Below are positions 1 to 64,000 of a stretch of 64,000 bases of DNA, one piece after another. How positions within the stretch are numbered: the first letter of the stretch is position 1; every line of letters begins with the position of its first letter. The stretch comes from Streptomyces sp. STR69 (GTDB lineage Bacteria > Actinomycetota > Actinomycetes > Streptomycetales > Streptomycetaceae), in assembly GCF_024519455.1 (NCBI RefSeq), contig NZ_JALJRY010000001.1:12972-76971 (forward strand), written 5' to 3'. Under the pieces are notes generated by a model that ran no database searches, was not told where the DNA came from, and was given only the letters and a program-made list of their open reading frames with translations. The position numbers and the translations under genes were made by a program.

Positions 1-1448
1 CCCGCCCCGTACGCCACCTCGTGGGTGCCGGAGAAGGTGCAAGTCCCGTTCTCCGCCGCGCAGTTGGTCCAGGTGACGAAGGACGGCGGGGCGCCGATCA
101 GATAGCAGGACTTCGCGGTGCCCGAGATCGGGTCGCCGAAGACGGCGTTGGTGCAAGGGGTGCCGGCCGGGAGCGTGGCGTAGCGGTACGAACCGGCGGC
201 GCCGTACGCGACCGTCATCACGCCGGAGAAGGAACAGGTGTTGTTCTCCGACGCGCACGGGGACCAGATGTTCGTCGCCGGGGGTGCCGTCTCCGCGTAG
301 CAGGACTTCACCACTCCGGTCGTCGGGTCGCCGAAGACCGCTGTGGTGCAGGGAGTTGAGCCGGTTGCCGTCGTGTAGTCGAAGCGGCCGTTCGCGCCGA
401 AGGCGACGACCGATGTGCCGTTGACCGCGCACGTCCCGTTCTCCGCCGCGCACTGGGTCCAAGTGCCGGGCAGGGCTTGGGTGGTGGAGCCGGTGGAGGA
501 GCCGCCGGTCGTGGTGTACGCGGCCACGTAGTCGACGCTCAGGGTGCCGCCCGAGGAGGTCGAGGCGCTCGGGCTGGTGCAGCCGCACGCCGCGTTGGGG
601 AACGCGCCGCCCATGGCCAGGTCGAGGATGATCGACTGGTTGTGGTCGAAGGCCGCCTGCCAGGTGGCGGTGCCCACCTGGGCCTCGGTGACCGTGTAGT
701 AGGCACTGCCGTCCAGGTAGAAGGTGATCGTCTCCGCCGCGGTGTTGGTGCGGTCGAGGATCATCGAGTACGTGTGGAAGCCGCTCTGGCAGCCGGGGCA
801 GGCGCGCAGGCCGCTGCTGATTCCGGTGCCCTCGTTGCAGGGGCCGCCCGGGGAGGTGCCGCAGTGGATCGTGCCGGCCACGTCGGAGAGGGCGTTGACG
901 TCCTCCATGATGTCGATCTCGCCGTTCTCCGGCCACTGGCCGGGGCCCAGCATCCAGAACGCCGGCCAGTAGCCCAACCCGCTTGCCGGGCTGGGCTGTT
1001 GGATGGACGCGGTGACCTCCAGCCTGCCGCCGGCGGGTGCGCCCACGTTCGCGGTCGGGGTCTGGATCCGGCCCGAGGTCCACGAACTGCCCGAGCCCAG
1101 CGCGGTGATGTCCAGGTTGCCGTTGCCGTCGAGGTGGGTGTTGGCGGTCGAGTCGGTCATCGTCTCGATCTCACCGGTGCCGAAGCTCGAACCCGGGCCG
1201 GTGTCGAACTTCCAGTTGGCCGACGAAGGGGCCGATCCCGCCGACCCGTTGAAGTCGTCGCTGAAGACGGTCGACCAGCCGGAGGGTGCTCCGGGGGCGG
1301 CTGCCGTCGCGGGCTGGGCGGTCGTGACGCCGTAGAGCAGGGCCACGATGGGGGTCAGGGCCGCCAGCCAGATCACTTGCCTCGTGCGCGGCGGGCGTCC
1401 GGTCGTGCCGGTTCTCCTCGATCTGAACATCGTCCGTGATCTGAACAT
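1..1448 (-). CDS. Secreted GH16 family endo-beta-glucanase-like protein with C-terminal Cys repeats (3' end outside window)
   Basis: The protein reads from 1448 leftwards and has no stop before the window edge, so its C-terminus is missing. Start ATG 1448 is chosen because AGGAAGG lies 7 nt upstream; an in-frame ATG at 1430 lacks a ribosome site. The N-terminus has an Arg-rich head followed by a hydrophobic stretch ending near an Ala-rich cleavage region (signal peptide, possibly Tat). Around residue 175 the motif GEIDIMED matches the GH16 catalytic E-x-D-x-x-E, so nucleophile and acid/base are both present. GH16 members cut beta-1,3 or mixed beta-glucans outside the cell; the exact substrate cannot be read here. 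From about residue 325 there are 65-residue repeats (W..CA.EnGTC...A VFGDP..G.AKSCY pattern), probably carbohydrate binding by inference. The same repeats end the neighbouring GH18 protein. Confidence 0.85.
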   Translation of the reverse strand, partial: MFRSRTMFRSRRTGTTGRPPRTRQVIWLAALTPIVALLYGVTTAQPATAAAPGAPSGWSTVFSDDFNGSAGSAPSSANWKFDTGPGSSFGTGEIETMTDSTANTHLDGNGNLDITALGSGSSWTSGRIQTPTANVGAPAGGRLEVTASIQQPSPASGLGYWPAFWMLGPGQWPENGEIDIMEDVNALSDVAGTIHCGTSPGGPCNEGTGISSGLRACPGCQSGFHTYSMILDRTNTAAETITFYLDGSAYYTVTEAQVGTATWQAAFDHNQSIILDLAMGGAFPNAACGCTSPSASTSSGGTLSVDYVAAYTTTGGSSTGSTTQALPGTWTQCAAENGTCAVNGTSVVAFGANGRFDYTTATGSTPCTTAVFGDPTTGVVKSCYAETAPPATNIWSPCASENNTCSFSGVMTVAYGAAGSYRYATLPAGTPCTNAVFGDPISGTAKSCYLIGAPPSFVTWTNCAAENGTCTFSGTHEVAYGA

Positions 1449-1542
1449 CGTCCGGCCTTCCTCGTGAGGCTCGTGAGATGAGTGCTAGATGACTGCTGGA
1501 TGAGTGCTGTTGGACGTAACGGGAACGGGTGGAACCCGAGGG

Positions 1543-1571
1543 CCGGCGGGTTGAAACGTTCAATCCGCCGG
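1543..1571. promoter_or_regulatory. 29-bp inverted repeat (terminator and/or operator) between the glycosidase genes
   Basis: CCGGCGG-g-TTGAA-acg-TTCAA-t-CCGCCGG forms 13-bp arms with one mismatch. It lies 28 bp downstream of the GH18 stop and about 95 bp upstream of the GH16 start, so it could end GH18 transcription or be an operator for GH16. Its core TTGAA-n-CG-n-TTCAA resembles LacI-family operators. No T-run follows, which is usual in Streptomyces. Role uncertain. Confidence 0.55.
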
Positions 1572-1598
1572 CCTCGAAGAGCCGAGCCGACTGGCGGA

Positions 1599-3233
1599 CT
1601 ACTGCACGTAGCAGGACTTCGCGGTACCGGAGATCGGGTCACCGAACACCGCGTTGCTGCACCCGGTCCCACCGGACACGGACCGGTACACATACCGCCC
1701 GGCCGCCCCGTACGCCACCTCGTGGGTGCCGGAGAAGGTGCAAGTCCCGTTCTCCGCCGCGCAGTTGGTCCACGTGGCGAAGGACGGCGGGGCGCCGATC
1801 AGATAGCAGGACTTCGCGGTGCCGGAGGCCGGGTCGCCGAACACGGCGTTGGAGCAGGCCGTACCGCCGGGCAGGGTCGCGTAGTTGAACGAGCTGCCGG
1901 CGCCGTAGGCCACCGTCATCACACCCGAGAAGGCGCACGTACCGCCCTCGGATGCGCAGGAGGTCCAGACGTTGGTCGAGGGTGGGGCCGCCTGGCCGTA
2001 GCAGGACTTGGCCGTGCCGGAGACCGGGTCGCCGAAGACCGCGTTGGTGCAGGGCGTGGAGCCGGTCTCCGTCGCGTAGTTGAACCGGCCGCTCGCACCG
2101 TAGGCCACGGCCGTCGTGCCGCTGACCGCGCAGGTGCCGTTCTCGCTCGCGCACTGGGCCCAAGTCCCGGGCAGGGACTGCGCAGTTGAGCCGGTACCGC
2201 CACCGCCACTGCTGCTGCCGGAGGTGAACGCCTGGAAGATGCGCGCGAAGTCACCGGAGTTCTGGCTGACGCCACTGCATGTGCTCTGGGCCGAAGTCGA
2301 GCCCGCGCAGCCGCCGTTGTCGCGGTTCTGCGACCAGTACGACGTCAGGGCGATACCCCGCGAGGCGTCGAAGGCTTCCACGCTGCGGGCGTTGTCGAGG
2401 GTGAAGACCTCGCCCGCGCTGTCGTTCTGGCCGATCATCGGGGTGTTGCCGAGCTTGGCGTAGGCGGCGGAGCTGGAGATGCCGAACGCGCTCGCGACCT
2501 GGCCCGCCGCCGCGTCCACGGATGTGTTGGCCGCGTTGCCCATGTCGATGCCCGAGGAGCCGTAGTCCATGGTCATCAGGTTGACGACGTCCGGGGTGAA
2601 GCCGTTGGAGCGGGCGTTGTTCAACACGTTCACTCCGTCGCCCGACAGGCCGCTGGGGAGGGCGGGGAGGGTGACCGAGATCGACAGCGAGCGGCCGTTG
2701 TTGGCGGCCCAACTGCGCACCTGGGCAAGGGCCTTGTCGCGGCGGTCGATGCCGGCGGAGTTGGTGAGGGAGGCCGACTCGATGTCGAAGTCGACGTGCG
2801 AGAGGTTGAAGGTGGTGATGACGCTCTCGATCTGCGCTGCCGCCGCCTCGGGGCTGGAACAGGAGTCGCCGATCTCGGTGAGCGCGGTGTCGGAGGTGTA
2901 GCCGCCGAAGGACACGGAGACGTCGCCGCCGAGGCCGCGGATGCCGTCGATCTGCGACTGGAGGGCGGACTGACCCGGCACCTGCCACTGACAGCCGGGG
3001 CCGTCGACGAACGCGGCGGTGAAGAACTTGGTGCCGTAGTTGTTGGCCACGTCGGTGAGGGAAACGTTTCCCGAGCCCGCGTCGAAGTACGGGGCGAAGA
3101 CATGGGCGGGCCAGGCGTTCGGGGCGGAGGCCGCCGACGCGGGGGCAGCCGCCGAGGTGAGGCCAGTCACCGCGAGGGCTCCGGTCAGCAGGGCTGCGGA
3201 GAAAAGGGAACGGGATCTCGATCGGGTACGCAT
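1599..3233 (-). CDS. Secreted GH18 family chitinase-like protein with three C-terminal Cys repeats
   Basis: 544 residues from ATG 3233, which has GGAGG 6 nt upstream; a longer frame to 3299 lacks a better start and would overlap the control sites. The first 35 residues are a classic signal peptide (Arg-rich, hydrophobic, A-x-A). The catalytic domain (about residues 40-340) carries VDFDIES near residue 150, the GH18 DxxDxDxE signature with its catalytic Glu. Members of this Streptomyces group hydrolyse chitin or related N-acetylglucosamine polymers outside the cell. After a Ser/Gly linker, three 60-66-residue repeats with conserved Cys, Trp and VFGDP..GTAKSCY follow (residues about 356-544), likely substrate-binding by inference. 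A DasR-like box upstream fits chitin metabolism. Adjacent to the GH16 gene on the same strand. Confidence 0.88.
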   Translation of the reverse strand: MRTRSRSRSLFSAALLTGALAVTGLTSAAAPASAASAPNAWPAHVFAPYFDAGSGNVSLTDVANNYGTKFFTAAFVDGPGCQWQVPGQSALQSQIDGIRGLGGDVSVSFGGYTSDTALTEIGDSCSSPEAAAAQIESVITTFNLSHVDFDIESASLTNSAGIDRRDKALAQVRSWAANNGRSLSISVTLPALPSGLSGDGVNVLNNARSNGFTPDVVNLMTMDYGSSGIDMGNAANTSVDAAAGQVASAFGISSSAAYAKLGNTPMIGQNDSAGEVFTLDNARSVEAFDASRGIALTSYWSQNRDNGGCAGSTSAQSTCSGVSQNSGDFARIFQAFTSGSSSGGGGTGSTAQSLPGTWAQCASENGTCAVSGTTAVAYGASGRFNYATETGSTPCTNAVFGDPVSGTAKSCYGQAAPPSTNVWTSCASEGGTCAFSGVMTVAYGAGSSFNYATLPGGTACSNAVFGDPASGTAKSCYLIGAPPSFATWTNCAAENGTCTFSGTHEVAYGAAGRYVYRSVSGGTGCSNAVFGDPISGTAKSCYVQ

Positions 3234-3259
3234 GCGCGACCTCCACGGGGGACGGGGGG

Positions 3260-3271
3260 TGAATCGATTCA
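3260..3271. promoter_or_regulatory. 12-bp perfect palindrome upstream of the chitinase gene
   Basis: TGAATCGATTCA is its own reverse complement and lies 27 bp upstream of the GH18 start codon. Its centre CG and TTGAA half-site resemble the core at 1551-1563 upstream of the GH16 gene. Possible LacI-family operator shared by the two genes; inference only. Confidence 0.4.
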
Positions 3272-3284
3272 ATCCCTGCGCGAT

Positions 3285-3300
3285 ATTGGTGCAGACCAAT
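3285..3300 (-). promoter_or_regulatory. DasR-responsive element (dre)-like site
   Basis: On the minus strand the site reads ATTGGTCTGCACCAAT. The Streptomyces dre core is TGGTCTAGACCA; 10 of its 12 bases match and only the two central bases differ. It sits 52-67 bp upstream of the GH18 start, a usual place for dre sites in chitinase promoters. DasR is the GntR-type repressor that responds to glucosamine-6-phosphate, so the gene is expected to be induced by chitin breakdown products. Confidence 0.7.
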
Positions 3301-3463
3301 TCGCTGTGTGGGCCCAGGGAAGCAGCGTTGACAGGGGCGAGTCAAGGCAAGGGCGGGTCAAGAGAAACGGGGGCGAGCGCGGGTGTCGTGACGGGCACGG
3401 ATTGGTTGCGGGAGAGCGCACGTCCGCCCCAACTGCCGTACTCCCACGGCACCATGGCGTCCC

Positions 3464-4858
3464 ATGGGGGATTCGAGCGGGGACCGGGATCGCTGCGTCG
3501 ACTTCCTGCGCGCGTGGGCGATCGTGCTGGTGGTGTTCGGGCACTGGCTGATCACCGGGCTGGTGCGGGAGCCCAACGGGGCCATCGGCGCACCGGAGTT
3601 GCTCGCGACCGTGCCCTGGACCCAGTGGCTCACCCTGGGCTTCCAGATCATGCCGTTGTTCTTCCTGGCCGGCGGACACGCGGCGGGAGGTTCCTGGGCA
3701 CGGGCGCGGGCCGAGGGCCGTACCGCGACCGGCTGGGTGGGGCAGCGAGCGCTACGGCTGCTCCTGCCCGCCGGGGTGTACAGCGGGCTGGTGCTGGTGG
3801 CCGTCGCGATCTGCGTGGCGGTCGGGGTGGACGCCGGCACCCTCGCGCTCGTCGGATGGGCCATGGCCATGCAGTTCTGGTTCCTGCCGGTGTATCTGCT
3901 GCTCAGCGCGGCAACTCCCGCCCTGCACGCGGCACATCGGCGGTGGGGGCTGCGGGTGCCGGTGGTGATGGGAGCGGTCGCGCTCGTCGCCGACCTGCTG
4001 GTGGTCACCGTGCACGCGCCCGGCGTGGGACTGCTGAACTACGTGCTCGTGTGGGGCGTCGCCTATCAACTGGGCTTCTGCTGGCGGGACAAGCACCTCA
4101 CCGAGCGGTCCGCCCTCCCCGCGTTCATGGCCGCGGGCGGTGCGGTCGCCTTCGCCGCGCTGGTCTGGGTCGGCCCCTTCCCGGTGAGTCTGATCCTCGT
4201 CACCGGGCAGAGCCCCAGCAACACCAATCCCCCGTCGGCGGCCATGCTGGCCTGGGCAGTTGGTCAGGCCGGGCTGGCGCTGCTGCTCGCGCCCGCGCTG
4301 CGCCGGTTGCTGGAGCGCGGGCAACTCTGGCGGCTGGTACGGCCGTTGGGCGGCGCCAGCATGACGCTCTACCTGTGGCACATGCTGCCGGTCCTGATCG
4401 TCGCCGGCGCCTTCTATCTCACCGACCTCGCGCCCGAACCGGCCTACGGGTCGGGGAGTTGGTGGGCGCTGCGCGTGCCGTGGCTGACCGTTCTCGGGGT
4501 CGTGCTGGTGGGGGTCGTTGGGGCGCTGCGGCCGTTGGAGCGCGGGCTGGCGCTGACCTATGAGCGGACCCGGCCGGGCGATCACCCGCCCCGGGCCTGG
4601 GCGTTGTGGCTCGGGCTGGCCGCGAGTGTGGGCACGCTGATCTGGTTCGCCGGGCACGGGTTCGCGTACGACGGGCGGTTCCCGGTGCTGGCCGCGCTGG
4701 GGCTGGTGGTCGGGATCGGGCTGGTCATGACGACGGGGCGGAGTGCAGCGGACCAGGCCGCCTCACCACTCTCCGGTCGTGCCGGTCGCAACCCTCGCGA
4801 TGCTGCGACCCCTGGAGCGCGGGTTCAGCACGAGTCAGGAGCGGACACGGCCGGGTGA
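3464..4858 (+). CDS. Acyltransferase 3 family integral membrane protein
   Basis: 464 residues. The start of the protein, DRDRCVDFLRAWAIVLVVFGHW, is the usual first helix of acyltransferase-3 (OafA/NodX-like) proteins, which move acetyl or other acyl groups onto exported sugars or lipids; the target is unknown. About ten hydrophobic helices follow, including FFLAGG and a MTLYLWHMLP helix typical of the family. ATG 3464 is the best in-frame start though its ribosome site is weak. The last 45 residues run through linker and duplicated DNA and look non-native: the 190 bp encoding residues about 355-417 are repeated at 4801-4990 in another frame. The gene probably originally ended differently. Confidence 0.8.
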   Translation: MGDSSGDRDRCVDFLRAWAIVLVVFGHWLITGLVREPNGAIGAPELLATVPWTQWLTLGFQIMPLFFLAGGHAAGGSWARARAEGRTATGWVGQRALRLLLPAGVYSGLVLVAVAICVAVGVDAGTLALVGWAMAMQFWFLPVYLLLSAATPALHAAHRRWGLRVPVVMGAVALVADLLVVTVHAPGVGLLNYVLVWGVAYQLGFCWRDKHLTERSALPAFMAAGGAVAFAALVWVGPFPVSLILVTGQSPSNTNPPSAAMLAWAVGQAGLALLLAPALRRLLERGQLWRLVRPLGGASMTLYLWHMLPVLIVAGAFYLTDLAPEPAYGSGSWWALRVPWLTVLGVVLVGVVGALRPLERGLALTYERTRPGDHPPRAWALWLGLAASVGTLIWFAGHGFAYDGRFPVLAALGLVVGIGLVMTTGRSAADQAASPLSGRAGRNPRDAATPGARVQHESGADTAG

Positions 4859-4990
4859 TCTCCCGCGCCGGCCACGGGCGTTGCGCGTCGGGCTCGCGGC
4901 GAGTGCGAGTGCTCTCACGTGGTTCGCCGGGCACGGGTTCGCGTACGACGGGCGGTTCCCGGTGCTGGCCGCGCTGGGGCTGGTGGTGGG
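4801..4990 (+). repeat. Duplicated 3' segment of the acyltransferase gene (vestigial)
   Basis: This stretch repeats 4523-4713. The last 68 bp (4920-4987) are identical to 4643-4710; the rest shows about 75-80% similarity. Translated in its own frame it again gives LRPLERG..., ERTRPGD, and WFAGHGFAYDGRFPVLAALG. It partly overlaps the annotated 3' end of the intact gene in a different frame and is followed by degenerate GTGGGGCTGGTA repeats. A tandem partial duplication with later decay is the simplest explanation. Confidence 0.8.
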
Positions 4991-5021
4991 GCGGGTGGTG
5001 GGGCTGGTAGTGGGGCTGGTA

Positions 5022-5061
5022 GTGGGGCGGGACGATGTGCATGTGCACCGTCCCGCCCCAC
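5022..5061. terminator. Bidirectional hairpin terminator between convergent genes
   Basis: A perfect 13-bp stem, GTGGGGCGGGACG with its complement at 5049-5061, encloses a 14-nt loop. It lies 18 bp downstream of the nuclease stop (minus strand) and 160 bp after the acyltransferase stop, where both transcripts would end. Confidence 0.75.
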
Positions 5062-5079
5062 CACCATCACTCAACGGGC

Positions 5080-7521
5080 TTAGTGCCTACCGCACTTCGA
5101 GAGGTCGATTCGCACGATCTGCGGATCGTGGTCGCTCGCCTGGTCCGCGAACTCCGCGTTGATGTGCACGACGTCGTAGTTGAACGACGTCACCGCGGGG
5201 CTGGTCAGGATGTGGTCCAGGGTCTGGGAGTTGCCGTCGTAGACGTAGGTGTAGCGCTCGGCGGCGGGGAGGGTGGTGATCAGGGGCTTGAGGACCTTGT
5301 CGGCCGTCAGCGTGGTCACCGTCTGGGAGAACTCGTAGTCGTTCAGGTCGCCGAGGACGATCGCCTTGGCGTTCTTGTCCGCCGCCAGCAGGGACTTGAC
5401 GAAGGTGTTGACCTCCGCCGCCTGGGCCGCACGCTGGGTCTCGGAGCTGCGGGCCGGGGGCTGGTAGCGGCCGTGGATCGGCTGGTCACCGCCCTTGGAG
5501 ATGAAGTGGTTGGCGACGACGAAGACCTGCTCGCCCTGGAAGGTGAACTCGCCGACCAGGGGCTTGCGGCTGTCTTCCCAGGCGGCGTTGGTCGGGTCGA
5601 TACGGCCCGGGGAGTAGGTGAGTTCGACTCCCTTGCGGGTCTTCACCACGCTCGTGGCCGTGGTCGCGTCGCCGCCGGGGTGGTCGGTGAAGGAGACCCG
5701 CTTGGGGTTGAAGAGGAAGACCTGGCGGATGTTGCCGCCGGGCTCGCCGCCGTCCTGGTCGTTGGTCGGCGAGATGTAGCGCCACTTGTAGACCGGGCCG
5801 CCGGCCGCGCGGACCGCGTCCGTGAAGCGCTTGAGGGTGCCCTCGGCCGTCACCGTGCCGTCGTTCGTCGCGCCGTTGTCGTCCTGGATCTCCTCCAGGG
5901 CCACGATGTCAGGGGAGTTGAGGTTGACCGCGACGCCCTCGGCGAGCCGGTCGAACTTCTCCTGGGTGTCGAGCGCGTCCAGGTTCTCCACGTTGTACGT
6001 GGCGACCGCCAGCTCGTCCTTCTTCTGACGACGGGTCACTTCCTGCTTCAGGCCGTTGTCGACGAGGGTGCCGAGCTGGGTGGCCTGGACGTTGTAGCCA
6101 CCGTAGGTGGAGTAGTCGAGGGGGCCGGTCGTGACACCTGACAGTTCGTCACCGACGTTGGCCGCGGGGAAGTTCGACGTCGTGTCGAGCGACATCACCT
6201 CGATACGGCCCGTGTTGGGCTGGTCGTAGGAGGAGTACAGGGTGCCGCCGCGGGCGGTGGCGTTCTCGTCCGGCTTGACCGTGACCCACAGCTCGCCGTA
6301 GGCATCCGAAGCGCCGACCACGCGGGCGTCCGCGAACGTGACCCGCATGCCCTCCAGGGACTCGAAGAAGTCCTGGGCGTAGACGGTGGGTTGGAGCGCG
6401 AGGGACTCGATGCTGCCGCCGGACGCGGTCGGGATGTAGGCGTCGGGGACCGAGGTCGCGTCGAGCGTCACGGCGTCCGGGAGGGCGTTGGCGCTGGAGA
6501 GGACCGTGGCCGTCGGGCCGGTGATCTCGGTGTTCGACTGACTGGTGCTGCTCGGGTAGTACTCGCTGACCTTGCCGGTGACCAGGACCGAGTCGCCGAC
6601 CGCCACCGTGGGCTTGGTGGAGCCGGTGTAGACGAAGACGGCCTCACTGGTGCGCGGGTCGGTGTCGGGGGTCGGGTCCTGGATCCAGTAGCCGAGGGAG
6701 CCGCTGCTGCGGACGCCGGTGACGATGCCGGGGACGCGGGTGACCGTCTGGCCGGAGTACGGCGAGAGGCGGGTCGTGCCCTGGATGTCGTGGACGCGGA
6801 CGGTGCCGGGGTCGGTCGGCGAGCCGCCGTCGCCACCGCCGCCGTCGCCCGAACCGGGCGTCTGGCCCGCCGAGTTGACCGGTGACGGGGTGCCCGCGGT
6901 GAAGTCGGCCGCGTTGTCGTCGGTGTCGGCGAGCGAGTCGGCGCGGGCCACCGCTGCCGTGTTGGAGGCGCCGGTGGCCGGGCCGCTGCCCTCGCGGACG
7001 ACCGCGGTGCCGTAGCCCGTCAGGTCGACGATCCGGGTGTCGGCCGCGCAGTCCGCGGCGGTCTTGCAGGTGAGCGCGGTGGTGCCGGAGACCAGGGCGA
7101 TCGTGCCGGAGGTGGCGCTCATGGCGATCGAGCCGCTGGCGTCGGTGGTGGGCAGCGCGGTCGTGCCGCCGCTGCCGGTGCCCTCGCCGACCAGATAGCG
7201 GGCGCCGGGGGCGACCGAACCGGTGAGCGCGGTGACCTGCCAAGTGGAGCCGGAGGACGGCGTACCGGGCAGGTACTGCACGCTGTAGCCCGACAGGTCG
7301 TAGGCCGTGGAACCGGCGTTGCCGAGTTCCACGAAGTCCCGGGTCAGGGTGGCTCCCGAGTTGCCTCCGCCGCCGTACACCTCGGCGATCACCGCCGAGG
7401 CCGACGGGGTGGCGTGCGCGGCGGGCAGGGCGGTGAAGGCGAACGCTCCCGCCGCGCCCACCGAGACAATCGCTTGGGCGGTGCGGCGGGCGCGGGGTCT
7501 GCGCCCTTCAGGTCTGGACAC
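5080..7521 (-). CDS. Secreted ExeM-like nuclease: lamin-tail, OB-type and endonuclease/exonuclease/phosphatase domains
   Basis: 813 residues from GTG 7521, chosen because GAGGAG lies 9 nt upstream and the product then opens with a normal twin-Arg-rich signal peptide (RARRTAQAIVSVG...ALPAAHA). A TTG at 7584 would add 21 residues with no ribosome site. Residues about 40-150 form a lamin-tail domain (VIAEVYGGGGNSG, FVELGN), followed by a Gly/Asp-rich linker, an OB-fold-like region around 225-480 and a C-terminal EEP domain. EEP catalytic motifs are visible: YNVEN (510), LEEIQ (about 540), GDLND (722) and SDHDP (797). The family degrades extracellular DNA, so nutrient or phosphate scavenging is likely. 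Convergent with the acyltransferase. Confidence 0.85.
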   Translation of the reverse strand: MSRPEGRRPRARRTAQAIVSVGAAGAFAFTALPAAHATPSASAVIAEVYGGGGNSGATLTRDFVELGNAGSTAYDLSGYSVQYLPGTPSSGSTWQVTALTGSVAPGARYLVGEGTGSGGTTALPTTDASGSIAMSATSGTIALVSGTTALTCKTAADCAADTRIVDLTGYGTAVVREGSGPATGASNTAAVARADSLADTDDNAADFTAGTPSPVNSAGQTPGSGDGGGGDGGSPTDPGTVRVHDIQGTTRLSPYSGQTVTRVPGIVTGVRSSGSLGYWIQDPTPDTDPRTSEAVFVYTGSTKPTVAVGDSVLVTGKVSEYYPSSTSQSNTEITGPTATVLSSANALPDAVTLDATSVPDAYIPTASGGSIESLALQPTVYAQDFFESLEGMRVTFADARVVGASDAYGELWVTVKPDENATARGGTLYSSYDQPNTGRIEVMSLDTTSNFPAANVGDELSGVTTGPLDYSTYGGYNVQATQLGTLVDNGLKQEVTRRQKKDELAVATYNVENLDALDTQEKFDRLAEGVAVNLNSPDIVALEEIQDDNGATNDGTVTAEGTLKRFTDAVRAAGGPVYKWRYISPTNDQDGGEPGGNIRQVFLFNPKRVSFTDHPGGDATTATSVVKTRKGVELTYSPGRIDPTNAAWEDSRKPLVGEFTFQGEQVFVVANHFISKGGDQPIHGRYQPPARSSETQRAAQAAEVNTFVKSLLAADKNAKAIVLGDLNDYEFSQTVTTLTADKVLKPLITTLPAAERYTYVYDGNSQTLDHILTSPAVTSFNYDVVHINAEFADQASDHDPQIVRIDLSKCGRH

Positions 7522-7860
7522 GCTGGCGGTCTCCTCGTACTTCGTGTAGCTGCCGATACCGGTGCCTGTGGGGAGTCGGCTCAAGTTACGCGCGTAGAAA
7601 GGGAGTTGCCAGAGGCCCTCGCGTTAAATCCAGGGAACAAGTGAGGGCGGGGACGGCGACCGCGGCCACAAAAGTGACCTTCCACACATAAGTCCGGTGA
7701 TCGAATCGGGCAACTCGCGGCATTCCGGCGGACCTTGAGAGCTCCCCAGCCATAAGAGGTTAACCATTCAACCGTGGCGTTTTCCGGTTTTGTCCAGTTC
7801 ACTCGGGATGGTTTGCCGCGCACCATAAGTCCGTTCTGAGCACAGGGAGCGTGTAGAGCT
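7522..7860. other. 339-bp divergent intergenic region
   Basis: Separates the nuclease (minus) from the ketosynthase (plus) and must hold both promoters. It is less GC-rich than its surroundings. The 10-mer CATAAGTCCG occurs twice as a direct repeat (7687-7696 and 7824-7833) and a related CCATAAGAGG lies near 7749. The in-frame TTG at 7582-7584 is an alternative nuclease start. No RNA gene was recognised. Confidence 0.5.
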
Positions 7861-9624
7861 ATGTCCAATTCACCCCATTCGTCGGAGATTCCGTTCGCTC
7901 CTCACCCGGTGAGCGCCGCCGAGGTCATCCCGGGCGATCTGATCGCTCTGACCCCGGACGACGCCGAACGCGACTGCTGGTACGTCGTGATGCACACGCT
8001 GCCCGAGACCCCGGAGACGATCCGGCTGGCGCTGCGTCCGCCGCTCGGCGGGGCCGACCGGGACGAGGTGCTCGGGCGGAACCTGCGCATCATCGTCGCC
8101 TGCCACCGGATGGACGTCGGGGCGATCCCCCGCCTCGACTCCGACGATCTCGGGGCGGTCGAGTTCCGCGACGGCGACCGGGTGACCACCCTGCGGGTGG
8201 TCGATCCGCGCGCCGACGAGGTGTCGTACGCACGGCGTTGGGGTGTGTGGCACCGGGACCTCGACGGGGCGACGGACGAGGTCGCGAGCGATGACGAGGT
8301 GCGCGGCTGGGGTGGTGCGGAGTCCGTCGTACGGCATCGTCCGCGGCCGGAGCGGGACGTGGTCGTGCACGAGCCGCGGCGGGTGGTGGTCACGGGGCTC
8401 GGGGCCGTGACGCCGCTCGGGGTCGGGGTCGGCGAGCTGTGGCGGGGGCTGCTCGACGGTCGGCACGGGATCCGGGAACTGGACGGCGAGGAGTTCGCGG
8501 AGCTGCCCGTGCGGGTGGCCGGGACCGTGCCCGTCGATCCGGCGGGGCTGCTGCCGCGGGCGGCGGCGCGGCGGATGAACCGGGCCGCGCAGTTCGCCGT
8601 GCTCGCCGCGCGGGAGGCGTGGGGTGACGCCGGGTTCGTGGCGGGCGGCACGCGGGAGAGCGGGCTCGATCCGGAGCGGGTCGGGGTCAGTCTCGGGGCG
8701 ATCCTCGGGGACGCGTCCGTCCTCGTCGGCGGCGACCGCAAGCTGCGGGACAAGGGGCCGCGCGCGGTCTCCCCGCTCACCACCCCCATGACCGTGCCCT
8801 CGCAGGCCGCGTCCCAGGTCTCCCTCGACCTGCACATCACCGGCGAGGCCCGCACGGTCACCGCCGCGTGTGCCTCCGGCACGGAGGCGATCGGGGCGGC
8901 CATCGACCGCATACGGTACGGCCGGGTCGACATCGCCCTCGCGGGCGGGGCCGAGGCGGTCGTCACGCCGGCGATCATGGCGTCGTTCGCCGCGATGCGG
9001 GCCCTGTCCACGCACGGGGCGGCCGACGGTTCGTCTCCGTCACGGCCCTTCGGGAAGGATCGGGACGGGTTCGTGAACGGGGAGGGCGCGGGGGTACTCG
9101 TCCTGGAGGCCGAGGAGCACGCACGCGCGCGTGGGGCGCGGATCTACTGCGAGGCCGCCGGGTGGGGGCTGTCGGCCGACGCGCACCACATGGCGGCGCC
9201 GGATCCGTCCGGGGCCGGGGTCGCGCTCGCCGTGCGACGGGCGGTGCGGGACGCGGGCGGGCATGTCGTGGACGTCGTCCATGTGAACGCTCATGCCACG
9301 GCGACGGTGGAGGGCGACCTCGCGGAGGCGGAGGCGCTGCGGGCCGTGTTCGGGCGGCGGGCCGTGCCCGTCACCGCGCTCAAGGGACACCTCGGGCATC
9401 TGCAGGGGGCGGCCGGCGGGGTCGAGGCCGTGGCCACGGTGCTCACGCTGCATCACGGGGTGGTGCCGCCGACCGTGGGGGGTGGGGAGTTGGACGACGC
9501 GTTGGGGCTGGACGTGGTGGTGAGGGTGCCGCGGGACCTGCCGGAGGGCGGGGATCTCGCGTTGAGCAATTCGTTCGGGTTCGGGGGGCACAACGCGGTG
9601 TTGGCGCTACGGCGGGGGGGGTGA
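7861..9624 (+). CDS. Orphan FabF-like beta-ketoacyl synthase with N-terminal extension
   Basis: 587 residues, about 170 longer than FabF. The ketosynthase domain begins near residue 172 (RRVVVTGLGAVTPLG) and keeps the catalytic triad: Cys in TAACASGTEA (about 337), His in VNAHATAT (about 476) and His in KGHLGHLQGA (about 508), so it should perform decarboxylative Claisen condensation. The first 165 residues are not a ketosynthase part; they form a compact, probably beta-rich unit (PGDLIALTPDD, WYVVMHTLPETPE, LRIIVACHRMDVG) that I do not recognise. No acyl carrier protein, chain-length partner or other fatty acid/polyketide gene is nearby, so the substrate is unknown. A 103-bp tandem repeat of its 3' end follows. 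Confidence 0.8.
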   Translation: MSNSPHSSEIPFAPHPVSAAEVIPGDLIALTPDDAERDCWYVVMHTLPETPETIRLALRPPLGGADRDEVLGRNLRIIVACHRMDVGAIPRLDSDDLGAVEFRDGDRVTTLRVVDPRADEVSYARRWGVWHRDLDGATDEVASDDEVRGWGGAESVVRHRPRPERDVVVHEPRRVVVTGLGAVTPLGVGVGELWRGLLDGRHGIRELDGEEFAELPVRVAGTVPVDPAGLLPRAAARRMNRAAQFAVLAAREAWGDAGFVAGGTRESGLDPERVGVSLGAILGDASVLVGGDRKLRDKGPRAVSPLTTPMTVPSQAASQVSLDLHITGEARTVTAACASGTEAIGAAIDRIRYGRVDIALAGGAEAVVTPAIMASFAAMRALSTHGAADGSSPSRPFGKDRDGFVNGEGAGVLVLEAEEHARARGARIYCEAAGWGLSADAHHMAAPDPSGAGVALAVRRAVRDAGGHVVDVVHVNAHATATVEGDLAEAEALRAVFGRRAVPVTALKGHLGHLQGAAGGVEAVATVLTLHHGVVPPTVGGGELDDALGLDVVVRVPRDLPEGGDLALSNSFGFGGHNAVLALRRGG

Positions 9625-9664
9625 CGCTGCGCGGGGAGCGGGGAGTCGGGGGAAGGCGGTTCGA

Positions 9665-9727
9665 TTGAGCAACTGGCTCGGGGGCGGCGGGCACAACGCC
9701 GTGCCGGCGCTGCGGCGGGTGGGGTAG
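9665..9727 (+). repeat. Tandem copy of the ketosynthase 3' tail
   Basis: Codes LSNWLGGGGHNAVPALRRVG-stop, mirroring the true C-terminus LSNSFGFGGHNAVLALRRGG-stop at 9562-9624 with exactly the same length. Similarity continues past both stops (CGCTGCGCGGGGA.CGGGG), giving a repeat period of 103 bp. It has no start or ribosome site of its own and is a gene remnant. Confidence 0.85.
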
Positions 9728-9748
9728 CGCTGCGCGGGGAACGGGGGC

Positions 9749-10768
9749 TCAGGCTGTTCGCTTGCGGGGAGTTGCCTTCTTCGTCGGGGCCGCCTTCTTC
9801 GCCGCCGTCTTCTTCGCGCTCTGCGTCGACTTCTTGGCCGACGATGTCGATGCCGCGGTCTTCTTCGCGGTGGCCGTCTTCTTCGTCGTCTTGGACGTCG
9901 ACTTCCTGGCCGTGGTCTGCTTCGGGGTCGCCCGCGAGGAGATGGGTGTCACCTCGGCCTTCGCCGCCGTCCGCGCGCCGGCCGGTTCCGTGCCGCGCGA
10001 CTCCTGCGCATCGCGGACGCTCTTCTCCAGGGCCGCCATCAGGTCGAGGACCTTGCCGCTGGGGGCCGGGGACGGGGAGTCGGCGGGCCGTTCGCCGGAG
10101 GCCTTGGCGGTGATCATCTCCTCGACGGCCTCGCGGTAGTCGTCGTGGAGGTCGGCGAGGTCGACCTCGCCCAGCGTGTCCATCAGGGCGTCCGCGAGGT
10201 CGAGTTCCTTGTCGCTGACGGTGACGCTCGTGTCGGGGGCGACTCCCTCCGGGACCCGGATCTCGTCCGGCCAGAGCAGCCCGTGCATGGCGATCACGTC
10301 GTCGACCACGCGCAGCATGCCGAGGCGTTCCCGGCCGCGCAGCGCGTACTTCGCGATGGCCACTTTCCGGCTGCGCTTCAGCGCCTCGCGCAGCAGGGTG
10401 TACGGCTTGGCGGCGGGGACGCCGTTCGCGGAGAGGTAGTAGGCCGCGTCCATCTGGAGCGGATCGATCCGGTCGGCCGGCACGAAGGCCACGATCTCGA
10501 TCGTCTTCGCCGTCGGGATCGGCAACTGGGCCAGGTCCTCGTCCGTGATCGGGATCATCGTGCCGTCCGCGTCCTCGTACGCCTTGCCGATCTCCGCCTG
10601 GGCGACCTCGCGGTCCTCCAGTTCGCAGACCTTGCGGTAGCGGATGCGTCCGCCGTCCTCGGTGTGGATCTGACGGAAGGAGACGGAGTGGCTCTCGGTC
10701 GCGTTCACCAGCTTGATCGGGATGCTGACCAGGCCGAAGGAGATGGCGCCGTTCCATATGGATCGCAC
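9749..10768 (-). CDS. ku: Ku protein, DNA end-binding factor of bacterial NHEJ
   Basis: 339 residues from GTG 10768, where the product begins VRSIWNGAISFGLVSIPIKL, the usual Ku N-terminus; a longer frame to 10834 has no family support. The Ku bridge/barrel core covers residues about 1-255. The C-terminal 85 residues are a Lys/Ala/Thr-rich tail (repeated KKTA, TKKAT motifs) as found in actinomycete Ku proteins, where it adds DNA binding. Ku homodimers bind double-strand ends and recruit LigD-type enzymes. It is divergent from the LigD polymerase-domain gene, with an 88-bp shared promoter region. Confidence 0.95.
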   Translation of the reverse strand: MRSIWNGAISFGLVSIPIKLVNATESHSVSFRQIHTEDGGRIRYRKVCELEDREVAQAEIGKAYEDADGTMIPITDEDLAQLPIPTAKTIEIVAFVPADRIDPLQMDAAYYLSANGVPAAKPYTLLREALKRSRKVAIAKYALRGRERLGMLRVVDDVIAMHGLLWPDEIRVPEGVAPDTSVTVSDKELDLADALMDTLGEVDLADLHDDYREAVEEMITAKASGERPADSPSPAPSGKVLDLMAALEKSVRDAQESRGTEPAGARTAAKAEVTPISSRATPKQTTARKSTSKTTKKTATAKKTAASTSSAKKSTQSAKKTAAKKAAPTKKATPRKRTA

Positions 10769-10856
10769 CTGCCGCACCCGCCTTCCGTTCCGGCTCACGT
10801 CGGGCTCACGTCCGGTCCGCGTCCGGTTCATCACATTTTCGTGGGATTCTCATCGT

Positions 10857-11738
10857 ATGACGCCGATCACAGAGGTGGAGGGGCGAAGGCTCGCGCTCAG
10901 CAACCTGGAGAAGGTGCTGTACCCGGCGGACGGCTTCACCAAGGGCGAGGTCCTGCACTACTACGCCACGACCGCCGGGGCCCTGCTGCCCCATCTGCGG
11001 GACCGGCCGCTGTCCTTCCTGCGGTACCCGGACGGGCCGGACGGTCAGGTGTTCTTCGCCAAGAACGTGCCGCCGGGTACGCCCGAGTGGGTCACCACGG
11101 CCGAGGTGCCGAGGTCGGAGGGGCCGGCCCGGATGGTGCTGGTGCAGGACCTCGCGTCCTTGATGTGGGCGGCGAACCTCGTCACCGAGTTCCACACCCC
11201 GCAGTGGGTGATCGGGGCGCCGGGCATCGCCGACCGGCTGGTCTTCGACCTCGATCCGGGGGCACCGGCGACGGTCGTCGAGTGCTGCGAGGTCGCGGTG
11301 TGGCTGCGGGGGCGGCTCGCCGCGGACGGGATCGAGGCGTACGCGAAGACGTCCGGGGCGAAGGGGCTGCATCTGCTGGCGGGGGTGGAGCCGGTGCCTT
11401 CGGAGCGGGCCGTCGAATACGCGAAGTCGCTGGCCGTGGAGGCGGAGAAGGCCATGCCCCGGCTCGTCGTGCATCGGATGACGCGGAGTCTGCGGCCGGG
11501 GAAGGTGTTCGTCGACTGGAGCCAGAACGCCGCGCGGAAGACGACGGCGACGCCGTACACGCTGCGGGCGCGCGCCGAGCCGAGTGTGTCGGCGCCGGTG
11601 ACGTGGGAGGAGGTGGAGGCGTGTCGGTCCGTGCGCCAACTCACCTTTCTCGCAACGGACATGGGGGTACGGCTGCGGGAGTACGGGGATTTGTTGGCGC
11701 CGTTGGTCGATGGGGGGTCGGTGGGGGCTGTGCCTTGA
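10857..11738 (+). CDS. LigD-type DNA repair primase-polymerase (PolDom), stand-alone
   Basis: 293 residues from ATG 10857. It is the archaeo-eukaryotic primase-like polymerase domain of LigD only; no ligase or phosphoesterase domain is attached. Visible family motifs are RPLSFLRYPDG, FFAKNVP, the catalytic metal pair in VFDLDPG (about residue 131), TSGAKGLHLL and DWSQNAARKTT. Such proteins fill and edit ends with ribonucleotides during non-homologous end joining. Divergently paired with ku, which supports a joint role; the ATP-dependent ligase must be encoded elsewhere. Confidence 0.92.
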   Translation: MTPITEVEGRRLALSNLEKVLYPADGFTKGEVLHYYATTAGALLPHLRDRPLSFLRYPDGPDGQVFFAKNVPPGTPEWVTTAEVPRSEGPARMVLVQDLASLMWAANLVTEFHTPQWVIGAPGIADRLVFDLDPGAPATVVECCEVAVWLRGRLAADGIEAYAKTSGAKGLHLLAGVEPVPSERAVEYAKSLAVEAEKAMPRLVVHRMTRSLRPGKVFVDWSQNAARKTTATPYTLRARAEPSVSAPVTWEEVEACRSVRQLTFLATDMGVRLREYGDLLAPLVDGGSVGAVP

Positions 11739-11794
11739 TTTCCGCCCCCGCCGCCCCTACCCGTCCCGTCACCAGGGGCTGCCGCCCCTTCCGC

Positions 11795-11873
11795 CCCACC
11801 TGGGGGCTCCGCCCCCAGACCCCCGATCGGCCCTGAAGGGGCCTCGTCCTCAAACGCCGGACCGGCTGGATTG
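11795..11873. repeat. Streptomyces-type dispersed intergenic repeat
   Basis: The block GGGGCTCCGCCCCCAGACCCCC ... GGCCCTGAAGGGGCCTCGTCCTCAAACGCCGGAC is of the kind seen many times between genes in Streptomyces genomes (from memory). It contains the hairpin at 11802-11820 and a second one, GGCCC-TGAA-GGGGCC near 11830. Probably a mobile or amplified terminator-like element. Confidence 0.5.
11802..11820. terminator. Hairpin downstream of the LigD-type gene
   Basis: CTGGGGG-CTCCG-CCCCCAG is a perfect 7-bp stem with a 5-nt loop, 63 bp after the polymerase stop codon, and can end that transcript and the convergent NERD transcript. Confidence 0.55.
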
Positions 11874-11914
11874 TGCCCGTCCGCGGTGAAGGAGCCGGCG
11901 TCAGCCGTGCCCCG

Positions 11915-12718
11915 TCACACCTTCCCCCACGTATGCCGGTCCCTTGCCATCGCGTGCAGTGCCTCCACGTCCGCCGGCTTCAACACCCCGCCCGTCCTTG
12001 CCAGTCCGGGCAGTTCCGTGTCCTGGAGTACGCGGACCTCGCGGAGTGGGGTCGTCACCGTGAGGTCGGTCGGGCCGACCAGGGCGAGGACCGGGTGGAC
12101 CTCGGCGGTGAGGGCGTAGGACGCGCGGTCGGCGTCGGAGCGGACCCGGCGGAGGAGGGGGAGCGGGTCGCGGCGGCCCAGGGTGACCATGGGGTCGGCG
12201 ATCCGGACCCGTTGTTTACGGGCGTACAGCGTGTGTACGGCGAAGAGGCCGGCGGGGCCGATCGCCAGGTGGTGGAGGCGGTCGCCGCCGGGCAGCGGGA
12301 TGGAGTGGAGGGCGTGCCAGCCCGCGCCGTCGAGGCCGTCCAGGGCCTCGCCGACCGCTTGTTCCGCGGCCAGGGCGTGGCGGCGCGGGTCCGGGCGGAG
12401 CCGGTGCTGGGGGCCCGGATCCCGGTCGAGGGCCACGTGGAGTGCCTCGCCGGGGCGGTTGGGGGCCAGGTCGTCGTCCGGGAGGAGGGAGAGCCGCGCG
12501 AGTTCCGCGGGTGTCGGCACCGGTGGCGGGCCGATCGTGACCGGGCCGGTGAGGAAGGGACCGAGGGCGTGCAGCACGTCCTCTCGACGGTCCTCGCTCA
12601 GCAGATTGATCCTGGCCGCCTCCCGGTCGTACCAGGCGACGTTCCTTCCGTCCGTGTGACAGACGTACAGCCGTTCCTGACCGTGGCGCCAGGTCGGTAC
12701 GATGCGCAGTCCGCTCAT
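11915..12718 (-). CDS. NERD (nuclease-related) domain protein
   Basis: 267 residues. The central region around 115-190 (AAEQAVGEALDGL, GWHALHSIPLPGGDRLHHLAIGP, GLFAVHTLYAR) matches the NERD fold, a relative of restriction-like nucleases that is often of unknown function. The strict catalytic pattern is not fully obvious, so activity is uncertain. The N-terminal 100 residues mention a tryptophan/tyrosine-rich region (WYDREAARINLL). Divergent from the phosphatase gene by 96 bp. Confidence 0.75.
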   Translation of the reverse strand: MSGLRIVPTWRHGQERLYVCHTDGRNVAWYDREAARINLLSEDRREDVLHALGPFLTGPVTIGPPPVPTPAELARLSLLPDDDLAPNRPGEALHVALDRDPGPQHRLRPDPRRHALAAEQAVGEALDGLDGAGWHALHSIPLPGGDRLHHLAIGPAGLFAVHTLYARKQRVRIADPMVTLGRRDPLPLLRRVRSDADRASYALTAEVHPVLALVGPTDLTVTTPLREVRVLQDTELPGLARTGGVLKPADVEALHAMARDRHTWGKV

Positions 12719-12814
12719 GCATCATCACCCCTCGACCATGGGAACAGGCGGGGTGCTCAAGGGGCAAGAACCCGGTTACCTTTGGGTCAGTCGCTGGGGC
12801 TTGGGGAGGCGCCG

Positions 12815-13321
12815 TTGCGGACGCGCAGGAAGCAACCCGACGTACCCGCTCCGGACACTCCGTGGAGCGAGATCGTCACCGGTCTGTGGATGGGCGGGCA
12901 CGAGTTCAGGGGGCGCTCGGGGCAACGGGAGTTGGCGGTGGTGCGGGACGAGTTCGATCTCGTGCAGACGCTGCTGCGGCTGCCGGGGCACGGGCCCGAC
13001 TCCGGCGTCGAGCACCATGTGTGGCCGATTCCGGACGGGCCGCTGGACGGGACGCAGCTGGCGGGCGTGATGCGGCTGGCCCGGGCCGCGTGCGACGCGC
13101 TGGACGACGGGCGGAAGGTCCTCGTCCGCTGCTATCACGGCTACAACAGATCGGGGCTGGTGGTCGCGCACGCGCTGGTCCGGCGCGGGTACTCCACCGA
13201 GGAGGCGATACGGCTGATCCGCCCCCGCCGCTCGCCGTGGGCGCTGCACAACGAACTGTTCGTGGAGTATCTGCGGGCGGGACTGTCCACGGCCCGGCTG
13301 CTGGAGGAACTGACCGAGTAG
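12815..13321 (+). CDS. Dual-specificity/tyrosine phosphatase-like protein
   Basis: 168 residues from TTG 12815, preceded by GGGGAGG at 5 nt; no ATG or GTG start fits. The signature CYHGYNRSG (Cys about residue 105) is the C-x5-R phosphatase loop, followed by a helix and AIRLIRPRRSPWALHN typical of DSP-like folds. An upstream Asp in WPIPDGPLDG may be the general acid. Expected to dephosphorylate Tyr, Ser/Thr or a small phosphorylated ligand in the cytoplasm; the target is unknown. Confidence 0.85.
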   Translation: MRTRRKQPDVPAPDTPWSEIVTGLWMGGHEFRGRSGQRELAVVRDEFDLVQTLLRLPGHGPDSGVEHHVWPIPDGPLDGTQLAGVMRLARAACDALDDGRKVLVRCYHGYNRSGLVVAHALVRRGYSTEEAIRLIRPRRSPWALHNELFVEYLRAGLSTARLLEELTE

Positions 13322-13352
13322 TCGAAGAACCAAGTGGTCGAAGAACCGAGTA
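13320..13352 (+). repeat. Short tandem repeat after the phosphatase gene
   Basis: GTCGAAGAACCAAG and GTCGAAGAACCGAG occur as two 14-bp units with a 16-bp period directly behind the stop codon. No function recognised. Confidence 0.6.
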
Positions 13353-13416
13353 ATCGTTTCCCCGGCCCACTGAGGGGCGCGAACAAAAAGGACTTCCGTA
13401 CGAATAGGGTGTCTGG

Positions 13417-14139
13417 GTGCCGTTCCGTCGCCCCGCCCGCACCACCGCCGTCGTCGCCCTGCTGCTCGCGACCGCGGTGGCCTGTGGTGACACCGGCGCG
13501 CTGCGCGGCGCGGGCGCGACCCCGACGGCGACCAGCCCCGCCAGACTCTGGCCGAATCTGGCGCCCGCCGCCTCCCCTGCCTACGACTTCGACGAGGCGG
13601 ACACGGAGACCGTGCAGGGCGTCACCGTCCCCGGGGACGACATCCGCAAGGTGGATCCGATCGCCGTCGTACGGGCCGAGATCGCCGCGAACCCGAGCGA
13701 CTACGGCGGCTCCAAGGCGCCGTACCGGGGAACGGCCGAGCGGATCGGCGACTGCGGGCGCGGCGGGGACCGGAGCAAGTGTCCCGTCCTGAAGCCGTAC
13801 TACCGTGACCTCACCGGTGACGGACACGACGACCTGACGCTCGGCTTCCGGCTGCTGCCGACCAGGATGACCGCCGTGCGGGTCTACACCGTCGAGAAGC
13901 ACCGGCTCGTGCAGGTCATGGCCAACGACGACGCGGTGAGCGGGGTCGAGCTGGCCGGGCATTCGGTGATCATCCGCTCGCCTTCGGAGCTGGCGGGGTA
14001 CGAGTACCGCGTGCAGTGGACCTGGGACGCCGACCAGAAGGCGATGCTGCTGACCCACGACGAGTTCCTGCGCACGGGCAGCCGTAAGCACGGTGTCCGC
14101 CGCGCGACGCCCGCGCCCGCGCCCTCGGCGACCTCGTGA
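13417..14139 (+). CDS. Predicted lipoprotein co-encoded with a sensor kinase
   Basis: 240 residues from GTG 13417. The N-terminus is RRPARTTAVVALLLATAVACG: positive head, hydrophobic core and lipobox ending in Cys, so it should be anchored outside the membrane. The rest (SPAYDFDEADTETVQG, DLTGDGHDDLTLGFRLLP, VRVYTV) contains a calcium-binding-like DGHDD element and otherwise matches no family I recognise. Its stop overlaps the start of the histidine kinase by 4 bp (GTGA), so the two are translationally coupled; by analogy with lipoprotein-kinase pairs it may tune or sense for the kinase. Confidence 0.8.
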   Translation: MPFRRPARTTAVVALLLATAVACGDTGALRGAGATPTATSPARLWPNLAPAASPAYDFDEADTETVQGVTVPGDDIRKVDPIAVVRAEIAANPSDYGGSKAPYRGTAERIGDCGRGGDRSKCPVLKPYYRDLTGDGHDDLTLGFRLLPTRMTAVRVYTVEKHRLVQVMANDDAVSGVELAGHSVIIRSPSELAGYEYRVQWTWDADQKAMLLTHDEFLRTGSRKHGVRRATPAPAPSATS

Positions 14140-15374
14140 CGGGGCTCGCGCTGCCCCGGTGGGCCGGGACCCTCGCCTTCAAGTCCGCCGCGTTCATCAC
14201 GGTGATGTGCTGCGCGCTGGCCGCCCTGCTCGGCGTGCTCGTGCATGTGTCGGTGACCGACCGGACCGTGGGCCAGGCCCGCGAACTGGCGCTGGCGCGG
14301 CTGCGGACGGCGACGACCCAGTACGAGGCCGGGGGCTCGCTCCTGCACGGCGCCGGCGTCGATCCCGCGAGCCTGCCCGTGCCGTTGCGGCGGCTGGCCG
14401 CGGACGGCGACCGGGGCACGATGGTCGGCAGGCACTGGGGGCGCCCGACGATGTGGGCGGCGGGACCGGCCGACGGCGGGCGGGTGCTGGCCGTGGCGGT
14501 CGACTACTCGCAGGGCGCGGACACCATCGCCGGGCTCGACCGGGCGATCGTGTGGTCCTCGGCGCTGGCGATCGGGGCCACACTGCTGGTCGGCGCGTTC
14601 GCGGTGACCCGGGTGACCCGGCGGCTGCACGGCACCGCGCAGGTGGCCCGGCGGATCAGCGCCGGTGACCTGGACGCGCGGGTCGACGATCCCCGTACGA
14701 AGGACGCGAGCCGGCCGCAGGACGAGGTGGCCGCGGTGGCCGCCGCGCTCGACACGATGGCCTCCTCGTTGCAGGGCAAGCTGCTGACCGAGCAGCGGTT
14801 CACGGCGGATGTGGCGCACGAGCTGCGCACCCCGCTGACCGGGCTGCACGCGGCGGCCGAACTGCTCCCGCCGGGGCGGCCGACCGAGCTGGTGCGGGAC
14901 CGGGTGGCCGCGTTGCGCACGCTCACCGAGGACCTGCTGGAGATCTCCCGCCTCGACACCCGGCGGGAGAAGGTGGAGCTGGGCACCGAGCGGTTGGGGG
15001 CGGTGGCCGGGCGGGTGGTCCTGGCGTCGGGGACGGACACCGAGGTCAGGGTCGTACGGGACGAGTGGGTGGAGACGGACCGGCGGCGGCTTGAGCGGGT
15101 GCTCGGGAATCTCGTCGCGAACGCGCACCGGCACGGGCGGGGGCCGGTGGTGGTGACCGTGGACGGGGCGGTGGTGACCGTGCGGGACCACGGGGACGGG
15201 TACCCGGGCTATCTCCTGGAGCACGGGCCGCAGCGGTTCCGTACGGAGGGGGGTGCTACCGGGCACGGGCTGGGGTTGACCATTGCGCTGGGGCAGGCGG
15301 AGGTGTTGGGAGCGCGGTTGGAGTTCGCGAACGTGGAGGGCGGCGGGGCGTCGGCCACGTTGACGTTGCGTTGA
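14136..15374 (+). CDS. Sensor histidine kinase without an adjacent response regulator
   Basis: 412 residues. Two membrane helices (about 15-40 and 130-155) bracket a roughly 90-residue extracellular sensor. A HAMP region follows (VTRRLHGTAQVARRISAGDL), then the H-box FTADVAHELRTPLTG (His about 227), N-box RVLGNLVANAHRHG, G-box DHGDG and GHGLGLTIALG. Family activity is autophosphorylation and transfer to a response regulator. No regulator gene is next to it; the downstream gene encodes a secreted SH3-like protein. Its lipoprotein partner overlaps its start. Confidence 0.9.
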   Translation: MTGLALPRWAGTLAFKSAAFITVMCCALAALLGVLVHVSVTDRTVGQARELALARLRTATTQYEAGGSLLHGAGVDPASLPVPLRRLAADGDRGTMVGRHWGRPTMWAAGPADGGRVLAVAVDYSQGADTIAGLDRAIVWSSALAIGATLLVGAFAVTRVTRRLHGTAQVARRISAGDLDARVDDPRTKDASRPQDEVAAVAAALDTMASSLQGKLLTEQRFTADVAHELRTPLTGLHAAAELLPPGRPTELVRDRVAALRTLTEDLLEISRLDTRREKVELGTERLGAVAGRVVLASGTDTEVRVVRDEWVETDRRRLERVLGNLVANAHRHGRGPVVVTVDGAVVTVRDHGDGYPGYLLEHGPQRFRTEGGATGHGLGLTIALGQAEVLGARLEFANVEGGGASATLTLR

Positions 15375-15506
15375 GAGCGGTTGTTCGTGGCTGCGCGCCC
15401 CTGAGGACAGGCCCTTGCTCGTGTGGACCAGCGTGACGAGCGATGCCTCTCATCTCCTCCTAATGTAGCGATTAGTCAGCTTCGCCCCCTTCCTGGAGGT
15501 ACCCCC

Positions 15507-16016
15507 ATGTCCCTCAGCCTCTCCCTTCGCCGTATCGGCATAGCGGTCGCCGCCGGTGCGCTCGTCACCGCCGCCGCCGTCACGCCCGCCGTGGCCGACG
15601 ACGAATGGGGCGACCAGGACCAGAGCGTCAGCCGCCCCCAGGACGACGACGACTGGAACCAGCGCGGTGACGAGGACTCCGACGGTCGCGGCGACCACAA
15701 CCAGCAGGGCGACGACAACGGCCGTGGCGACGACGACGGCCGCGGCGACTACAACCAGCACGGCGAGCACCACAACCCGCGCCTGTACCGGGGCGTCGTG
15801 ACGGCGAGCGAACTGGCCCTGCGTTCCCGCCCGGACCGCGGCAGCAGGATCATCCGGTACGCCTACCGCGGCGAGCACGTGTCGATCTTCTGCAAGACCA
15901 GCGGCTCCAACGTCCAGGGCAACCACCTCTGGTACCTCCTCACGGACGGCACCTGGGCCTGGGGTTCGGCGCGCTACATCGACAACATCGGCCCCGCCCC
16001 CCGCTGGTGCAGCTGA
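15507..16016 (+). CDS. Secreted SH3-like domain protein with Asp/Gly/Asn-rich linker
   Basis: 169 residues from ATG 15507, with GGAGG 7 nt upstream; the longer frame from 15423 is not supported. Signal peptide SLRRIGIAVAAGALVTA...AVA. Residues about 30-88 are low-complexity and acidic (repeats of GDDNGRGDDDGRGDYN type). The C-terminal 75 residues (TASELALRSRPD, VSIFCKTSG, WYLLTDGTWAWGSARYI) are a bacterial SH3-like domain with two Cys, often linked to cell-wall binding. Function otherwise unknown. Confidence 0.82.
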   Translation: MSLSLSLRRIGIAVAAGALVTAAAVTPAVADDEWGDQDQSVSRPQDDDDWNQRGDEDSDGRGDHNQQGDDNGRGDDDGRGDYNQHGEHHNPRLYRGVVTASELALRSRPDRGSRIIRYAYRGEHVSIFCKTSGSNVQGNHLWYLLTDGTWAWGSARYIDNIGPAPRWCS

Positions 16017-16018
16017 CG

Positions 16019-16035
16019 GACGAGACACACTCGTC
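16019..16035 (+). terminator. Small hairpin after the SH3-like gene
   Basis: GACGAG-ACACA-CTCGTC gives a perfect 6-bp stem two bases after the stop. A weak terminator candidate; it could instead lie in the leader of the following FtsW/RodA-family gene. Confidence 0.35.
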
Positions 16036-16077
16036 ACCCAAGGCACACAACACGTCCCATTTGGGTAAGTTCCGGAC

Positions 16078-17436
16078 ATGACCAACGCCGGAACCACCGT
16101 CACAGCGGACCTTCCCGCACCCGCTGTGCGCCTCCCCCGGCGCCGTGGCATCGAACTCACCCTCATCGTCGTGGCCGTGCTGCTCTCCGTGTACGGCTAC
16201 TGCGCCGTCGGTATCGCCAAGAACGGCACGGTCCCGCCCGGCGCCGCCGGCTACGGCGCCGGGCTCGGCGTACTGGCCCTGCTGGCCCACCTCGCGGTGC
16301 GCCTGCGGGCCTCGTACGCCGACCCCCTCCTCCTGCCGATCGGGGTCCTCCTCAACGGCCTCGGCCTGGTCCTGATCTACCGGCTCGACCTGGAGACCCC
16401 GGGCGACCGGGCGGCCCCCACCCAACTCGTGTGGTCCACCCTGGGCGTGACGCTCTTCATCGTCGTGGTCGTCGCCCTCCGGGACCACCGCGTGCTCCAG
16501 CGCTACGCGTACGTCTGTGTGGCCGCCGCGCTCGCGCTGCTCACCCTCCCGGTCTTCTTCCCGGCCGTGAACGGTGCCCGGATCTGGATCCGGATCGCCG
16601 GATTCTCCATCCAGCCGGGCGAGTTCGCGAAGGTGCTGCTCGCGATCTTCTTCGCCGCGTACCTTGCGGCCAACCGCAGTGCGCTCGCCTACGCCGGCCG
16701 CCGCGTCTGGCGCCTCCAGCTCCCCACCGGCCGTGTCCTCGGCCCGATCGTCGCGATCTGGCTGATCAGCGTCGGCGTCCTGGTCCTGGAACGCGACCTG
16801 GGCACCTCGCTCCTCTTCTTCGGCCTGTTCGTGACCCTGCTCTACGTCGCCACCGGCCGCACCGGCTGGATCGCGGTCGGCCTGCTGCTCGCCGCCCTCG
16901 GCGCGGTCGCGGTCGGCCGCCTCGAACCGCACGTCCACAGCCGCGTCCTGGACTGGCTGCACCCCTTCGCGTCGATCGACGCGGGCCAGGGACCCAACCA
17001 ACTCGCCCAGTCCCTCTTCGCGTTCGCGGCCGGCGGCATGCTCGGCACGGGCCTGGGCCTCGGCCACTCGATCCTCATCGGCTTCGCCGCGAAGTCGGAC
17101 TTCATCCTGGCGACGGCGGGCGAGGAACTGGGCCTGTCCGGCCTCTCCGCGATCTTCATCCTCTACGGCCTGCTCGTGGAGCGCGGCTACCGGGCGGGCC
17201 TCGCGCTGCGCGACCCCTTCGGCCGGCTGCTCGCGGTCGGCCTCGCCTCGATCGTCGCGCTCCAGGTGTTCGTGATCGCGGGCGGGGTGACCGGCCTGAT
17301 CCCGCTCACCGGCATGGCGATGCCGTTCCTCGCCCAGGGCGGCTCCTCGGTCGTCACCAACTGGGCGATCGTGGCCCTGCTGATCCGGGTCAGCGACTCG
17401 GCCCGCCGTCAGTACGACATCGAGGTGGCAGCGTGA
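16078..17436 (+). CDS. FtsW/RodA/SpoVE family peptidoglycan glycosyltransferase
   Basis: 452 residues with about twelve membrane helices. SEDS family motifs are visible: NGARIWIRIAGFSIQPGEFAKV, LERDLGTSLLFFGLF (catalytic Asp region), QGPNQLAQSLFAFAAGG, GEELGLSG and LPLTGMAMPFLAQGGSS-like GLIPLTGMAMPFLAQGG. Family members polymerise lipid II glycan strands at the membrane. It overlaps the class B PBP gene by 4 bp (GTGA), forming the usual polymerase-transpeptidase pair. Start ATG 16078 sits at a standard distance after TTTGGGTAAG. Since Streptomyces carry several SEDS genes, I cannot say whether it serves growth or sporulation. Confidence 0.93.
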   Translation: MTNAGTTVTADLPAPAVRLPRRRGIELTLIVVAVLLSVYGYCAVGIAKNGTVPPGAAGYGAGLGVLALLAHLAVRLRASYADPLLLPIGVLLNGLGLVLIYRLDLETPGDRAAPTQLVWSTLGVTLFIVVVVALRDHRVLQRYAYVCVAAALALLTLPVFFPAVNGARIWIRIAGFSIQPGEFAKVLLAIFFAAYLAANRSALAYAGRRVWRLQLPTGRVLGPIVAIWLISVGVLVLERDLGTSLLFFGLFVTLLYVATGRTGWIAVGLLLAALGAVAVGRLEPHVHSRVLDWLHPFASIDAGQGPNQLAQSLFAFAAGGMLGTGLGLGHSILIGFAAKSDFILATAGEELGLSGLSAIFILYGLLVERGYRAGLALRDPFGRLLAVGLASIVALQVFVIAGGVTGLIPLTGMAMPFLAQGGSSVVTNWAIVALLIRVSDSARRQYDIEVAA

Positions 17437-18905
17437 CCGACGCCATGACCCGCCACATCCGCCTCGCCGCGGGCTTCTGCACCCTGCTCCTGCTCGCCCT
17501 GCTGGTGAACGCCACCCGCATCCAGGTCTTCCGGTCCCCCTCCTACGACGACAACCCGGCCAACCGCCGCCAGACGATCGCCCGTTACGACCAGCCGCGC
17601 GGCGCCATCCTCGTCGCCGGCCGGCCGGTCACCGGCTCCCGGGACTCCGGCGAGCAGCTCCGCTACGAACGGACGTACAAGGAGGGCCCGTTGTACGCGC
17701 CGGTCACCGGCTTCGCCTCGCAGGAGTACGGCACGACGTTCCTGGAGCACTCCGAGGACGGCATCCTCTCCGGCACCGACGAGATGCTCTCGCCGTTCCC
17801 CCTGTGGAACGACCTGACCCGCGCCCAGAACCCCGGCGGCGATGTCGTCACCACTCTCGACCCGGCCGCGCAGAAGGCGGCCTACGACGGACTCGGCACC
17901 CGCACGGGCGCGGTGGCCGCGATCGAACCGTCCACCGGCCGCGTCCTCGCCCTGGTCTCCACCCCGTCCTACGATCCCGGGGCCCTGTCGGGCAACGGCC
18001 GTACCGCGAACCGTAGTTGGGCCCGCCTGAACGCCGACCCGGCCAAGCCGATGCTCAACCGGGCGGCACGGCAGACGTATCCGCCGGGTTCGACGTTCAA
18101 GGTGGTCACCGCGGCGGCGGCGCTGGACGCGGGGTTGGTCACGGACCTGGACGCGGCGACGAAGTCCCCCGACCCGTACACGCTGCCCGGCACCTCGACG
18201 ACCCTCACGAACGAGGGCGACGGCTGCGCGGACGCGCCGCTGCGCTCCGCCTTCGAGTGGTCGTGCAACACGGTGTTCGCGAAGCTGGGCGTGGATGTCG
18301 GCGTGCGGAACATGAGCGGCACGGCGGAGGCGTTCGGCTTCAACGACACCGGCGTGCGGATCCCGTTCTCCGTCTCCCCCAGCACCTTCGACACCTCGGT
18401 GGACAAAGCCCAGTTGGCACTGTCGTCGATCGGCCAGTACAACACGCGGGCCACGCCGTTGCAGATGGCGATGGTCGCGGCGGCTGTCGCGAACGGGGGG
18501 CAGGTACGGCAGCCGTATCTCGTGGAGCGCACGACACGGCGGGGCGGCGAGACGGTGTCGACGGCCGGGTCGTCCCGCCCCGTCCGCCAGGCCATGCATC
18601 CCGCAACCGCCGTACAGATGAAGGAACTCATGGAAGACGTGGTCACCGAGGGCACCGGCACGAACGCGGCGATCCCCGGTGCCACGGTCGGCGGCAAGAC
18701 CGGCACCGCGCAGCACGGCATCGGCAACTCCGGTACGCCGTATGCCTGGTTCGTGTCCTGGGCGCAGGGTGAGCGGGACATGGAGCCGAAGGTGGCGGTC
18801 GCGGTGGTGGTGGAGGACGCGTCGGCGGACCGCTCGGACATCAGCGGGGGCGGGGACGCGGCGCCGATCGCGAAGGCGGTGATGGAGGCGGTGCTCGGCC
18901 TGTGA
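17433..18905 (+). CDS. Class B penicillin-binding protein (transpeptidase)
   Basis: 490 residues from GTG 17433 (overlapping the SEDS gene); ATG 17445 is an alternative. One N-terminal membrane helix (LAAGFCTLLLLALLVNATRI), a short PBP-dimer-type region, then the transpeptidase domain with PGSTFKVV (active Ser about 219), WSCN (SxN, about 276) and GGKTGTAQ (about 421). It crosslinks peptidoglycan stems together with the upstream glycosyltransferase. The C-terminus carries no PASTA domains, as in the PbpA type. Confidence 0.93.
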   Translation: MTDAMTRHIRLAAGFCTLLLLALLVNATRIQVFRSPSYDDNPANRRQTIARYDQPRGAILVAGRPVTGSRDSGEQLRYERTYKEGPLYAPVTGFASQEYGTTFLEHSEDGILSGTDEMLSPFPLWNDLTRAQNPGGDVVTTLDPAAQKAAYDGLGTRTGAVAAIEPSTGRVLALVSTPSYDPGALSGNGRTANRSWARLNADPAKPMLNRAARQTYPPGSTFKVVTAAAALDAGLVTDLDAATKSPDPYTLPGTSTTLTNEGDGCADAPLRSAFEWSCNTVFAKLGVDVGVRNMSGTAEAFGFNDTGVRIPFSVSPSTFDTSVDKAQLALSSIGQYNTRATPLQMAMVAAAVANGGQVRQPYLVERTTRRGGETVSTAGSSRPVRQAMHPATAVQMKELMEDVVTEGTGTNAAIPGATVGGKTGTAQHGIGNSGTPYAWFVSWAQGERDMEPKVAVAVVVEDASADRSDISGGGDAAPIAKAVMEAVLGL

Positions 18906-18950
18906 GACGGGGGGTGTCACGGCACGGGCGCCCGACCTATCGTTCGGTTC

Positions 18951-19469
18951 ATGACTGAGCCGTTGACAGTACCCGCGTACGAACTCGCCCAGGTCAACAT
19001 CGGCAGACTCCAATTCCCTCTGGACTCCCCGGAGTTGAAGGACTTCGTGGACGCCCTCGACCCCGTGAACGCCGTCGTCGACAAGGCCGAGGGTTTTGTG
19101 TGGCGCCTCCAGTCCGACTCCGGCAACGCGACCGACGTCCCCGTACTCGGCGACGACTGGCTGATCATCAACATGTCGGTGTGGCGCGACACGGACACCC
19201 TGACCGCGTTCATGTACCAAGGGCAGCACCGGGAGTTGCTGGCCCGCCGCCGCGAGTGGTTCGAGCGGATGCGGGAGGCGATGGTCGCCCTGTGGTGGGT
19301 CCCGGCGGGCCACCGCCCCACGGTCGCGGAGGCGGAGGAACGCGTCCTGCACCTCCGCGCCCACGGCCCGACCCCGTACGCGTTCACCCTGCGGACGTCG
19401 TTCCCGCCCCAGGGCGCGGAGCCGACCGCACCGGTCGACATCCCTGAGGGGCTGGGCTGTTCGGTCTAG
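18951..19469 (+). CDS. DUF3291 family protein
   Basis: 172 residues. The pattern YELAQVNIGRLQFPLDSPEL, DALDPVNAVVDKAEGFVWRLQ and WIINMSVWRD-like text matches DUF3291, a small alpha/beta (dimeric barrel-like) family whose biochemical role is not known. The residues LRREWFERM, WWVPAGHRPTVAEA are also family-like. Its 3' end overlaps the convergent ADP-ribosylglycohydrolase gene by 4 bp. Confidence 0.85.
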   Translation: MTEPLTVPAYELAQVNIGRLQFPLDSPELKDFVDALDPVNAVVDKAEGFVWRLQSDSGNATDVPVLGDDWLIINMSVWRDTDTLTAFMYQGQHRELLARRREWFERMREAMVALWWVPAGHRPTVAEAEERVLHLRAHGPTPYAFTLRTSFPPQGAEPTAPVDIPEGLGCSV

Positions 19470-20353
19470 TCGGTCTGGATCCCGGGGCCGGGCAGGGGCT
19501 CGCGGCAGCGCAGCCAGTCCTGCGGCACGCCGTCGAGTCCCGTCCGGGCCGCCACGATGCCGCCGGTGATGGCGCAGGTGGTGTCGACGTCACCGAAGCC
19601 CTCGGCGGTGGTCCACAGGGCGGAGGTCAGGTCGTCCGGGTGCCCGGCGGCCGACCAGACGGCGAAGGGGACGGTGTCGTCGGCGCGGATGCGCTGACCG
19701 TTGCCGAGGAGGTCGGCGGCCCGCCACGGCTCGGTGGCGAACGGCACCTCGACGGCCCGTACAAGCCCATCCCTCACGGCGCTGTCGGGCGTCCGCGCCG
19801 CCACCGCCTCCAGGGTCAGCTCCCGCCGCACGGAGAGCGCGGCGGCGACGGCCACGGCGACCGCGCCGGCGATGCCCTCCGGGTGGGCGTGGGTGACCTC
19901 GGCGGACAGGGTCGCCTGGGTCACGACACGGTCGAGGTCGTCGTGGAACCACGCGCCCAGCGGGGCGGCGCGCATCGCGGCACCGTTGCCGAGGCTGCCC
20001 TGGCCGTCGAACAGCTCGCGCGCCAACTCCCGCCAGCGGTGCGGTTCCTGGAGCAGCACGGGCAGCAACTGGTGCATGCCGTAGCCGTATCCCCGGGCCG
20101 GATCGGCGTCGTAGCCGAGCGCGAAGGCCCGGGCGAGGGGCTCCTGCCGGATCTCCCCGTGCTCGTCGAGCACCCGGAGGATACCGAGGGCCATCGCCGT
20201 GTCGTCCGTCCAGTGCCACGCCGGTTCCTCGGGGGTGCGCCGGGCGCGGACCTCGTCGTAGGCCCGGCGGGGTTCACGGAAGATCGGGAACCAGCGTTCG
20301 CCGAACGCGTCGCCCAGGGCGAGACCCTCCAAACTGCGGCGGGCCGGGGTCAC
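19466..20353 (-). CDS. ADP-ribosylglycohydrolase (ARH) family protein
   Basis: 295 residues. The start RRSLEGLALGDAFGERWF, WTDDTAMALG (about 48) and GDVDTTCAITGGIVAARTG (about 254) are the metal-binding signatures of ARH enzymes, which remove ADP-ribose from Arg or other acceptors using two Mg ions. Whether the target is a modified protein or a small molecule is unknown. It starts inside the end of the Pro/Gln-rich protein gene (ATGA overlap), so they are one operon. Confidence 0.88.
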   Translation of the reverse strand: MTPARRSLEGLALGDAFGERWFPIFREPRRAYDEVRARRTPEEPAWHWTDDTAMALGILRVLDEHGEIRQEPLARAFALGYDADPARGYGYGMHQLLPVLLQEPHRWRELARELFDGQGSLGNGAAMRAAPLGAWFHDDLDRVVTQATLSAEVTHAHPEGIAGAVAVAVAAALSVRRELTLEAVAARTPDSAVRDGLVRAVEVPFATEPWRAADLLGNGQRIRADDTVPFAVWSAAGHPDDLTSALWTTAEGFGDVDTTCAITGGIVAARTGLDGVPQDWLRCREPLPGPGIQTD

Positions 20354-21177
20354 TTGGCCTTCCTCGTCTCCGAACGGACCTGCAGGGTCATCTTCGCGGA
20401 GAGTGCCAGGTCGACGTCGGAGGGGTCCTGGGTGAGGGTCTCCGCAGTGGTCCAGGCGACGTCGGCGGCGGTGTTGCCGTCGGCCCAGGCACAGGCGGGA
20501 TAGGTGACGGTGACGCTGAGCTTCTTCTGGCTGACCACCTCGCAGGAGATCGTGACCCCGCCCTCGGTGAAGTCCTTGGGCGGTACGGCGACGGTCACCC
20601 CGTCCACCTCACCGGTGCCCTTCAACATGCCCTCGCGGGCCTCGTCCGTGTTCTTGAACCGGCCGTACATCCCCGACAGCACCAACGTGCCCTTGGTCGC
20701 GTCGCCGTTCAGGGTGTAGGTGCCGACGACACCCACGGTGTCCTTGGCGTCCCAGGAACCGTCCGCCTCCTGCTCGATCTTCCGCCCCTCGGTGTCCGAG
20801 AGGTTGTCCGCGAGCTCGAAACGGCCGTCGACCAGCGTCCTGGGCAGGGTCAGCACGAAGTCGGCCTCGGGAAACCGGGTGGCGGACTGGCTTCCGACCG
20901 TCAGCACCACGGCCATGAAGACCACCGCCGCCGCGCCGAGCCCCCCACCGACGATCCCCAGCACGAACCCGATCCCGCGCTTCTTCGCGGGCGGCGGGAA
21001 CGCGGGCGGAGGAGCACCCCAGCCGTAGGGCTGTTGACCGTACGGGGGCTGGCCGTAGGGCTGCTGCGGCGGCCCGAACTGCTGCGCGGGATACGGCTGT
21101 TGAGGGTACTGCTGCGGGTACGGCTGCTGGGGTTGCGGCTGTTGGGGATACGGCGGCTGCTGCGGCGGCGGAGGCAT
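20350..21177 (-). CDS. Membrane-anchored protein with Pro/Gln/Tyr-rich N-terminus
   Basis: 275 residues from ATG 21177. Residues 1-65 are low-complexity repeats of PYPQQP and PYGQQP type, then KKRG leads into one membrane helix (GFVLGIVGGGLGAAAVVFMAVVL). The extracellular remainder (about 185 residues) is an unrecognised domain with two Cys (ISCEVVSQ, YPACAWADG). Such proline-rich one-pass proteins are common in Streptomyces and of unknown role. An extended frame to 21258 has no good start signal. Translationally coupled to the ARH gene. Confidence 0.78.
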   Translation of the reverse strand: MPPPPQQPPYPQQPQPQQPYPQQYPQQPYPAQQFGPPQQPYGQPPYGQQPYGWGAPPPAFPPPAKKRGIGFVLGIVGGGLGAAAVVFMAVVLTVGSQSATRFPEADFVLTLPRTLVDGRFELADNLSDTEGRKIEQEADGSWDAKDTVGVVGTYTLNGDATKGTLVLSGMYGRFKNTDEAREGMLKGTGEVDGVTVAVPPKDFTEGGVTISCEVVSQKKLSVTVTYPACAWADGNTAADVAWTTAETLTQDPSDVDLALSAKMTLQVRSETRKAK

Positions 21178-21314
21178 GGACACGACAGCACCGTACATGC
21201 GGGATATGCAGAACTTGCGAGCAGAGGGATTGACGAGCTTGCTGACAAGCAGTCTCATAAGACTTCGGAGGATGTGACCCCGGGTAACACACCGACGTGC
21301 GAGGTGGCAGAACC

Positions 21315-22253
21315 ATGACGACCCTGACCGAAGCCGACGCGGTCGACGGGCTGCGCGACGCGCTCGGCCTGCTCAAGGACCGCGAGCAGGTGGCCGAGCG
21401 GCTGCTCGCCTCCTCCGCCAGGCACTCCTTCGACCCCGACAAGGAACTCGACTGGGACGCGCCCTTCGAGGACGGCAAGTGGTTCTGGCCGCCGGAACTG
21501 GTGTCGCTGTACGACACCCCGCTGTGGAAGCGGATGGGCGAGGAGCAGCGGATCCTGCTCTCACAGCACGAGGCCGCGGCGCTCGCCTCGCTCGGTATCT
21601 GGTTCGAGCTGATCCTGATGCAGCTGCTCGTCCGGCACATCTACGACAAGGCGGCGACCAGTGCGCATGTGCGCTACGCGCTCACCGAGATCGAGGACGA
21701 GTGCCGGCACTCGAAGATGTTCGCGCGGCTGATCTCCCGTGGGGACGCGCCCTGGTATCCGGTGAGCCGGGCCCACCAGAACCTGGGGCGACTGTTCAAG
21801 ACGGTCTCCACCACGCCCGGTTCCTTCACCGCGACGCTGCTCGGGGAGGAAGTCCTCGACTGGATGCAGAGGTTGACGTTTCCGGACGAGCGGGTGCAGA
21901 CGTTGGTGCGGGGGGTGACGCGCATCCATGTGGTGGAGGAGGCGCGTCATGTCCGGTACGCCCGGGAGGAGTTGAGGCGGCAGATGGTCACCGCGCCGCG
22001 GTGGTCGCAGGAGTTCACGCGGGTCACGTCCGGTGAGTTCGCCCGTGTCTTCTCCGTCGCCTTCGTGAATCCCGAGGTGTACACGAACGTGGGGCTCGAC
22101 CGGCGGGAGGCGGTGGCGCAGGTGCGGGCGAGTGGGCATCGGCGGGAGGTCATGCAGAACGGGTCGAAGAAGCTGACCGACTTCTTGGACGACATCGGAG
22201 TGCTGCGGGGTGTTGGGCGACGGTTGTGGAGAGCCTCGGGGTTGCTCGCTTGA
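21315..22253 (+). CDS. AurF-like diiron oxygenase
   Basis: 312 residues from ATG 21315 (GAGG 9 nt upstream). The metal-ligand motifs of the AurF (p-aminobenzoate N-oxygenase) family are visible: EDECRHSKMF (about 129), LLGEEVLDW (about 180) and VVEEARHVRYA (about 208), giving two E-x-x-H type repeats. The family oxidises amines or related substrates using O2 and a di-iron centre. No biosynthetic gene cluster surrounds it, so the substrate is open. A TetR regulator gene follows 55 bp downstream. Confidence 0.85.
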   Translation: MTTLTEADAVDGLRDALGLLKDREQVAERLLASSARHSFDPDKELDWDAPFEDGKWFWPPELVSLYDTPLWKRMGEEQRILLSQHEAAALASLGIWFELILMQLLVRHIYDKAATSAHVRYALTEIEDECRHSKMFARLISRGDAPWYPVSRAHQNLGRLFKTVSTTPGSFTATLLGEEVLDWMQRLTFPDERVQTLVRGVTRIHVVEEARHVRYAREELRRQMVTAPRWSQEFTRVTSGEFARVFSVAFVNPEVYTNVGLDRREAVAQVRASGHRREVMQNGSKKLTDFLDDIGVLRGVGRRLWRASGLLA

Positions 22254-22308
22254 GTTCACAGTGCGGGTGCGTCGTGGCTGGTCGCGCCCGCCCGACTACC
22301 CTGCACCC

Positions 22309-22956
22309 ATGCCCCCTGCCGCGCCCGCCTACCGCCGTCTCACCGTCGAGGAACGCCGCAGCCAGCTCCTCGAAGCCGCCCTCACCCTCTTCGCGCACCG
22401 CGCGCCCGAAGAGGTGTCCCTCGACGACGTGGCGGAGGCAGCCGGCGTCTCGCGCCCCCTGGTGTACCGGTACTTCCCGGGCGGCAAGCAGCAGCTCTAC
22501 GAGGCCGCCCTGCGTTCCGCCGCCGAGGAACTCCAGCAGTGCTTCGACGAACCGCGCGAGGGCCCCCTCCTCCCCCGTCTCTCCCGCGCCCTCGACCGCT
22601 ACCTCGGCTTCGTCGACCAGCACGACGCCGGTTTCAGCGCGCTGCTCCAGGGCGGGAGCGTGGTGGAGACGTCTCGTACGACGGCCATCGTGGACGGGGT
22701 CCGGCGGGCCGCCGCCGTGCACATCCTCAGCCATCTCGGCGTCACCGAACCGGGCCCACGGCTGCGGATGACCGTACGGATGTGGATCACGGCCGTCGAG
22801 GCGGCCTCCCTCATCTGGCTCGACGAGGACAAGCAGCCGCCCGCCGACGAGCTGCGGGACTGGCTGGTCGAACAGTTCGCGGCGGTGCTGTCGGTGACGG
22901 CCCGACGGGACCCGCAGACCGCCGAGCTTGTCCGGGCCCTCGCGACGGATGCCTGA
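22309..22956 (+). CDS. TetR family transcriptional regulator
   Basis: 215 residues. Residues about 10-58 form the HTH: RRSQLLEAALTLFAHR, VSLDDVAEAAGVSRPLVYRYF. The rest is the usual helical ligand/dimer domain. It is downstream of the diiron oxygenase and upstream of a small gene that overlaps its stop; it may control this set, but no operator was identified. Confidence 0.92.
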   Translation: MPPAAPAYRRLTVEERRSQLLEAALTLFAHRAPEEVSLDDVAEAAGVSRPLVYRYFPGGKQQLYEAALRSAAEELQQCFDEPREGPLLPRLSRALDRYLGFVDQHDAGFSALLQGGSVVETSRTTAIVDGVRRAAAVHILSHLGVTEPGPRLRMTVRMWITAVEAASLIWLDEDKQPPADELRDWLVEQFAAVLSVTARRDPQTAELVRALATDA

Positions 22957-23281
22957 CACTGATCCCGTGAAGAGCGAAGAAACCCCGTTCGAGGGCGGCC
23001 CCATGGACGGGCGTTCCCTGCCGGTGCTGGTCGGCCCCACCGGGAACCCGCCGAAGACCTACCGCATCCCGGTCCCCGACGACGCCGGTGGCCCGCCCAC
23101 GATCCTCGTCTACCGCCGGGTCCCCCGCGCCCACAGCAAGCGGCTCGGTCTGCCCAAGGGCTGGAAGTACGAGTTCGATCCGGAGGGGAAGCGCGGCAGC
23201 GGCCTGCGCTGGCCCTGGTCCAAACCGGACCCCGCACCAGACGCCACGCCGGGCGGCAAGCCGGACGACACCCACGGGTGA
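22949..23281 (+). CDS. Small conserved hypothetical protein
   Basis: 110 residues from ATG 22949, overlapping the TetR stop (translational coupling). Contains PMDGRSLPVLVGPTGNPP, TYRIPVPDDAGGPPTILVYRR and LGLPKGWKYEFDPEG, then a charged disordered tail. No known domain recognised. Alternative start GTG at 22967 would give a shorter product. Confidence 0.6.
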   Translation: MPDTDPVKSEETPFEGGPMDGRSLPVLVGPTGNPPKTYRIPVPDDAGGPPTILVYRRVPRAHSKRLGLPKGWKYEFDPEGKRGSGLRWPWSKPDPAPDATPGGKPDDTHG

Positions 23282-23384
23282 CCAGGTTGCGCCGAACCGC
23301 GCACACCCGGCGCGCGGACCCGGCGCCCCCGTCTGATGCTCACGATGCGGGGCGGAAGTGCCGCCGCGCACCGGAGGTGATGAC

Positions 23385-24434
23385 GTGTCAGGAAGGCTTC
23401 TGCGTCTGGTCTGTACGGCGACGGTGGCGGCCGGCACCGTCCTCGCACCGCTGCCCGCCGCGGCCGTACCCGATCCGCAGCCGCCCGGACAGCGGCCCGT
23501 GGCCGAGCTGCTGACGGACCTTCAGACGCTGTACCGGGACGCCGAGCAGGCCACGGAGACGTACAACGCCACCGAGGAGCAGCTGACGAAGCAGCGCACG
23601 GAGGTCGACCGTCTCGACTCCGAACTGGCCCGCGCCCGCCTCACCCTGCACGACAGCCGAGGCGCGGCCGGCCGGCTGGCCCGCGAGCAGTACCAGAACA
23701 GCACGGCCATCTCCCCGTACGTACGACTGCTCCTCGCCCGTGATCCGCAGCACGCGCTCGACGAGGGCCATGTCATCGGCCAGTTGGCGCGGGAGCGGGC
23801 CGAGACGGTGGGCCGGCTGCTCGGCAGCGAGAAGAAGAACGACGGCCTGGCCCGCGCGGCCCGCAAGGCCCTGGACACCCAACTCACCCTGTCCGCACGG
23901 CAGAAGAAGGACCGCGACGACGTACGGAACCGTCTGGCCGACGTCGAGAAGCTCCTCACCGCCCTCACCCCCGACCAACTCACCGCGCTGGCAGCCTTCG
24001 AGAAGACCGACGTCGACAAGGCGCAGCAGCAGCTGGTCACTTCGGGCGCCCTGGGCACCGACGACCGCGAACCCTCCCGCTCCGGCGACCGAGCCCTCCG
24101 CTACGCCGTCCAACAGATCGGCAAGCCGTACGAGTGGGGAGCGGAGGGCCCCAAGACGTACGACTGCTCGGGCCTGACGTCGGAGGCATGGGGCCACGCG
24201 GGCACCCCGATCCCCAGGACCAGCGAAGAGCAGTGGGCGCAGCTGCCGAGAATCCCGCTCGCCGAACTGCGCCCCGGCGACCTGGTCATCTACTTCCCCG
24301 AGGCAACGCACGTGGCGATGTACCTGGGCGACGGAAAAATCGTCCAGGCCCCGCGCACAGGGGAAAAGGTCCAGGTATCGCCGATCGCGAGCTACCCGAT
24401 CCTGGGAGCCGTACGCCCGGACCAGGCGCCCTGA
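23385..24434 (+). CDS. Secreted NlpC/P60 peptidoglycan hydrolase with coiled coil
   Basis: 349 residues from GTG 23385, with GGAGG 7 nt upstream. Signal peptide RLLRLVCTATVAAGTVLAPLPAAA. Residues about 45-230 are a long heptad-rich coiled coil with Ala, Glu and Arg (EEQLTKQRTEVDRLDSELA). The C-terminal NlpC/P60 domain holds the Cys in YDCSGLTSE (about 260) and His in ATHVAMYLG (about 308). RipA-like enzymes of this form cut peptide stems of the wall, and the coiled coil usually restrains the active site. Confidence 0.92.
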   Translation: MSGRLLRLVCTATVAAGTVLAPLPAAAVPDPQPPGQRPVAELLTDLQTLYRDAEQATETYNATEEQLTKQRTEVDRLDSELARARLTLHDSRGAAGRLAREQYQNSTAISPYVRLLLARDPQHALDEGHVIGQLARERAETVGRLLGSEKKNDGLARAARKALDTQLTLSARQKKDRDDVRNRLADVEKLLTALTPDQLTALAAFEKTDVDKAQQQLVTSGALGTDDREPSRSGDRALRYAVQQIGKPYEWGAEGPKTYDCSGLTSEAWGHAGTPIPRTSEEQWAQLPRIPLAELRPGDLVIYFPEATHVAMYLGDGKIVQAPRTGEKVQVSPIASYPILGAVRPDQAP

Positions 24435-24506
24435 AGGGGCGCGGGGAACTGTGCGACCAGCCACAACGGACCCGCAGCCGCCGACTCACCACACCCCGAA
24501 CGGCGA

Positions 24507-25760
24507 TCAGGCCCCGGCCACAGAAGCCAGGTACGCCCCCGTCTTCTCCGGCTCATAGAAGAAGTTCTCAAAGTCCGCCGGATCGTCGAACGCGTTGGCG
24601 AACCGATCCGCCACCGGCTGCAACTGCCCAGCCGCACCAATGAGGTTGAGGATGTGCTCCGGCGGCGGAGACAACATCGCGTTGGTCCACTTGGTGACGT
24701 GCTGCGCGGTGTCCCAGTACCGCTCGAACGTCGCGTGCATCCAGTCCCCGTCGAATTCCTTCTCCCCGTGTTCGAGGATCGACGCGAGATACGAAGCGGC
24801 GCACTTGGCCGCGGAGTTGGAGCCCTGCCCGGTGATCGGGTCGTTGGCGACGACGACATCAGCCACCCCCAGGACCAGCCCACCACCAGGGAGCTGCCCC
24901 ACCGGATGACGAACAGTGGGCGCGTAGCGGCCGGCCAACGTGCCGCCGGCATCCGTGAGTTCGACGTTCCGCGCCCGGTCGTACTCCCAGGGCGTGAACT
25001 TCTCCATGAGTTCCAGGGTCAGGGAGAGGTGCTCGCCCGGGTCCTTGACGCCGTTGAAGACGTCCAACGGCCCGCCGGGTATGCCTTCCCAGAACAGTAT
25101 GTCCGCGCGGCCGGACGTCGTGAGCGTCGGCATGACGAACAACTCGCCCACGCCGGGCACCAGGTTGCAGCGGACGGCGTCGTACTCCGGGTGCTCCGGA
25201 CGCGGGCCCAGACCGTGGACGTAGGAGACCGCGAGCGCGCGCTGCGGTTCGGTGTACGGGGAGCGCTCCGGGTCGCGGCCGAACATCGACACCAACTCGC
25301 CCTTGCCCGCCGAGACGAGGACGAGGTCGTACGTACGGGAGAAGTAGTCGAGGTCGCCGACCGCCGCGCCGTGGATGACCAGTTGGCCGCCGCGCTGGGC
25401 AAACGTCTCCATCCAGCCGGCCATCTTGACCCGCTGGTCGACCGACTGCGCGTACCCGTCGAGCCTGCCCACCCAGTCGATCACGCGCTGTGTCGGCCCC
25501 GGGTCGTGCGAGCCGGGCGCGGCGACCGAGACGCCGAGTCCTTCGATCTTCGGGGCCTGGGACTCCCAGAAGTTCAGCTGGAGATCGCGCTCGTGCCCCA
25601 GTGCCGTGGTGAACATGCACTGCGTCGACATGACCCGTCCGGTGCGGATCTCGTCCGCGGTCCGGTTGGACATCAGGGTGACCTCGTACCCGTGCGACTG
25701 GAGTCCGAGGGCGAGTTGGAGCCCGGACTGGCCGGCTCCGACGACGAGTATCTTCCGCAT
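24507..25760 (-). CDS. Styrene monooxygenase-like flavoprotein (StyA type), conservon-associated
   Basis: 417 residues from ATG 25760, with AAGGAG about 9 nt upstream; the long frame to 26102 is the shadow of the GTPase gene. The N-terminus KILVVGAGQSGLQLALGL is a Rossmann FAD-binding motif, and DPITGQGSNSAAKCA is the second FAD motif. Overall it resembles the oxygenase of two-component styrene monooxygenases, which need a separate flavin reductase. No reductase gene is in the window. Being last in the conservon operon, it is likely an effector or metabolic partner of that G-protein module; the natural substrate is unknown. Confidence 0.85.
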   Translation of the reverse strand: MRKILVVGAGQSGLQLALGLQSHGYEVTLMSNRTADEIRTGRVMSTQCMFTTALGHERDLQLNFWESQAPKIEGLGVSVAAPGSHDPGPTQRVIDWVGRLDGYAQSVDQRVKMAGWMETFAQRGGQLVIHGAAVGDLDYFSRTYDLVLVSAGKGELVSMFGRDPERSPYTEPQRALAVSYVHGLGPRPEHPEYDAVRCNLVPGVGELFVMPTLTTSGRADILFWEGIPGGPLDVFNGVKDPGEHLSLTLELMEKFTPWEYDRARNVELTDAGGTLAGRYAPTVRHPVGQLPGGGLVLGVADVVVANDPITGQGSNSAAKCAASYLASILEHGEKEFDGDWMHATFERYWDTAQHVTKWTNAMLSPPPEHILNLIGAAGQLQPVADRFANAFDDPADFENFFYEPEKTGAYLASVAGA

Positions 25761-25813
25761 ACGGGTGGTGGCTCCTTGGTCGGGTCTCGGCGGCTTGAGG
25801 ACTGCTCGGGCGG

Positions 25814-26455
25814 CTACTCGGGGGTGACGTCCAGCGCGTGGGCGACGAGTGCGAGCAGGGTCTCGATGGCCGAGATCCGCCGCCGCGCATCCATGATCAT
25901 TACAGGTATGTGCGCGGGAATCGTCAATGCCTCCCGCACATCCTCCGGGTCGAACCGCTCGCTGCCGACGAAGTGGTTGACCGCGACGACGTACGGCAGA
26001 CCGCAGCTCTCGAAGTAGTCCAGCGCGGGGAAGCAGTCCTTGAGGCGGCGGGTGTCGGCAAGGACGACGGCACCGATCGCGCCGCGCACCAGGTCGTCCC
26101 ACATGAACCAGAACCGCTGCTGGCCCGGCGTACCGAACAGGTAGAGCACCAGGTCGTCGTCGAGGGTGAGGCGGCCGTAGTCCATGGCGACCGTGGTGGT
26201 CGTCTTCTCCGGGGTGCCCGTGAGGTCGTCGGTGTCCTCGCTGGCCTCGGTCATCAGCGCCTCCGTCTGGAGGGGCTGGATCTCGGAGACGGCGCCGACC
26301 ATGGTGGTCTTGCCGGCGCCGAAACCACCGGCCACCACGATCTTCGTGGCGACCGGTGCGCGGGTGCGGTCCAACTGCCAGGCCCGCGGCTGCTCCTCGT
26401 CGTCGAGGAGCGGGGAGACGCCGTAGGCGGCGGCGTCAGAGACGACGGAGTCCAC
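25814..26455 (-). CDS. cvnD: Conservon GTPase CvnD
   Basis: 213 residues. P-loop GGFGAGKTT (about 41-50), LFGTPGQQRF and VAVNHFVGSERF are GTP-binding motifs of the small bacterial Ras-like family found in actinomycete conservons. Its start overlaps CvnC by 20 bp. In S. coelicolor the conservon members form a membrane-associated complex in which CvnD is the switch (family knowledge). Cytoplasmic. Confidence 0.93.
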   Translation of the reverse strand: MDSVVSDAAAYGVSPLLDDEEQPRAWQLDRTRAPVATKIVVAGGFGAGKTTMVGAVSEIQPLQTEALMTEASEDTDDLTGTPEKTTTTVAMDYGRLTLDDDLVLYLFGTPGQQRFWFMWDDLVRGAIGAVVLADTRRLKDCFPALDYFESCGLPYVVAVNHFVGSERFDPEDVREALTIPAHIPVMIMDARRRISAIETLLALVAHALDVTPE

Positions 26456-26861
26456 TCAGCACCCTTTCCAGCAGAGCGCGGTCAGGACGGCCCGGGCCGT
26501 GACCGGTCCCGGTTCCGTACACACGGATCTTTCCCTGGTCCGCGAGATCGCTCAGGAGCACGCGGACCACACCGAGCGGCATCTTCAGCAGCGCGGCGAT
26601 CTCGGCCACCGTGCGCATACGGCGGCAGAGTTCGACGATGGCGCGCATCTCCGGCATGACCCGGGTGTTGAGCGAACCGTTCGTCAACTCCTTGCGTTCC
26701 TCGGGGGCTTCGAGCGCCGCCACGAAGGTCTCCACCAGGAGGACATGGCCGAAGCGGGTACGGCCCCCGGTGAGCGAGTAGGGGCGCACCCGGGCGGGTT
26801 TGCGGTCGCCGCCGCGCACGGGGAGCTTGTTCGGCGTACTGCCGCTGCCGCCGCCGTTCAT
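26436..26861 (-). CDS. cvnC: DUF742 protein CvnC
   Basis: 141 residues with a basic N-terminus, RVRPYSLTGGRTRFG, and a winged-helix-like C-terminal half (EIAALLKMPLGVVRVLLSDLADQGKI). This is the DUF742 component of conservons; DNA or protein binding is suspected but unproven. Overlaps CvnB by 4 bp and CvnD by 20 bp, showing one operon. Confidence 0.92.
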   Translation of the reverse strand: MNGGGSGSTPNKLPVRGGDRKPARVRPYSLTGGRTRFGHVLLVETFVAALEAPEERKELTNGSLNTRVMPEMRAIVELCRRMRTVAEIAALLKMPLGVVRVLLSDLADQGKIRVYGTGTGHGPGRPDRALLERVLSGLRRL

Positions 26862-27361
26862 CGGGCACTCTCCGCGGACGCGTCTTCCAGGGATTTCCGC
26901 AGTTCGCTGCGGAGTTCGGGGGTCAGCACATGTCCGGCGCGGCCGACGAAGAGCGCCATGTGGTACGACACGACGCTCATGTCGCAGTCCGCGGAGCCGT
27001 GCACACCGAGCAGCGAACCGTCGCTGATCGACATGACGAACAGGCTGCCCTCCTCCATCGCGACCATGGTGTGCTTCACCGGGCCGGAGTCCATCAGCTT
27101 GGAGGCGCCGATGGTGAGGCTGCCGATGCCGGAGACGATGGTGGCGAGGTCGGCGGAGGAGCCGCGCGGGCCGGTGCGCCTGGCCTCGAGGGACTCCCGG
27201 GCCTGCTCGTTGCGGTCGGGGTCGGAGGAGAGGAGCAGCAGGCCGTCGGAGGAGACGACCGCGACCGACTGGATGCCGGACACTTCCTCGACCAGGTTGC
27301 TCAGCAGCCAGTGCAGGTTGCGGGCTTCACTGCTCAGTCCGAAGGTACTGGGCGCGGTCAA
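26858..27361 (-). CDS. cvnB: Roadblock/LC7 protein CvnB
   Basis: 167 residues from TTG 27361, preceded by GAGGAGG at 7 nt; its start overlaps the CvnA stop (TTGA). The sequence NLHWLLSNLVEEVSGIQSVAVVSSDG and GSLFVMSISDGSLLGV show a Roadblock/LC7 fold, a small alpha/beta dimer that works as a GTPase-activating or scaffold subunit in the conservon complex. Confidence 0.92.
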   Translation of the reverse strand: MTAPSTFGLSSEARNLHWLLSNLVEEVSGIQSVAVVSSDGLLLLSSDPDRNEQARESLEARRTGPRGSSADLATIVSGIGSLTIGASKLMDSGPVKHTMVAMEEGSLFVMSISDGSLLGVHGSADCDMSVVSYHMALFVGRAGHVLTPELRSELRKSLEDASAESAR

Positions 27362-30057
27362 CTGCTTGCCTCCTCGACGGTGCCCCCCGTGGCTTCTTCG
27401 GATGGTGCGGTCGTGCCGCGGGGTGCCGGGACCGGGTTCTGGCCGGTCCGTTCGGCGATCTCCGCTTCTACGTCCCGATAGCCGGCGGAGGCTCCGGCGC
27501 GGAAGCCGCCGAGTCTGCGGCGCAGGGCTTCGGCGTCCACAGTGCCGGTCCGCTTGCGCGGGGCCTGTTCGGGTTGGGTGATCTTGGGGGTGCGTTTGGG
27601 GAGGCCCTTGGCTGTGACGGGGTCCTCGTCGGCCCGCGTGTGCTCGGCCTCGGCTTCGCCGTCGGCCTTGCTTTCGCTCCCACCCGCAACGCCCGTGCGG
27701 CTCTCGTCGTCGGGCGCGGGTGGCCCCTGTGGGGCGCCTTCGCCGTCGGCGGCCAGCGGCAGCAGGAGTTCCATCGTCGTCTCGGCGGGGGTCTCCCGTA
27801 CCGCCTTCTCCGCCAGCGCGACCAGCGGATCCTCGTCCGGCTTCGAACGGGCGTGCAGGACGTTGGAGTTGGCCTCGGCGGCTGCGCCGGGCAGGGAGTA
27901 GGAGTGCGTGGTCGCGGCGGCCGGTGAGGACGTCGGTACGGCCGTCATCGGGGCCGCCGCCAGGAGCGGGCCGGGCAGGACCACGACCGCCGCGATGCCG
28001 CCCTGCTTCTGGTCGCGGAGCTGGACGCGGACGCCGTGGCGGTGGGCCAGACGGGCCACGACGTACAGGCCGAGGCCGAGACCCTCCTCGCCCTCCTGGT
28101 CGTAGGGCGAGTCCGGGTCGAACTCGGTGAGGCGGGTGTTGAGGCGGGTCATGCGGTCGTCGGTCATGCCGATGCCCTCGTCCTGGACGGAGAGCATGAC
28201 CTCGCCGTTCTCCAGGAGCCAGCCGGAGATCTCGACGGGGGCGTCCGGCGGGGAGAACGAGCTGGCGTTCTCCATGAGTTCGGCCAGGAGGTGGCTCAGG
28301 TCGTCCGCCGCGAAGCCCGCCACGTGCGCGTGCGGCGGGAGTGCCGAGATGCGGACGCGTTCGTAGCGCTCGATCTCGCTGACGGCCGCCCGGACGACGT
28401 CGACGAGCGGGACCGGGCCCGCGTGCTGCTGGACGTGTTCGGTGCCGGCGAGGACGAGGAGGTTCTCGCTGTGCCGGCGCATGACCGTGGCGAAGTGGTC
28501 GAGCTTGAAGAGGGTGGAGAGCCGGTCGGGGTCCTGCTCGCGCTCCTCCAGGCCCTCGATGACGGCGAGTTGGCGCTCCACTAGGCCGAGGGTGCGCAGC
28601 GCGAGGTTGACGAAGGTGCCGCCGATGCTGGTGCGCAGGCGCTCCAACTGGTCGCTGGAGTCGGTGACTTCGGCCCGGAGTTCCTCGCGGGCGTCGGCCA
28701 TCCGCTGGCGCTGGCCGACCAGGTGCTTGCGGTCGGCCTCCAGGGTGGCGATCCGCTCGTGCAGGGCGACGGCGTGTGCGTGCAGGGAGTTGACCGAGCG
28801 GACGACCTGGGCGAACTCGTCGTTGCGGCCGGTGAACTTGATGGCTTCCTCGGCCGCCGGGTCCTCGGCGCCGGCCAGCCGTGCCGAGCCGCGGCGCAGC
28901 ACCGACAGCGGGCGGGTGAGGGTGCGGGCCATGGCGGTGGCGATACCGACGGCGAGCAGCATGAGGGCGCCGAGGATCGCGACGCGCAGTTCCAGCGCCT
29001 TGACGTCGTCGTCGCGCAGTTGGGCGAGGTCCTTGGAGCGGCGCTCGTAGAGGGCCGACTCCTCGCCGCGCATCAGGTCGACGCGGGCGGAGAGCGCCGC
29101 GTCGAGCTTCTTGGTGCTGGTGTCCAACTCGCTGTCGGACAGCGTGGGTTGGTCGGTGAGGGAGGCGAGGTACTTCTCGGCGGAGTTGACCTCGGGTCCG
29201 GTGACCGTGGAGTCGTAGCCCGCCAGGGCGGTCTTCGTCGCGGAGTCGCGGAAGTCGGCGAGGGCGGCGTCGGAGCGCAGCCGGGCCTGCTGGGCGGCGG
29301 CGCTGAGGGCGTCGCGCTGCTTGGTCTGGGCGCTCGTGGAGGTGGTCTCGGTGACCGGGAGACCGGTGATGGGGCTGATGACCGTCGTGGTGCTGGTCGG
29401 CACGTTCAGTGCGGCCAGCAGCAGTCCGCGGGCGGCGGCGGCCTGCTGGACGGCGGCGTCGAGTTCGGCGAGCGCGTAGGCGCCGGACCCGGCCCGCGGC
29501 GGCATCTGCTCGGCCAACTGCTCGGCGAGCCGGTGCAGTTCGGTGATGGCGCCGGAGTACGCGATGTGCGCCTCCAGGGCGCTGCTCTGGCCGGTGAGCG
29601 CGGCCCGTCGTACGGCGGCGACGTCGTCGAGGTCCGAGCGGAGCGCGGCGGAGATGTCGGTGTCGGCGCGCAGCTCCTCGACCTGCCGGTCGACGCGGGC
29701 GCTGCGGTCCTCGTCGGGGGCCCGGGACTTGGGGCGCCCGGCGGCGATGTACGAGGTGACCTCGTCGCGCTCGTCGGCGAGCGAGTGGGCCAGCGACAGG
29801 GCGTCCTGGGTCTGCTCGGCGAGCGTCACCAGGTCCTGGGAGTCGTGGAGTTGGCCGGAGGCGGTGATGAGGGAGGGGACACCGGCCGCGGCGATGGCGG
29901 CGGCCACGACGGCCACGGCGACGATGAGCCGGTTGCGGACGTGGGTGCTGCGCCCCTTGCCCGCGGGGTCGGGTGTGACGGCACCGGTGGCGCCCCCCTG
30001 AGGGGCCGTCTGCTTGGCAGTGCGCCGAGGCCGCTTTTTCTGCACCGGTGCTCGCAT
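27358..30057 (-). CDS. cvnA: Conservon sensor-like ATPase CvnA with nitrate/nitrite-type sensing region
   Basis: 899 residues. A Lys/Arg-rich head (KKRPRRTAKQ) precedes a membrane helix (about 42-64), a long extracellular helical sensing region (65-345, NIT-like), a second membrane helix (about 347-370), a HAMP segment (RTLTRPLSVLRRGSARLAG), a helical dimer region and a HATPase-type domain (LLAELMENASSFSPP, VQDEGIGM, GLGLGLYVVARLA). No canonical phosphorylated H-box is visible, as in other conservon kinases. The last 200 residues are disordered. It probably senses a signal and passes it to CvnB-D. Start ATG 30057 has only a weak ribosome site. Confidence 0.9.
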   Translation of the reverse strand: MRAPVQKKRPRRTAKQTAPQGGATGAVTPDPAGKGRSTHVRNRLIVAVAVVAAAIAAAGVPSLITASGQLHDSQDLVTLAEQTQDALSLAHSLADERDEVTSYIAAGRPKSRAPDEDRSARVDRQVEELRADTDISAALRSDLDDVAAVRRAALTGQSSALEAHIAYSGAITELHRLAEQLAEQMPPRAGSGAYALAELDAAVQQAAAARGLLLAALNVPTSTTTVISPITGLPVTETTSTSAQTKQRDALSAAAQQARLRSDAALADFRDSATKTALAGYDSTVTGPEVNSAEKYLASLTDQPTLSDSELDTSTKKLDAALSARVDLMRGEESALYERRSKDLAQLRDDDVKALELRVAILGALMLLAVGIATAMARTLTRPLSVLRRGSARLAGAEDPAAEEAIKFTGRNDEFAQVVRSVNSLHAHAVALHERIATLEADRKHLVGQRQRMADAREELRAEVTDSSDQLERLRTSIGGTFVNLALRTLGLVERQLAVIEGLEEREQDPDRLSTLFKLDHFATVMRRHSENLLVLAGTEHVQQHAGPVPLVDVVRAAVSEIERYERVRISALPPHAHVAGFAADDLSHLLAELMENASSFSPPDAPVEISGWLLENGEVMLSVQDEGIGMTDDRMTRLNTRLTEFDPDSPYDQEGEEGLGLGLYVVARLAHRHGVRVQLRDQKQGGIAAVVVLPGPLLAAAPMTAVPTSSPAAATTHSYSLPGAAAEANSNVLHARSKPDEDPLVALAEKAVRETPAETTMELLLPLAADGEGAPQGPPAPDDESRTGVAGGSESKADGEAEAEHTRADEDPVTAKGLPKRTPKITQPEQAPRKRTGTVDAEALRRRLGGFRAGASAGYRDVEAEIAERTGQNPVPAPRGTTAPSEEATGGTVEEASS

Positions 30058-30398
30058 TCCTGACTCGTGATACCCATGGGGCCGGGTGACGCTCCGTCAT
30101 CCCGGTACGGCGACCCTCCCAGTGCCGGTGGGCAGCGGTCGCGCATCATCCGGGCCGCCACCCGAAGGAGTGAACCCCGTCGGGGAGTTGGCGGGCAAGT
30201 TCCGTCGGCCCGTCCTACGGCCTTGTGGGCAGCGCCGGTTGGACGTGAGCGGCGGGCTTTGGCAGGATTCGCCGCCACGCATTCCCGGAGTGATCCATTC
30301 CAGCCCAAACCAGGCGTCTGACCTGCATGACTGCGCTGATTCGGTAACCAGTGCCAACCTTTGGCAGGGCCTGTGAAGAGGTCGTGCAGACTGGCCGA
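30058..30398. other. 341-bp divergent intergenic region (conservon and phosphatase promoters)
   Basis: Lies between cvnA (minus) and a PP2C-like gene (plus) and must contain both promoters. One inverted repeat is visible, TGCCAA-CCT-TTGGCA at 30352-30366, 33 bp before the phosphatase start, a possible operator. No small gene with a convincing start was found. Confidence 0.5.
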
Positions 30399-31187
30399 AT
30401 GCGTACGGAACTTGTGTCGGAACCCGGCGACCCGGACCGCCCCGACGAGGACTTCGCGAGCGTCGGCCTCCCGGCCTCGGGACAGGGCGGTTCGCTGATC
30501 GTCCTGGATGGCGTGACCCCACCGAGAGGGGAGACGGGCTGTCTGCATCCGGTGCCCTGGTACACCGCGCGGCTGGGCGGCGCGCTGACCGAACTGACCG
30601 TTTCCTGCCGGGATCTGACGCTGGCGGAGATTCTCTCCCGGGCGATCCTCCGAACATCCGAGGCCCACTCCACCACCTGTGACCTTTCTCACCCACGCAC
30701 CCCTCAGGCAACCGTGGTGCTGGCCCGCTGGTCCCCGCGTGAGATCGAATATCTGGTCCTTTCGGACTCCGCCCTGCTGGTCGACTCCCCGGCCGGCGAG
30801 GTGACCGCCGTACTGGACGACCGTCTGTCGCGGCTGCCGCGCGCCGCCCTGGCCACGGACGAGCTGATCGACGCCACGCTCCGTAACAAGGAGGGCGGCT
30901 TCTTCACGGCCGCCGCCGATCCCTCGGTCGCCGAACGGGCGGTGACGGGCACGCTTCCCCGCACCGGGGTCCGCGCCCTCGCCGCCCTGACGGACGGGGC
31001 GACGAGGTGGGTGGACAAGTTCGGCCGGGGCGACTGGGCGGAGTGCTTCGCCCTCGTGGAGAAGGAGGGGGCGGCGGAGCTGGTGCGCCGGGTGCGGGCG
31101 CTGGAGCGGGCCGACGCGGAGACGCGGACGTATCTGCGGCGGAGCAAGACGCACGACGACGCGACGGTCGTGTACGTCGAGCTGTGA
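30399..31187 (+). CDS. PP2C-like serine/threonine phosphatase
   Basis: 262 residues from ATG 30399. Motifs IVLDGVTPP (first Asp), LVLSDSALLVD, ALTDGATRW and the closing KTHDDATVVYVEL fit the PP2C-type metal phosphatases used against Ser/Thr kinases in actinobacteria. It is short and some usual residues are degenerate, so activity is not certain. It neighbours MarR and Lon genes but shares no operon with them. Confidence 0.72.
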   Translation: MRTELVSEPGDPDRPDEDFASVGLPASGQGGSLIVLDGVTPPRGETGCLHPVPWYTARLGGALTELTVSCRDLTLAEILSRAILRTSEAHSTTCDLSHPRTPQATVVLARWSPREIEYLVLSDSALLVDSPAGEVTAVLDDRLSRLPRAALATDELIDATLRNKEGGFFTAAADPSVAERAVTGTLPRTGVRALAALTDGATRWVDKFGRGDWAECFALVEKEGAAELVRRVRALERADAETRTYLRRSKTHDDATVVYVEL

Positions 31188-31217
31188 GCCGCTACCTCCG
31201 CAGCTTCCGCTTGGGAC

Positions 31218-31697
31218 TCACTTCTCCATGACGCCGTTCAACCGGTGGAGCAGCCGGGCGAGTTCGGCGACCTCGCGGCGGTCCCAGTGGGAGAGCTGGC
31301 TGACGTAGCGCTCGCGCCGGGCCTCGCGGACATGGGTGACCCGGCGGCAACCCTCGTCGGTGAGGTCGACCAGCCAGGCGCGGCCGTCCGCCGGGTCGGG
31401 CTCGCGGGCGATCAGGCCCAGCTCCTCCAGGGCGCGCAGCTGGCGGGACATGGTGGCCTTGCCGACGCCGATGTAGGCGGCCAGTTCCGTGGCCCGCTGC
31501 CGGCCGTACTCCTCCAGCCGGACCAGCAGGCCGTACGCGGCGGACTCCAGGTCGGGGTGGACCTCACGGGCCATCTCGCCCTGGTTGGCCCGGGCCCGCC
31601 GCAAGAGGAACGTCAACTCGCGTTCCAGGGACAGGTATTCGGGATCCGGAATCCCGCTGTCACTTCTGTCCTCGTCCTTGTGCACATCAGCACCCAT
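31218..31697 (-). CDS. MarR family transcriptional regulator
   Basis: 159 residues. Winged-helix DNA-binding segment: TELAAYIGVGKATMSRQLRALEELGLI then DGRAWLVDLT (wing). Start ATG 31697 has AGGA 9 nt upstream. The regulated gene is unknown; 30 bp separates it from the convergent phosphatase, and the lon terminator lies upstream. Confidence 0.9.
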   Translation of the reverse strand: MGADVHKDEDRSDSGIPDPEYLSLERELTFLLRRARANQGEMAREVHPDLESAAYGLLVRLEEYGRQRATELAAYIGVGKATMSRQLRALEELGLIAREPDPADGRAWLVDLTDEGCRRVTHVREARRERYVSQLSHWDRREVAELARLLHRLNGVMEK

Positions 31698-31768
31698 GGT
31701 CTGCTTTCCTGATCGTGAAAGTCGCCGCAGTTTCGCCAGTATTTCGCAGGGTGGGACCTACGTACGAC

Positions 31769-31806
31769 GAAGGCCCGGGCCCCTCGTGAAAGGGACCCGG
31801 GCCTTC
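31769..31806. terminator. Strong hairpin terminator behind lon
   Basis: GAAGGCCCGGG pairs with CCCGGGCCTTC at 31796-31806, 20 bp after the lon stop on the minus strand. The stem is GC-rich; no T-run follows. Confidence 0.7.
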
Positions 31807-31825
31807 ACCTGACCGGTGGCGTCCG

Positions 31826-34246
31826 TCACGCCGCCACCGGAACCTCCGACGTCGCGCCGTTCGTCGCGGGCGACAGGGCCAGCTCCAGGACCTGGCGGAC
31901 GTCCGTCACCGCGTGGACGTCGAGCTTGTCCAGGACCTCGGCCGGGACGTCGTCCAGGTCGGGCTCGTTGCGCTTCGGGATGATCACCGTGGTGACCCCC
32001 GCCTGGTGCGCGGCGAGCAGCTTCTGCTTCACCCCGCCGATCGGGAGGACCCGGCCGGTCAGCGAGACCTCACCGGTCATCGCCACGTCCGTACGGACCA
32101 GCCGGCCGCTGAGCAGCGACGCGAGGGCCGTCGTCATCGTGACACCCGCGCTCGGGCCGTCCTTCGGCACCGAACCCGCCGGGAAGTGGATGTGCACGCC
32201 CCGGTCCTTCAAGTCGGCGACGGGCAACTCCAGTTCGGCTCCGTGCGAGCGCAGGAACGACAGGGCGATCTGCGCGCTCTCCTTCATCACGTCACCGAGC
32301 TGACCGGTCAGGGTCAGACCCGCCGCGCCCGTCTCCGGGTCGGCCAGCGACGCCTCGACGTAGAGGACGTCACCGCCGGCGCCGGTGACCGCGAGGCCGG
32401 TGGCGACACCGGGGACCGCCGTGCGGCGCTCCGCCGGGTCCTGGGCGGACTCGGGCACGTGGTGCGGGCGGCCGATCAGCCCGCGCAGGTCGGCGTCGGT
32501 CACCGTGAACGGCAGCTTCCGCTCGCCCAGTTCGTGCTGCGCTGCGATCTTGCGCAGCAGCCGGGCGACGGACCTCTCCAGGGTGCGGACGCCCGCCTCA
32601 CGGGTGTACTCACCGGCGAGCTTGCGCAGCGCGCTCTCGTCGATGACGACCTCGTCGTCCTTGAGCCCCGCCCGCTCCAGCTGGCGCGGGAGCAGGTGGT
32701 CACGGGCGATGACGACCTTCTCGTCCTCGGTGTAACCGTCCAGCCGGACCAGTTCCATCCGGTCGAGCAGCGCCTCCGGGATGGCTTCGAGCACGTTGGC
32801 CGTCGCCAGGAACACCACATCGCTCAGGTCGAGTTCGACCTCCAGGTAGTGGTCGCGGAAGGTGTGGTTCTGCGCGGGGTCGAGGACTTCGAGCAGGGCC
32901 GCGGCCGGGTCGCCCCGGTAGTCGGACCCCACCTTGTCGATCTCGTCCAGCAGGACCACCGGGTTCATGGACCCGGCCTCCTTGATGGCGCGGACGATAC
33001 GGCCGGGCAGCGCACCGACGTACGTACGCCGGTGACCGCGGATCTCCGCCTCGTCCCGCACACCGCCGAGCGCGACCCGCACGAACTTGCGGCCCATCGC
33101 GTGCGCGACGGACTCGCCGAGCGAGGTCTTGCCGACACCGGGCGGACCGACGAGGGCCAGTACGGCACCGCCGCGTCGGCCACCCACAACACCCAGGCCC
33201 CGCTCGGCGCGCCGCTTGCGCACGGCCAGGTACTCGGTGATGCGCTCCTTCACGTCGTTCAGACCGGCGTGCTCGGCGTCGAGGATCGCCTTGGCGCCCT
33301 GGATGTCGTACTCGTCCTGGGTCCGTTCGTTCCACGGCAGTTCGAGGACGGTGTCCAGCCAGGTGCGGATCCACGACCCCTCGGGCGACTGGTCGGAGGA
33401 CCGCTCCAGCTTCTCGACCTCCTTGAGCGCGGCCTCGCGGACCTTCTCGGGGAGATCGGCGGCCTCGACGCGGGCCCGGTAGTCGTCGGACTCCTCGCCG
33501 TCCTTGGCCGAATCGCCGTTCAGCTCGCGCAGTTCCTTGCGGACGGCTTCGAGCTGGCGGCGCAGCAGGAACTCGCGCTGCTGCTTGTCGACGCCTTCCT
33601 GCACGTCCTTGGCGATGGTCTCGGCAACGTCCTGCTCGGCGAGGTGGTCGCGCAGGTGCTGGGTGGCGAGCTTGAGGCGGGCCACCGGGTCGGCGGTCTC
33701 CAGCAGCTCGATCTTCTGTTCAGTGGTCAGGAAAGGTGAGTAACCGGAGTTGTCGGCGAGCGTGGACACGTCGTCAATGGCCTGCACGCGGTCGACGACC
33801 TGCCAGGCCCCCCGCTTGCGCAGCCACGCCGTGGCCAGCGCCTTGTACTCCTTCACCAGCTCGGTCACCGAGCCGGGTACAGGTTCGGGCAGGCTCTCGT
33901 CGAGCGCGGTGCCCTCGACCCAGAGCGCGGCACCGGGACCGGTGGTCCCGGCGCCGATCTTCACGCGGCTACGGCCGCGGATCAGCGCGCCCGGGTCGCC
34001 GTCGGCCAGCCGGCCGACCTGCTCGATCGTGCCGAGCACACCCGTGCTCGCGTAAGTCCCGTCGATGCGTGGCACCAGCAGGACCTTGGGCTTTCCGGGC
34101 TCGGACCGGGCGGCGGCCTGGGCGGCCTCCACAGCGGCGCGTACATCGGTGTCGTTCAGGTCCAGCGGAACCACCATTCCGGGCAGCACGACCTCGTCGT
34201 CGAGCGGCAGCACGGGCAGGGTGAGCGGTGTGGACGTCGAAGCCAT
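31826..34246 (-). CDS. lon: ATP-dependent Lon protease
   Basis: 806 residues. N-terminal LAN domain, then the AAA module with Walker [10 protein letters not shown] (about 370) and Walker B LLDEIDK (about 433), and the proteolytic domain with catalytic Ser in KDGPSAGVT (about 698) and Lys in GVKQKLLAA (about 737). It degrades misfolded and regulatory proteins in the cytoplasm. ATG 34246 has GGGGAG 4 nt upstream. A HAIR-like element is 22 bp upstream of the start, which fits HspR repression as described for Streptomyces lon. Confidence 0.97.
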
Positions 34247-34267
34247 GATCTCCCCTTAGGCAGTCAA

Positions 34268-34288
34268 GTTGAGCTATGCCGACTCAAT
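34268..34288. promoter_or_regulatory. HAIR-like HspR binding site upstream of lon
   Basis: The plus strand reads GTTGAGC-TATGCCG-ACTCAAT. The HAIR consensus is CTTGAGT-N7-ACTCAAG, so the arms match except one base in each half plus the outer base; spacing of 7 is exact. It lies 22-42 bp upstream of the lon start. HspR/DnaK repression with heat release is the expected mode. Confidence 0.65.
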
Positions 34289-34413
34289 GCTTGGGCGTCT
34301 TCGATTGTTCCCCACCGGTTGTTCGCCGTGAGCGATCAGCGATAGCGGGCCCGCCTCAGTGCAGGTCAACACGGAAACGGGGCGGGGGCTTCCCGGACGC
34401 GCGTCAGGGCTCG

Positions 34414-34632
34414 GTGCGGGACGCCCCCGTCCGGGCGGCCGACACCACCGACCACCTCGACGCGGACATCGGCGACGAAGGCGTCGCGGCAGCGGCCCCG
34501 GTCGCCGGGCAATGCCCCGGCGGCGAGCGCGCTCACCCCCACTACGGACGGGACGAGCCCGTCCCCGACCTCACCGGTCTGCGCGCCCTCGCCCTCCGGG
34601 CCCTCGACCGCGTTCTGACCGAGCCGGGGTGA
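34414..34632 (+). CDS. Possible small hypothetical protein
   Basis: 72 residues from GTG 34414; acidic middle (DTTDHLDADIGDEG) and C-terminus LTGLRALALRALDRVLTEPG, which could be a helix. An in-frame longer start at 34276 would overlap the lon control region. Codon third-position GC is high but no domain or ribosome site supports it. Keep as tentative. Confidence 0.35.
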   Translation: MRDAPVRAADTTDHLDADIGDEGVAAAAPVAGQCPGGERAHPHYGRDEPVPDLTGLRALALRALDRVLTEPG

Positions 34633-34793
34633 ACACGGAGGGCGAGTCGCGAAAGTGTGACACCCACAATGGAAGTGTCACGCTTTTACGGAGAGGGTCC
34701 CCTCCGGCCGGGTGGGCCGGCGACCACCCGCCCCTGCCTCCCGCGCTCTCCCGCGGAGATGTTCATCCGCGCACTTCAGACGTACCGACCGGA

Positions 34794-35378
34794 TCAGGCG
34801 AGCTTGCGGCCCAAGTAGGCCAGCAACTGCCCGTGCGGGGCCGCCCCGGGCGCGGGCTGGACCTCGGGACCGAAGACGCCCGGCACGCGGTACGCGTCGA
34901 AGCCGCCCAGGCCGTGCATCACCGCGAGCAGTTCCCCGCACAACTCCTCGTCCACCACAGCCTGTTGGCCCGTCGCGACCGCCAGGTCCACGCCGTGGAC
35001 GCAGACCTCCGTGAAGTGGATCAGCGCGGCCATCGGGCCGGGCAGCGCGCCGAGCGAGATGTGGACGGTGGCGTCGAGGGCGCCGGGGCGGTTCCAGGCC
35101 GCGCGGTCGGTCTCGGACGCCTCCGCGTACGCGCCCCGGGGATCCCCGCCCAGCCAGTCGGACTCGTGCTCGGCGCCCGGATCGGTGCCGTTCAGTTCGG
35201 CGGCGAAGATGCGCATCCCGCCCACTGTGTGATTGAGGACGGCTCGGGCGTCCCACTCCGCGCACGGGGTGGGGTTCGCCCACTGGTCCTCGGCAACTCC
35301 CGCCACCACAAGGCCGGTTGCCGCGATCGCCCGCTCGATCCGCCGTACCGCGATCGTCTCCGCACCCGTATCCGCCAC
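34794..35378 (-). CDS. TIGR03086-like DinB/maleylpyruvate isomerase-type protein
   Basis: 194 residues from GTG 35378, preceded by GGAGG at about 5 nt. The sequence VADTGAETIAVRR, NPTPCAEWDARAVLNHTVGGM and HFTEVCVHGVDLAVATG match the DinB-like metal-binding fold (His in NHTVGG, and HxxxxCxHxxD). Family members are thiol- or mycothiol-dependent enzymes or of unknown function. The start of the longer frame to 36476 is a shadow of the rhomboid-like gene. Confidence 0.8.
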   Translation of the reverse strand: MADTGAETIAVRRIERAIAATGLVVAGVAEDQWANPTPCAEWDARAVLNHTVGGMRIFAAELNGTDPGAEHESDWLGGDPRGAYAEASETDRAAWNRPGALDATVHISLGALPGPMAALIHFTEVCVHGVDLAVATGQQAVVDEELCGELLAVMHGLGGFDAYRVPGVFGPEVQPAPGAAPHGQLLAYLGRKLA

Positions 35379-35539
35379 TGGGACCTCCCCCGTCCAGGAC
35401 CGCGCTCGGCTGTCGACACCATTGCCACACCCCGCGCAACGACATTGTTTCGACAGGGGGCACCTCCGACGACCGTCCCACCGGTCACGTCGACATCGCG
35501 CCCACCCGCCTCGACCCGGCCGGCCGGCCGGGCGGGGAG

Positions 35540-36406
35540 TCAGAGCCGGGCAACCCCGACCCGGGCGATCCCGAACCGAGCCAGCCGCTCGGCCCGCTGC
35601 CAGCGCCGTATCAACGGCCAGGTCATGACGCCTATCGTGAGCGAGATCAGATGCCCCCAGTTCGTCATGGGGTCGGTGAACGCCATCAGGTCCGTGACCA
35701 GCGTCCAGCCGAACAGGGCGAGCAACGGCAGCCCGAGCCAGGGCCTGAGCAGACCGGCCAACGCTCCCGTGCTCGCGGCGACGCCGAAGCTGATGCCGTA
35801 GTCGAGGCGGTGCAGCGAGGTGTCGGGCAGATGTCCCGCCAGCACGGCCAGCCCCACGGTGCCTTCGGTCGCGAGCGTGGCCAGGATGTGCCCGGTCAGG
35901 AACACCCCGGCGGCCCGCACTCCGCCGATCCGCCGCTCCAGCGCGGTCAGCACCAGCAGAAAGAGGAACGCGTACGGCGACAGCACCCCGCCGACGATCC
36001 ACAGCGCACTGGCGACCAGCACGAGGAACGGGTCGCGGAGGAGGTGGGTGACATCGGTGCTGGAGGCCTGGTGCAGCTGGCTCACCAGCGTGGGATCGGC
36101 GTACTGCGCGATGAGCGAGGTGACGACGAGCAGCGTCGCGTAACCGAAGGTGAACGGCGTCCCGGTGGGCGTGGGCAGCAGCCGCCAGGGGGCGAGGAGG
36201 CGCAGTGCGGCCGGGACTCGCGGTGCGCGGGGAACGGCCGGGGTGGACGCCGAGAGGGACACCGCGGGGCAGCTCAACTCCCAGGCCGTTTCCAGCACTT
36301 CCCGCTGTCTCGGCATCGCGTCCAGCAGAGGGGAGTCCACCTCGGTCGAAGTTGCGCCCGAAGGCGTGGCGGAGACCTGGGTATCGGCCGTCGCGGTCCG
36401 TTCCAC
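35540..36406 (-). CDS. Rhomboid-like integral membrane protein
   Basis: 288 residues from GTG 36406, where AAGGAG is 9 nt upstream; GTG 36430 would add 8 residues. After about 70 disordered residues come six to seven hydrophobic helices. Segments GHILATL, DYGISFGVAASTGALAG and NWGHLISLTIGV resemble the rhomboid fold, with a His in the last helix; a clear GxSx catalytic Ser is not seen (GISFG instead), so protease activity is doubtful. Confidence 0.72.
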   Translation of the reverse strand: MERTATADTQVSATPSGATSTEVDSPLLDAMPRQREVLETAWELSCPAVSLSASTPAVPRAPRVPAALRLLAPWRLLPTPTGTPFTFGYATLLVVTSLIAQYADPTLVSQLHQASSTDVTHLLRDPFLVLVASALWIVGGVLSPYAFLFLLVLTALERRIGGVRAAGVFLTGHILATLATEGTVGLAVLAGHLPDTSLHRLDYGISFGVAASTGALAGLLRPWLGLPLLALFGWTLVTDLMAFTDPMTNWGHLISLTIGVMTWPLIRRWQRAERLARFGIARVGVARL

Positions 36407-36537
36407 CGTGAGGGGCTCCTTCCGTTTCACCCCACCCTTCGCCGTCCCACCTGCCGCTGTCTATGACCGACGCCACGCGAGAGCCGATTCATAGCAACCC
36501 GAAAGCTTTCTTACGCGTCCGCGGGTAGCGTGCGCGG

Positions 36538-37215
36538 ATGACCACCGCGTACGACACTCCCCTTGTCCTGGACCGTCGCGAGGGCCCCTACGGCGAGGTG
36601 GTGCTGCGCCGGCACGGGGAGTTGCTGCAGATCATCGCCAACGGGTGCTTCCTGATGGACACTTCCGACGGGCGCTCGGAGCGGCTGCTGGTCGACGCCG
36701 CGTACGCCGCGCTGGACGGCCGCCCCCAACCGGACGTGCTGATCGGCGGGTTGGGCGTGGGTTTCTCGCTCGCGCACGCCGCCGCCGACCCCCGCTGGGG
36801 CCGGATCACGGTCGTGGAGCGCGAGCCCGCGATCGTCGAATGGCACCGCTCCGGACCGCTGTCGGCGCTCTCCGCGTCCGCTCTCGCCGACCCGCGGACC
36901 GACATTCTGAAAACGGACCTGGTCGCATTCGTCAATGAGACTTGCGCCACTTTCGATGCGCTCTGCCTCGACATCGACAACGGGCCCGGCTGGACCGTCA
37001 CCGACAGCAACGACAACCTGTACTCACCGGCCGGACTGGCAAGCTGTGCAAGGGTGTTGAGGCCTGGCGGGGTGCTCGCCGTATGGTCCGCACAGCCCTC
37101 TCCGGAATTTGAGCGAACCTTACGGAATGCCGGGTTCCAGCAGGTGCGTACCGAAGAGATCCCCGTTGCCCGAGGAGTTCCCGACGTCGTGCACCTCGCC
37201 GTCCGACCTGGATAG
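36538..37215 (+). CDS. Spermidine synthase-like aminopropyltransferase family protein
   Basis: 225 residues. SAM/decarboxylated-SAM binding pattern: LIGGLGVGFSLAHA, TVVEREPAIVEWH, DALCLDIDNGPGW, RVLRPGGVLAVWSAQ. This is the class I methyltransferase-like fold of polyamine synthases; it is shorter than true spermidine synthases, so substrate is uncertain. ATG 36538 has little ribosome site, possibly leaderless transcript. Confidence 0.83.
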   Translation: MTTAYDTPLVLDRREGPYGEVVLRRHGELLQIIANGCFLMDTSDGRSERLLVDAAYAALDGRPQPDVLIGGLGVGFSLAHAAADPRWGRITVVEREPAIVEWHRSGPLSALSASALADPRTDILKTDLVAFVNETCATFDALCLDIDNGPGWTVTDSNDNLYSPAGLASCARVLRPGGVLAVWSAQPSPEFERTLRNAGFQQVRTEEIPVARGVPDVVHLAVRPG

Positions 37216-37328
37216 CAAAGGCGCCGTGACTGCCCGTACCCTGCTTCCCTGACGCGGATCATTCAAGCGTCAAGCGCAGTCATGGGATCACCCCACTGGT
37301 TCCGGAAAGCACACTTCAGGGGCGGGCG

Positions 37329-38069
37329 ATGGAGCAGACACACACCTCCCACAACGGTACGGCCACGGCCACGCCGGGCGCACAGCGCCGGGTGCTCGTG
37401 GTCGAGGACGATGCGACGATCGTCGACGCCATCGCGGCCCGTTTGCGCGCCGAGGGATTCCTCGTGCAAACCGCGGGCGACGGGCCCTCGGCCGTCGACA
37501 CCGCCGAGGCCTGGCAGCCCGATCTGCTGATCCTCGACATCATGCTGCCCGGCTTCGACGGCCTGGAGGTCTGCCGCCGAGTGCAGGCCGCCCGCCCGGT
37601 GCCGGTGCTGATGCTCACCGCGCGCGACGACGAGACCGACATGCTGGTCGGGCTCGGGGTCGGCGCCGACGACTACATGACCAAGCCGTTCTCCATGCGG
37701 GAGTTGGCGGCGCGGGTGCACGTCCTGCTGCGCCGCGTCGAGCGTGCCGTGGTGGCCGCCTCCACCCCGCGCTCGGGCATCCTGCGCCTCGGCGAGCTGG
37801 AGATCGACCACGCGCAGCGCCGGGTACGGGTGCGCAGCGACGACGTGCATCTCACGCCCACCGAGTTCGACCTGCTGGTGTGCCTGGCGAACACCCCACG
37901 TGCCGTGCTCTCCCGCGAGCAGTTGCTCGCCGAGGTGTGGGACTGGGCGGACGCCTCCGGCACCCGCACCGTCGACAGCCACATCAAGGCGCTGCGCCGG
38001 AAGATCGGCGCCGAGCGGATCCGCACGGTGCACGGTGTCGGCTACGCACTGGAGACTCCGACGCCATGA
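37329..38069 (+). CDS. OmpR/PhoB-type response regulator
   Basis: 246 residues. Receiver domain: VLVVEDDATIVDAIA, phosphoacceptor Asp in LLILDIMLPG (about 76), LMLTARDDETD, YMTKPFS. DNA-binding winged helix near the C-terminus: LTPTEFDLLVCLAN, SGTRTVDSHIKALRRKIG. It overlaps the histidine kinase gene by 4 bp (ATGA), forming a two-component pair just upstream of kgd. Confidence 0.95.
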   Translation: MEQTHTSHNGTATATPGAQRRVLVVEDDATIVDAIAARLRAEGFLVQTAGDGPSAVDTAEAWQPDLLILDIMLPGFDGLEVCRRVQAARPVPVLMLTARDDETDMLVGLGVGADDYMTKPFSMRELAARVHVLLRRVERAVVAASTPRSGILRLGELEIDHAQRRVRVRSDDVHLTPTEFDLLVCLANTPRAVLSREQLLAEVWDWADASGTRTVDSHIKALRRKIGAERIRTVHGVGYALETPTP

Positions 38070-39172
38070 GCGGCGGGCCGACGTCACGGAGGAGCCCCGG
38101 GGAGCCCTGGGGCGGCGTACGCCCGTTCTCGATCAAGACCAAACTGGGCGCACTGGTCGTCATCTCGGTGCTCATCACCACCGGGCTGATGATGATCGCC
38201 ATGCGCACGGCGACGGAGCTGCGCTTCATCACGGTCTTCTCGATGATCGCCACACTGCTGATAACGCAGTTCGTGGCCCATTCGCTCACCGCGCCGCTGG
38301 ACGAGATGAACACGGTCGCCCGGTCCATCTCGCGCGGCGACTACACCCGCCGGGTGCGTGAGAACCGCCGCGACGAACTGGGCGACCTGGCCGAGACGAT
38401 CAACGTCATGGCCGACGAGCTGGAGGCCCAGGAGCGCCAGCGCAAGGAACTCGTCGCGAACGTCTCGCACGAGCTGCGCACCCCCATCGCGGGTCTGCGC
38501 GCCGTACTGGAAAACGTCGTCGACGGCGTCTCGGCCGCCGACCCGGAGACCATGCGGACGGCCCTGAAGCAGACCGAGCGGCTCGGGCGGCTCGTCGAGA
38601 CGCTGCTGGACCTCTCCCGCCTGGACAACGGCGTCGTACCGCTGAAGACGCGCCGCTTCGAGGTGTGGCCGTACCTTTCGGGCGTGCTCAAGGAGGCCAA
38701 CATGGTCGCCTCGGCGCGCGCCGGCATCGCGTCCGGCTCGGGCAGTCACACGCGCACGGACGTGCATCTGCACCTGGACGTGTCCCCGCCGGAGCTGACC
38801 GCGCTCGCAGACCCGGAGCGCATCCACCAGGTCGTCGCCAACCTGATCGACAACGCGGTGAAGCACAGCCCGGCGCACGGGCGCGTGACGGTCAAGGCAC
38901 GGCGCGGGGTGCTGCCGGAGTCGCTGGAGCTGGAGGTCCTGGACGAGGGGCCCGGCATCCCGAAGGCGGAGTGGGCGCACATCTTCGAGCGGTTCAACCG
39001 GGGAGCGGTGAGCGCGCCCCACGGACCCGGCAGCGACGGCGGTACGGGCCTCGGCCTGGCGATCGCCCGCTGGGCGGTGGACCTGCACGGCGGCCGGATC
39101 GGCGTGGCCGAATCCGACCGTGGCTGCAGGATTATCGTCACCCTTCCGGGACTCTCATCCGTGCCGAGTTGA
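38066..39172 (+). CDS. Sensor histidine kinase paired with the OmpR-type regulator
   Basis: 368 residues. Two adjacent membrane helices near the N-terminus with almost no external loop (TKLGALVVISVLITTG, FSMIATLLITQFVAH), so it may sense inside the membrane. HAMP (HSLTAPLDEMNTVARSISRGDY), H-box LVANVSHELRTPIAG (His about 133), N-box NLIDNAVKHSP, G-boxes DEGPG and GTGLGLAIA. Confidence 0.95.
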   Translation: MSGGPTSRRSPGEPWGGVRPFSIKTKLGALVVISVLITTGLMMIAMRTATELRFITVFSMIATLLITQFVAHSLTAPLDEMNTVARSISRGDYTRRVRENRRDELGDLAETINVMADELEAQERQRKELVANVSHELRTPIAGLRAVLENVVDGVSAADPETMRTALKQTERLGRLVETLLDLSRLDNGVVPLKTRRFEVWPYLSGVLKEANMVASARAGIASGSGSHTRTDVHLHLDVSPPELTALADPERIHQVVANLIDNAVKHSPAHGRVTVKARRGVLPESLELEVLDEGPGIPKAEWAHIFERFNRGAVSAPHGPGSDGGTGLGLAIARWAVDLHGGRIGVAESDRGCRIIVTLPGLSSVPS

Positions 39173-39453
39173 CGTAAAGTTCGACCCGGAGCCACAAGAT
39201 CCACGGCGGTCCGCGCTGACGGACACGTGTGATCAGGCAGAGGCCCGCGCCGTTCGCGCGCCCGGCCCGCACCAAGACGCCCCCTCTGTAGCGGAACCAC
39301 GCTTGTTTCCCGCCATTTCGGCCCCCGAAACACACTTTCCGGTGTGACTTACACGACGATGGACCGGCCCGACCTGACCTTCGTGGTCATGGGGGCGTAG
39401 CCTTAATTCCCGCTGTCCATCACCTTGTGAAGCGGAAGAGGGCGGTTGCCGCC

Positions 39454-42400
39454 GTGTCGTCACAGTCCCCCAGTAACTCGACCATCTCGACAGAGTCCGA
39501 CCAAGCCGCGGGTAAGAATCCCGCGGCGGCGTTCGGCCCGAACGAGTGGCTCGTCGACGAGATCTATCAGCAGTACCTCCAGGATCCGAACTCGGTAGAC
39601 CGAGCCTGGTGGGACTTCTTCGCCGACTACAAGCCGGGCGCGGCTGCCGCCCCGACCTCGACTTCGGCGGGTACTGCGGCCGCGGGGGCCGCAGGGACCT
39701 CCACCCCGGCCGCTCCGGTGGCGCCCGCAGCCCCGGCGGTTCCCGCGCCGGCGCCCGCAGCTGTCGCTCCCGCCCCGGCACCGGCTCCGGCTCCGGTCGC
39801 TGCTCCGGCCCCCGTGAAGGCCGTAGCCCCGGCTCCGGCCGCCCAGCCGAAGAAGGCCGAGCCCGCGACCGAGGCCCCCGGTGGCCCCGAATACGTGACG
39901 CTGCGCGGCCCCGCCGCCGCGGTCGCGAAGAACATGAACGCCTCGATCGAGGTGCCCACGGCCACGTCCGTGCGCGCGGTCCCGGTCAAGCTGCTCTTCG
40001 ACAACCGCATCGTCATCAACAACCACCTGAAGCGCGCCCGGGGCGGGAAGATCTCCTTCACCCACCTCATCGGCTACGCGATGGTGCAGGCCATCAAGGC
40101 CATGCCGTCGATGAACCACTCCTTCCAGGAGAAGGACGGCAAGCCGACCCTGGTCAAGCCGGAGCACATCAACTTCGGTCTCGCCATCGACCTGGTGAAG
40201 CCCAACGGCGACCGCCAGCTCGTCGTCGCCGGCATCAAGAAGGCCGAGACGCTGAACTTCTTCGAGTTCTGGCAGGCCTACGAGGACATCGTCCGCCGCG
40301 CCCGCGACGGCAAGCTGACGATGGACGACTTCACCGGCGTCACCGTCTCCCTGACCAACCCCGGCGGCCTCGGCACCGTCCACTCGGTGCCGCGTCTGAT
40401 GCCCGGTCAGTCGGTCATCATGGGCGTCGGCTCCATGGACTACCCGGCGGAGTTCCAGGGCACGAGCCAGGACACCCTCAACAAGCTCGGCATCTCGAAG
40501 GTCATGACGCTCACGTCGACCTACGACCACCGGGTCATCCAGGGCGCCGCCTCCGGCGAGTTCCTGCGGATCGTCGCCAACCTCCTGCTCGGCGAGAGCG
40601 GCTTCTACGACGAGATCTTCGAGGCGCTGCGCATCCCGTACGAGCCGGTCCGCTGGCTCAAGGACATCGACGCGTCGCACGACAACGACGTGACGAAGGC
40701 CGCCCGCGTCTTCGAGCTGATCCACTCCTACCGGGTCCGCGGCCACGTCATGGCCGACACCGACCCGTTGGAGTACCGCCAGCGCAAGCACCCCGACCTG
40801 GACATCACCGAGCACGGCCTCACCCTGTGGGACCTGGAGCGGGAGTTCGCGGTCGGCGGCTTCGCCGGCAAGTCCCTGATGAAGCTGCGCGACATCCTGG
40901 GCGTGCTGCGCGACTCCTACTGCCGCACCACCGGCATCGAGTTCATGCACATCCAGGACCCCAAGCAGCGCAAGTGGATCCAGGACCGCATCGAGCGCTC
41001 GCACTCCAAGCCGGAGCGCGAGGAGCAACTGCGCATCCTGCGCCGCCTGAACGCGGCGGAGGCCTTCGAGACCTTCCTGCAGACGAAGTACGTCGGCCAG
41101 AAGCGCTTCTCGCTCGAAGGCGGCGAGTCGGTCATCCCGCTCCTCGACGCGGTCATCGACAGCGCGGCCGAGTCGCGCCTCGACGAGGTCGTCATCGGCA
41201 TGGCCCACCGAGGCCGTCTGAACGTCCTGGCGAACATCGTCGGCAAGTCGTACGCCCAGATCTTCCGGGAGTTCGAGGGCAACCTCGACCCGAAGTCGAT
41301 GCACGGCTCCGGCGACGTGAAGTACCACCTGGGCGCCAAGGGCACCTTCACCGGCCTGGACGGCGAGCAGATCAAGGTCACCCTCGCGGCGAACCCGTCC
41401 CACCTGGAGACGGTCGACCCGATCATCGAGGGCATCGTCCGCGCCCGCCAGGACATCATCAACAAGGGTGGCACGGACTTCACGGTCCTCCCGCTCGCCC
41501 TGCACGGTGACGCGGCCTTCGCGGGCCAGGGCGTGGTGGCGGAAACCCTCAACATGTCGCAGCTGCGCGGTTACCGCACCGGCGGCACGATCCACATCGT
41601 CATCAACAACCAGGTCGGCTTCACGGCGGCCCCGGAGTCCTCGCGTTCCTCCATGTACGCGACGGACGTGGCGCGCATGATCGAGGCCCCGATCTTCCAC
41701 GTGAACGGCGACGACCCGGAGGCCGTGGTCCGTGTGGCCCGCCTGGCCTTCGAGTTCCGTCAGGCGTTCAACAAGGACGTGGTGATCGACCTCATCTGCT
41801 ACCGCCGCCGCGGTCACAACGAGTCGGACAACCCCGCCTTCACCCAGCCCCTGATGTACGACCTGATCGACAAGAAGCGCTCGGTGCGCAAGCTGTACAC
41901 CGAGTCCCTGATCGGTCGCGGCGACATCACCCTTGAGGAAGCCGAACAAGCCCTCCAGGACTACCAGGGCCAGCTGGAGAAGGTCTTCACCGAGGTCCGC
42001 GAGGCGACGGCCCAGCCGGGCGCGGCGCCGATGTCGGACCCGCAGGCGGAGTTCCCCGTCGCGGTCAGCACGGCCATCTCCTCGGAGGTCGTCAAGCGGA
42101 TCGCCGAGTCCCAGGTCAACATCCCGGACAACTTCCACGTCCACCCGCGTCTGCTGCCCCAGCTGCAGCGCCGGGCGACGATGGTCGAGGACGGCACGAT
42201 CGACTGGGGCATGGGCGAGACGCTCGCGATCGGTTCGTTGCTGCTGGAGGGCACCCCGGTCCGCCTCTCCGGCCAGGACTCGCGCCGAGGCACGTTCGGC
42301 CAGCGTCACGCGGTCCTCATCGACCGCCAGACGGGCGAGGACTACACCCCGCTCCAGTACCTCGCCGAGGACCAGGCCCGCTACAACGTCTACGACTCGC

Positions 42401-43251
42401 TCCTCTCCGAGTACGCGGTCATGGGCTTCGAGTACGGCTACTCGCTGGCCCGCCCCGACGCGCTCGTGATGTGGGAGGCGCAGTTCGGCGACTTCGTCAA
42501 CGGCGCCCAGTCGGTCGTGGACGAGTACATCTCGGCGGCGGAACAGAAGTGGGGCCAGACGTCCGGCGTCACCCTGCTCCTCCCCCACGGCTACGAGGGC
42601 CAGGGCCCGGACCACTCCTCGGCCCGCGTCGAGCGCTTCCTCCAGCTGTGCGCGCAGAACAACATGACGGTCGCGATGCCGACCCTCCCGTCGAACTACT
42701 TCCACCTCCTGCGGTGGCAGGTGCACAACCCGCACCACAAGCCGCTGGTCGTCTTCACCCCGAAGTCGATGCTGCGCCTCAAGGCCGCCGCGTCGAAGAC
42801 GGAGGAGTTCACGACAGGTCAGTTCCGCCCGGTCATCGGCGACGAGACGGTGACGGACCCGGCGTCCGTCCGCAAGGTCGTCTTCGTCACCGGCAAGCTG
42901 TACTACGACCTGGAGGCCGAGCGCGCCAAGCGCGGCACCACGGACGTGGCGATCATCCGCGTCGAGCGCCTGTACCCGCTGCCGGGTGCCGAGCTCCAGG
43001 CGGAGGTCAACAAGTACCCGAACGTCGAGAAGTACCTGTGGGCCCAGGAGGAGCCGGCCAACCAGGGCGCCTGGCCGTTCATCGCCCTCAACCTGATCGA
43101 CCACCTGGACCTGGCGGTCGGCGCGGATGTTCCTCACGGGGAGCGGCTGCGGCGGATCTCGCGCCCGCACTCGTCGTCTCCGGCGGTGGGCTCGGCGAAG
43201 CGGCACCAGGCTGAGCAGGAGCAGTTGGTTACGGAGGTGTTCGAGGCTTAG
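39454..43251 (+). CDS. kgd: Multifunctional 2-oxoglutarate metabolism enzyme (E1/decarboxylase with E2o-like domain)
   Basis: 1265 residues; GTG 39454 is chosen (product starts [10 protein letters not shown]), GTG 39427 is possible. N-terminus [18 protein letters not shown] is the family tail, followed by a long Ala/Pro-rich linker (about 65-140), an E2-like acyltransferase domain with YDHRVIQGA (about 357) and a thiamine diphosphate E1 domain ([11 protein letters not shown], about 584; [18 protein letters not shown]). It decarboxylates 2-oxoglutarate in the TCA cycle and passes the product to E2/E3 or makes succinic semialdehyde. The gene follows a two-component pair and is convergent with the Fxs/MoxR cluster. 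Confidence 0.95.
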
Positions 43252-43280
43252 GTCTCGACATCGCAGTGACATCTGCCGAG

Positions 43281-43324
43281 GGGCCGTCGCCGGAGAAATC
43301 CGGGGGCGGCCCTTCGGGGCTTTT
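43281..43324 (+). terminator. Rho-independent terminator behind kgd
   Basis: A long imperfect hairpin (GGGCCG-TCG-CCGG-AGAAAT-CCGG-GGG-CGGCCC, 43281-43312) is followed by TTCGGGGCTTTTCTCC with a TTTT run. It lies 30 bp after the kgd stop and 6-40 bp before the stop of the convergent TPR gene, so it can serve both. Confidence 0.8.
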
Positions 43325-43329
43325 CTCCC

Positions 43330-46300
43330 TCAGGTGGTCTGCGGCTCGAAATTCCAGTGAGGGTGGTCGTCGGAACCGTCGAGGGCTGCCTGTGCCGTGC
43401 GGGTGAGCGGGTGGTCGGCGCCGAGACTCGCGGTTGCGTTGGCCACCGTCTCCTGGCCGAGTCCGGCGAGCATCTCCTCGCGGTCCGGGCTGCCGGCTAC
43501 GACATTCACCGCGCAGCCGAGCGTCCAGGGATGGGCCTGTCCAACGGCGCGGGTCATGTCGGCGAGTGACCGCTCCCCGAGGGCGTGTGCCTGCCTGTGC
43601 TCACCCACCCTGCGGAGGATGAGGGCGTGGTTGGCCCGGGCTCCGGCCGCGTATGGATGGTCGGGACCGAGCAGAGTCTCGTATCTGTCGACGATGGACT
43701 CGCTCAGGCGTCGGGCGTGGTCCACGTCGCCGTGCTCACGTTCGTGGCAGCAGTGGGCGACCGCAAGCAGCAGGGTGAGGGGAGCGTCCTTGCCGCTGAG
43801 ACGTTCGCTTCTGTGCAGCACTTCGGTGAAACGCGCTCCCGCGTGCTCGATGCCACCAGTCCGGTACTGGCACTGCGCTAGGTGGTAGAGCGCTTCGAGC
43901 GTCTGGGGGTGGCCGTCGCCCATGATCTGCTGGTGGCGGGCCGCATTCGTGCTCTGCAGGCGTTCAGCTTCTTCGTAGTGGCCCAGGAGCCTCAGGTCGG
44001 TGGCGCACTGGAGTTCTGAATGCAGGGTCCTGAGGTGGTCACGTCCGAGAACCTGCTCGCGGGCCCGCAGCGCGTCCCGACCAATGGCGGCGGCCTCGCC
44101 GTAGCGGCCGAGCAGCCGCAGCGAGACCGCCACGTTGTTGTCGGCCGACAGCGTGACGGGATGCAGTTCACCGCGAAGCTCTCGGTAACCCTCGCGCGCC
44201 TTCTCCGACAGATCGAGGGCTTCCTCATAGCGGCCCAGCGCTCGCAGGTCGGCCGCAAGACCGCCGACAGCACGCAGGTACCGGGGATCCGTCGCCATGC
44301 CCACGGAGCGAAACTGCTCCGTCGCCGCCCGGTTCACGATCTCGCTGCTCCGGTAGTCGCCCACGGCCCGCAGCAGGTTGGCGTAGTGATGGCCGAGCTC
44401 CCAATGCAAGTCCGGGTGCTCGCCCTGGAATCGCTCCCAGACGGACAGAGCCCGCTCGGCCAACCGGATGCCGGTCTCGTACTCACCTGAGAGGTACAAG
44501 TACCGCAGACAGTTGAGGGCCAGTTGGTGTGCGGCGGGGGCATCTCGGGACAGGACGTCCGCGTACTCCAGGTTCGAGACGAACTCGGCGTACCGCGGCC
44601 ATGCGTGTGCCTTGCCCGGGAAACTCGGATCGGCGGCGGCGAGGGTTCGCCAGGCCACGTCGGCGAGTTCTCCGTACTCCTCGGGGGGTATGTCGTCACG
44701 GACCGTCTGGTGCACCATCCGGTGCATGGACAGGATCTCGTTCGACGGGTCCTGCGTGGGGTGTTCCACGCGCACCACCGAGTAGGTGGTGAGTTGCTCG
44801 ACGGCACTGTCCCAACGGCTCGTGTCCGTGAGCAGCCTGACCACCACGGGTGGCAGATCGTCGACAGGAGTCTCCCGCAGCAGCCGCAGGGGGACGGCGT
44901 CCGGTGCGAAGAAGGTGCACAACCGCAGCAGCAGTACAGAGTCCGGGCAGGCCGCGCGGAGCCGTTCCAGCAGGACGGTCCAGGCAGCCCGGAAAGTCAT
45001 CGGGAAGTCCGGAGAGACCGCGACCCGGGTGTCCGCGGAGAAGTCCCCGGCCAGGAGTTCCAGATATTCCGCCACCGGCATGCCGGACTCGTCCAGCCAT
45101 CCGGCCGTCTGGTCGAGAACCAGCGGTAGGTCGGCCAACGCCTCAGCCAGCTGACGGGCGTCGTCATCGGTCAGCCGTGGGGCGCGGTGGCGGATGAAGT
45201 CGACCGACTCTGAGCGGTCGTAGGCGGGCACCTGCACCAGCGTGCTGTTGTGCGCACCCCACTCCTGGTTGCAGGACGTGATGAGCACATGGCCCGGTCC
45301 GGTCGGGACCAGGTCCTGGACCTCGTTCGGGTCGTCGGCACCGTCCAGGACGATCAGCCAGCGCGGGTAGGGATCTCCCCTGCGCAGGGCCTCGCGGACC
45401 GCGCGCAGGCGCTCGCCGTAGTCGGTCCCGGTCGGCAGCCCGAGCGCCGGCGCCAGGTCGGCGAGCCCCTGTCGGAAGGCGGCGCGACTGCCTGCGTTGA
45501 TCCACCACACGACGTGGTATCCGTACGCGAAACGGTAGGCGTACTCGGCGGCCAGCTGTGTCTTGCCGACTCCGGAGAGGCCGCAGAGGGTGACCCTGCC
45601 CGCGCGCTGGATCCGTTCGTAGGCAGTGTTCAGCAGGGGTGCCCGCCCGGTGAACCGCTCATTGCGTTCCGGGATCCTGCCCCACACGCGAAGGGTGTGC
45701 ACGGGGAAGGGCGGACCGTCGTCGGTGTCGGCCGTGGACGCCGGGTCGGGGTCGGCGGGCAGTGCGAGCCGGTTCAGGAGCCTGCGTTCTGCCTCGTCAG
45801 AACTCACGTCGTGCAGGCTGACGGAGTCGAGAGCCACCATTGACGGGAGAGAAGGAGCCACCGACACGGCGGCGATGCGCTCGGTCTCGGGGACGACGAC
45901 CTCGCGGAGGGCCCAGTGCCACTCCGCACCGGTGTGCGCCCCGGACCGGAGGTACTGGTCGCTCAGGAGCAGCAGCACCGGACCGGGGGCCAGCAGCAGG
46001 TCACGCAGTGACTCCTCCAGGGAGGCGTCCGGCGGCGGGTCCCAGCGCTGGAGCACGACCCGGTGTCCGCGCCGTTCGAGGCGGTGTCCGATCCAGTTGG
46101 CCCAGCTCTGGTCGAAGGGGGTGAAGCTGATGGTGATGGTCTGCCGTCCGGTGCGCAGGGGCCGTTGTTCCGGACCCGGTGACGTGTTTTCGGCCGGTGG
46201 CGCGCCGGAGAGGAAGGTGACGGGGCGCTTGCCGCCCGGTCGGTCCTGAATCCATGGAATGTCTCCGGACCGCTCCGGCGCCCGGGCGAGGGCGGCCCGT

Positions 46301-46728
46301 TCCCGCGCCACCTCGGCCAGTCGTGCCGCGGGTGCCCGCCCCGGATCGCGCTCCCTGATCTCGGAGCGCAGTTCGGCCTTGCGCACGGGCACGCCCCACT
46401 GGTTGCTGACGGTGAGCCAGAGTGCGCCGTGGCCGGTGGCCCGGCCGGTCGACACCCTGAAGTACGCGGGGCCGTACGTGCCGCCGAACCGATGGAGGAC
46501 GACGCTCGGTTCGTCCAGTGCGGTGCACACGAAGTACGGGGAGCCGTCGAGTGCGACGGTGAAGGTGAACTCCTCCTCCGGGTAGGGCCAGTTCGGTGCG
46601 GTGTCCTGCGTCTCCGGGAGCGGGCCGCGCAGATCGACGGTGACGAGGTAGTCGCACTCCGTCTCGGCCACCTGCGGCCAGGCCACGACCGGTTCGATCA
46701 GCAGCGGGTGCTCGTCGAGGTTCACCAT
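43330..46728 (-). CDS. fxsT: FxsT-type TIR-NB-ARC-TPR protein with extra N-terminal domain
   Basis: 1132 residues. Residues 1-190 are a beta-rich part (YLVTVDLRGPLP, YFRVSTGRATGHGALWLTVSN) not found in its paralogue at 51-54 kb. A TIR-type domain follows (TITISFTPFDQSWANWIG, about 197; Glu in GAEWHWAL), then an NB-ARC ATPase with Walker A GLSGVGKTQL (about 386) and Walker B WLIVLDGADD, and about ten TPR repeats to the C-terminus, ending HWNFEPQTT. The TIR could be an NAD-degrading effector once TPR and NB-ARC sense a trigger. It overlaps the CHAT gene by 7 bp and is last in its operon. Fxs-system TPR proteins have this architecture. Confidence 0.88.
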   Translation of the reverse strand: MVNLDEHPLLIEPVVAWPQVAETECDYLVTVDLRGPLPETQDTAPNWPYPEEEFTFTVALDGSPYFVCTALDEPSVVLHRFGGTYGPAYFRVSTGRATGHGALWLTVSNQWGVPVRKAELRSEIRERDPGRAPAARLAEVARERAALARAPERSGDIPWIQDRPGGKRPVTFLSGAPPAENTSPGPEQRPLRTGRQTITISFTPFDQSWANWIGHRLERRGHRVVLQRWDPPPDASLEESLRDLLLAPGPVLLLLSDQYLRSGAHTGAEWHWALREVVVPETERIAAVSVAPSLPSMVALDSVSLHDVSSDEAERRLLNRLALPADPDPASTADTDDGPPFPVHTLRVWGRIPERNERFTGRAPLLNTAYERIQRAGRVTLCGLSGVGKTQLAAEYAYRFAYGYHVVWWINAGSRAAFRQGLADLAPALGLPTGTDYGERLRAVREALRRGDPYPRWLIVLDGADDPNEVQDLVPTGPGHVLITSCNQEWGAHNSTLVQVPAYDRSESVDFIRHRAPRLTDDDARQLAEALADLPLVLDQTAGWLDESGMPVAEYLELLAGDFSADTRVAVSPDFPMTFRAAWTVLLERLRAACPDSVLLLRLCTFFAPDAVPLRLLRETPVDDLPPVVVRLLTDTSRWDSAVEQLTTYSVVRVEHPTQDPSNEILSMHRMVHQTVRDDIPPEEYGELADVAWRTLAAADPSFPGKAHAWPRYAEFVSNLEYADVLSRDAPAAHQLALNCLRYLYLSGEYETGIRLAERALSVWERFQGEHPDLHWELGHHYANLLRAVGDYRSSEIVNRAATEQFRSVGMATDPRYLRAVGGLAADLRALGRYEEALDLSEKAREGYRELRGELHPVTLSADNNVAVSLRLLGRYGEAAAIGRDALRAREQVLGRDHLRTLHSELQCATDLRLLGHYEEAERLQSTNAARHQQIMGDGHPQTLEALYHLAQCQYRTGGIEHAGARFTEVLHRSERLSGKDAPLTLLLAVAHCCHEREHGDVDHARRLSESIVDRYETLLGPDHPYAAGARANHALILRRVGEHRQAHALGERSLADMTRAVGQAHPWTLGCAVNVVAGSPDREEMLAGLGQETVANATASLGADHPLTRTAQAALDGSDDHPHWNFEPQTT

Positions 46729-48044
46729 GGGCCCCCTCCCCAGGCAGTGTGCCCATTGCCGGCGACGAGCCGCAGTGTGGTGAGCGGATGCCCGTAGTAG
46801 TGGAACATGAACGCATAAAGCAGCCGTAGGACTCGCTTCTGCCCGACTTTGTCGACCTGCCCGTCATCGTTGCGCGTCGTCGGGATCGCCGCCAGGGTGC
46901 CGAAGTCCTCGACCGCGCGGGCCCGGAAGTCCCGCAGGGTCTCCGTGACGGGACGGTCGGGGTGGGCGGCGACCTCGTGCAGCAGCCGGCGGACCATCCC
47001 CCTGGCCTCCTGGTCCCCGACCTCCCCGGCGGTGACGATGCAGCCGCCCGCGCCTTTCCGCAGGAAGAGTTCGGCGAAACCGCGCAGCGCGGTCTCGCCC
47101 TGGAGCCGGTTGTGGACGAAGCGACCTGAGTGGCAGGCGTTGAGACAGACGAGCGCGCGGTCCTCGCGCAGCACGTGCATGTCCCGGGTGTTGAACTCCG
47201 CCCACGTCCGGTCGCCGAGGCTGAGCCGCATGACGGCTTCGCCGTACGTGCCGTGGCAGCCCATGTAGACCAGACCGGTGCGCTCGTCGGGCAGCGGGAG
47301 GTCGAGGGCCTGAAGGAACGGCGTCATCGTGTCGTGCACCTGATGCGCGTAGGGGACGAAGACCCCGCCGTCGGCGGTCATGTCCTCGTGCAGGTAGGCG
47401 AGGACTCGCCCGTGGCAGTCCCCCGTTTCCTGGGGCAGGCTCTCTGACACACCGTGGACGGTGGTCCAGCGCGCCAGGACGAGCAGGGCTCCCAGCAACC
47501 CGCCGGCCAGGCCGTGCCGTTCGTCGGCGGGCACCCAGAACAACTCCCAGGGCAGCTCGAACCCGGTGTCGTCCCACACGATGAGGCGCAACCGGTCGCC
47601 GTGCCGCTCGCGGATGCGGTTGATCCAGCCGGCGAGTTCGCTCTGGTTTCCGGACCAGAGCTGGATGCCCCGCAGCGTCTCCGAGGGGAACTCCCCGGTC
47701 TGCCTGATGGTCGCGAGAGTGACGCCGGGTGCCACGAGGCGGGTCGGTCCGGTCCGGCAGGTCACCGTGAACTCACCGCACCAGCCCTGGAGTTGGTATC
47801 CGTCCTGGCTGTCGTAGCCCGCGGTACGGATGACCCGGAGCACCGCGTAGCCGTCCTCCAGACGCTCGTAGGGCCGGGCCTGACCGCTGCCGGTTCCCGA
47901 AGGCGGACCGGACGGGCGGCGGAACTGCAGCACGGCCGCCGACTCACGCCTCGCCGCCGCCTGCAGCCCGGGGAACGCGGCCCGCCGTATCGCGGTCCCC
48001 GTGCCCGTAAGCCAGCGCGCGGCGCGCGGCGGCTCACCGCTCAC
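46722..48044 (-). CDS. CHAT (caspase-like) protease of the vWA-MoxR module
   Basis: 440 residues from GTG 48044, with GGAG about 5 nt upstream; start overlaps the vWA gene by 11 bp. The C-terminal half contains YMGCHGTYGE (catalytic His about 262) and LNACHSGRF (catalytic Cys about 303), the CHAT dyad, and NGLFLRKGAGGCIVTAGEV-like text (FLRKGAGGCIVTAGEV). The first 150 residues are unassigned; the next part (GFELPWELFWVP) resembles CHAT-adjacent segments. CHAT proteases are often activated effectors that cleave a partner or cause cell death. Follows the vWA protein in the same operon. Confidence 0.9.
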   Translation of the reverse strand: MSGEPPRAARWLTGTGTAIRRAAFPGLQAAARRESAAVLQFRRPSGPPSGTGSGQARPYERLEDGYAVLRVIRTAGYDSQDGYQLQGWCGEFTVTCRTGPTRLVAPGVTLATIRQTGEFPSETLRGIQLWSGNQSELAGWINRIRERHGDRLRLIVWDDTGFELPWELFWVPADERHGLAGGLLGALLVLARWTTVHGVSESLPQETGDCHGRVLAYLHEDMTADGGVFVPYAHQVHDTMTPFLQALDLPLPDERTGLVYMGCHGTYGEAVMRLSLGDRTWAEFNTRDMHVLREDRALVCLNACHSGRFVHNRLQGETALRGFAELFLRKGAGGCIVTAGEVGDQEARGMVRRLLHEVAAHPDRPVTETLRDFRARAVEDFGTLAAIPTTRNDDGQVDKVGQKRVLRLLYAFMFHYYGHPLTTLRLVAGNGHTAWGGGPW

Positions 48045-49929
48045 CGGCAACTCCTTCCCCGTGCACCGGCGCGAGCACCGTTCCGCCCAGCGCGTCCGCC
48101 AGCGAGAACGGCAGATCCCCGTAGGGCTCCCGCCTCGCGTCGATGACAGCGACGCGCAGCCTCGTCCGGTCCATGGCACCGGCGCCGGCCGCTGCCCGCA
48201 GGGCGTCCTCCACGCCCTCCGCTCCCACCGGGCCGGTCAGGCGTCCGGTGCGGCTGACGTGCAGTGGGACGTTGCCTCTGCCGTCGGTGACCACCACGAG
48301 CCAGGCCTCGGACAGGCTGCTGTCGTGCTGGCGGAAGGACCGGCGCAGTGCCTGCAACGCCTGCTCGACGCCGTGCGCGAGCGGGCTGGCCCGGCCCGGC
48401 GACCGCTGCAGGGCCGGCACGATCCTCGGGTCGAGAACGCTGCGGGCGGCGAAGGACTCCGCCCGCAGTTCGTCGTCGGCCTCCGCGCTGCCCACCTCGA
48501 CGACCTGGACCGCGGCGCGCCTGGTGTACGCCCAGTCCAGGAACGGCGTGAGGGTGTCCTGCCAGTCCCAGTCGTCGGCCCGGCAGGTGTGGTCGAGGAG
48601 CAGCACGAGGAGGTGCTCGGGCGAGCCGGAGCGTACGTGGCTGTGGAGGTCCACGGGCGAGACCGTGAACCGCTCCGTGCGACGGATGCGCTGATGTACG
48701 GCCGCCTCCCGGACGGTACGCACATGCGCGAGGTCGCTCAGGTCCGTGGCCCGCCGGGTGCCGATCACCACTCCGCGCAGGGAGGCCGGTCCCGCCGTAC
48801 GTTGCCAGGGGCTGCGCAGGGGCGCGAATTCGCGCAGCTCGTCGGCCTCGTCCTCGGGGTAGGGGGTGGCGAGGACGGCTTGGGTACCGCCGCGTCCCGC
48901 CCCGACGCCCTCGGCGGGTTCGGACTCCAGCAGCGGCTGGCCGCCCTCGGGACGGTGCCTCTTGTCCTGTTCCGGCTGCCGTCGTTCTCCGGAGTCTCCC
49001 TGTGGCCGCCTGCCCGGGCGCGGCGGCGGAAGCTCCGAACTCGTTTCGTCGCCGGTCGGCTCCGCGGGCACCTCAGTCACGGCCAGCCCCATGAGCCGGG
49101 CCGCCGCATCGCAGTGGCCGACGGTGGCCACCCGCTCACCGTCGAGCGTGGCCAGGGCACGTGCGAGCCTGGCCAGGGAGAGTTCCCTACGGATGTTCCC
49201 CTCCGGCCCGAGCAACTCGTACACGCGGGCCAGCGCATCGTCGCCGACCGCGGCGGTCTCCACCGGGGCCACCTGGGCATCCCGGGCGGCGTCCAACCAG
49301 CCTGGGGGAAGCACCGCGAGCAGCCGGCCGGTGTCCGCCGGCAGCCGCAGTCCGGAGACGGGCAGTCTGATGGCGAACCTGTCGAGCAGATGACCGGCGG
49401 GTCGCCCGGCGTCGGCAGAACGGCAGAGGGCCAGCCAACGGGCCCGCGGCCTGGCGCTGCGGCGCAGTCCCGCGTATTCGACGACAGCGACCTCGGCCCC
49501 CAGCAACTGAACGGCTGCCCGCATCCCGGCCACGCTCAGCCGGGTCAGATCCGGAACCGCGACCACCGGCGGTACCCCGGAGCGACCGTCGGCCTCGATC
49601 AGCGGGCCAGGCTCCATCCGGAACGAGATGCCGTCGGGTTCCTGAACCAGCACGGGCCGCGTCCACAGGTCCTCGTCCCGGCTCGTGGCCCCCAGCATGA
49701 CGGGGGGACGTGCCGGCTGCCCAGCACCCGCCAGGATCCGGCCGAAGAGACGCGTCACCGGGTCGAGCAGCTGGGGTTCCAGGTCGAACAGCAGCACACC
49801 GGTCAGCGCCGGGTCGACGGCTGCGCAGACGAGGGCACGGCACAGCCTCAGAGCGAGCTCGTCGGCCTCCGGTGGTGCAGGAGCGTTCTGGACAGGCGCG
49901 TCGGTCCTGTTGGACGGCTCGGTGGACAT
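48034..49929 (-). CDS. BchD-like vWA domain protein
   Basis: 631 residues from ATG 49929 (GAGGG 5 nt upstream). Residues 25-190 look like a degenerate AAA domain as in BchD (GVLLFDLEPQLLDPVTRLFG). A Pro/Glu-rich linker (about 290-390) leads to a vWA domain (420-600) with VVVTDGRGNVP. The metal site that is normally DxSxS reads DHTCR, so it keeps Asp and Thr but is degenerate. Its partner is the upstream AAA ATPase, 7 bp away, like the I/D subunits of magnesium chelatase; no H subunit is present. In vWA-MoxR modules this pair is thought to remodel or sense a target and trigger associated proteases. Confidence 0.82.
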   Translation of the reverse strand: MSTEPSNRTDAPVQNAPAPPEADELALRLCRALVCAAVDPALTGVLLFDLEPQLLDPVTRLFGRILAGAGQPARPPVMLGATSRDEDLWTRPVLVQEPDGISFRMEPGPLIEADGRSGVPPVVAVPDLTRLSVAGMRAAVQLLGAEVAVVEYAGLRRSARPRARWLALCRSADAGRPAGHLLDRFAIRLPVSGLRLPADTGRLLAVLPPGWLDAARDAQVAPVETAAVGDDALARVYELLGPEGNIRRELSLARLARALATLDGERVATVGHCDAAARLMGLAVTEVPAEPTGDETSSELPPPRPGRRPQGDSGERRQPEQDKRHRPEGGQPLLESEPAEGVGAGRGGTQAVLATPYPEDEADELREFAPLRSPWQRTAGPASLRGVVIGTRRATDLSDLAHVRTVREAAVHQRIRRTERFTVSPVDLHSHVRSGSPEHLLVLLLDHTCRADDWDWQDTLTPFLDWAYTRRAAVQVVEVGSAEADDELRAESFAARSVLDPRIVPALQRSPGRASPLAHGVEQALQALRRSFRQHDSSLSEAWLVVVTDGRGNVPLHVSRTGRLTGPVGAEGVEDALRAAAGAGAMDRTRLRVAVIDARREPYGDLPFSLADALGGTVLAPVHGEGVAGER

Positions 49930-49936
49930 GATGCCC

Positions 49937-50881
49937 TCAGGCCGCGTCGAAGAGGTCCTTGACCCGGGACTCGTCCTCGGGCCCCCATTCGAAGGTGCCG
50001 CCGTGCGCGGTCTCCGGCCGACGGTGCCGAAAGGCCATGGGCAGCACCCGTAACAGATGACCGGGCGACACCTCCTCCGCCTCCTCCAGTGCGGCCAGTG
50101 CACGGGCCGCCAGGGTCGCCACGATCTCGCCGCGCTGGCCGACGGCTGCCACGCGTTCGGCGGCCTGCGCGCACAACCGGACGACCTCGTCCGGGACTTG
50201 CGTACCGGACACCCGCGCCCTCGCCCCCTCCAGCCGGTCCCGCCGTGTGCTGTCGTCCCGTTCCGCCTCGTCCCGCCAGACGGATTCCTTCCGGGTCAGC
50301 TCCTCCTCGAAGTGGAGCACGGTCCGGATCGTCCTGTGGCGCGCGTCCGTGTCCAACTGACTCGCAGCAACCATGAGCCCGAACCGGTCCAGCAACTGCG
50401 GCCGCAGACCACCCTCTTCGGGGTTCATCGTGCCCACCAGACCGAAGGACAACTGCTTGGCTGTGGCCAGCCCCTCCCGCTGCACGGACAACACCCCCGT
50501 CGAGACGACGTCGAGAATGATGTTGACCAGGTGATCGTCGAGCAGGTTCACCTCGTCGATGTAGAGCAGCCCCTTCTCGGCGGCCTCTTCCAGCAACCCC
50601 GGCTGCGGACGGGCCTCGCCCCGCATCAGGGCGTCCAACTCCCAGCCGCCGACGACCCGGTCGTCGGTCGCGTTGATGGGGAGGGTCACCGGTAACTCCT
50701 CGTGCACCATGAGCGCGAAGGCCCGTACGAGGGTCGACTTGGCCGTCCCGCGTGCTCCGGCCATGAGCACACCGCCGATGCGGGGTTCCACGTAGTTGAG
50801 TTCCAGCGCCAGTTTGAGATCGTCCTGCCCCACGACACGGCTGTACGGCAGGATGTGCACGCCCTCTGTTGCCCGGCTCAC
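49937..50881 (-). CDS. MoxR/BchI-like AAA ATPase
   Basis: 314 residues from GTG 50881 (GGAGGGGGAG upstream). Walker A GARGTAKST (about 43), Walker B LLYIDEVNLL (about 105), sensor region SFGLVGTMNPEEGGLRPQLLDRF are of the magnesium-chelatase I subunit type (SF in MoxR-like AAA). It overlaps the Trypco1-type gene by 4 bp and precedes the vWA gene by 7 bp, making an obligate-looking pair. Probably remodels protein complexes. Confidence 0.9.
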   Translation of the reverse strand: MSRATEGVHILPYSRVVGQDDLKLALELNYVEPRIGGVLMAGARGTAKSTLVRAFALMVHEELPVTLPINATDDRVVGGWELDALMRGEARPQPGLLEEAAEKGLLYIDEVNLLDDHLVNIILDVVSTGVLSVQREGLATAKQLSFGLVGTMNPEEGGLRPQLLDRFGLMVAASQLDTDARHRTIRTVLHFEEELTRKESVWRDEAERDDSTRRDRLEGARARVSGTQVPDEVVRLCAQAAERVAAVGQRGEIVATLAARALAALEEAEEVSPGHLLRVLPMAFRHRRPETAHGGTFEWGPEDESRVKDLFDAA

Positions 50882-51288
50882 GAGTCGGCTCCCCCTCCGC
50901 TGCCCGGTAACGCCACTCCGGAGGCGCCGGCAGTCCGCCACCTGAAGGTGACCTGGAGCTGCGCCTCGGCCCCGCTCCTGACCAACGCCACGACACCTGC
51001 GTCCACTTTGATCGCCAACTGCAACTCGATCTCGTCCGGCCGCAGATCGTCCGCCATCTCCCCGAACCGCCGGACGGCCTGCGCGGCACACCGCCGGGCC
51101 AGATCCAGGCCTTCGGTGTAGGCGTCCTGGGCGACTTGGACGACTCGGCGGGCGGAACCGTCTCTGGTCTTTTCGTCGGCGTAGATGGCGTCGAGGCCGT
51201 CGAGGGGCCCGTCGACAAGGTCCGACGTAACTTCCACGGGAATGGGCCCGTCAGCACCTTCCGGAACGGGCCCCACCAGAATCACCAC
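50878..51288 (-). CDS. Trypco1-type (trypsin-co-occurring) small protein
   Basis: 136 residues, GTG start. The pattern of a beta-rich N-terminus (VILVGPVP...IPVEVT), helix AYTEGLDLARRCAAQAVRRFGEMADD, and strand-like LAIKVDAGVVALVRSGAEAQLQVTFRW matches the small Trypco1 family found next to trypsin-like or CHAT proteases in NTP-dependent conflict systems. Function unclear. First gene of the downstream operon, coupled by a 4-bp overlap to the AAA gene. Confidence 0.75.
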   Translation of the reverse strand: MVILVGPVPEGADGPIPVEVTSDLVDGPLDGLDAIYADEKTRDGSARRVVQVAQDAYTEGLDLARRCAAQAVRRFGEMADDLRPDEIELQLAIKVDAGVVALVRSGAEAQLQVTFRWRTAGASGVALPGSGGGADS

Positions 51289-51393
51289 ACGTCCCCCTGA
51301 CGAACTCTCTTATTGCGTGCGGTAGTTGAGAGAGAACTGGGTCATTCCCCGACCCTCGAAGAGTTATGCGTGGCGGGGGATGCCTTGGTGCTT

Positions 51394-54390
51394 TCACACT
51401 GTCCAGGGCTCGAAGTCCCAGTAAGGGCGCTTCCGAGAACGGGCCGCGACCGTGTGAACATGCTGAGAACCAAGGGTTCCCGACAGATCCGACAACGCTT
51501 CCTGTTCAATTTTTTCCGCCTCTTGTCGGTTCCTCAGATCACGGAGATCGGCCGCGAGAGCGACGCGGGCCGACAGGGTCAGGGGATGAGTGCGGCCCAG
51601 CGTTTCGATGGCTCGCGAGACCGTCGCCCTGCTCAACTCTGCGGCCGACTCCGGGTCGCCGGACAGGTTCCGAACGAACGAGGCATTGATGGCGCAACCC
51701 AAGGTCCAGGGATGGTGTTCCCCCACCGCTGCGGTCATCTCTGCCAGGGCCTGTTCGGCGAACGAGTGGGCCTGGTCTCGCTCTCCGACGTTGCTGAGAA
51801 TCAGGGAGTGGTTGGACCGGCATCCCGCAATGAAGGGATGCCCTTCCGAATGCGCCAATTCATAGCGCGCCAAGACTGATTCGCTGACCTCTCGCGCCTT
51901 GTCCATGTCACCGTGTTCGCGAGTGAAGCAGCTCTGGCTGACGGCGAAGACCAGCGCCCACGGGTGTGTTTCTCCCAACACTACCTCTGCACGCTCCAAA
52001 ACCCGGCCGAGCAATTGTCCCGCTTGGCCCCGATCGCCACCTCGGTACAGGCACATCGCCAGGCTGTGCTCTCCCGTCAGCGTCACAGTATGGTCAGTTC
52101 CTAGAATTCTGCGCAATTCGCGCAGGTTGTCCGTCAGGATGGATTGGGCTTCGGAGTATTGACCCAAGAGACGAAGATCGGTGGCGTAGCTAACTCCCGA
52201 CCAGAGCGTTTCCGGATGCGCCGCTCGCAAGACCTCACGACGCAATTCCAGCGTTCTCCGATCCATCTCCAAGGCCGCTTCATAGCGGCCAAGAAGACGC
52301 AGTGAGACCGCCAGATTATTCTGCGCATTCAGCGTCTGCCGATCTGATTCGCCAAGAAGATCGCGCCATGCCAGGACCAGCCACTCAGAAAGCTCCAGAG
52401 CTTCCTGATAGCGAGCGAGACCGCGCAGGTCGGCCGCGATACCATTGGCTGCGCGCACATACTCCAGCCCCTGGCCCCTGTTCTGGCCTCTGAGCGTTTC
52501 GATAACCGCCCGCCCGACCGCCTCCGCGTTCTGGTAATCGCCCACCCCCCGAAGCAGGTTGGCGTAGTGGTGAGCCAATTCCCAGAAACGAGGATGGCCC
52601 TCACCCAATAGCTCCCGCCAGGCATCCATGGCACGCTCGCCGAGCTTGAGTCCTGCCGTGTACTCACCCGAGCTGTACATGTAGCGGAGACAGTTCAGGA
52701 CAAGTTTTTGGACCTGACGGTCTTCGCTCGCGAGCACATCCGCATCCTTGAGGTGTGGCGCGATCTCCGCGTATTTGTCCCACAGCCGAGTGTCGTCGGG
52801 ACGCCCGGGATCGGCCGCGACCAGAGCCCGTCGCACCATGTCGACGAAGAGGCGGCTGTCCTCGTCGGAAATTCCCTGATGCACGATCTGATGCACCATC
52901 CTGTGCAGGTACAGGGACTGGCTGGGGAAAGTATCCTCGTCAATGGCTGTCTCGTGGGACTCCAGGCGAATCACCGAGTACTGGCGCAACTGGTCGATCG
53001 CTCTGGTCCACAGCGCGGGATCGCCGAGCAGGCCGGCAAACCGCTCGGGAATCTCCTCCAGCGGCATTTCCCTAAGGAATCCCACAGGAATGAAGCCCGG
53101 CGCGAAGAACGTGCACAACCGCAGCAGGTCGACGGACTCGGGAACGGTTTGCCGCAATTTCTGAAGCAAGATCGCCCAGGCCCGCTGGAAAGGACTCGGG
53201 GCGTCCCCTCGGACCGCCAAGCCGCTCTCGAACTGCGCGATGTAGTCCGGGACCGACAAGTCCGAGTCATTGAGCCAACCCGCCGTCTGGTCCAGCAACA
53301 GAGGGAGGTCCCCCAGTGCCTCGGCGAGTTGGTTGGCATCGGTGTCCGTCAGGCGCGGGGCCCTGCGGCGGATGAAGGCCACCGACTCGTCACGAAGATA
53401 GACCGGCACCTCGATCAACTGACTGTTGTGCTCACTCCACGCCTGGTTCCGCGAGGTGATCAGGACGTGGCCGGGCCCGGTGGGTACCAGGTTCGAGATC
53501 TGGCCGGGCTCGTCCGCACCGTCCAGAACCAACAACCAGCGGCTATAGGGCTCACCCCGACGCAACGCGTCCCTCACTGCACGCAACCGCTCGCCGTAGT
53601 CGGCGCCCGTGGTGAGGCGAAGCCTCGGGGCAAGTTCTGCGAGGCGACGCCGATAGGCCGCCAGCGACTCGGCGTTGACCCACCACACCACGTCGTATTC
53701 AGGCCCGAAGCGGTAGACGTACTCCGCCGCGAGCTGGGTCTTGCCCACGCCCGGCATGCCATAGAGGGCCAGCACTCCCGCTCCCGGCTCGGCATCGCGC
53801 AAGAGGTGATACGCGTCGTTCAGCAGCGGCTCACGTCCCGTGAAACGGGTGTTGCGGCGCGGCACCCCACCCCACACCTCAGGCATCGCCGCCGGAAAAC
53901 GTGGACCGCGCCGCGCACCATCGGCGGACTCGATCAACGGTTCGCCGAGCATGTCGAGCCGGTCCAGCAGACGCCGTTCGGCCTCGTCCGCCCCCACGTT
54001 GCTCAGGTCCATGGCAGCGAGGACAGCGGTGGCGGTGGGCATCGCATCATTGCTGACCGACACCGCCGCGAACTTCACCGGATCAGGAGCCACGACCTGC
54101 CGGAGCGCAGCGTTCCACTCTTCGTATGTGCGTGGTCCCAGTTGGAAGTACCACTTGCTGACGACGATCAGAACCCGCCCAGGGGCAAGCTTCAGGGAGT
54201 CCAGCAGATCGACGAGCGGAATCTCCGGCGGAGCATCCCACCGCGCGAACACGACACGGTGCCCACGCCGCTCCAACCGGTCCCCGATCCACGCAGCCCA
54301 AGCCCGGTTGAATCCGGCGAAGCTGATCGTGACGGTCTGTTTGACCGCACGCCCGCCGACCGGTCCAACTGGCGTGCGAGTCCCAGACAT
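51394..54390 (-). CDS. fxsT: FxsT-type TIR-NB-ARC-TPR protein (second copy)
   Basis: 998 residues from ATG 54390 (GGGGGAGG 7 nt upstream; the longer frame to 54621 is not needed). TIR-type domain at about 15-150 (VTISFAGFNRAWAAWIG, EEWNAAL), NB-ARC with Walker A GMPGVGKTQL (about 215) and LLVLDGADE, then TPR repeats. C-terminus YWDFEPWTV. It is a diverged paralogue of the 43-46 kb protein, without its N-terminal domain. Base use differs from neighbours: 52081-52140 has 31 G+C of 60, far below the 70% typical here, suggesting later acquisition. Lies between the HExxH enzyme and the Trypco1 operon. Confidence 0.88.
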   Translation of the reverse strand: MSGTRTPVGPVGGRAVKQTVTISFAGFNRAWAAWIGDRLERRGHRVVFARWDAPPEIPLVDLLDSLKLAPGRVLIVVSKWYFQLGPRTYEEWNAALRQVVAPDPVKFAAVSVSNDAMPTATAVLAAMDLSNVGADEAERRLLDRLDMLGEPLIESADGARRGPRFPAAMPEVWGGVPRRNTRFTGREPLLNDAYHLLRDAEPGAGVLALYGMPGVGKTQLAAEYVYRFGPEYDVVWWVNAESLAAYRRRLAELAPRLRLTTGADYGERLRAVRDALRRGEPYSRWLLVLDGADEPGQISNLVPTGPGHVLITSRNQAWSEHNSQLIEVPVYLRDESVAFIRRRAPRLTDTDANQLAEALGDLPLLLDQTAGWLNDSDLSVPDYIAQFESGLAVRGDAPSPFQRAWAILLQKLRQTVPESVDLLRLCTFFAPGFIPVGFLREMPLEEIPERFAGLLGDPALWTRAIDQLRQYSVIRLESHETAIDEDTFPSQSLYLHRMVHQIVHQGISDEDSRLFVDMVRRALVAADPGRPDDTRLWDKYAEIAPHLKDADVLASEDRQVQKLVLNCLRYMYSSGEYTAGLKLGERAMDAWRELLGEGHPRFWELAHHYANLLRGVGDYQNAEAVGRAVIETLRGQNRGQGLEYVRAANGIAADLRGLARYQEALELSEWLVLAWRDLLGESDRQTLNAQNNLAVSLRLLGRYEAALEMDRRTLELRREVLRAAHPETLWSGVSYATDLRLLGQYSEAQSILTDNLRELRRILGTDHTVTLTGEHSLAMCLYRGGDRGQAGQLLGRVLERAEVVLGETHPWALVFAVSQSCFTREHGDMDKAREVSESVLARYELAHSEGHPFIAGCRSNHSLILSNVGERDQAHSFAEQALAEMTAAVGEHHPWTLGCAINASFVRNLSGDPESAAELSRATVSRAIETLGRTHPLTLSARVALAADLRDLRNRQEAEKIEQEALSDLSGTLGSQHVHTVAARSRKRPYWDFEPWTV

Positions 54391-54587
54391 GTTGCGACCT
54401 CCCCCGTCGGGCACCTGGTACCCGGGCGTGAGTGTAGGGGCGGGCATGGCAGTGGAACAGGGCGCCTTCGGCACCAGTGGAGTCGTGCGGCACCGGCACG
54501 GCTCCACAGCGTTCTGGTCCATCCCCGTCGTTCTTGTTGATCTTCCATGCGGCGGAACGAGGACGGCGCTGCTTTTGTCACGCCGCG

Positions 54588-56081
54588 TCACCCACTTACC
54601 AGAGAGTGCGTCCGTACCCATGCCTTACGCATCCGGTCGACATACTTCTCGGCTTCCTCGCGTGCTTCTTTCGGGGGCGGGTCCGCGTCCAGACGCGTCC
54701 ACTCTTCGATCATCATGTCGACCAGGAAGCGCCCGGGGGGAGTGAGGGCGTCGGATGCGTCGATCGAGGGAAGGGCAGCTCTCACCTGCTCTCGATGGCG
54801 CGCGTGCCTCTCCCACGCCGAGTCTCGCTGCGCAGGTGCGACGGTGTCCGCCCGGGCACATCGCTGGAAAAAGTCCGCAAGTGCCAAGTGGCTGTACACC
54901 CCGTGCAACAACGCGTCATACGGCCGCGGGTCAGACCTCCACGGTGCGAAGTACCGTTTCTCAGAACCCGCGCGGTGCAACTGCACCATCTCGCTGAGCG
55001 CGGCGAACTTGGCATGCTGAATCTCATGCACCAGGGTCGCGGCGAGAGCTGCAGGAGTGGGCGGGGTGCTGCTGAGAACGGCGCCAAAGGCCTCCCTGCG
55101 AGTCCCGCTGCAACTGCCGGGTCCGTCAGTCTGCGAAACCGAGGTCGTACGCGAGGCAACAGGAACAGCGAGTGGTACCAGACATCGCAACATCGCGACG
55201 ACCTCCGCCAGCCGACGCTCACCCCCAAGCCGCAGCAACGAGGCGGTCCCAGACCACGAGTGCAACCACCGCGCCCGCTGCGCCGCGTCGACGACCACCG
55301 GACCGCTCAAATCACGGTGCCGCAGCTCACGACCGGAGCTGCGGTAGGGATCGAAGTCATCGAGTGACACCGGAGCACCCCCGGGCAACAGACCGGGCAG
55401 AGTGCGCGCCGCGCTCCAGGCGAGTGCATCGGACCACGTGGTCGTGCTGTCGTGTCCCCAACGGACGACAACATCCGCCGCCCTGGACTGACAAAGCGTC
55501 ATCCGCCCTTCCTGGACAGTGAGTTCAACGGACGCATCTCCCGATTCGACCGTCCGCAACGCCCCGAGAGACGGCAGCGCCAGCACCCCGTCCCGCGCCG
55601 TGAGGCGCACCGTGAACGACACCCCGGCCCGGGCCGCCGCAGCGGCGGCAATGGCACTGAAATGGGCCAGGTCGCGTCCCAGGAGCCGTACCCGTTCCTC
55701 AGGCGGCGTGCGCGTGCCGTCCACCGCCGTGCCGTCCAGCAAACGCAGGCAGCTCCGCGCCCAGGGCCCGACCAGTGGATACAGCAGCCGGTCCAGCGCG
55801 GCCGAGCCCCGGATGCCGGCCCCCGGCCACGTCTCCGCATCGCCGCCCCCCACACCCGTCCCGTCCGCCGCCTCCAGCCGAGCCCAGTCCTCCCGCAGCC
55901 GGGCCCGAACCGATGACGGACAGACCGTCGCGTCGGCGGTCTCGACGGCGTCCAGTGCGGTGCGCAGCAGGAGCAGCCGGCGATTGTGCTGGTCCCGGAC
56001 GAGCAGGGCGAGCGTGTCGGGGCCGCCCCCGGTGTGGCCCAGTTCGCGCAGGGCTTCTTCGGAGAGCGCCGATGAGATCAT
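54588..56081 (-). CDS. HExxH-type peptide-modification enzyme of the Fxs system
   Basis: 497 residues. The motif LVHEIQHAKF (about 354) is an HExxH metal site; the rest is an unfamiliar helical and beta-rich scaffold. In Fxs clusters a HExxH domain follows FxsB, often fused to it; recent family naming places it among alpha-ketoglutarate-dependent peptide beta-hydroxylases. Here it is a separate gene whose start shares one base with the FxsB stop (TGATG), so it is translated with it. Substrate most likely the FxsA peptide. Confidence 0.75.
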   Translation of the reverse strand: MISSALSEEALRELGHTGGGPDTLALLVRDQHNRRLLLLRTALDAVETADATVCPSSVRARLREDWARLEAADGTGVGGGDAETWPGAGIRGSAALDRLLYPLVGPWARSCLRLLDGTAVDGTRTPPEERVRLLGRDLAHFSAIAAAAAARAGVSFTVRLTARDGVLALPSLGALRTVESGDASVELTVQEGRMTLCQSRAADVVVRWGHDSTTTWSDALAWSAARTLPGLLPGGAPVSLDDFDPYRSSGRELRHRDLSGPVVVDAAQRARWLHSWSGTASLLRLGGERRLAEVVAMLRCLVPLAVPVASRTTSVSQTDGPGSCSGTRREAFGAVLSSTPPTPAALAATLVHEIQHAKFAALSEMVQLHRAGSEKRYFAPWRSDPRPYDALLHGVYSHLALADFFQRCARADTVAPAQRDSAWERHARHREQVRAALPSIDASDALTPPGRFLVDMMIEEWTRLDADPPPKEAREEAEKYVDRMRKAWVRTHSLVSG

Positions 56082-57295
56082 CAGGTGGCTCCTTGTGGGA
56101 CGAACGTTCCGGTGAGAACCGCGTTCGGCGCGGTCGCCGCCCCAGCCACCCGCCCGGCGACATGCCGAATAAACCGCTGCAGGTCAACGCAGTACACCGA
56201 GGGATTCGCGAAGCCGTACCCGGCCCGATAGCGATGGGCGTAGTGCCCACCCCCGCAGACCTCCAACAACGGACACACCCGGCACTCCGCCCCCAGCGCA
56301 GCAGCCCCCGCCTGCCGCGCAACAACACCAGGATGACCGAGCGCGTCGTCGAAGCTGTTCCGGAAGACGTCCAGACCGGTACGAGCGGCCCCGTCGTACG
56401 CCGACTTGAGCGAATCGATCTGCTCGATCGAACCATCCGTCTCCACGACAACGGCATCGAAAGGCGCCAGCCCCAACGACTCCGTACCCGCCCGCAGCCC
56501 CAGCAGCAGAGCGATGCACTCCTCGAAGAGCCGCACCTTCGTCTCCCTGCGCCCCGCTCCCCACCAGCGGTCAAAAACGGCGCACAGCCAGTCCCCGTAG
56601 GGGGTCGTGACCCGATCCGCAACCGTCGTCTTCGGCCCGAGATGGGGCGGCGGAGCCGACCAGTTCCCGTGCGGCAGCAGGAGGTCGAGAACCGGCGGAC
56701 GTAACGCGAGCAGGGATTCATACCACTCGACGGGTTCGGTCACCGGATCCACCACGGCCAGGATTCCCGCATACGACTCCGGGCAGCGTTCGGCGAGCAG
56801 CCGCGCACCGCGCACCGCCGCGGGCCACGACGGCCGTCCGGCACCGTCGACGCGGCGCGCGTTGTGGGCGGCGAGACCCCCGTCGAGGCTGAGGCCGATG
56901 CGGATGCCGTGCCGGGCGAGTACATCGACACGTCGCGCGGTCAGAAGCGTGCCGTTGGTCTGGACAGTGGCATGAACGGTGCACCCTCCCGGCGCCTCCG
57001 TCCTCACCCGTTCGGTGAACCGGGCCAGCCTCTCCGCGCCCGCGAGCAGCGGCTCACCGCCGTGCAGCACCAGGGACAGTGCCCGCAGCCGGTGTTGTGC
57101 GGCGTGCTCGGCGATACGGGACGCGGTGGCATCGAGGACCTCCGGAAGGGCCGCGGAGGGACGGTCGCGCCAAGTCTGATCAGGGCCTTCATAGAGATAG
57201 CAGTAGCGACAGGAAAGGTTGCACCGGCCATGGACTTTCACCACGAACTGCCGGAAGGGGAAAGGAGCCCGCGCCAGAGTCACGTGTTCAGACAC
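56081..57295 (-). CDS. fxsB: FxsB-type radical SAM cyclophane-forming peptide maturase
   Basis: 404 residues from GTG 57295. Radical SAM cluster motif CNLSCRYC (Cys 25, 29, 32) followed by YLYEG, plus Gly-rich SAM contacts (VLHGGEPLL, TVQTNGTLL, SLDGG). A cysteine set near the C-terminus (ECRVCPLLEVCGGGHYAHRY, about 335-355) fits the auxiliary SPASM-like site. Enzymes of this group crosslink an aromatic residue with the residue two positions later in precursor peptides. It lies 183 bp downstream of the FxsA-type gene and is coupled to the HExxH gene. Confidence 0.92.
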   Translation of the reverse strand: MSEHVTLARAPFPFRQFVVKVHGRCNLSCRYCYLYEGPDQTWRDRPSAALPEVLDATASRIAEHAAQHRLRALSLVLHGGEPLLAGAERLARFTERVRTEAPGGCTVHATVQTNGTLLTARRVDVLARHGIRIGLSLDGGLAAHNARRVDGAGRPSWPAAVRGARLLAERCPESYAGILAVVDPVTEPVEWYESLLALRPPVLDLLLPHGNWSAPPPHLGPKTTVADRVTTPYGDWLCAVFDRWWGAGRRETKVRLFEECIALLLGLRAGTESLGLAPFDAVVVETDGSIEQIDSLKSAYDGAARTGLDVFRNSFDDALGHPGVVARQAGAAALGAECRVCPLLEVCGGGHYAHRYRAGYGFANPSVYCVDLQRFIRHVAGRVAGAATAPNAVLTGTFVPQGAT

Positions 57296-57478
57296 TCAGG
57301 CCCCCCATTGCCGTAGTGCAAGCCGCCCGAGACGCCTTTCCCGGCGCCTTCCCGCACATAACCCGGCCCCTTCGAAGGTGTCCGATTCGGCCGGTGGATC
57401 GGCCGGAACCCGGCATGGGACAACCGTGGCTCCGGACAACCCGCTTCCACACACAGCTCGCCACTCCCAGCTCACCGC

Positions 57479-57688
57479 TCAGAAAGCGTTGTTGAACCCC
57501 CACAACATCTCGTCCGGATCCGTCGCTCGCTCCCGGAGGTCCGCCAGCACCTCGGCCAGGATCGGGTGCTGCACAGTCCTCAACTCCGCGAGCCCCATTG
57601 CCAGAAGGTCCGGCAGTTCCGCGTCCCGTGGGTGCCCCGGAGACGGCTCCTCGCCGTCCGGCGTACTGGCCTCTGACTCCGCCATCAC
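57479..57688 (-). CDS. fxsA: FxSxx-COOH-type precursor peptide (variant FNNAF tail)
   Basis: 69 residues, GTG 57688 (or ATG 57685, preceded by GGGGGCAGG). The middle part LPDLLAMGLAELRTVQHPILAEVLADLRERA is an Asp/Leu-rich leader-like helix, and the C-terminus is DPDEMLWGFNNAF. The classical family ends in F-x-S-x-x; here the third last residue is Asn, giving F-N-N-A-F. A Phe-x-Asn motif is a known type of target for three-residue cyclophane enzymes. It is the first gene of the cluster, upstream of the radical SAM gene. Confidence 0.8.
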   Translation of the reverse strand: MMAESEASTPDGEEPSPGHPRDAELPDLLAMGLAELRTVQHPILAEVLADLRERATDPDEMLWGFNNAF

Positions 57689-57900
57689 CCTGCCCCCTCA
57701 CCTCGTCGCCTGCGTCCCGCTCGGCAGCCTTTGCCGGCGCGCACCCGGTCCCCCGCCGTCCCTTCCTCGCATAGGGCATACCCCGGCAGCGGGCTGCCTG
57801 CGCGCCGGATGCGGCGGGGCCGTCGGCCGCCGCGCCGATCCCGCATAACCTGGAGGTCCACCGAACCGTGGCCCGAGGCCCACTTCCAGGAGATTCCCCC

Positions 57901-58083
57901 GTGTACTTCACCGACCGAGGCATCGAAGAGCTCGAAAAGCGGCGCGGCGAGGAAGAGGTCACTTTCGAGTGGCTCGCCGAGCAGCTGCGGACGTTCGTCG
58001 ACCTCAACCCCGACTTCGAGGTCCCGGTGGAGCGCCTGGCGACCTGGTTGGCGCGGCTGGACGACGAGGACGACGACGAGTAG
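57901..58083 (+). CDS. Small acidic conserved protein (DUF6104 type)
   Basis: 60 residues from GTG 57901, preceded by AGGAG at 8 nt. The sequence MYFTDRGIEELEKRRG-type start, LAEQLRTFVDLNPDFEVPVERLATWLARL and acidic DDEDDDE tail match a small conserved Streptomyces family of unknown role. Probably helical. Confidence 0.82.
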   Translation: MYFTDRGIEELEKRRGEEEVTFEWLAEQLRTFVDLNPDFEVPVERLATWLARLDDEDDDE

Positions 58084-58116
58084 TAGTTCCTACGACGGCC
58101 GGTTCCGCGCCCGCTG

Positions 58117-58961
58117 TCAGTCGCGCGGGCGGGCCAGCTCGTAGGCGATGCCCAGCGCCCCCTGGGCCAGGAGCAGTGCCCCCGCGAAGGTCCAGCCCGC
58201 GCTACGGCGTCGTAGGCCCCAGGCGTGAGCGGGAGGCCCGCGGTCAGCTGGGCCGTGGACATGGCGCGTGCCGCGGGGGTGCCGGACCAGGGGAGCCAGG
58301 GGCCCAGGCGGCTGTTGTCGACCGCTTCCAGTTCTGTGCGGACCGCCTCCCGCCAGCCCGACCGCTCGATCTGCCGGGCGTCCGGGCGGATGCGGGCGAT
58401 CTCGCGGAGGCGGTCGGCCGGTTCGCCGGGGACGAGGCCCGCCGGAAGGGCCACTCCCGCGCGCGTGAGGACAGCCAACAGGCCGCGCAGACGGGTGCGG
58501 GCGTCGGCCTTGGGGTCCGGTTTCGTCAGGTGGTCGAGGGACTGCAGATCCAGTACGGGGTCCAGGTCCAGGCGGGCGGCGAAGGTACGCATCGCCTCGT
58601 CCTCACCGGCGGGAGTGCCGTCGGCGAGCCAGACATAGCCGACGGGCCGGCGGAAGCCCGAGGCCAGGGTGTAACCGGCGTGGTCGGCATCCCACCACAG
58701 GGCGAGCACGGGCCAGGGCGCGCCGACAGCGAGCGCGGCGGCCCAGCCGGTGAGGACGCGGTCGACCGGTTCGTCGCCGTGCAGCCAGGGCTTGCCCTCG
58801 GGGACGAGCACGCTCCAGTCGTCGCCCGCGCGGGTCAGCAGCATGCGTTCGTGGAGCGGGTGGGCCGCCTGGGCGACGGACTCCGGTTCGGCCCGGCAGA
58901 GCAGCAGGGCGCCCGGGGTGGCACCGGTGCGGTGTCCGGCCTGGGGCTTCTCCGTCGGCAT
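58117..58961 (-). pseudogene. Frameshifted conserved hypothetical membrane-linked protein
   Basis: From ATG 58961 the frame gives about 245 residues (PLHERMLLTRAGDDWSVLVPEG, YTLASGFRRPVGYVWLADGT, DLQSLDHLTKPD). Around 58221-58226 a single missing base shifts the frame. Without it the protein would continue WGLRRRSAGWTFAGALLLAQ, then GALGIAYELARPRD, and stop at 58117, a plausible C-terminal membrane helix. With it the frame runs on across fxsA with no meaningful sequence. Either a recent inactivating mutation or a sequencing error. Confidence 0.7.
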
Positions 58962-59062
58962 GGTCACACGCTAGGGCAATATGCCCAATTTCGCCGGTTG
59001 TTCGGCGTCCGGCGATGGCCACCCCGACGGCCACCCGAACGAGTGCCTTGACTTTCCGCATC

Positions 59063-59076
59063 CACGATATATCGTG
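59063..59076. promoter_or_regulatory. 14-bp palindromic operator upstream of DUF4097-padR operon
   Basis: CACGATATATCGTG is perfectly palindromic, 90 bp before the first start codon. PadR repressors of this DUF4097 arrangement bind ATAT-cored palindromes. It is likely the autoregulatory site for the PadR encoded downstream. Confidence 0.65.
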
Positions 59077-59091
59077 TTTCACGGAAGACGC

Positions 59092-59109
59092 GATATGGCG
59101 CGTCATATC
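59092..59109. promoter_or_regulatory. Second palindromic site in the same promoter
   Basis: GATATG-GCGCGT-CATATC has perfect 6-bp arms and shares the GATAT core with the 59063-59076 palindrome. It may be a second PadR site. Confidence 0.45.
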
Positions 59110-59165
59110 CGATCCCGTCTGTGTCCGATCCCGTCCCGTCCGGTTCGACCGAGGAGGTCTGCATC

Positions 59166-60212
59166 ATGTCCGAGTGGTCCGTCGCAGAGCCCAGGAAGCT
59201 CACGTTCGACGAGCCCGTGAGCGATCTCCATGTACGCATCGTCAACGGAACGGTGAACGTCGTGGGGACGGACGAGGGTTCCGCCCGCCTCGAAATCTCC
59301 GAGATCGACGGGCCGCCCCTGGTGGTGACCCAGCAGCAGGGCACCTTGACGGTGGCGTACGAGGACCTGCCCTGGAAGGGCTTCCTGAAGTGGCTCGACC
59401 GCAAGGGCTGGCGGCGCAGCGCGGTGGTCTCCCTGGCCGTTCCGGCGAGCACCCGCGTCGAGGTCGGGGTGGTCGGCGCAGCGGCCGTCGTCTCCGGGAT
59501 CAGCGGGCCTTCCGTGGTGCGGGGCGTCACGGGCGACACCACCCTCGTCAGCCTCTCCGGCCCGGTCCGCGCCGAGACGGTCTCGGGGAACCTGGAGGCC
59601 CAAGCCGTCACCGGCGACCTCCGCTTCCACTCCGTCTCCGGGGACCTCACCGTCGTCGAGGGCTCGGGGCCCTCCGTGCGCGCCGACTCGGTGAGCGGCT
59701 CCATGATCGTGGACCTCGACCCGGACGGCCCGACCGAGGTCCGGCTGACCAATGTCTCGGGCGAGATCGCCATCCGCCTGCCCCATCCGGCGGACGCGGA
59801 CGTCGAGGCGAACACGGCGAGCGGTTCCATCTCCAACGCCTTCGACGGTCTGCGGGTGCACGGCCAGTGGGGCGCCCACAAGATCACCGGCCGCCTCGGC
59901 GCGGGCACCGGAAAGCTGCGCGCCACGACCGTCTCCGGCTCGATCGCCCTGCTGCGCCGCCCGGCGGCGGAGGAAGAGGAGGACACCTTCCGGGGCAGCC
60001 TTCAAGACACCGTCCAGGACAGCGGGCAGGACAAGGGGCAGGACAGCAGGCAGGACAGCGGTCGGGCCATCGGACAAAGCGCTGAGGACGACGTGACCGG
60101 TGCCCCTGTGGACGGGGCTCAGGGCGACTCGGGGGACAATTCCGCTTCCGGCCCGGACGATGCCTCCGGCAGCGCCGCGGCCGACGGTACGACCGACAAG
60201 AAGGTGCTCTGA
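59166..60212 (+). CDS. DUF4097 family protein, PadR-associated
   Basis: 348 residues from ATG 59166 (GAGGAGG 8 nt upstream). Repeated beta-strand pattern with VRIVNGTVNVVG, VSGDLTVVEGSG, VSGSMIVDLD, VSGEIAIRLP fits the beta-helix-like DUF4097. A charged, Gln/Asp-rich tail (about 285-348) is disordered. Function unknown, but it is constantly paired with PadR-type regulators, and the PadR gene starts 1 bp after its stop. Confidence 0.87.
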   Translation: MSEWSVAEPRKLTFDEPVSDLHVRIVNGTVNVVGTDEGSARLEISEIDGPPLVVTQQQGTLTVAYEDLPWKGFLKWLDRKGWRRSAVVSLAVPASTRVEVGVVGAAAVVSGISGPSVVRGVTGDTTLVSLSGPVRAETVSGNLEAQAVTGDLRFHSVSGDLTVVEGSGPSVRADSVSGSMIVDLDPDGPTEVRLTNVSGEIAIRLPHPADADVEANTASGSISNAFDGLRVHGQWGAHKITGRLGAGTGKLRATTVSGSIALLRRPAAEEEEDTFRGSLQDTVQDSGQDKGQDSRQDSGRAIGQSAEDDVTGAPVDGAQGDSGDNSASGPDDASGSAAADGTTDKKVL

Positions 60213-60213
60213 C

Positions 60214-61293
60214 ATGCCTCCCGTCTTCGCCCACGGCCGCCTCCGCCTCTACCTGCTGAAGCTGCTGGACGAGGCCCCCCGTCACGGCTACGAGGTGATC
60301 CGCCTCCTGGAGGAGCGCTTCCAGGGGCTGTACGCGCCGTCGGCGGGCACGGTCTACCCGCGCCTGGCCAAGCTGGAGGTCGAGGGCCTGGTCACCCACA
60401 CCACCGAGGGCGGCCGGAAGGTGTACGCCATCACGGACGCCGGCCGCGCCGAACTGGCCGACCGCAGCGGCGAGTTGGCCGACCTGGAGCTGGAGATCCG
60501 CGAGTCCGTCGCCGAGTTGGCCGCCGAGATCCGGGCCGATGTCCGGGGCGCTGCGGGCGACCTGCGGCGCGAGATGCGCGCGGCGGCCTCCGAGGCCCGG
60601 CGGGGCACCGGCAGCGCGCGGGCTCGTAGCGGCGAACACGAAGGCGCCGCCGGGGACTTCACGGACTTCGGCGACAAGGAGTCGTGGCGCGCCGCCAAGG
60701 AGGAGATGCGCCGCGCCAAGCAGGAGTGGAAGGAGCAGGCCCGGCGCGCCAAGGACGAGAGCCGGCGGGCCCGCGAGGAGGCCCAGCAGGCTCGGCGCCA
60801 GGCCAAGGAGGCCCAGGCGCGGGCGTGGGCACAGGCCCAGGAGGAGATGCAGCGCATCGGCCGCCAGGTCCAGGAGCACGCGCAGGACCACTTCGCGCGC
60901 GGCGACTGGCCCACGGGCGTACGGGAGAGCCTGACCGAACTGGCAAAGGAGTTCGGGGACTTCGGGAAGGAGTTCGGCAAGGACTTCGGGTTCGGGGGGC
61001 GGCCGGGTACGGGCAAGTCGGCACCGGCACCGGCACCGGGGGCGTCGGCACCGGAGTACAGCCGGACTCCGGAGGACTTCCCCGCGGAGTACGAACCGGT
61101 CTGGGCCCACGAGGAGTCCACCGGCGACCCGGCCCGCGATCTGGACCGGCTCCTCGACCGCTTCCGGGACGACATCCGTGACGCGGCCCGCGACCGCGGT
61201 GTCACCGAGGACCAACTCCGCGACACCCGCCGCCACTTGTCCGCGGCGGCGGCACACATCGGGGCGATACTGCGCGGCAGCCACCGGGCCTGA
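60214..61293 (+). CDS. PadR family regulator with long coiled-coil tail
   Basis: 359 residues. N-terminal winged helix: RHGYEVIRLLEERFQGLYAPSAGTVYPRLAKLEVEGLVTH style residues 22-62. The middle is a long heptad-rich, Arg/Ala/Glu-rich coiled coil (AKEEMRRAKQEWKEQARRAKD). The C-terminal part has RDLDRLLDRFRDDIRDAARDRG, probably a helical dimer segment. Regular PadR proteins are half as long. Likely represses its own operon through the palindromes at 59063 and 59092. Confidence 0.88.
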   Translation: MPPVFAHGRLRLYLLKLLDEAPRHGYEVIRLLEERFQGLYAPSAGTVYPRLAKLEVEGLVTHTTEGGRKVYAITDAGRAELADRSGELADLELEIRESVAELAAEIRADVRGAAGDLRREMRAAASEARRGTGSARARSGEHEGAAGDFTDFGDKESWRAAKEEMRRAKQEWKEQARRAKDESRRAREEAQQARRQAKEAQARAWAQAQEEMQRIGRQVQEHAQDHFARGDWPTGVRESLTELAKEFGDFGKEFGKDFGFGGRPGTGKSAPAPAPGASAPEYSRTPEDFPAEYEPVWAHEESTGDPARDLDRLLDRFRDDIRDAARDRGVTEDQLRDTRRHLSAAAAHIGAILRGSHRA

Positions 61294-61324
61294 GCCGGCC
61301 GTCGCACCGCACCGCACTGCGGCA

Positions 61325-61353
61325 GGGCGCCGGGCACAAGGCCCTGGCGCCCG
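61325..61353. terminator. Hairpin between PadR and Clp-N genes
   Basis: GGGCGCC-GGG-CACAAGG-CCC-T-GGCGCCC, stem with a bulge, 32 bp after the PadR stop and 91 bp before the Clp-N stop. Good candidate for a bidirectional terminator. Confidence 0.5.
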
Positions 61354-61400
61354 CCCCGCTCCGCGCCACCCTGCCCTCGGCCCTCAGCCCTCAGCCCCCA

Positions 61401-61425
61401 ACCGCTAACCGCTAACCGCTAACCG
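61401..61425 (+). repeat. Heptamer tandem repeat
   Basis: ACCGCTA units follow each other as (ACCGCTA)3 ACCG, period 7 bp. It lies in the spacer after the padR terminator hairpin. No function recognised; slippage-prone. Confidence 0.8.
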
Positions 61426-61443
61426 TCCGCCCGTCTCCGCCCC

Positions 61444-62013
61444 TTAGCCCGCCTTCGCCTCTCCCCCGCCATACAGGACCCGCGTCGCCGCCTCGTGGGT
61501 CACGCCGTGAGCTGCGAGCACCTCGCCCGGCACGCCGGGGAGGATGGTCAGGGCGAGCAGGAAGTGCTCGTCGCCGATGTGCCGGTCGTGGTGGGCGGCG
61601 GCGATGCGCAGGGCCTTCTCCAAGACGTTCTTGGCGCCCCGGCCGAAGGTACGGCGGCCCGACCACCCTTCCCCACCCTTGCGGTCGCCGGACATCGCCC
61701 CGACACCGTGCACCTCCTCGACCCGGGCCACGATCTCCGAGACGTCGATGCCGAGCCCGGCAAGCGCGTCGGCCTCGGCCTGGGAGAGCCCGGCACGTCG
61801 GCGCGCGTCGCCCAGAGCCTGCCGTACGGACTCCTTGCGTTCTTCGGGAGCGAGACCGAGGGCGGTCAGGGTGAAGGAGGCCCGGCTGCCCTCGCGGTCG
61901 AGGAGTGCCAGCAGCAGGTGTGCGGCCTCGACGGAACCGGACCCTGACCGCTCGCAGTGCTCCACCGCGCTCTGCACCACGGCGCGGGCGTCTTTCGTGA
62001 ACCGTTCGAACAT
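61444..62013 (-). CDS. Clp N-terminal (Clp_N) domain protein
   Basis: 189 residues from ATG 62013, with GGAGG 5 nt upstream. It carries the two Clp-N repeats (FTKDARAVVQSAVEHCERSG, VEAAHLLLALLDREGS; VLEKALRIAAAHHDRHIGDEHFLLALTI) of ClpA/ClpC but no ATPase, so it may act as a free adaptor. Starts on the last base of the HTH gene stop (TGATG). Confidence 0.87.
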   Translation of the reverse strand: MFERFTKDARAVVQSAVEHCERSGSGSVEAAHLLLALLDREGSRASFTLTALGLAPEERKESVRQALGDARRRAGLSQAEADALAGLGIDVSEIVARVEEVHGVGAMSGDRKGGEGWSGRRTFGRGAKNVLEKALRIAAAHHDRHIGDEHFLLALTILPGVPGEVLAAHGVTHEAATRVLYGGGEAKAG

Positions 62014-62222
62014 CACTGCCTCCCGTACTTCTTGTGCACGGCCTGCCTGCTGACTCCGAGTTCCGCGGCGATCTCCTGCCACGACCAGCCCTGATTGCGC
62101 GCACTGCGCACCTGCACCGCCTCCAGTTGCTCCACCAGCTTGCGGAGCGCGGAGACGGCACGGAGGCCGACCCGTGGATCACGGTCACCCGCGCGCTCGG
62201 CGAGATCCGTTGCTTCGGTCAT
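62013..62222 (-). CDS. Small helix-turn-helix regulator
   Basis: 69 residues. The C-terminal WSWQEIAAELGVSRQAVHKKYG is a HTH of the kind seen in small transcription factors. Start ATG 62222 overlaps the right part of the operator region. Co-transcribed with the Clp_N gene through one-base overlap. Confidence 0.85.
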   Translation of the reverse strand: MTEATDLAERAGDRDPRVGLRAVSALRKLVEQLEAVQVRSARNQGWSWQEIAAELGVSRQAVHKKYGRQ

Positions 62223-62224
62223 GA

Positions 62225-62242
62225 TGTCAACCTACGTTGACA
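62225..62242. promoter_or_regulatory. Operator copy 1: TGTCAAC-N4-GTTGACA
   Basis: Perfect 7-bp arms around CTAC, immediately upstream of the HTH gene start. Together with copy 2, 27 bp away centre to centre, it suggests autorepression by the small HTH protein. Confidence 0.72.
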
Positions 62243-62251
62243 CGCCCTGCA

Positions 62252-62269
62252 TGTCAACCAAAGTTGACG
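62252..62269. promoter_or_regulatory. Operator copy 2: TGTCAAC-N4-GTTGACG
   Basis: Same arm sequence as copy 1 with one end mismatch, N4 is CAAA. Together they would cover the leader and -10 region. Confidence 0.7.
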
Positions 62270-62355
62270 GATAGTGCCGGTAAACGCCTGCGGCCGGCCC
62301 GAGAAACCGGACCGGCCGCAAAGCCGTGGAACAGAACCGAAGGAAAGGGAGCCCG

Positions 62356-63333
62356 CTAGCCGTTCGTGAGCACGATCTTGCCGAACTGGCCGCCGGAGTC
62401 GAGGCGTTCGAAGCCCTCGCGGGCCCGGTCCAGCGGGAGTACCTCGTCGATGACCGGGCGGACACCCGTCGCGGCGCAGAAGGCGAGCAGGTCCTCCAGC
62501 TCGTCCTTGGTGCCCATGGTCGAACCGACGACCTTGAGTTCGAGGAAGAAGATGCGGGTCAGTTCGGCGTGCGAGGGGCGGTCGCCGCTCGTGGCACCGG
62601 AGATGACGAGCGTGCCGCCGGGCTTGAGGGACTTCACCGAGTGGGACCAGGTGGCCGCGCCGACGGTCTCGATGACGGCGTCCACGCGCTGCGGCAGCCG
62701 AGCCCCCGGCTCCACCGCTTCCAGGGCGCCCAGTTCGAGCGCCCGCTTCCGCTTGGCCTCGTCCCGGCTGGTCGCGAAGACCCGCAGCCCGGCCGCCTTC
62801 GCGAGCACGATGGCGGCCGTGGCGACACCGCCGCCCGCGCCCTGCACGAGCACCGAGTCGCCGGGTCGTACCCCGGAGTTGGTGAAGAGCATGCGGTACG
62901 CCGTCAGCCAGGCCGTGGGCAGACAGGCGGCCTCGGCGAAGGACAGTTCCTTCGGCTTGGGCAGCACGTTCCACGTCGGTACGGCGACCTGCTCGGCGAA
63001 GGTGCCCTGGTAGTGCTCGGTGAGGATGGAACGGGGTTCCCTGGGCCCGACGCCGTGGCCGGTCTGGCCGATCACGGAGTGCAGGACGACCTCGTTGCCG
63101 TCCTCGTCGACGCCGGCGGCGTCGCAGCCGAGGATCATCGGCAATTTGTCCTCGGCGAGGCCCACGCCGCGCAGGGACCACAGGTCATGGTGATTGAGGG
63201 AGGCGGCCCTGACATCGATGGTGCTCCAGCCCGGCCGGGCCTCGGGGGCGGGGCGCTCCCCCAACTCAAGGCCGGAGAGCGGCTGGTCGCGGTCGATTCG
63301 GGCGGCGTAGACGGCGAACATGACCTTGACCAT
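62356..63333 (-). CDS. Zinc-type alcohol dehydrogenase/quinone oxidoreductase family protein (MDR)
   Basis: 325 residues; ATG 63333 is used, ATG 63321 is possible. N-terminal GroES-like fold with LNHHDLWSLRGVG and LGCDAAGVDEDG, then Rossmann NADP part with VQGAGGGVATAAIVLAKAAG and CATSRDE-like FATSRDEAKRKRA. Zinc ligands are not all obvious. Expected to reduce quinones, enoyl or carbonyl groups; substrate unknown. Confidence 0.85.
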   Translation of the reverse strand: MVKVMFAVYAARIDRDQPLSGLELGERPAPEARPGWSTIDVRAASLNHHDLWSLRGVGLAEDKLPMILGCDAAGVDEDGNEVVLHSVIGQTGHGVGPREPRSILTEHYQGTFAEQVAVPTWNVLPKPKELSFAEAACLPTAWLTAYRMLFTNSGVRPGDSVLVQGAGGGVATAAIVLAKAAGLRVFATSRDEAKRKRALELGALEAVEPGARLPQRVDAVIETVGAATWSHSVKSLKPGGTLVISGATSGDRPSHAELTRIFFLELKVVGSTMGTKDELEDLLAFCAATGVRPVIDEVLPLDRAREGFERLDSGGQFGKIVLTNG

Positions 63334-63530
63334 AGGCTCCGCCGGTTGGCCAGGGAACTACCGGGCGGTGTGACACATGCCCTCTTGCGCAAGGTTGCCG
63401 TGTTCCCGGGGGCTGCGACGGGAAAAGAGGTCAAGCCGCCACGACCCGCAGCCGTCGGCGAACCCGAGCCACCCACAGGAAACGCCCACCCCTCAATCAC
63501 CCGAACGGGCGGGCGGGTGGGCAAAGAAAA

Positions 63531-63556
63531 TGGCCCCGCCCAAGTGGACGGGGCCA
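63531..63556 (-). terminator. Hairpin behind malic enzyme gene
   Basis: TGGCCCCG with perfect complement CGGGGCCA encloses 10 nt, 8 bp beyond the malic enzyme stop on the minus strand. Confidence 0.6.
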
Positions 63557-63563
63557 AACGCAC

Positions 63564-64000
63564 CTATCTGCGGGCAACACCCTCCGCCCGCGCCGCCGCG
63601 GCAACAGCCGCCGTAACCGCAGGCGCGACCCGCTCATCGAACGGTGACGGAATCACATAGTCCGCGGCGAGATCGTCGCCGACGACACCGGCCAGCGCCT
63701 CGGCCGCCGCGATCTTCATCCCCTCGGTGATCCGAGACGCCCGCACCTGCAGCGCGCCCGCGAAGATGCCCGGGAACGCCAGCACGTTGTTGATCTGGTT
63801 CGGGAAGTCGGACCGGCCCGTGGCGACGACCGCCGCGTACTTGTGCGCCACATCGGGGTGCACCTCGGGGTCCGGGTTGGCCATGGCGAAGACGAACGCG
63901 CCCTCGGCCATGGAAGCCACCGCCGGCTCCGGGACCGTACCGCCGGAGACACCGATGAAGACGTCGGCGCCTTCCAGCGCCGCTTCCAGCGTCCCCGAGA
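63564..64000 (-). CDS. NAD-type malic enzyme, C-terminal part (5' end outside window)
   Basis: 145 residues visible; the reading frame stays open to 64000. The sequence DVFIGVSGGTVPEPA, FVFAMANPDPEV, YAAVVATGRSDFPNQINNVLAFPGIF and VIPSPFDERVAPAV are typical of the malic enzyme NAD domain. It oxidatively decarboxylates malate to pyruvate. There is no phosphotransacetylase-like extension after it, so it is the short type. Confidence 0.93.
   Translation of the reverse strand, partial: SGTLEAALEGADVFIGVSGGTVPEPAVASMAEGAFVFAMANPDPEVHPDVAHKYAAVVATGRSDFPNQINNVLAFPGIFAGALQVRASRITEGMKIAAAEALAGVVGDDLAADYVIPSPFDERVAPAVTAAVAAAARAEGVARR

Follow-up and report, generated by a model that had tools for sequence, protein, structure and literature searches.

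Architecture of the locus

The window analysed (64 kb, Streptomyces sp. STR69) contains nine genes, all on the minus strand and running from 57688 to 43330. FxsA, FxsB, an HExxH enzyme and FxsT1 make up a front half and are followed by a back half of Trypco1, AAA, vWA, CHAT and FxsT2. An initial annotation had proposed nine genes in one direction and in this order, and curated models confirmed it. The locus lies in the slot between kgd (2-oxoglutarate dehydrogenase, NF008907; 39427..43251, plus strand) and a DUF6104 gene (PF19599; 57868..58083, plus strand); the same slot, with both border genes, recurs in related loci.

The overlaps of 1 to 11 bp described earlier within each half were found at four of the eight junctions (FxsB/HExxH, 1 bp; Trypco1/AAA, 4 bp; vWA/CHAT, 11 bp; CHAT/FxsT2, 7 bp) and not at the others. 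AAA and vWA are separated by 7 bp (taking the ATG at 49929 as the vWA start), FxsA and FxsB by 183 bp, and FxsT1 and Trypco1, the boundary between the halves, by 105 bp. At the HExxH/FxsT1 junction the start chosen for FxsT1 matters: 54390, as in its relatives, leaves a gap of 197 bp, and the first in-frame ATG (54621) would make an overlap of 34 bp. A candidate RNA structure in the FxsA–FxsB gap was dropped (z −1.36), and Rfam gave no match in 38000–60000. The promoter and terminator scan (1 and 8 found, 0.3 and 5.3 in shuffles) was not used. PADLOC returned no defence-system match for the nine-gene locus, its matches being generic ones to radical SAM and AAA, and domain searches with curated models identified neither a transporter gene nor an export gene in the set.

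The front half

The first gene (57479..57688, minus strand) encodes an FxsA-type precursor peptide of 69 aa (TIGR04268, 41.7 bits, cut-off 28) with the tail LWGFNNAF, which is conserved in relatives. The radical SAM/SPASM maturase FxsB (56081..57295, minus strand; TIGR04269, 425.8 bits, cut-off 370) carries the CxxxCxxC motif present in all 20 FxsB sequences read. The HExxH enzyme (54588..56081, minus strand; TIGR04267, 159.4 bits, cut-off 40) belongs to the family named aKG-HExxH-type peptide beta-hydroxylase, and its motif was found in 18/18 sequences read. FxsT1 (51394..54390, minus strand, start placed as in relatives) is a TIR-NB-ARC-TPR protein with TIR_2, NB-ARC and TPR matches and 829.7 bits against NF040586 (cut-off 300). 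Precursor, FxsB, HExxH enzyme and FxsT thus all exceed the curated cut-offs of the NCBIfam FxSxx-COOH system, whereas the third position of the C-terminal motif (FNNAF) is not the Ser of that name. We file the locus as FxSxx-COOH because of the model scores and not the literal motif; a literal FxSxx reading was rejected, the tail being FxN in nearly all loci with a back half.

The back half

The back half opens with a Trypco1-domain protein (50878..51288, minus strand; NF041216; PF19493, 54.6 bits, cut-off 24.6). The AAA ATPase (49937..50881, minus strand; PF07728, 51.6 bits, cut-off 22) has Walker motifs in the alignment, and its best NCBIfam relatives are ChlI-type, the Mg/Co-chelatase I subunits. 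The ChlD-like vWA protein (48034..49929, minus strand) forms a conserved family without a Pfam match; its NCBIfam relatives, below their cut-offs, are chelatase D-type, and it ends soon after the vWA domain. Against the Mg/Co-chelatase equivalogs the AAA protein scored 221 bits (cut-off 466.95) and 269 bits (cut-off 779.45) and the vWA protein 41 and 69 bits, also below the cut-offs. Judged by its sequence relatives the pair is chelatase-type. A plain MoxR-vWA reading, the label initially given to it, was rejected because the best relatives are chelatase subunits. The MoxR N-terminal motifs WxhapG and PsWRxa of VMAP-ternary systems (Kaur 2020) were absent, by eye, from 24 aligned AAA N-termini.

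The CHAT protease-like protein (46722..48044, minus strand; PF12770, 28.3 bits, cut-off 24) found no match among PDB sequences. Its His/Cys dyad is kept in 24/24 aligned sequences and in each of 15 loci examined from the survey (11 by motif, 4 by eye). Two records with the CHAT protein were seen in a plasmid collection.

FxsT2 (43330..46728, minus strand) is a second TIR-NB-ARC-TPR protein (NF040586, 757.3 bits, cut-off 300; TIR_2; TPR) preceded by an unnamed Ig-like N-terminal domain (NTD; 46324..46728, minus strand), recognized from alignment, a predicted model and other fusions. The NTD is common to other effectors: elsewhere it is fused to VMAP-C/NYN, WD40, caspase, trypsin, CBM48/amylase (isoamylase) or STAND ATPase. 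VMAP-C is present in the relatives L018 and L019. The effectors swapped behind the NTD are conflict types (caspase, trypsin, NYN, VMAP-C). Divergence of the NTD follows that of CHAT (r 0.93) more closely than that of its own protein body (r 0.67). A search for the NTD in another order found it in 1/35 genomes, one already known.

The two switches

The TIR fold is indicated by a PF13676 match and by a predicted model (pLDDT 84.1) whose best Foldseek matches are TIR chains (E 1.8e-4). TIR NADases depend on a catalytic Glu of helix C. This residue was at first suspected to be absent; an invariant Glu (E90, 14/14), just before a Trp and close to where a predicted helix begins, is a candidate for it. 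The sequence search did not extend into that region.

The FxsT tree does not separate FxsT1 from FxsT2 as two clades; the labels need at least eight changes on starred branches, and repeatedly the nearest relative of the second switch is the front switch of its own locus. In L028, L014, L021, L011 and L009 the NB-ARC part of the second switch is 85–92% identical to that of its own FxsT1 and the last TPR part 42–69%. The STR69 pair is 47–66% identical, and its FxsT2 groups with other FxsT2s. The likeness could come from gene conversion of tandem copies, which would not require interaction. L027 matches its two switches with two maturases and two precursors bearing YxD tails.

Linkage of the halves

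We surveyed 392 Streptomyces genomes, 54 of which carry a close FxsB. The back half adjoins in 18 of these loci, 32 have the front only and four are unresolved, among them L054 and L055, which were not counted as front-only because the slot contains a stretch of N (in L054 adjoining a Trypco1 piece). When the search was led by the vWA protein, the nine-gene order recurred in 17/28 loci, down to ∼ 45% vWA identity. Nineteen vWA-led loci could be read to both ends and finish with an FxsT-type second effector; all 19 have a pathway for a cyclophane peptide upstream, 17 of them Fxs-type, whereas L027 and L029 have two FxsB-family maturases. Co-occurrence had been proposed as a check, and the order is more than a chance arrangement. 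The converse expectation for unrelated halves, that they usually lie far apart, failed: at E ≤ 1e-30 the back half's vWA was found nowhere in the 32 front-only genomes.

Six loci with a non-FxsT effector were readable upstream (L018, L019, L024, L030, L099 and L100). None gave a match to FxsA, FxsB, HExxH or FxsT at E ≤ 1e-5 in the 7.5–8.7 kb covered, a contrast confounded by relatedness because only L100 is from Streptomyces and the other five lie outside the genus. Front and back diverge block-wise (r 0.85–0.94 within, ∼ 0.5–0.8 between blocks). The survey supports a linked unit with an optional back end that is kept or absent as a block. The earlier view of the halves as one system stands as far as linkage goes; the dependence is one-sided, since the front occurs alone in 32/50 resolved loci.

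The tail Asn occurs in all 18 survey precursors with a back half compared with 12/29 without; L017, with a back half and a Ser tail, is an exception. The link was noticed afterwards and not set in advance. Relatedness-aware pairs gave median p values of 0.0625 on the kgd tree and 0.125 on the FxsB tree, both missing 0.05 (kgd tree 0.031 if L054 and L055 count as front-only, 0.0625 with both unresolved), and we regard the association as suggestive only.

Relation to known systems

That FxSxx peptides and TIR-AP-ATPase-TPR proteins are coupled to MoxR-vWA systems has been in print since 2020 (Kaur 2020, PMC7159879), so the idea itself is not new; such peptides have since been suspected of serving NLR-like conflict systems. 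The VMAP-ternary systems described there share with STR69 an FxSxx-type peptide, a radical SAM/SPASM enzyme, a metallopeptidase-like protein, TIR-AP-ATPase-TPR proteins beside an AAA (there MoxR-clade) and a vWA protein, Trypco domains and variable effectors. By contrast, the STR69 pair is chelatase-type and its nine proteins lack VMAP-C (PF20028), of which none was found in the STR69 genome, although the search was equally silent in the control genomes. The order is Trypco1-AAA-vWA-CHAT-NTD effector rather than VMAP-MoxR-vWA, and the variable effector sits on a separate NTD protein instead of the vWA C-terminus (PMC7159879). The two types are related, since two Actinomadura relatives bear VMAP-C behind the NTD. 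The word CHAT does not occur in the main text of PMC7159879.

The stand-alone Fxs systems of the STR69 genome (L033 and L034; fused maturase, FxsC-like protein, MinD-FxsT) have the FxsB and FxsT families in common with the nine-gene locus, and differ in their MinD-type N-terminus and FxsC-like protein; nothing in the 20 kb read there matched the AAA, vWA or CHAT proteins. The ChlBH-like aKG-HExxH peptide hydroxylases outlined in PMC12636437 belong to the same HExxH family and act after cyclophane formation; in ChlBH the domain is fused to the radical SAM enzyme, whereas in STR69 it is a separate gene of predicted activity. Mg/Co-chelatase I and D subunits also pair an AAA with a ChlD-like vWA protein, but the STR69 pair scores far below their curated cut-offs, has no H subunit among the nine and is accompanied by Trypco1 and CHAT. 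Three features are new as far as our search went: a back end of chelatase type with CHAT and the NTD, the exchange of its effector, and gain or loss of the back end as a block; we did not find this back end in the open-licence literature, and the source data of PMC7159879 may list such loci.

A possible intracellular alarm

We tentatively read the locus, at somewhat below even confidence, as a likely intracellular alarm against infection: an optional back end behind a cyclophane-type peptide pathway and a TIR-NB-ARC-TPR switch, with the predicted modified peptide setting both switches. The domains, gene order, linkage, presence or absence of the back end as a block, effector exchange behind the NTD and the switch tree are observations; from them we infer every biochemical and physiological step. 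FxsB would join three residues of the WGFNN tail into a ring, with possible hydroxylation of the ring-modified peptide by the HExxH enzyme; the peptide probably stays inside the cell because none of the nine genes encodes a transporter. FxsT1 and FxsT2 would read the peptide, or its loss, via their TPR parts and might co-assemble through their similar TIR and NB-ARC parts. The NTD could dock this assembly to the AAA-vWA motor. Remodelling by the motor, driven by ATP, would free the CHAT protease, and CHAT and TIR activity would then lead to growth stop or cell death. The initial annotation's idea of a peptide as signal or guard for the switches is likewise an inference. A more detailed version is possible but doubtful: the ribosomal cyclophane peptide would be the intracellular ligand of a bacterial NLR pair with FxsT1 as constant sensor. 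FxsT2 would be a copy of FxsT1, re-derived repeatedly and fused to an Ig-like adaptor through which effectors can be exchanged on the chelatase-type AAA-vWA-CHAT machine, and the ring Asn would be selected only where that machine is present.

Separate genes often share defence islands, and the halves could be two systems with a common slot, perhaps a common transcript, and no joint function. The front without a back end in 32/50 resolved loci, back ends elsewhere that carry other effectors and lack an Fxs front, the 105-bp gap between the halves in the window and the two-block divergence all speak for this. We nevertheless consider it unlikely: an FxsT-type back end was never seen without a peptide pathway (19/19 loci readable at both ends), the back end is not found unlinked in the 32 front-only genomes, and the second switch is repeatedly nearest to the front's own. 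Export of the peptide as a signal or antibiotic, the switches and AAA-CHAT serving self-recognition, immunity or development and not phage defence, would suit the wide distribution of Fxs maturases in Streptomyces (67/101 genomes above cut-off) and the fact that no part of the set counts as a defence system in PADLOC. The lack of an export gene among the nine and the conflict-type effectors behind the NTD make it improbable. Metal loading by chelatase-like AAA-vWA pairs is known from other systems (PMC7159879), and together with the chelatase-type relatives this could suggest a maturation chaperone that loads metal into, or activates, the peptide enzymes. Such a role is very improbable given that FxsB and HExxH fronts persist without the pair in the same 32/50 loci and that the pair is constantly accompanied by CHAT and variable effectors. 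On the alarm reading, the list of suspected bacterial immunity systems would gain a chelatase-type AAA-vWA machine whose effectors plug in through an adaptor; the locus also offers a case where one NLR-like protein seems recopied from its neighbour.

Presence and absence of the back end

Related strains differ in one slot by the whole back end, present or absent; peptide, switch and effector are therefore separable genetically. Deletion by recombination between FxsT1 and FxsT2 was not supported: in 11 close front-type loci the single FxsTs match FxsT1 best in 87/88 segments. The one exceptional segment, in L054, matches an FxsT2, and four more distant front-type loci were mixed. Comparison of L083 with L013 base by base, the one deletion read this way, places a loss of ∼ 7 kb from inside Trypco1 to inside FxsT2, with a few shared bases at the join.

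Gene order and borders of the cluster

The nine genes are transcribed from 57688 to 43330 on the minus strand. The front half encodes the precursor FxsA, the radical SAM maturase FxsB, an HExxH enzyme and the TIR-NB-ARC-TPR protein FxsT1; the back half encodes Trypco1, a chelatase-type AAA protein, a ChlD-like vWA protein, CHAT and FxsT2, a second TIR-NB-ARC-TPR protein bearing an Ig-like N-terminal domain (NTD). Four of the eight junctions overlap (1, 4, 11 and 7 bp), the AAA/vWA junction is a short gap, and gaps of 183, 197 and 105 bp separate FxsA/FxsB, HExxH/FxsT1 and FxsT1/Trypco1 respectively. The cluster lies in a slot between the 2-oxoglutarate dehydrogenase gene kgd (39427-43251, plus strand) and a DUF6104 gene (57868-58083, plus strand). 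The genome (10.7 Mb) has one copy of the chelatase-type vWA, and the closest relatives judged by the cluster are Streptomyces. Three further FxsT-family loci occur in this genome (L033, L034 and L035; L numbers denote compared loci): one has a fused maturase, an FxsC-like protein and a MinD-FxsT, another is similar, and one has an FxsT with no FxsB match within the 20 kb read.

Linkage of the two halves

A species-genome collection was scanned with a vWA alignment via two peptide patterns, yielding 28 loci. The nine genes were complete and in order in 17 (L005-L017, L020, L021, L025 and L028), with kgd downstream in 16 and a contig end in the remaining one, L017. In L027, L029 (frames broken) and L031 (truncated within the vWA gene) the front differed: it encoded two FxsB-family maturases, and nothing there matched the window's HExxH enzyme; in L027, the one of the three covered by the precursor scan, both precursors scored above the YxD-tail family cut-off. 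Contig ends truncated L022, L023, L026 and L032 on a relevant side. L018 and L019 (Actinomadura), L024 (Saccharothrix) and L030 (Lentzea) carried Trypco1-AAA-vWA-CHAT-NTD with no TIR-NB-ARC-TPR after the NTD, and gave no front-half match at E <= 1e-5. Two further loci came from the plasmid collection: L099, in an 11.9-Mb Nonomuraea record that is labelled as a plasmid, and L100, on a megaplasmid of Streptomyces. Across the whole class, the NTD turned up in at least 3 of 394 genomes, with 10 candidates scored per genome.

Led by FxsB instead, a first survey (FxsB above cut-off in 67 of 101 Streptomyces genomes) covered 58 neighbourhoods, most fragments and fused FxsBH frames having been set aside. 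The window's FxsB was then searched against 392 genomes: 110 matched at E <= 1e-130, and the neighbourhoods of the 54 with at least 64% identity were all examined, namely the window itself, 15 already covered by the first survey and 38 additional ones. The back half was present in 18, of which 16 were read as far as kgd, L059 to the NTD and L070 to CHAT. Another 32 had the front half only, with kgd downstream in all except L091. Four were left unclassified, L068 and L077 being cut and L054 and L055 having a run of N inside the slot. No chelatase-type vWA was found at E <= 1e-30 anywhere in the 32 front-only genomes, with part of the first-look candidates scored in most, nor likewise in those of L054 and L055. 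Among 30 genomes searched for the vWA, the three positives all carried it inside a linked cluster. FxsB-led and vWA-led counts are not additive because strains are shared (e.g. L101 with L005, L059 with L016). A second FxsT-like match is retained in L057 and L135.

Gain and loss of the back half

A tree of kgd DNA from 53 loci (quick method) placed 14 changes of state of the back half, at least 11 of them on starred branches; a smaller tree of 43 loci, with L054 and L055 as front-only, gave 11 changes, at least nine on starred branches. Across the 17 nine-gene loci the divergence of each gene tested tracks kgd (r 0.66-0.88), a better fit to vertical descent with repeated loss than to frequent transfer, although not proof of it. 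In L083, where one loss can be traced base by base, the back half has been removed between Trypco1 and FxsT2: alignment to L013 at 93% continues as far as the early part of Trypco1 and picks up again within FxsT2, with ∼ 7 kb absent (L083 15690-15760 against L013 8640-8700 and 15700-15760) and an FxsT2 tail left ahead of kgd.

The NTD and its effectors

The NTD is followed by VMAP-C and NYN in L018 (plus EAD2) and L019, WD40 in L024, a caspase in L026, CBM48/alpha-amylase in L030 and L099, and trypsin and EAD2 in L100. Two metagenome proteins (P0210 and P0233) have STAND-type ATPases in this position, and L040 had no Pfam match. Given this variety, the NTD seems to be a fixed connector to which different effectors can be attached. 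The peptide pathway accompanied TIR-NB-ARC-TPR-type effectors in 19/19 loci readable at both ends and other effectors in 0/6, a contrast partly confounded by relatedness because five of those six lie outside Streptomyces. The NTD-VMAP-C proteins of Actinomadura (L018 11994-14627, L019 13010-16123) form a bridge from the nine-gene module to published VMAP systems. CBM48/alpha-amylase (L030 12967-15420, L099 11864-14362) is an unexpected companion for an adaptor of conflict type. In P0044 (Streptomyces, 1078 aa), a ChlD-like vWA match over 91% and a CHAT domain seem fused.

The two switches

A 41-row tree, built by a quick method, required 10 label changes for FxsT1 and nine for FxsT2, each with at least eight on starred branches; the third FxsT of L017, labelled FxsT1 there, may add one change. 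In L009, L010, L011, L014/L021 and L027, FxsT2 clusters with an FxsT1 from the same or a sister locus; in L017 its partner is a third FxsT encoded in that locus. This third gene (16520-19249) follows FxsT2 and is nearest to it. Identity between the two switches is 47-66% in the window; in L028 it is 90% over TIR, 92% over NB-ARC and 42% over the last TPR part. Lone FxsTs of close front-type loci resemble FxsT1 almost end to end. Divergence is faster in FxsT2 bodies, whose mean identity over 18 loci is 54.1% compared with 68.2%.

The precursor tail

Among precursors of the FxsB-led survey, Asn occupied the third position of the ring motif (tail FNNAF in the window) in 18/18 with a back half versus 12/29 front-only ones (Fisher p 2.3e-5, relatedness ignored); the others had 13 Ser, 3 Ala and 1 Arg, and 3 of the 32 front-only loci lacked such a tail. 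Across 11 back-half-discordant relative pairs on the kgd tree, ∼ 5 changes ran in the same direction and none opposite (median p 0.0625, range 0.016-0.25); the FxsB tree gave ∼ 4 versus 0 (p 0.125). If L054 and L055 are placed among the front-only loci, Asn stands at 18/18 versus 14/31 and the kgd-tree median p at 0.031; a smaller run gave 0.125. L017, which has Ser together with a back half, is an exception; it appears in the FxsB tree alone because its contig holds no kgd. The association was first seen while reading the tails, and we regard a possible link between Asn and the back half as a hypothesis rather than the outcome of a test.

Comparison with published systems

Kaur et al. (2020; PMC7159879) link ∼ 20% of actinobacterial VMAP-ternary systems to peptide processing, of the FxSxx type among others, in which AP-ATPase-TPR proteins take part; they propose that the peptide is a toxin or amplifies a signal. 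L052 resembles these systems. The window has a different back end after a related front. L052 (332-9062, minus strand) also has a related peptide front end; following its two maturases it encodes a TIR_2 protein, a MoxR AAA protein and a protein of 1545 aa with TIR-NB-ARC-TPR at its end, and the matches in L053 form the same pattern. Further MoxR-vWA systems are described in PMC10907252 and PMC8195603, and none with the window's make-up was found in the parts consulted. Beyond the observed domains, order, linkage, block-wise presence or absence, effector exchange and switch tree, we infer, as the best reading, that the cluster may serve as an alarm inside the cell, with the peptide setting it.

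The HExxH family, once called peptidase, includes alpha-ketoglutarate-dependent hydroxylases working after cyclophane formation (PMC12636437). It may be chance that the slot adjoins the gene for 2-oxoglutarate dehydrogenase when 2-oxoglutarate is also used by the HExxH enzyme family.
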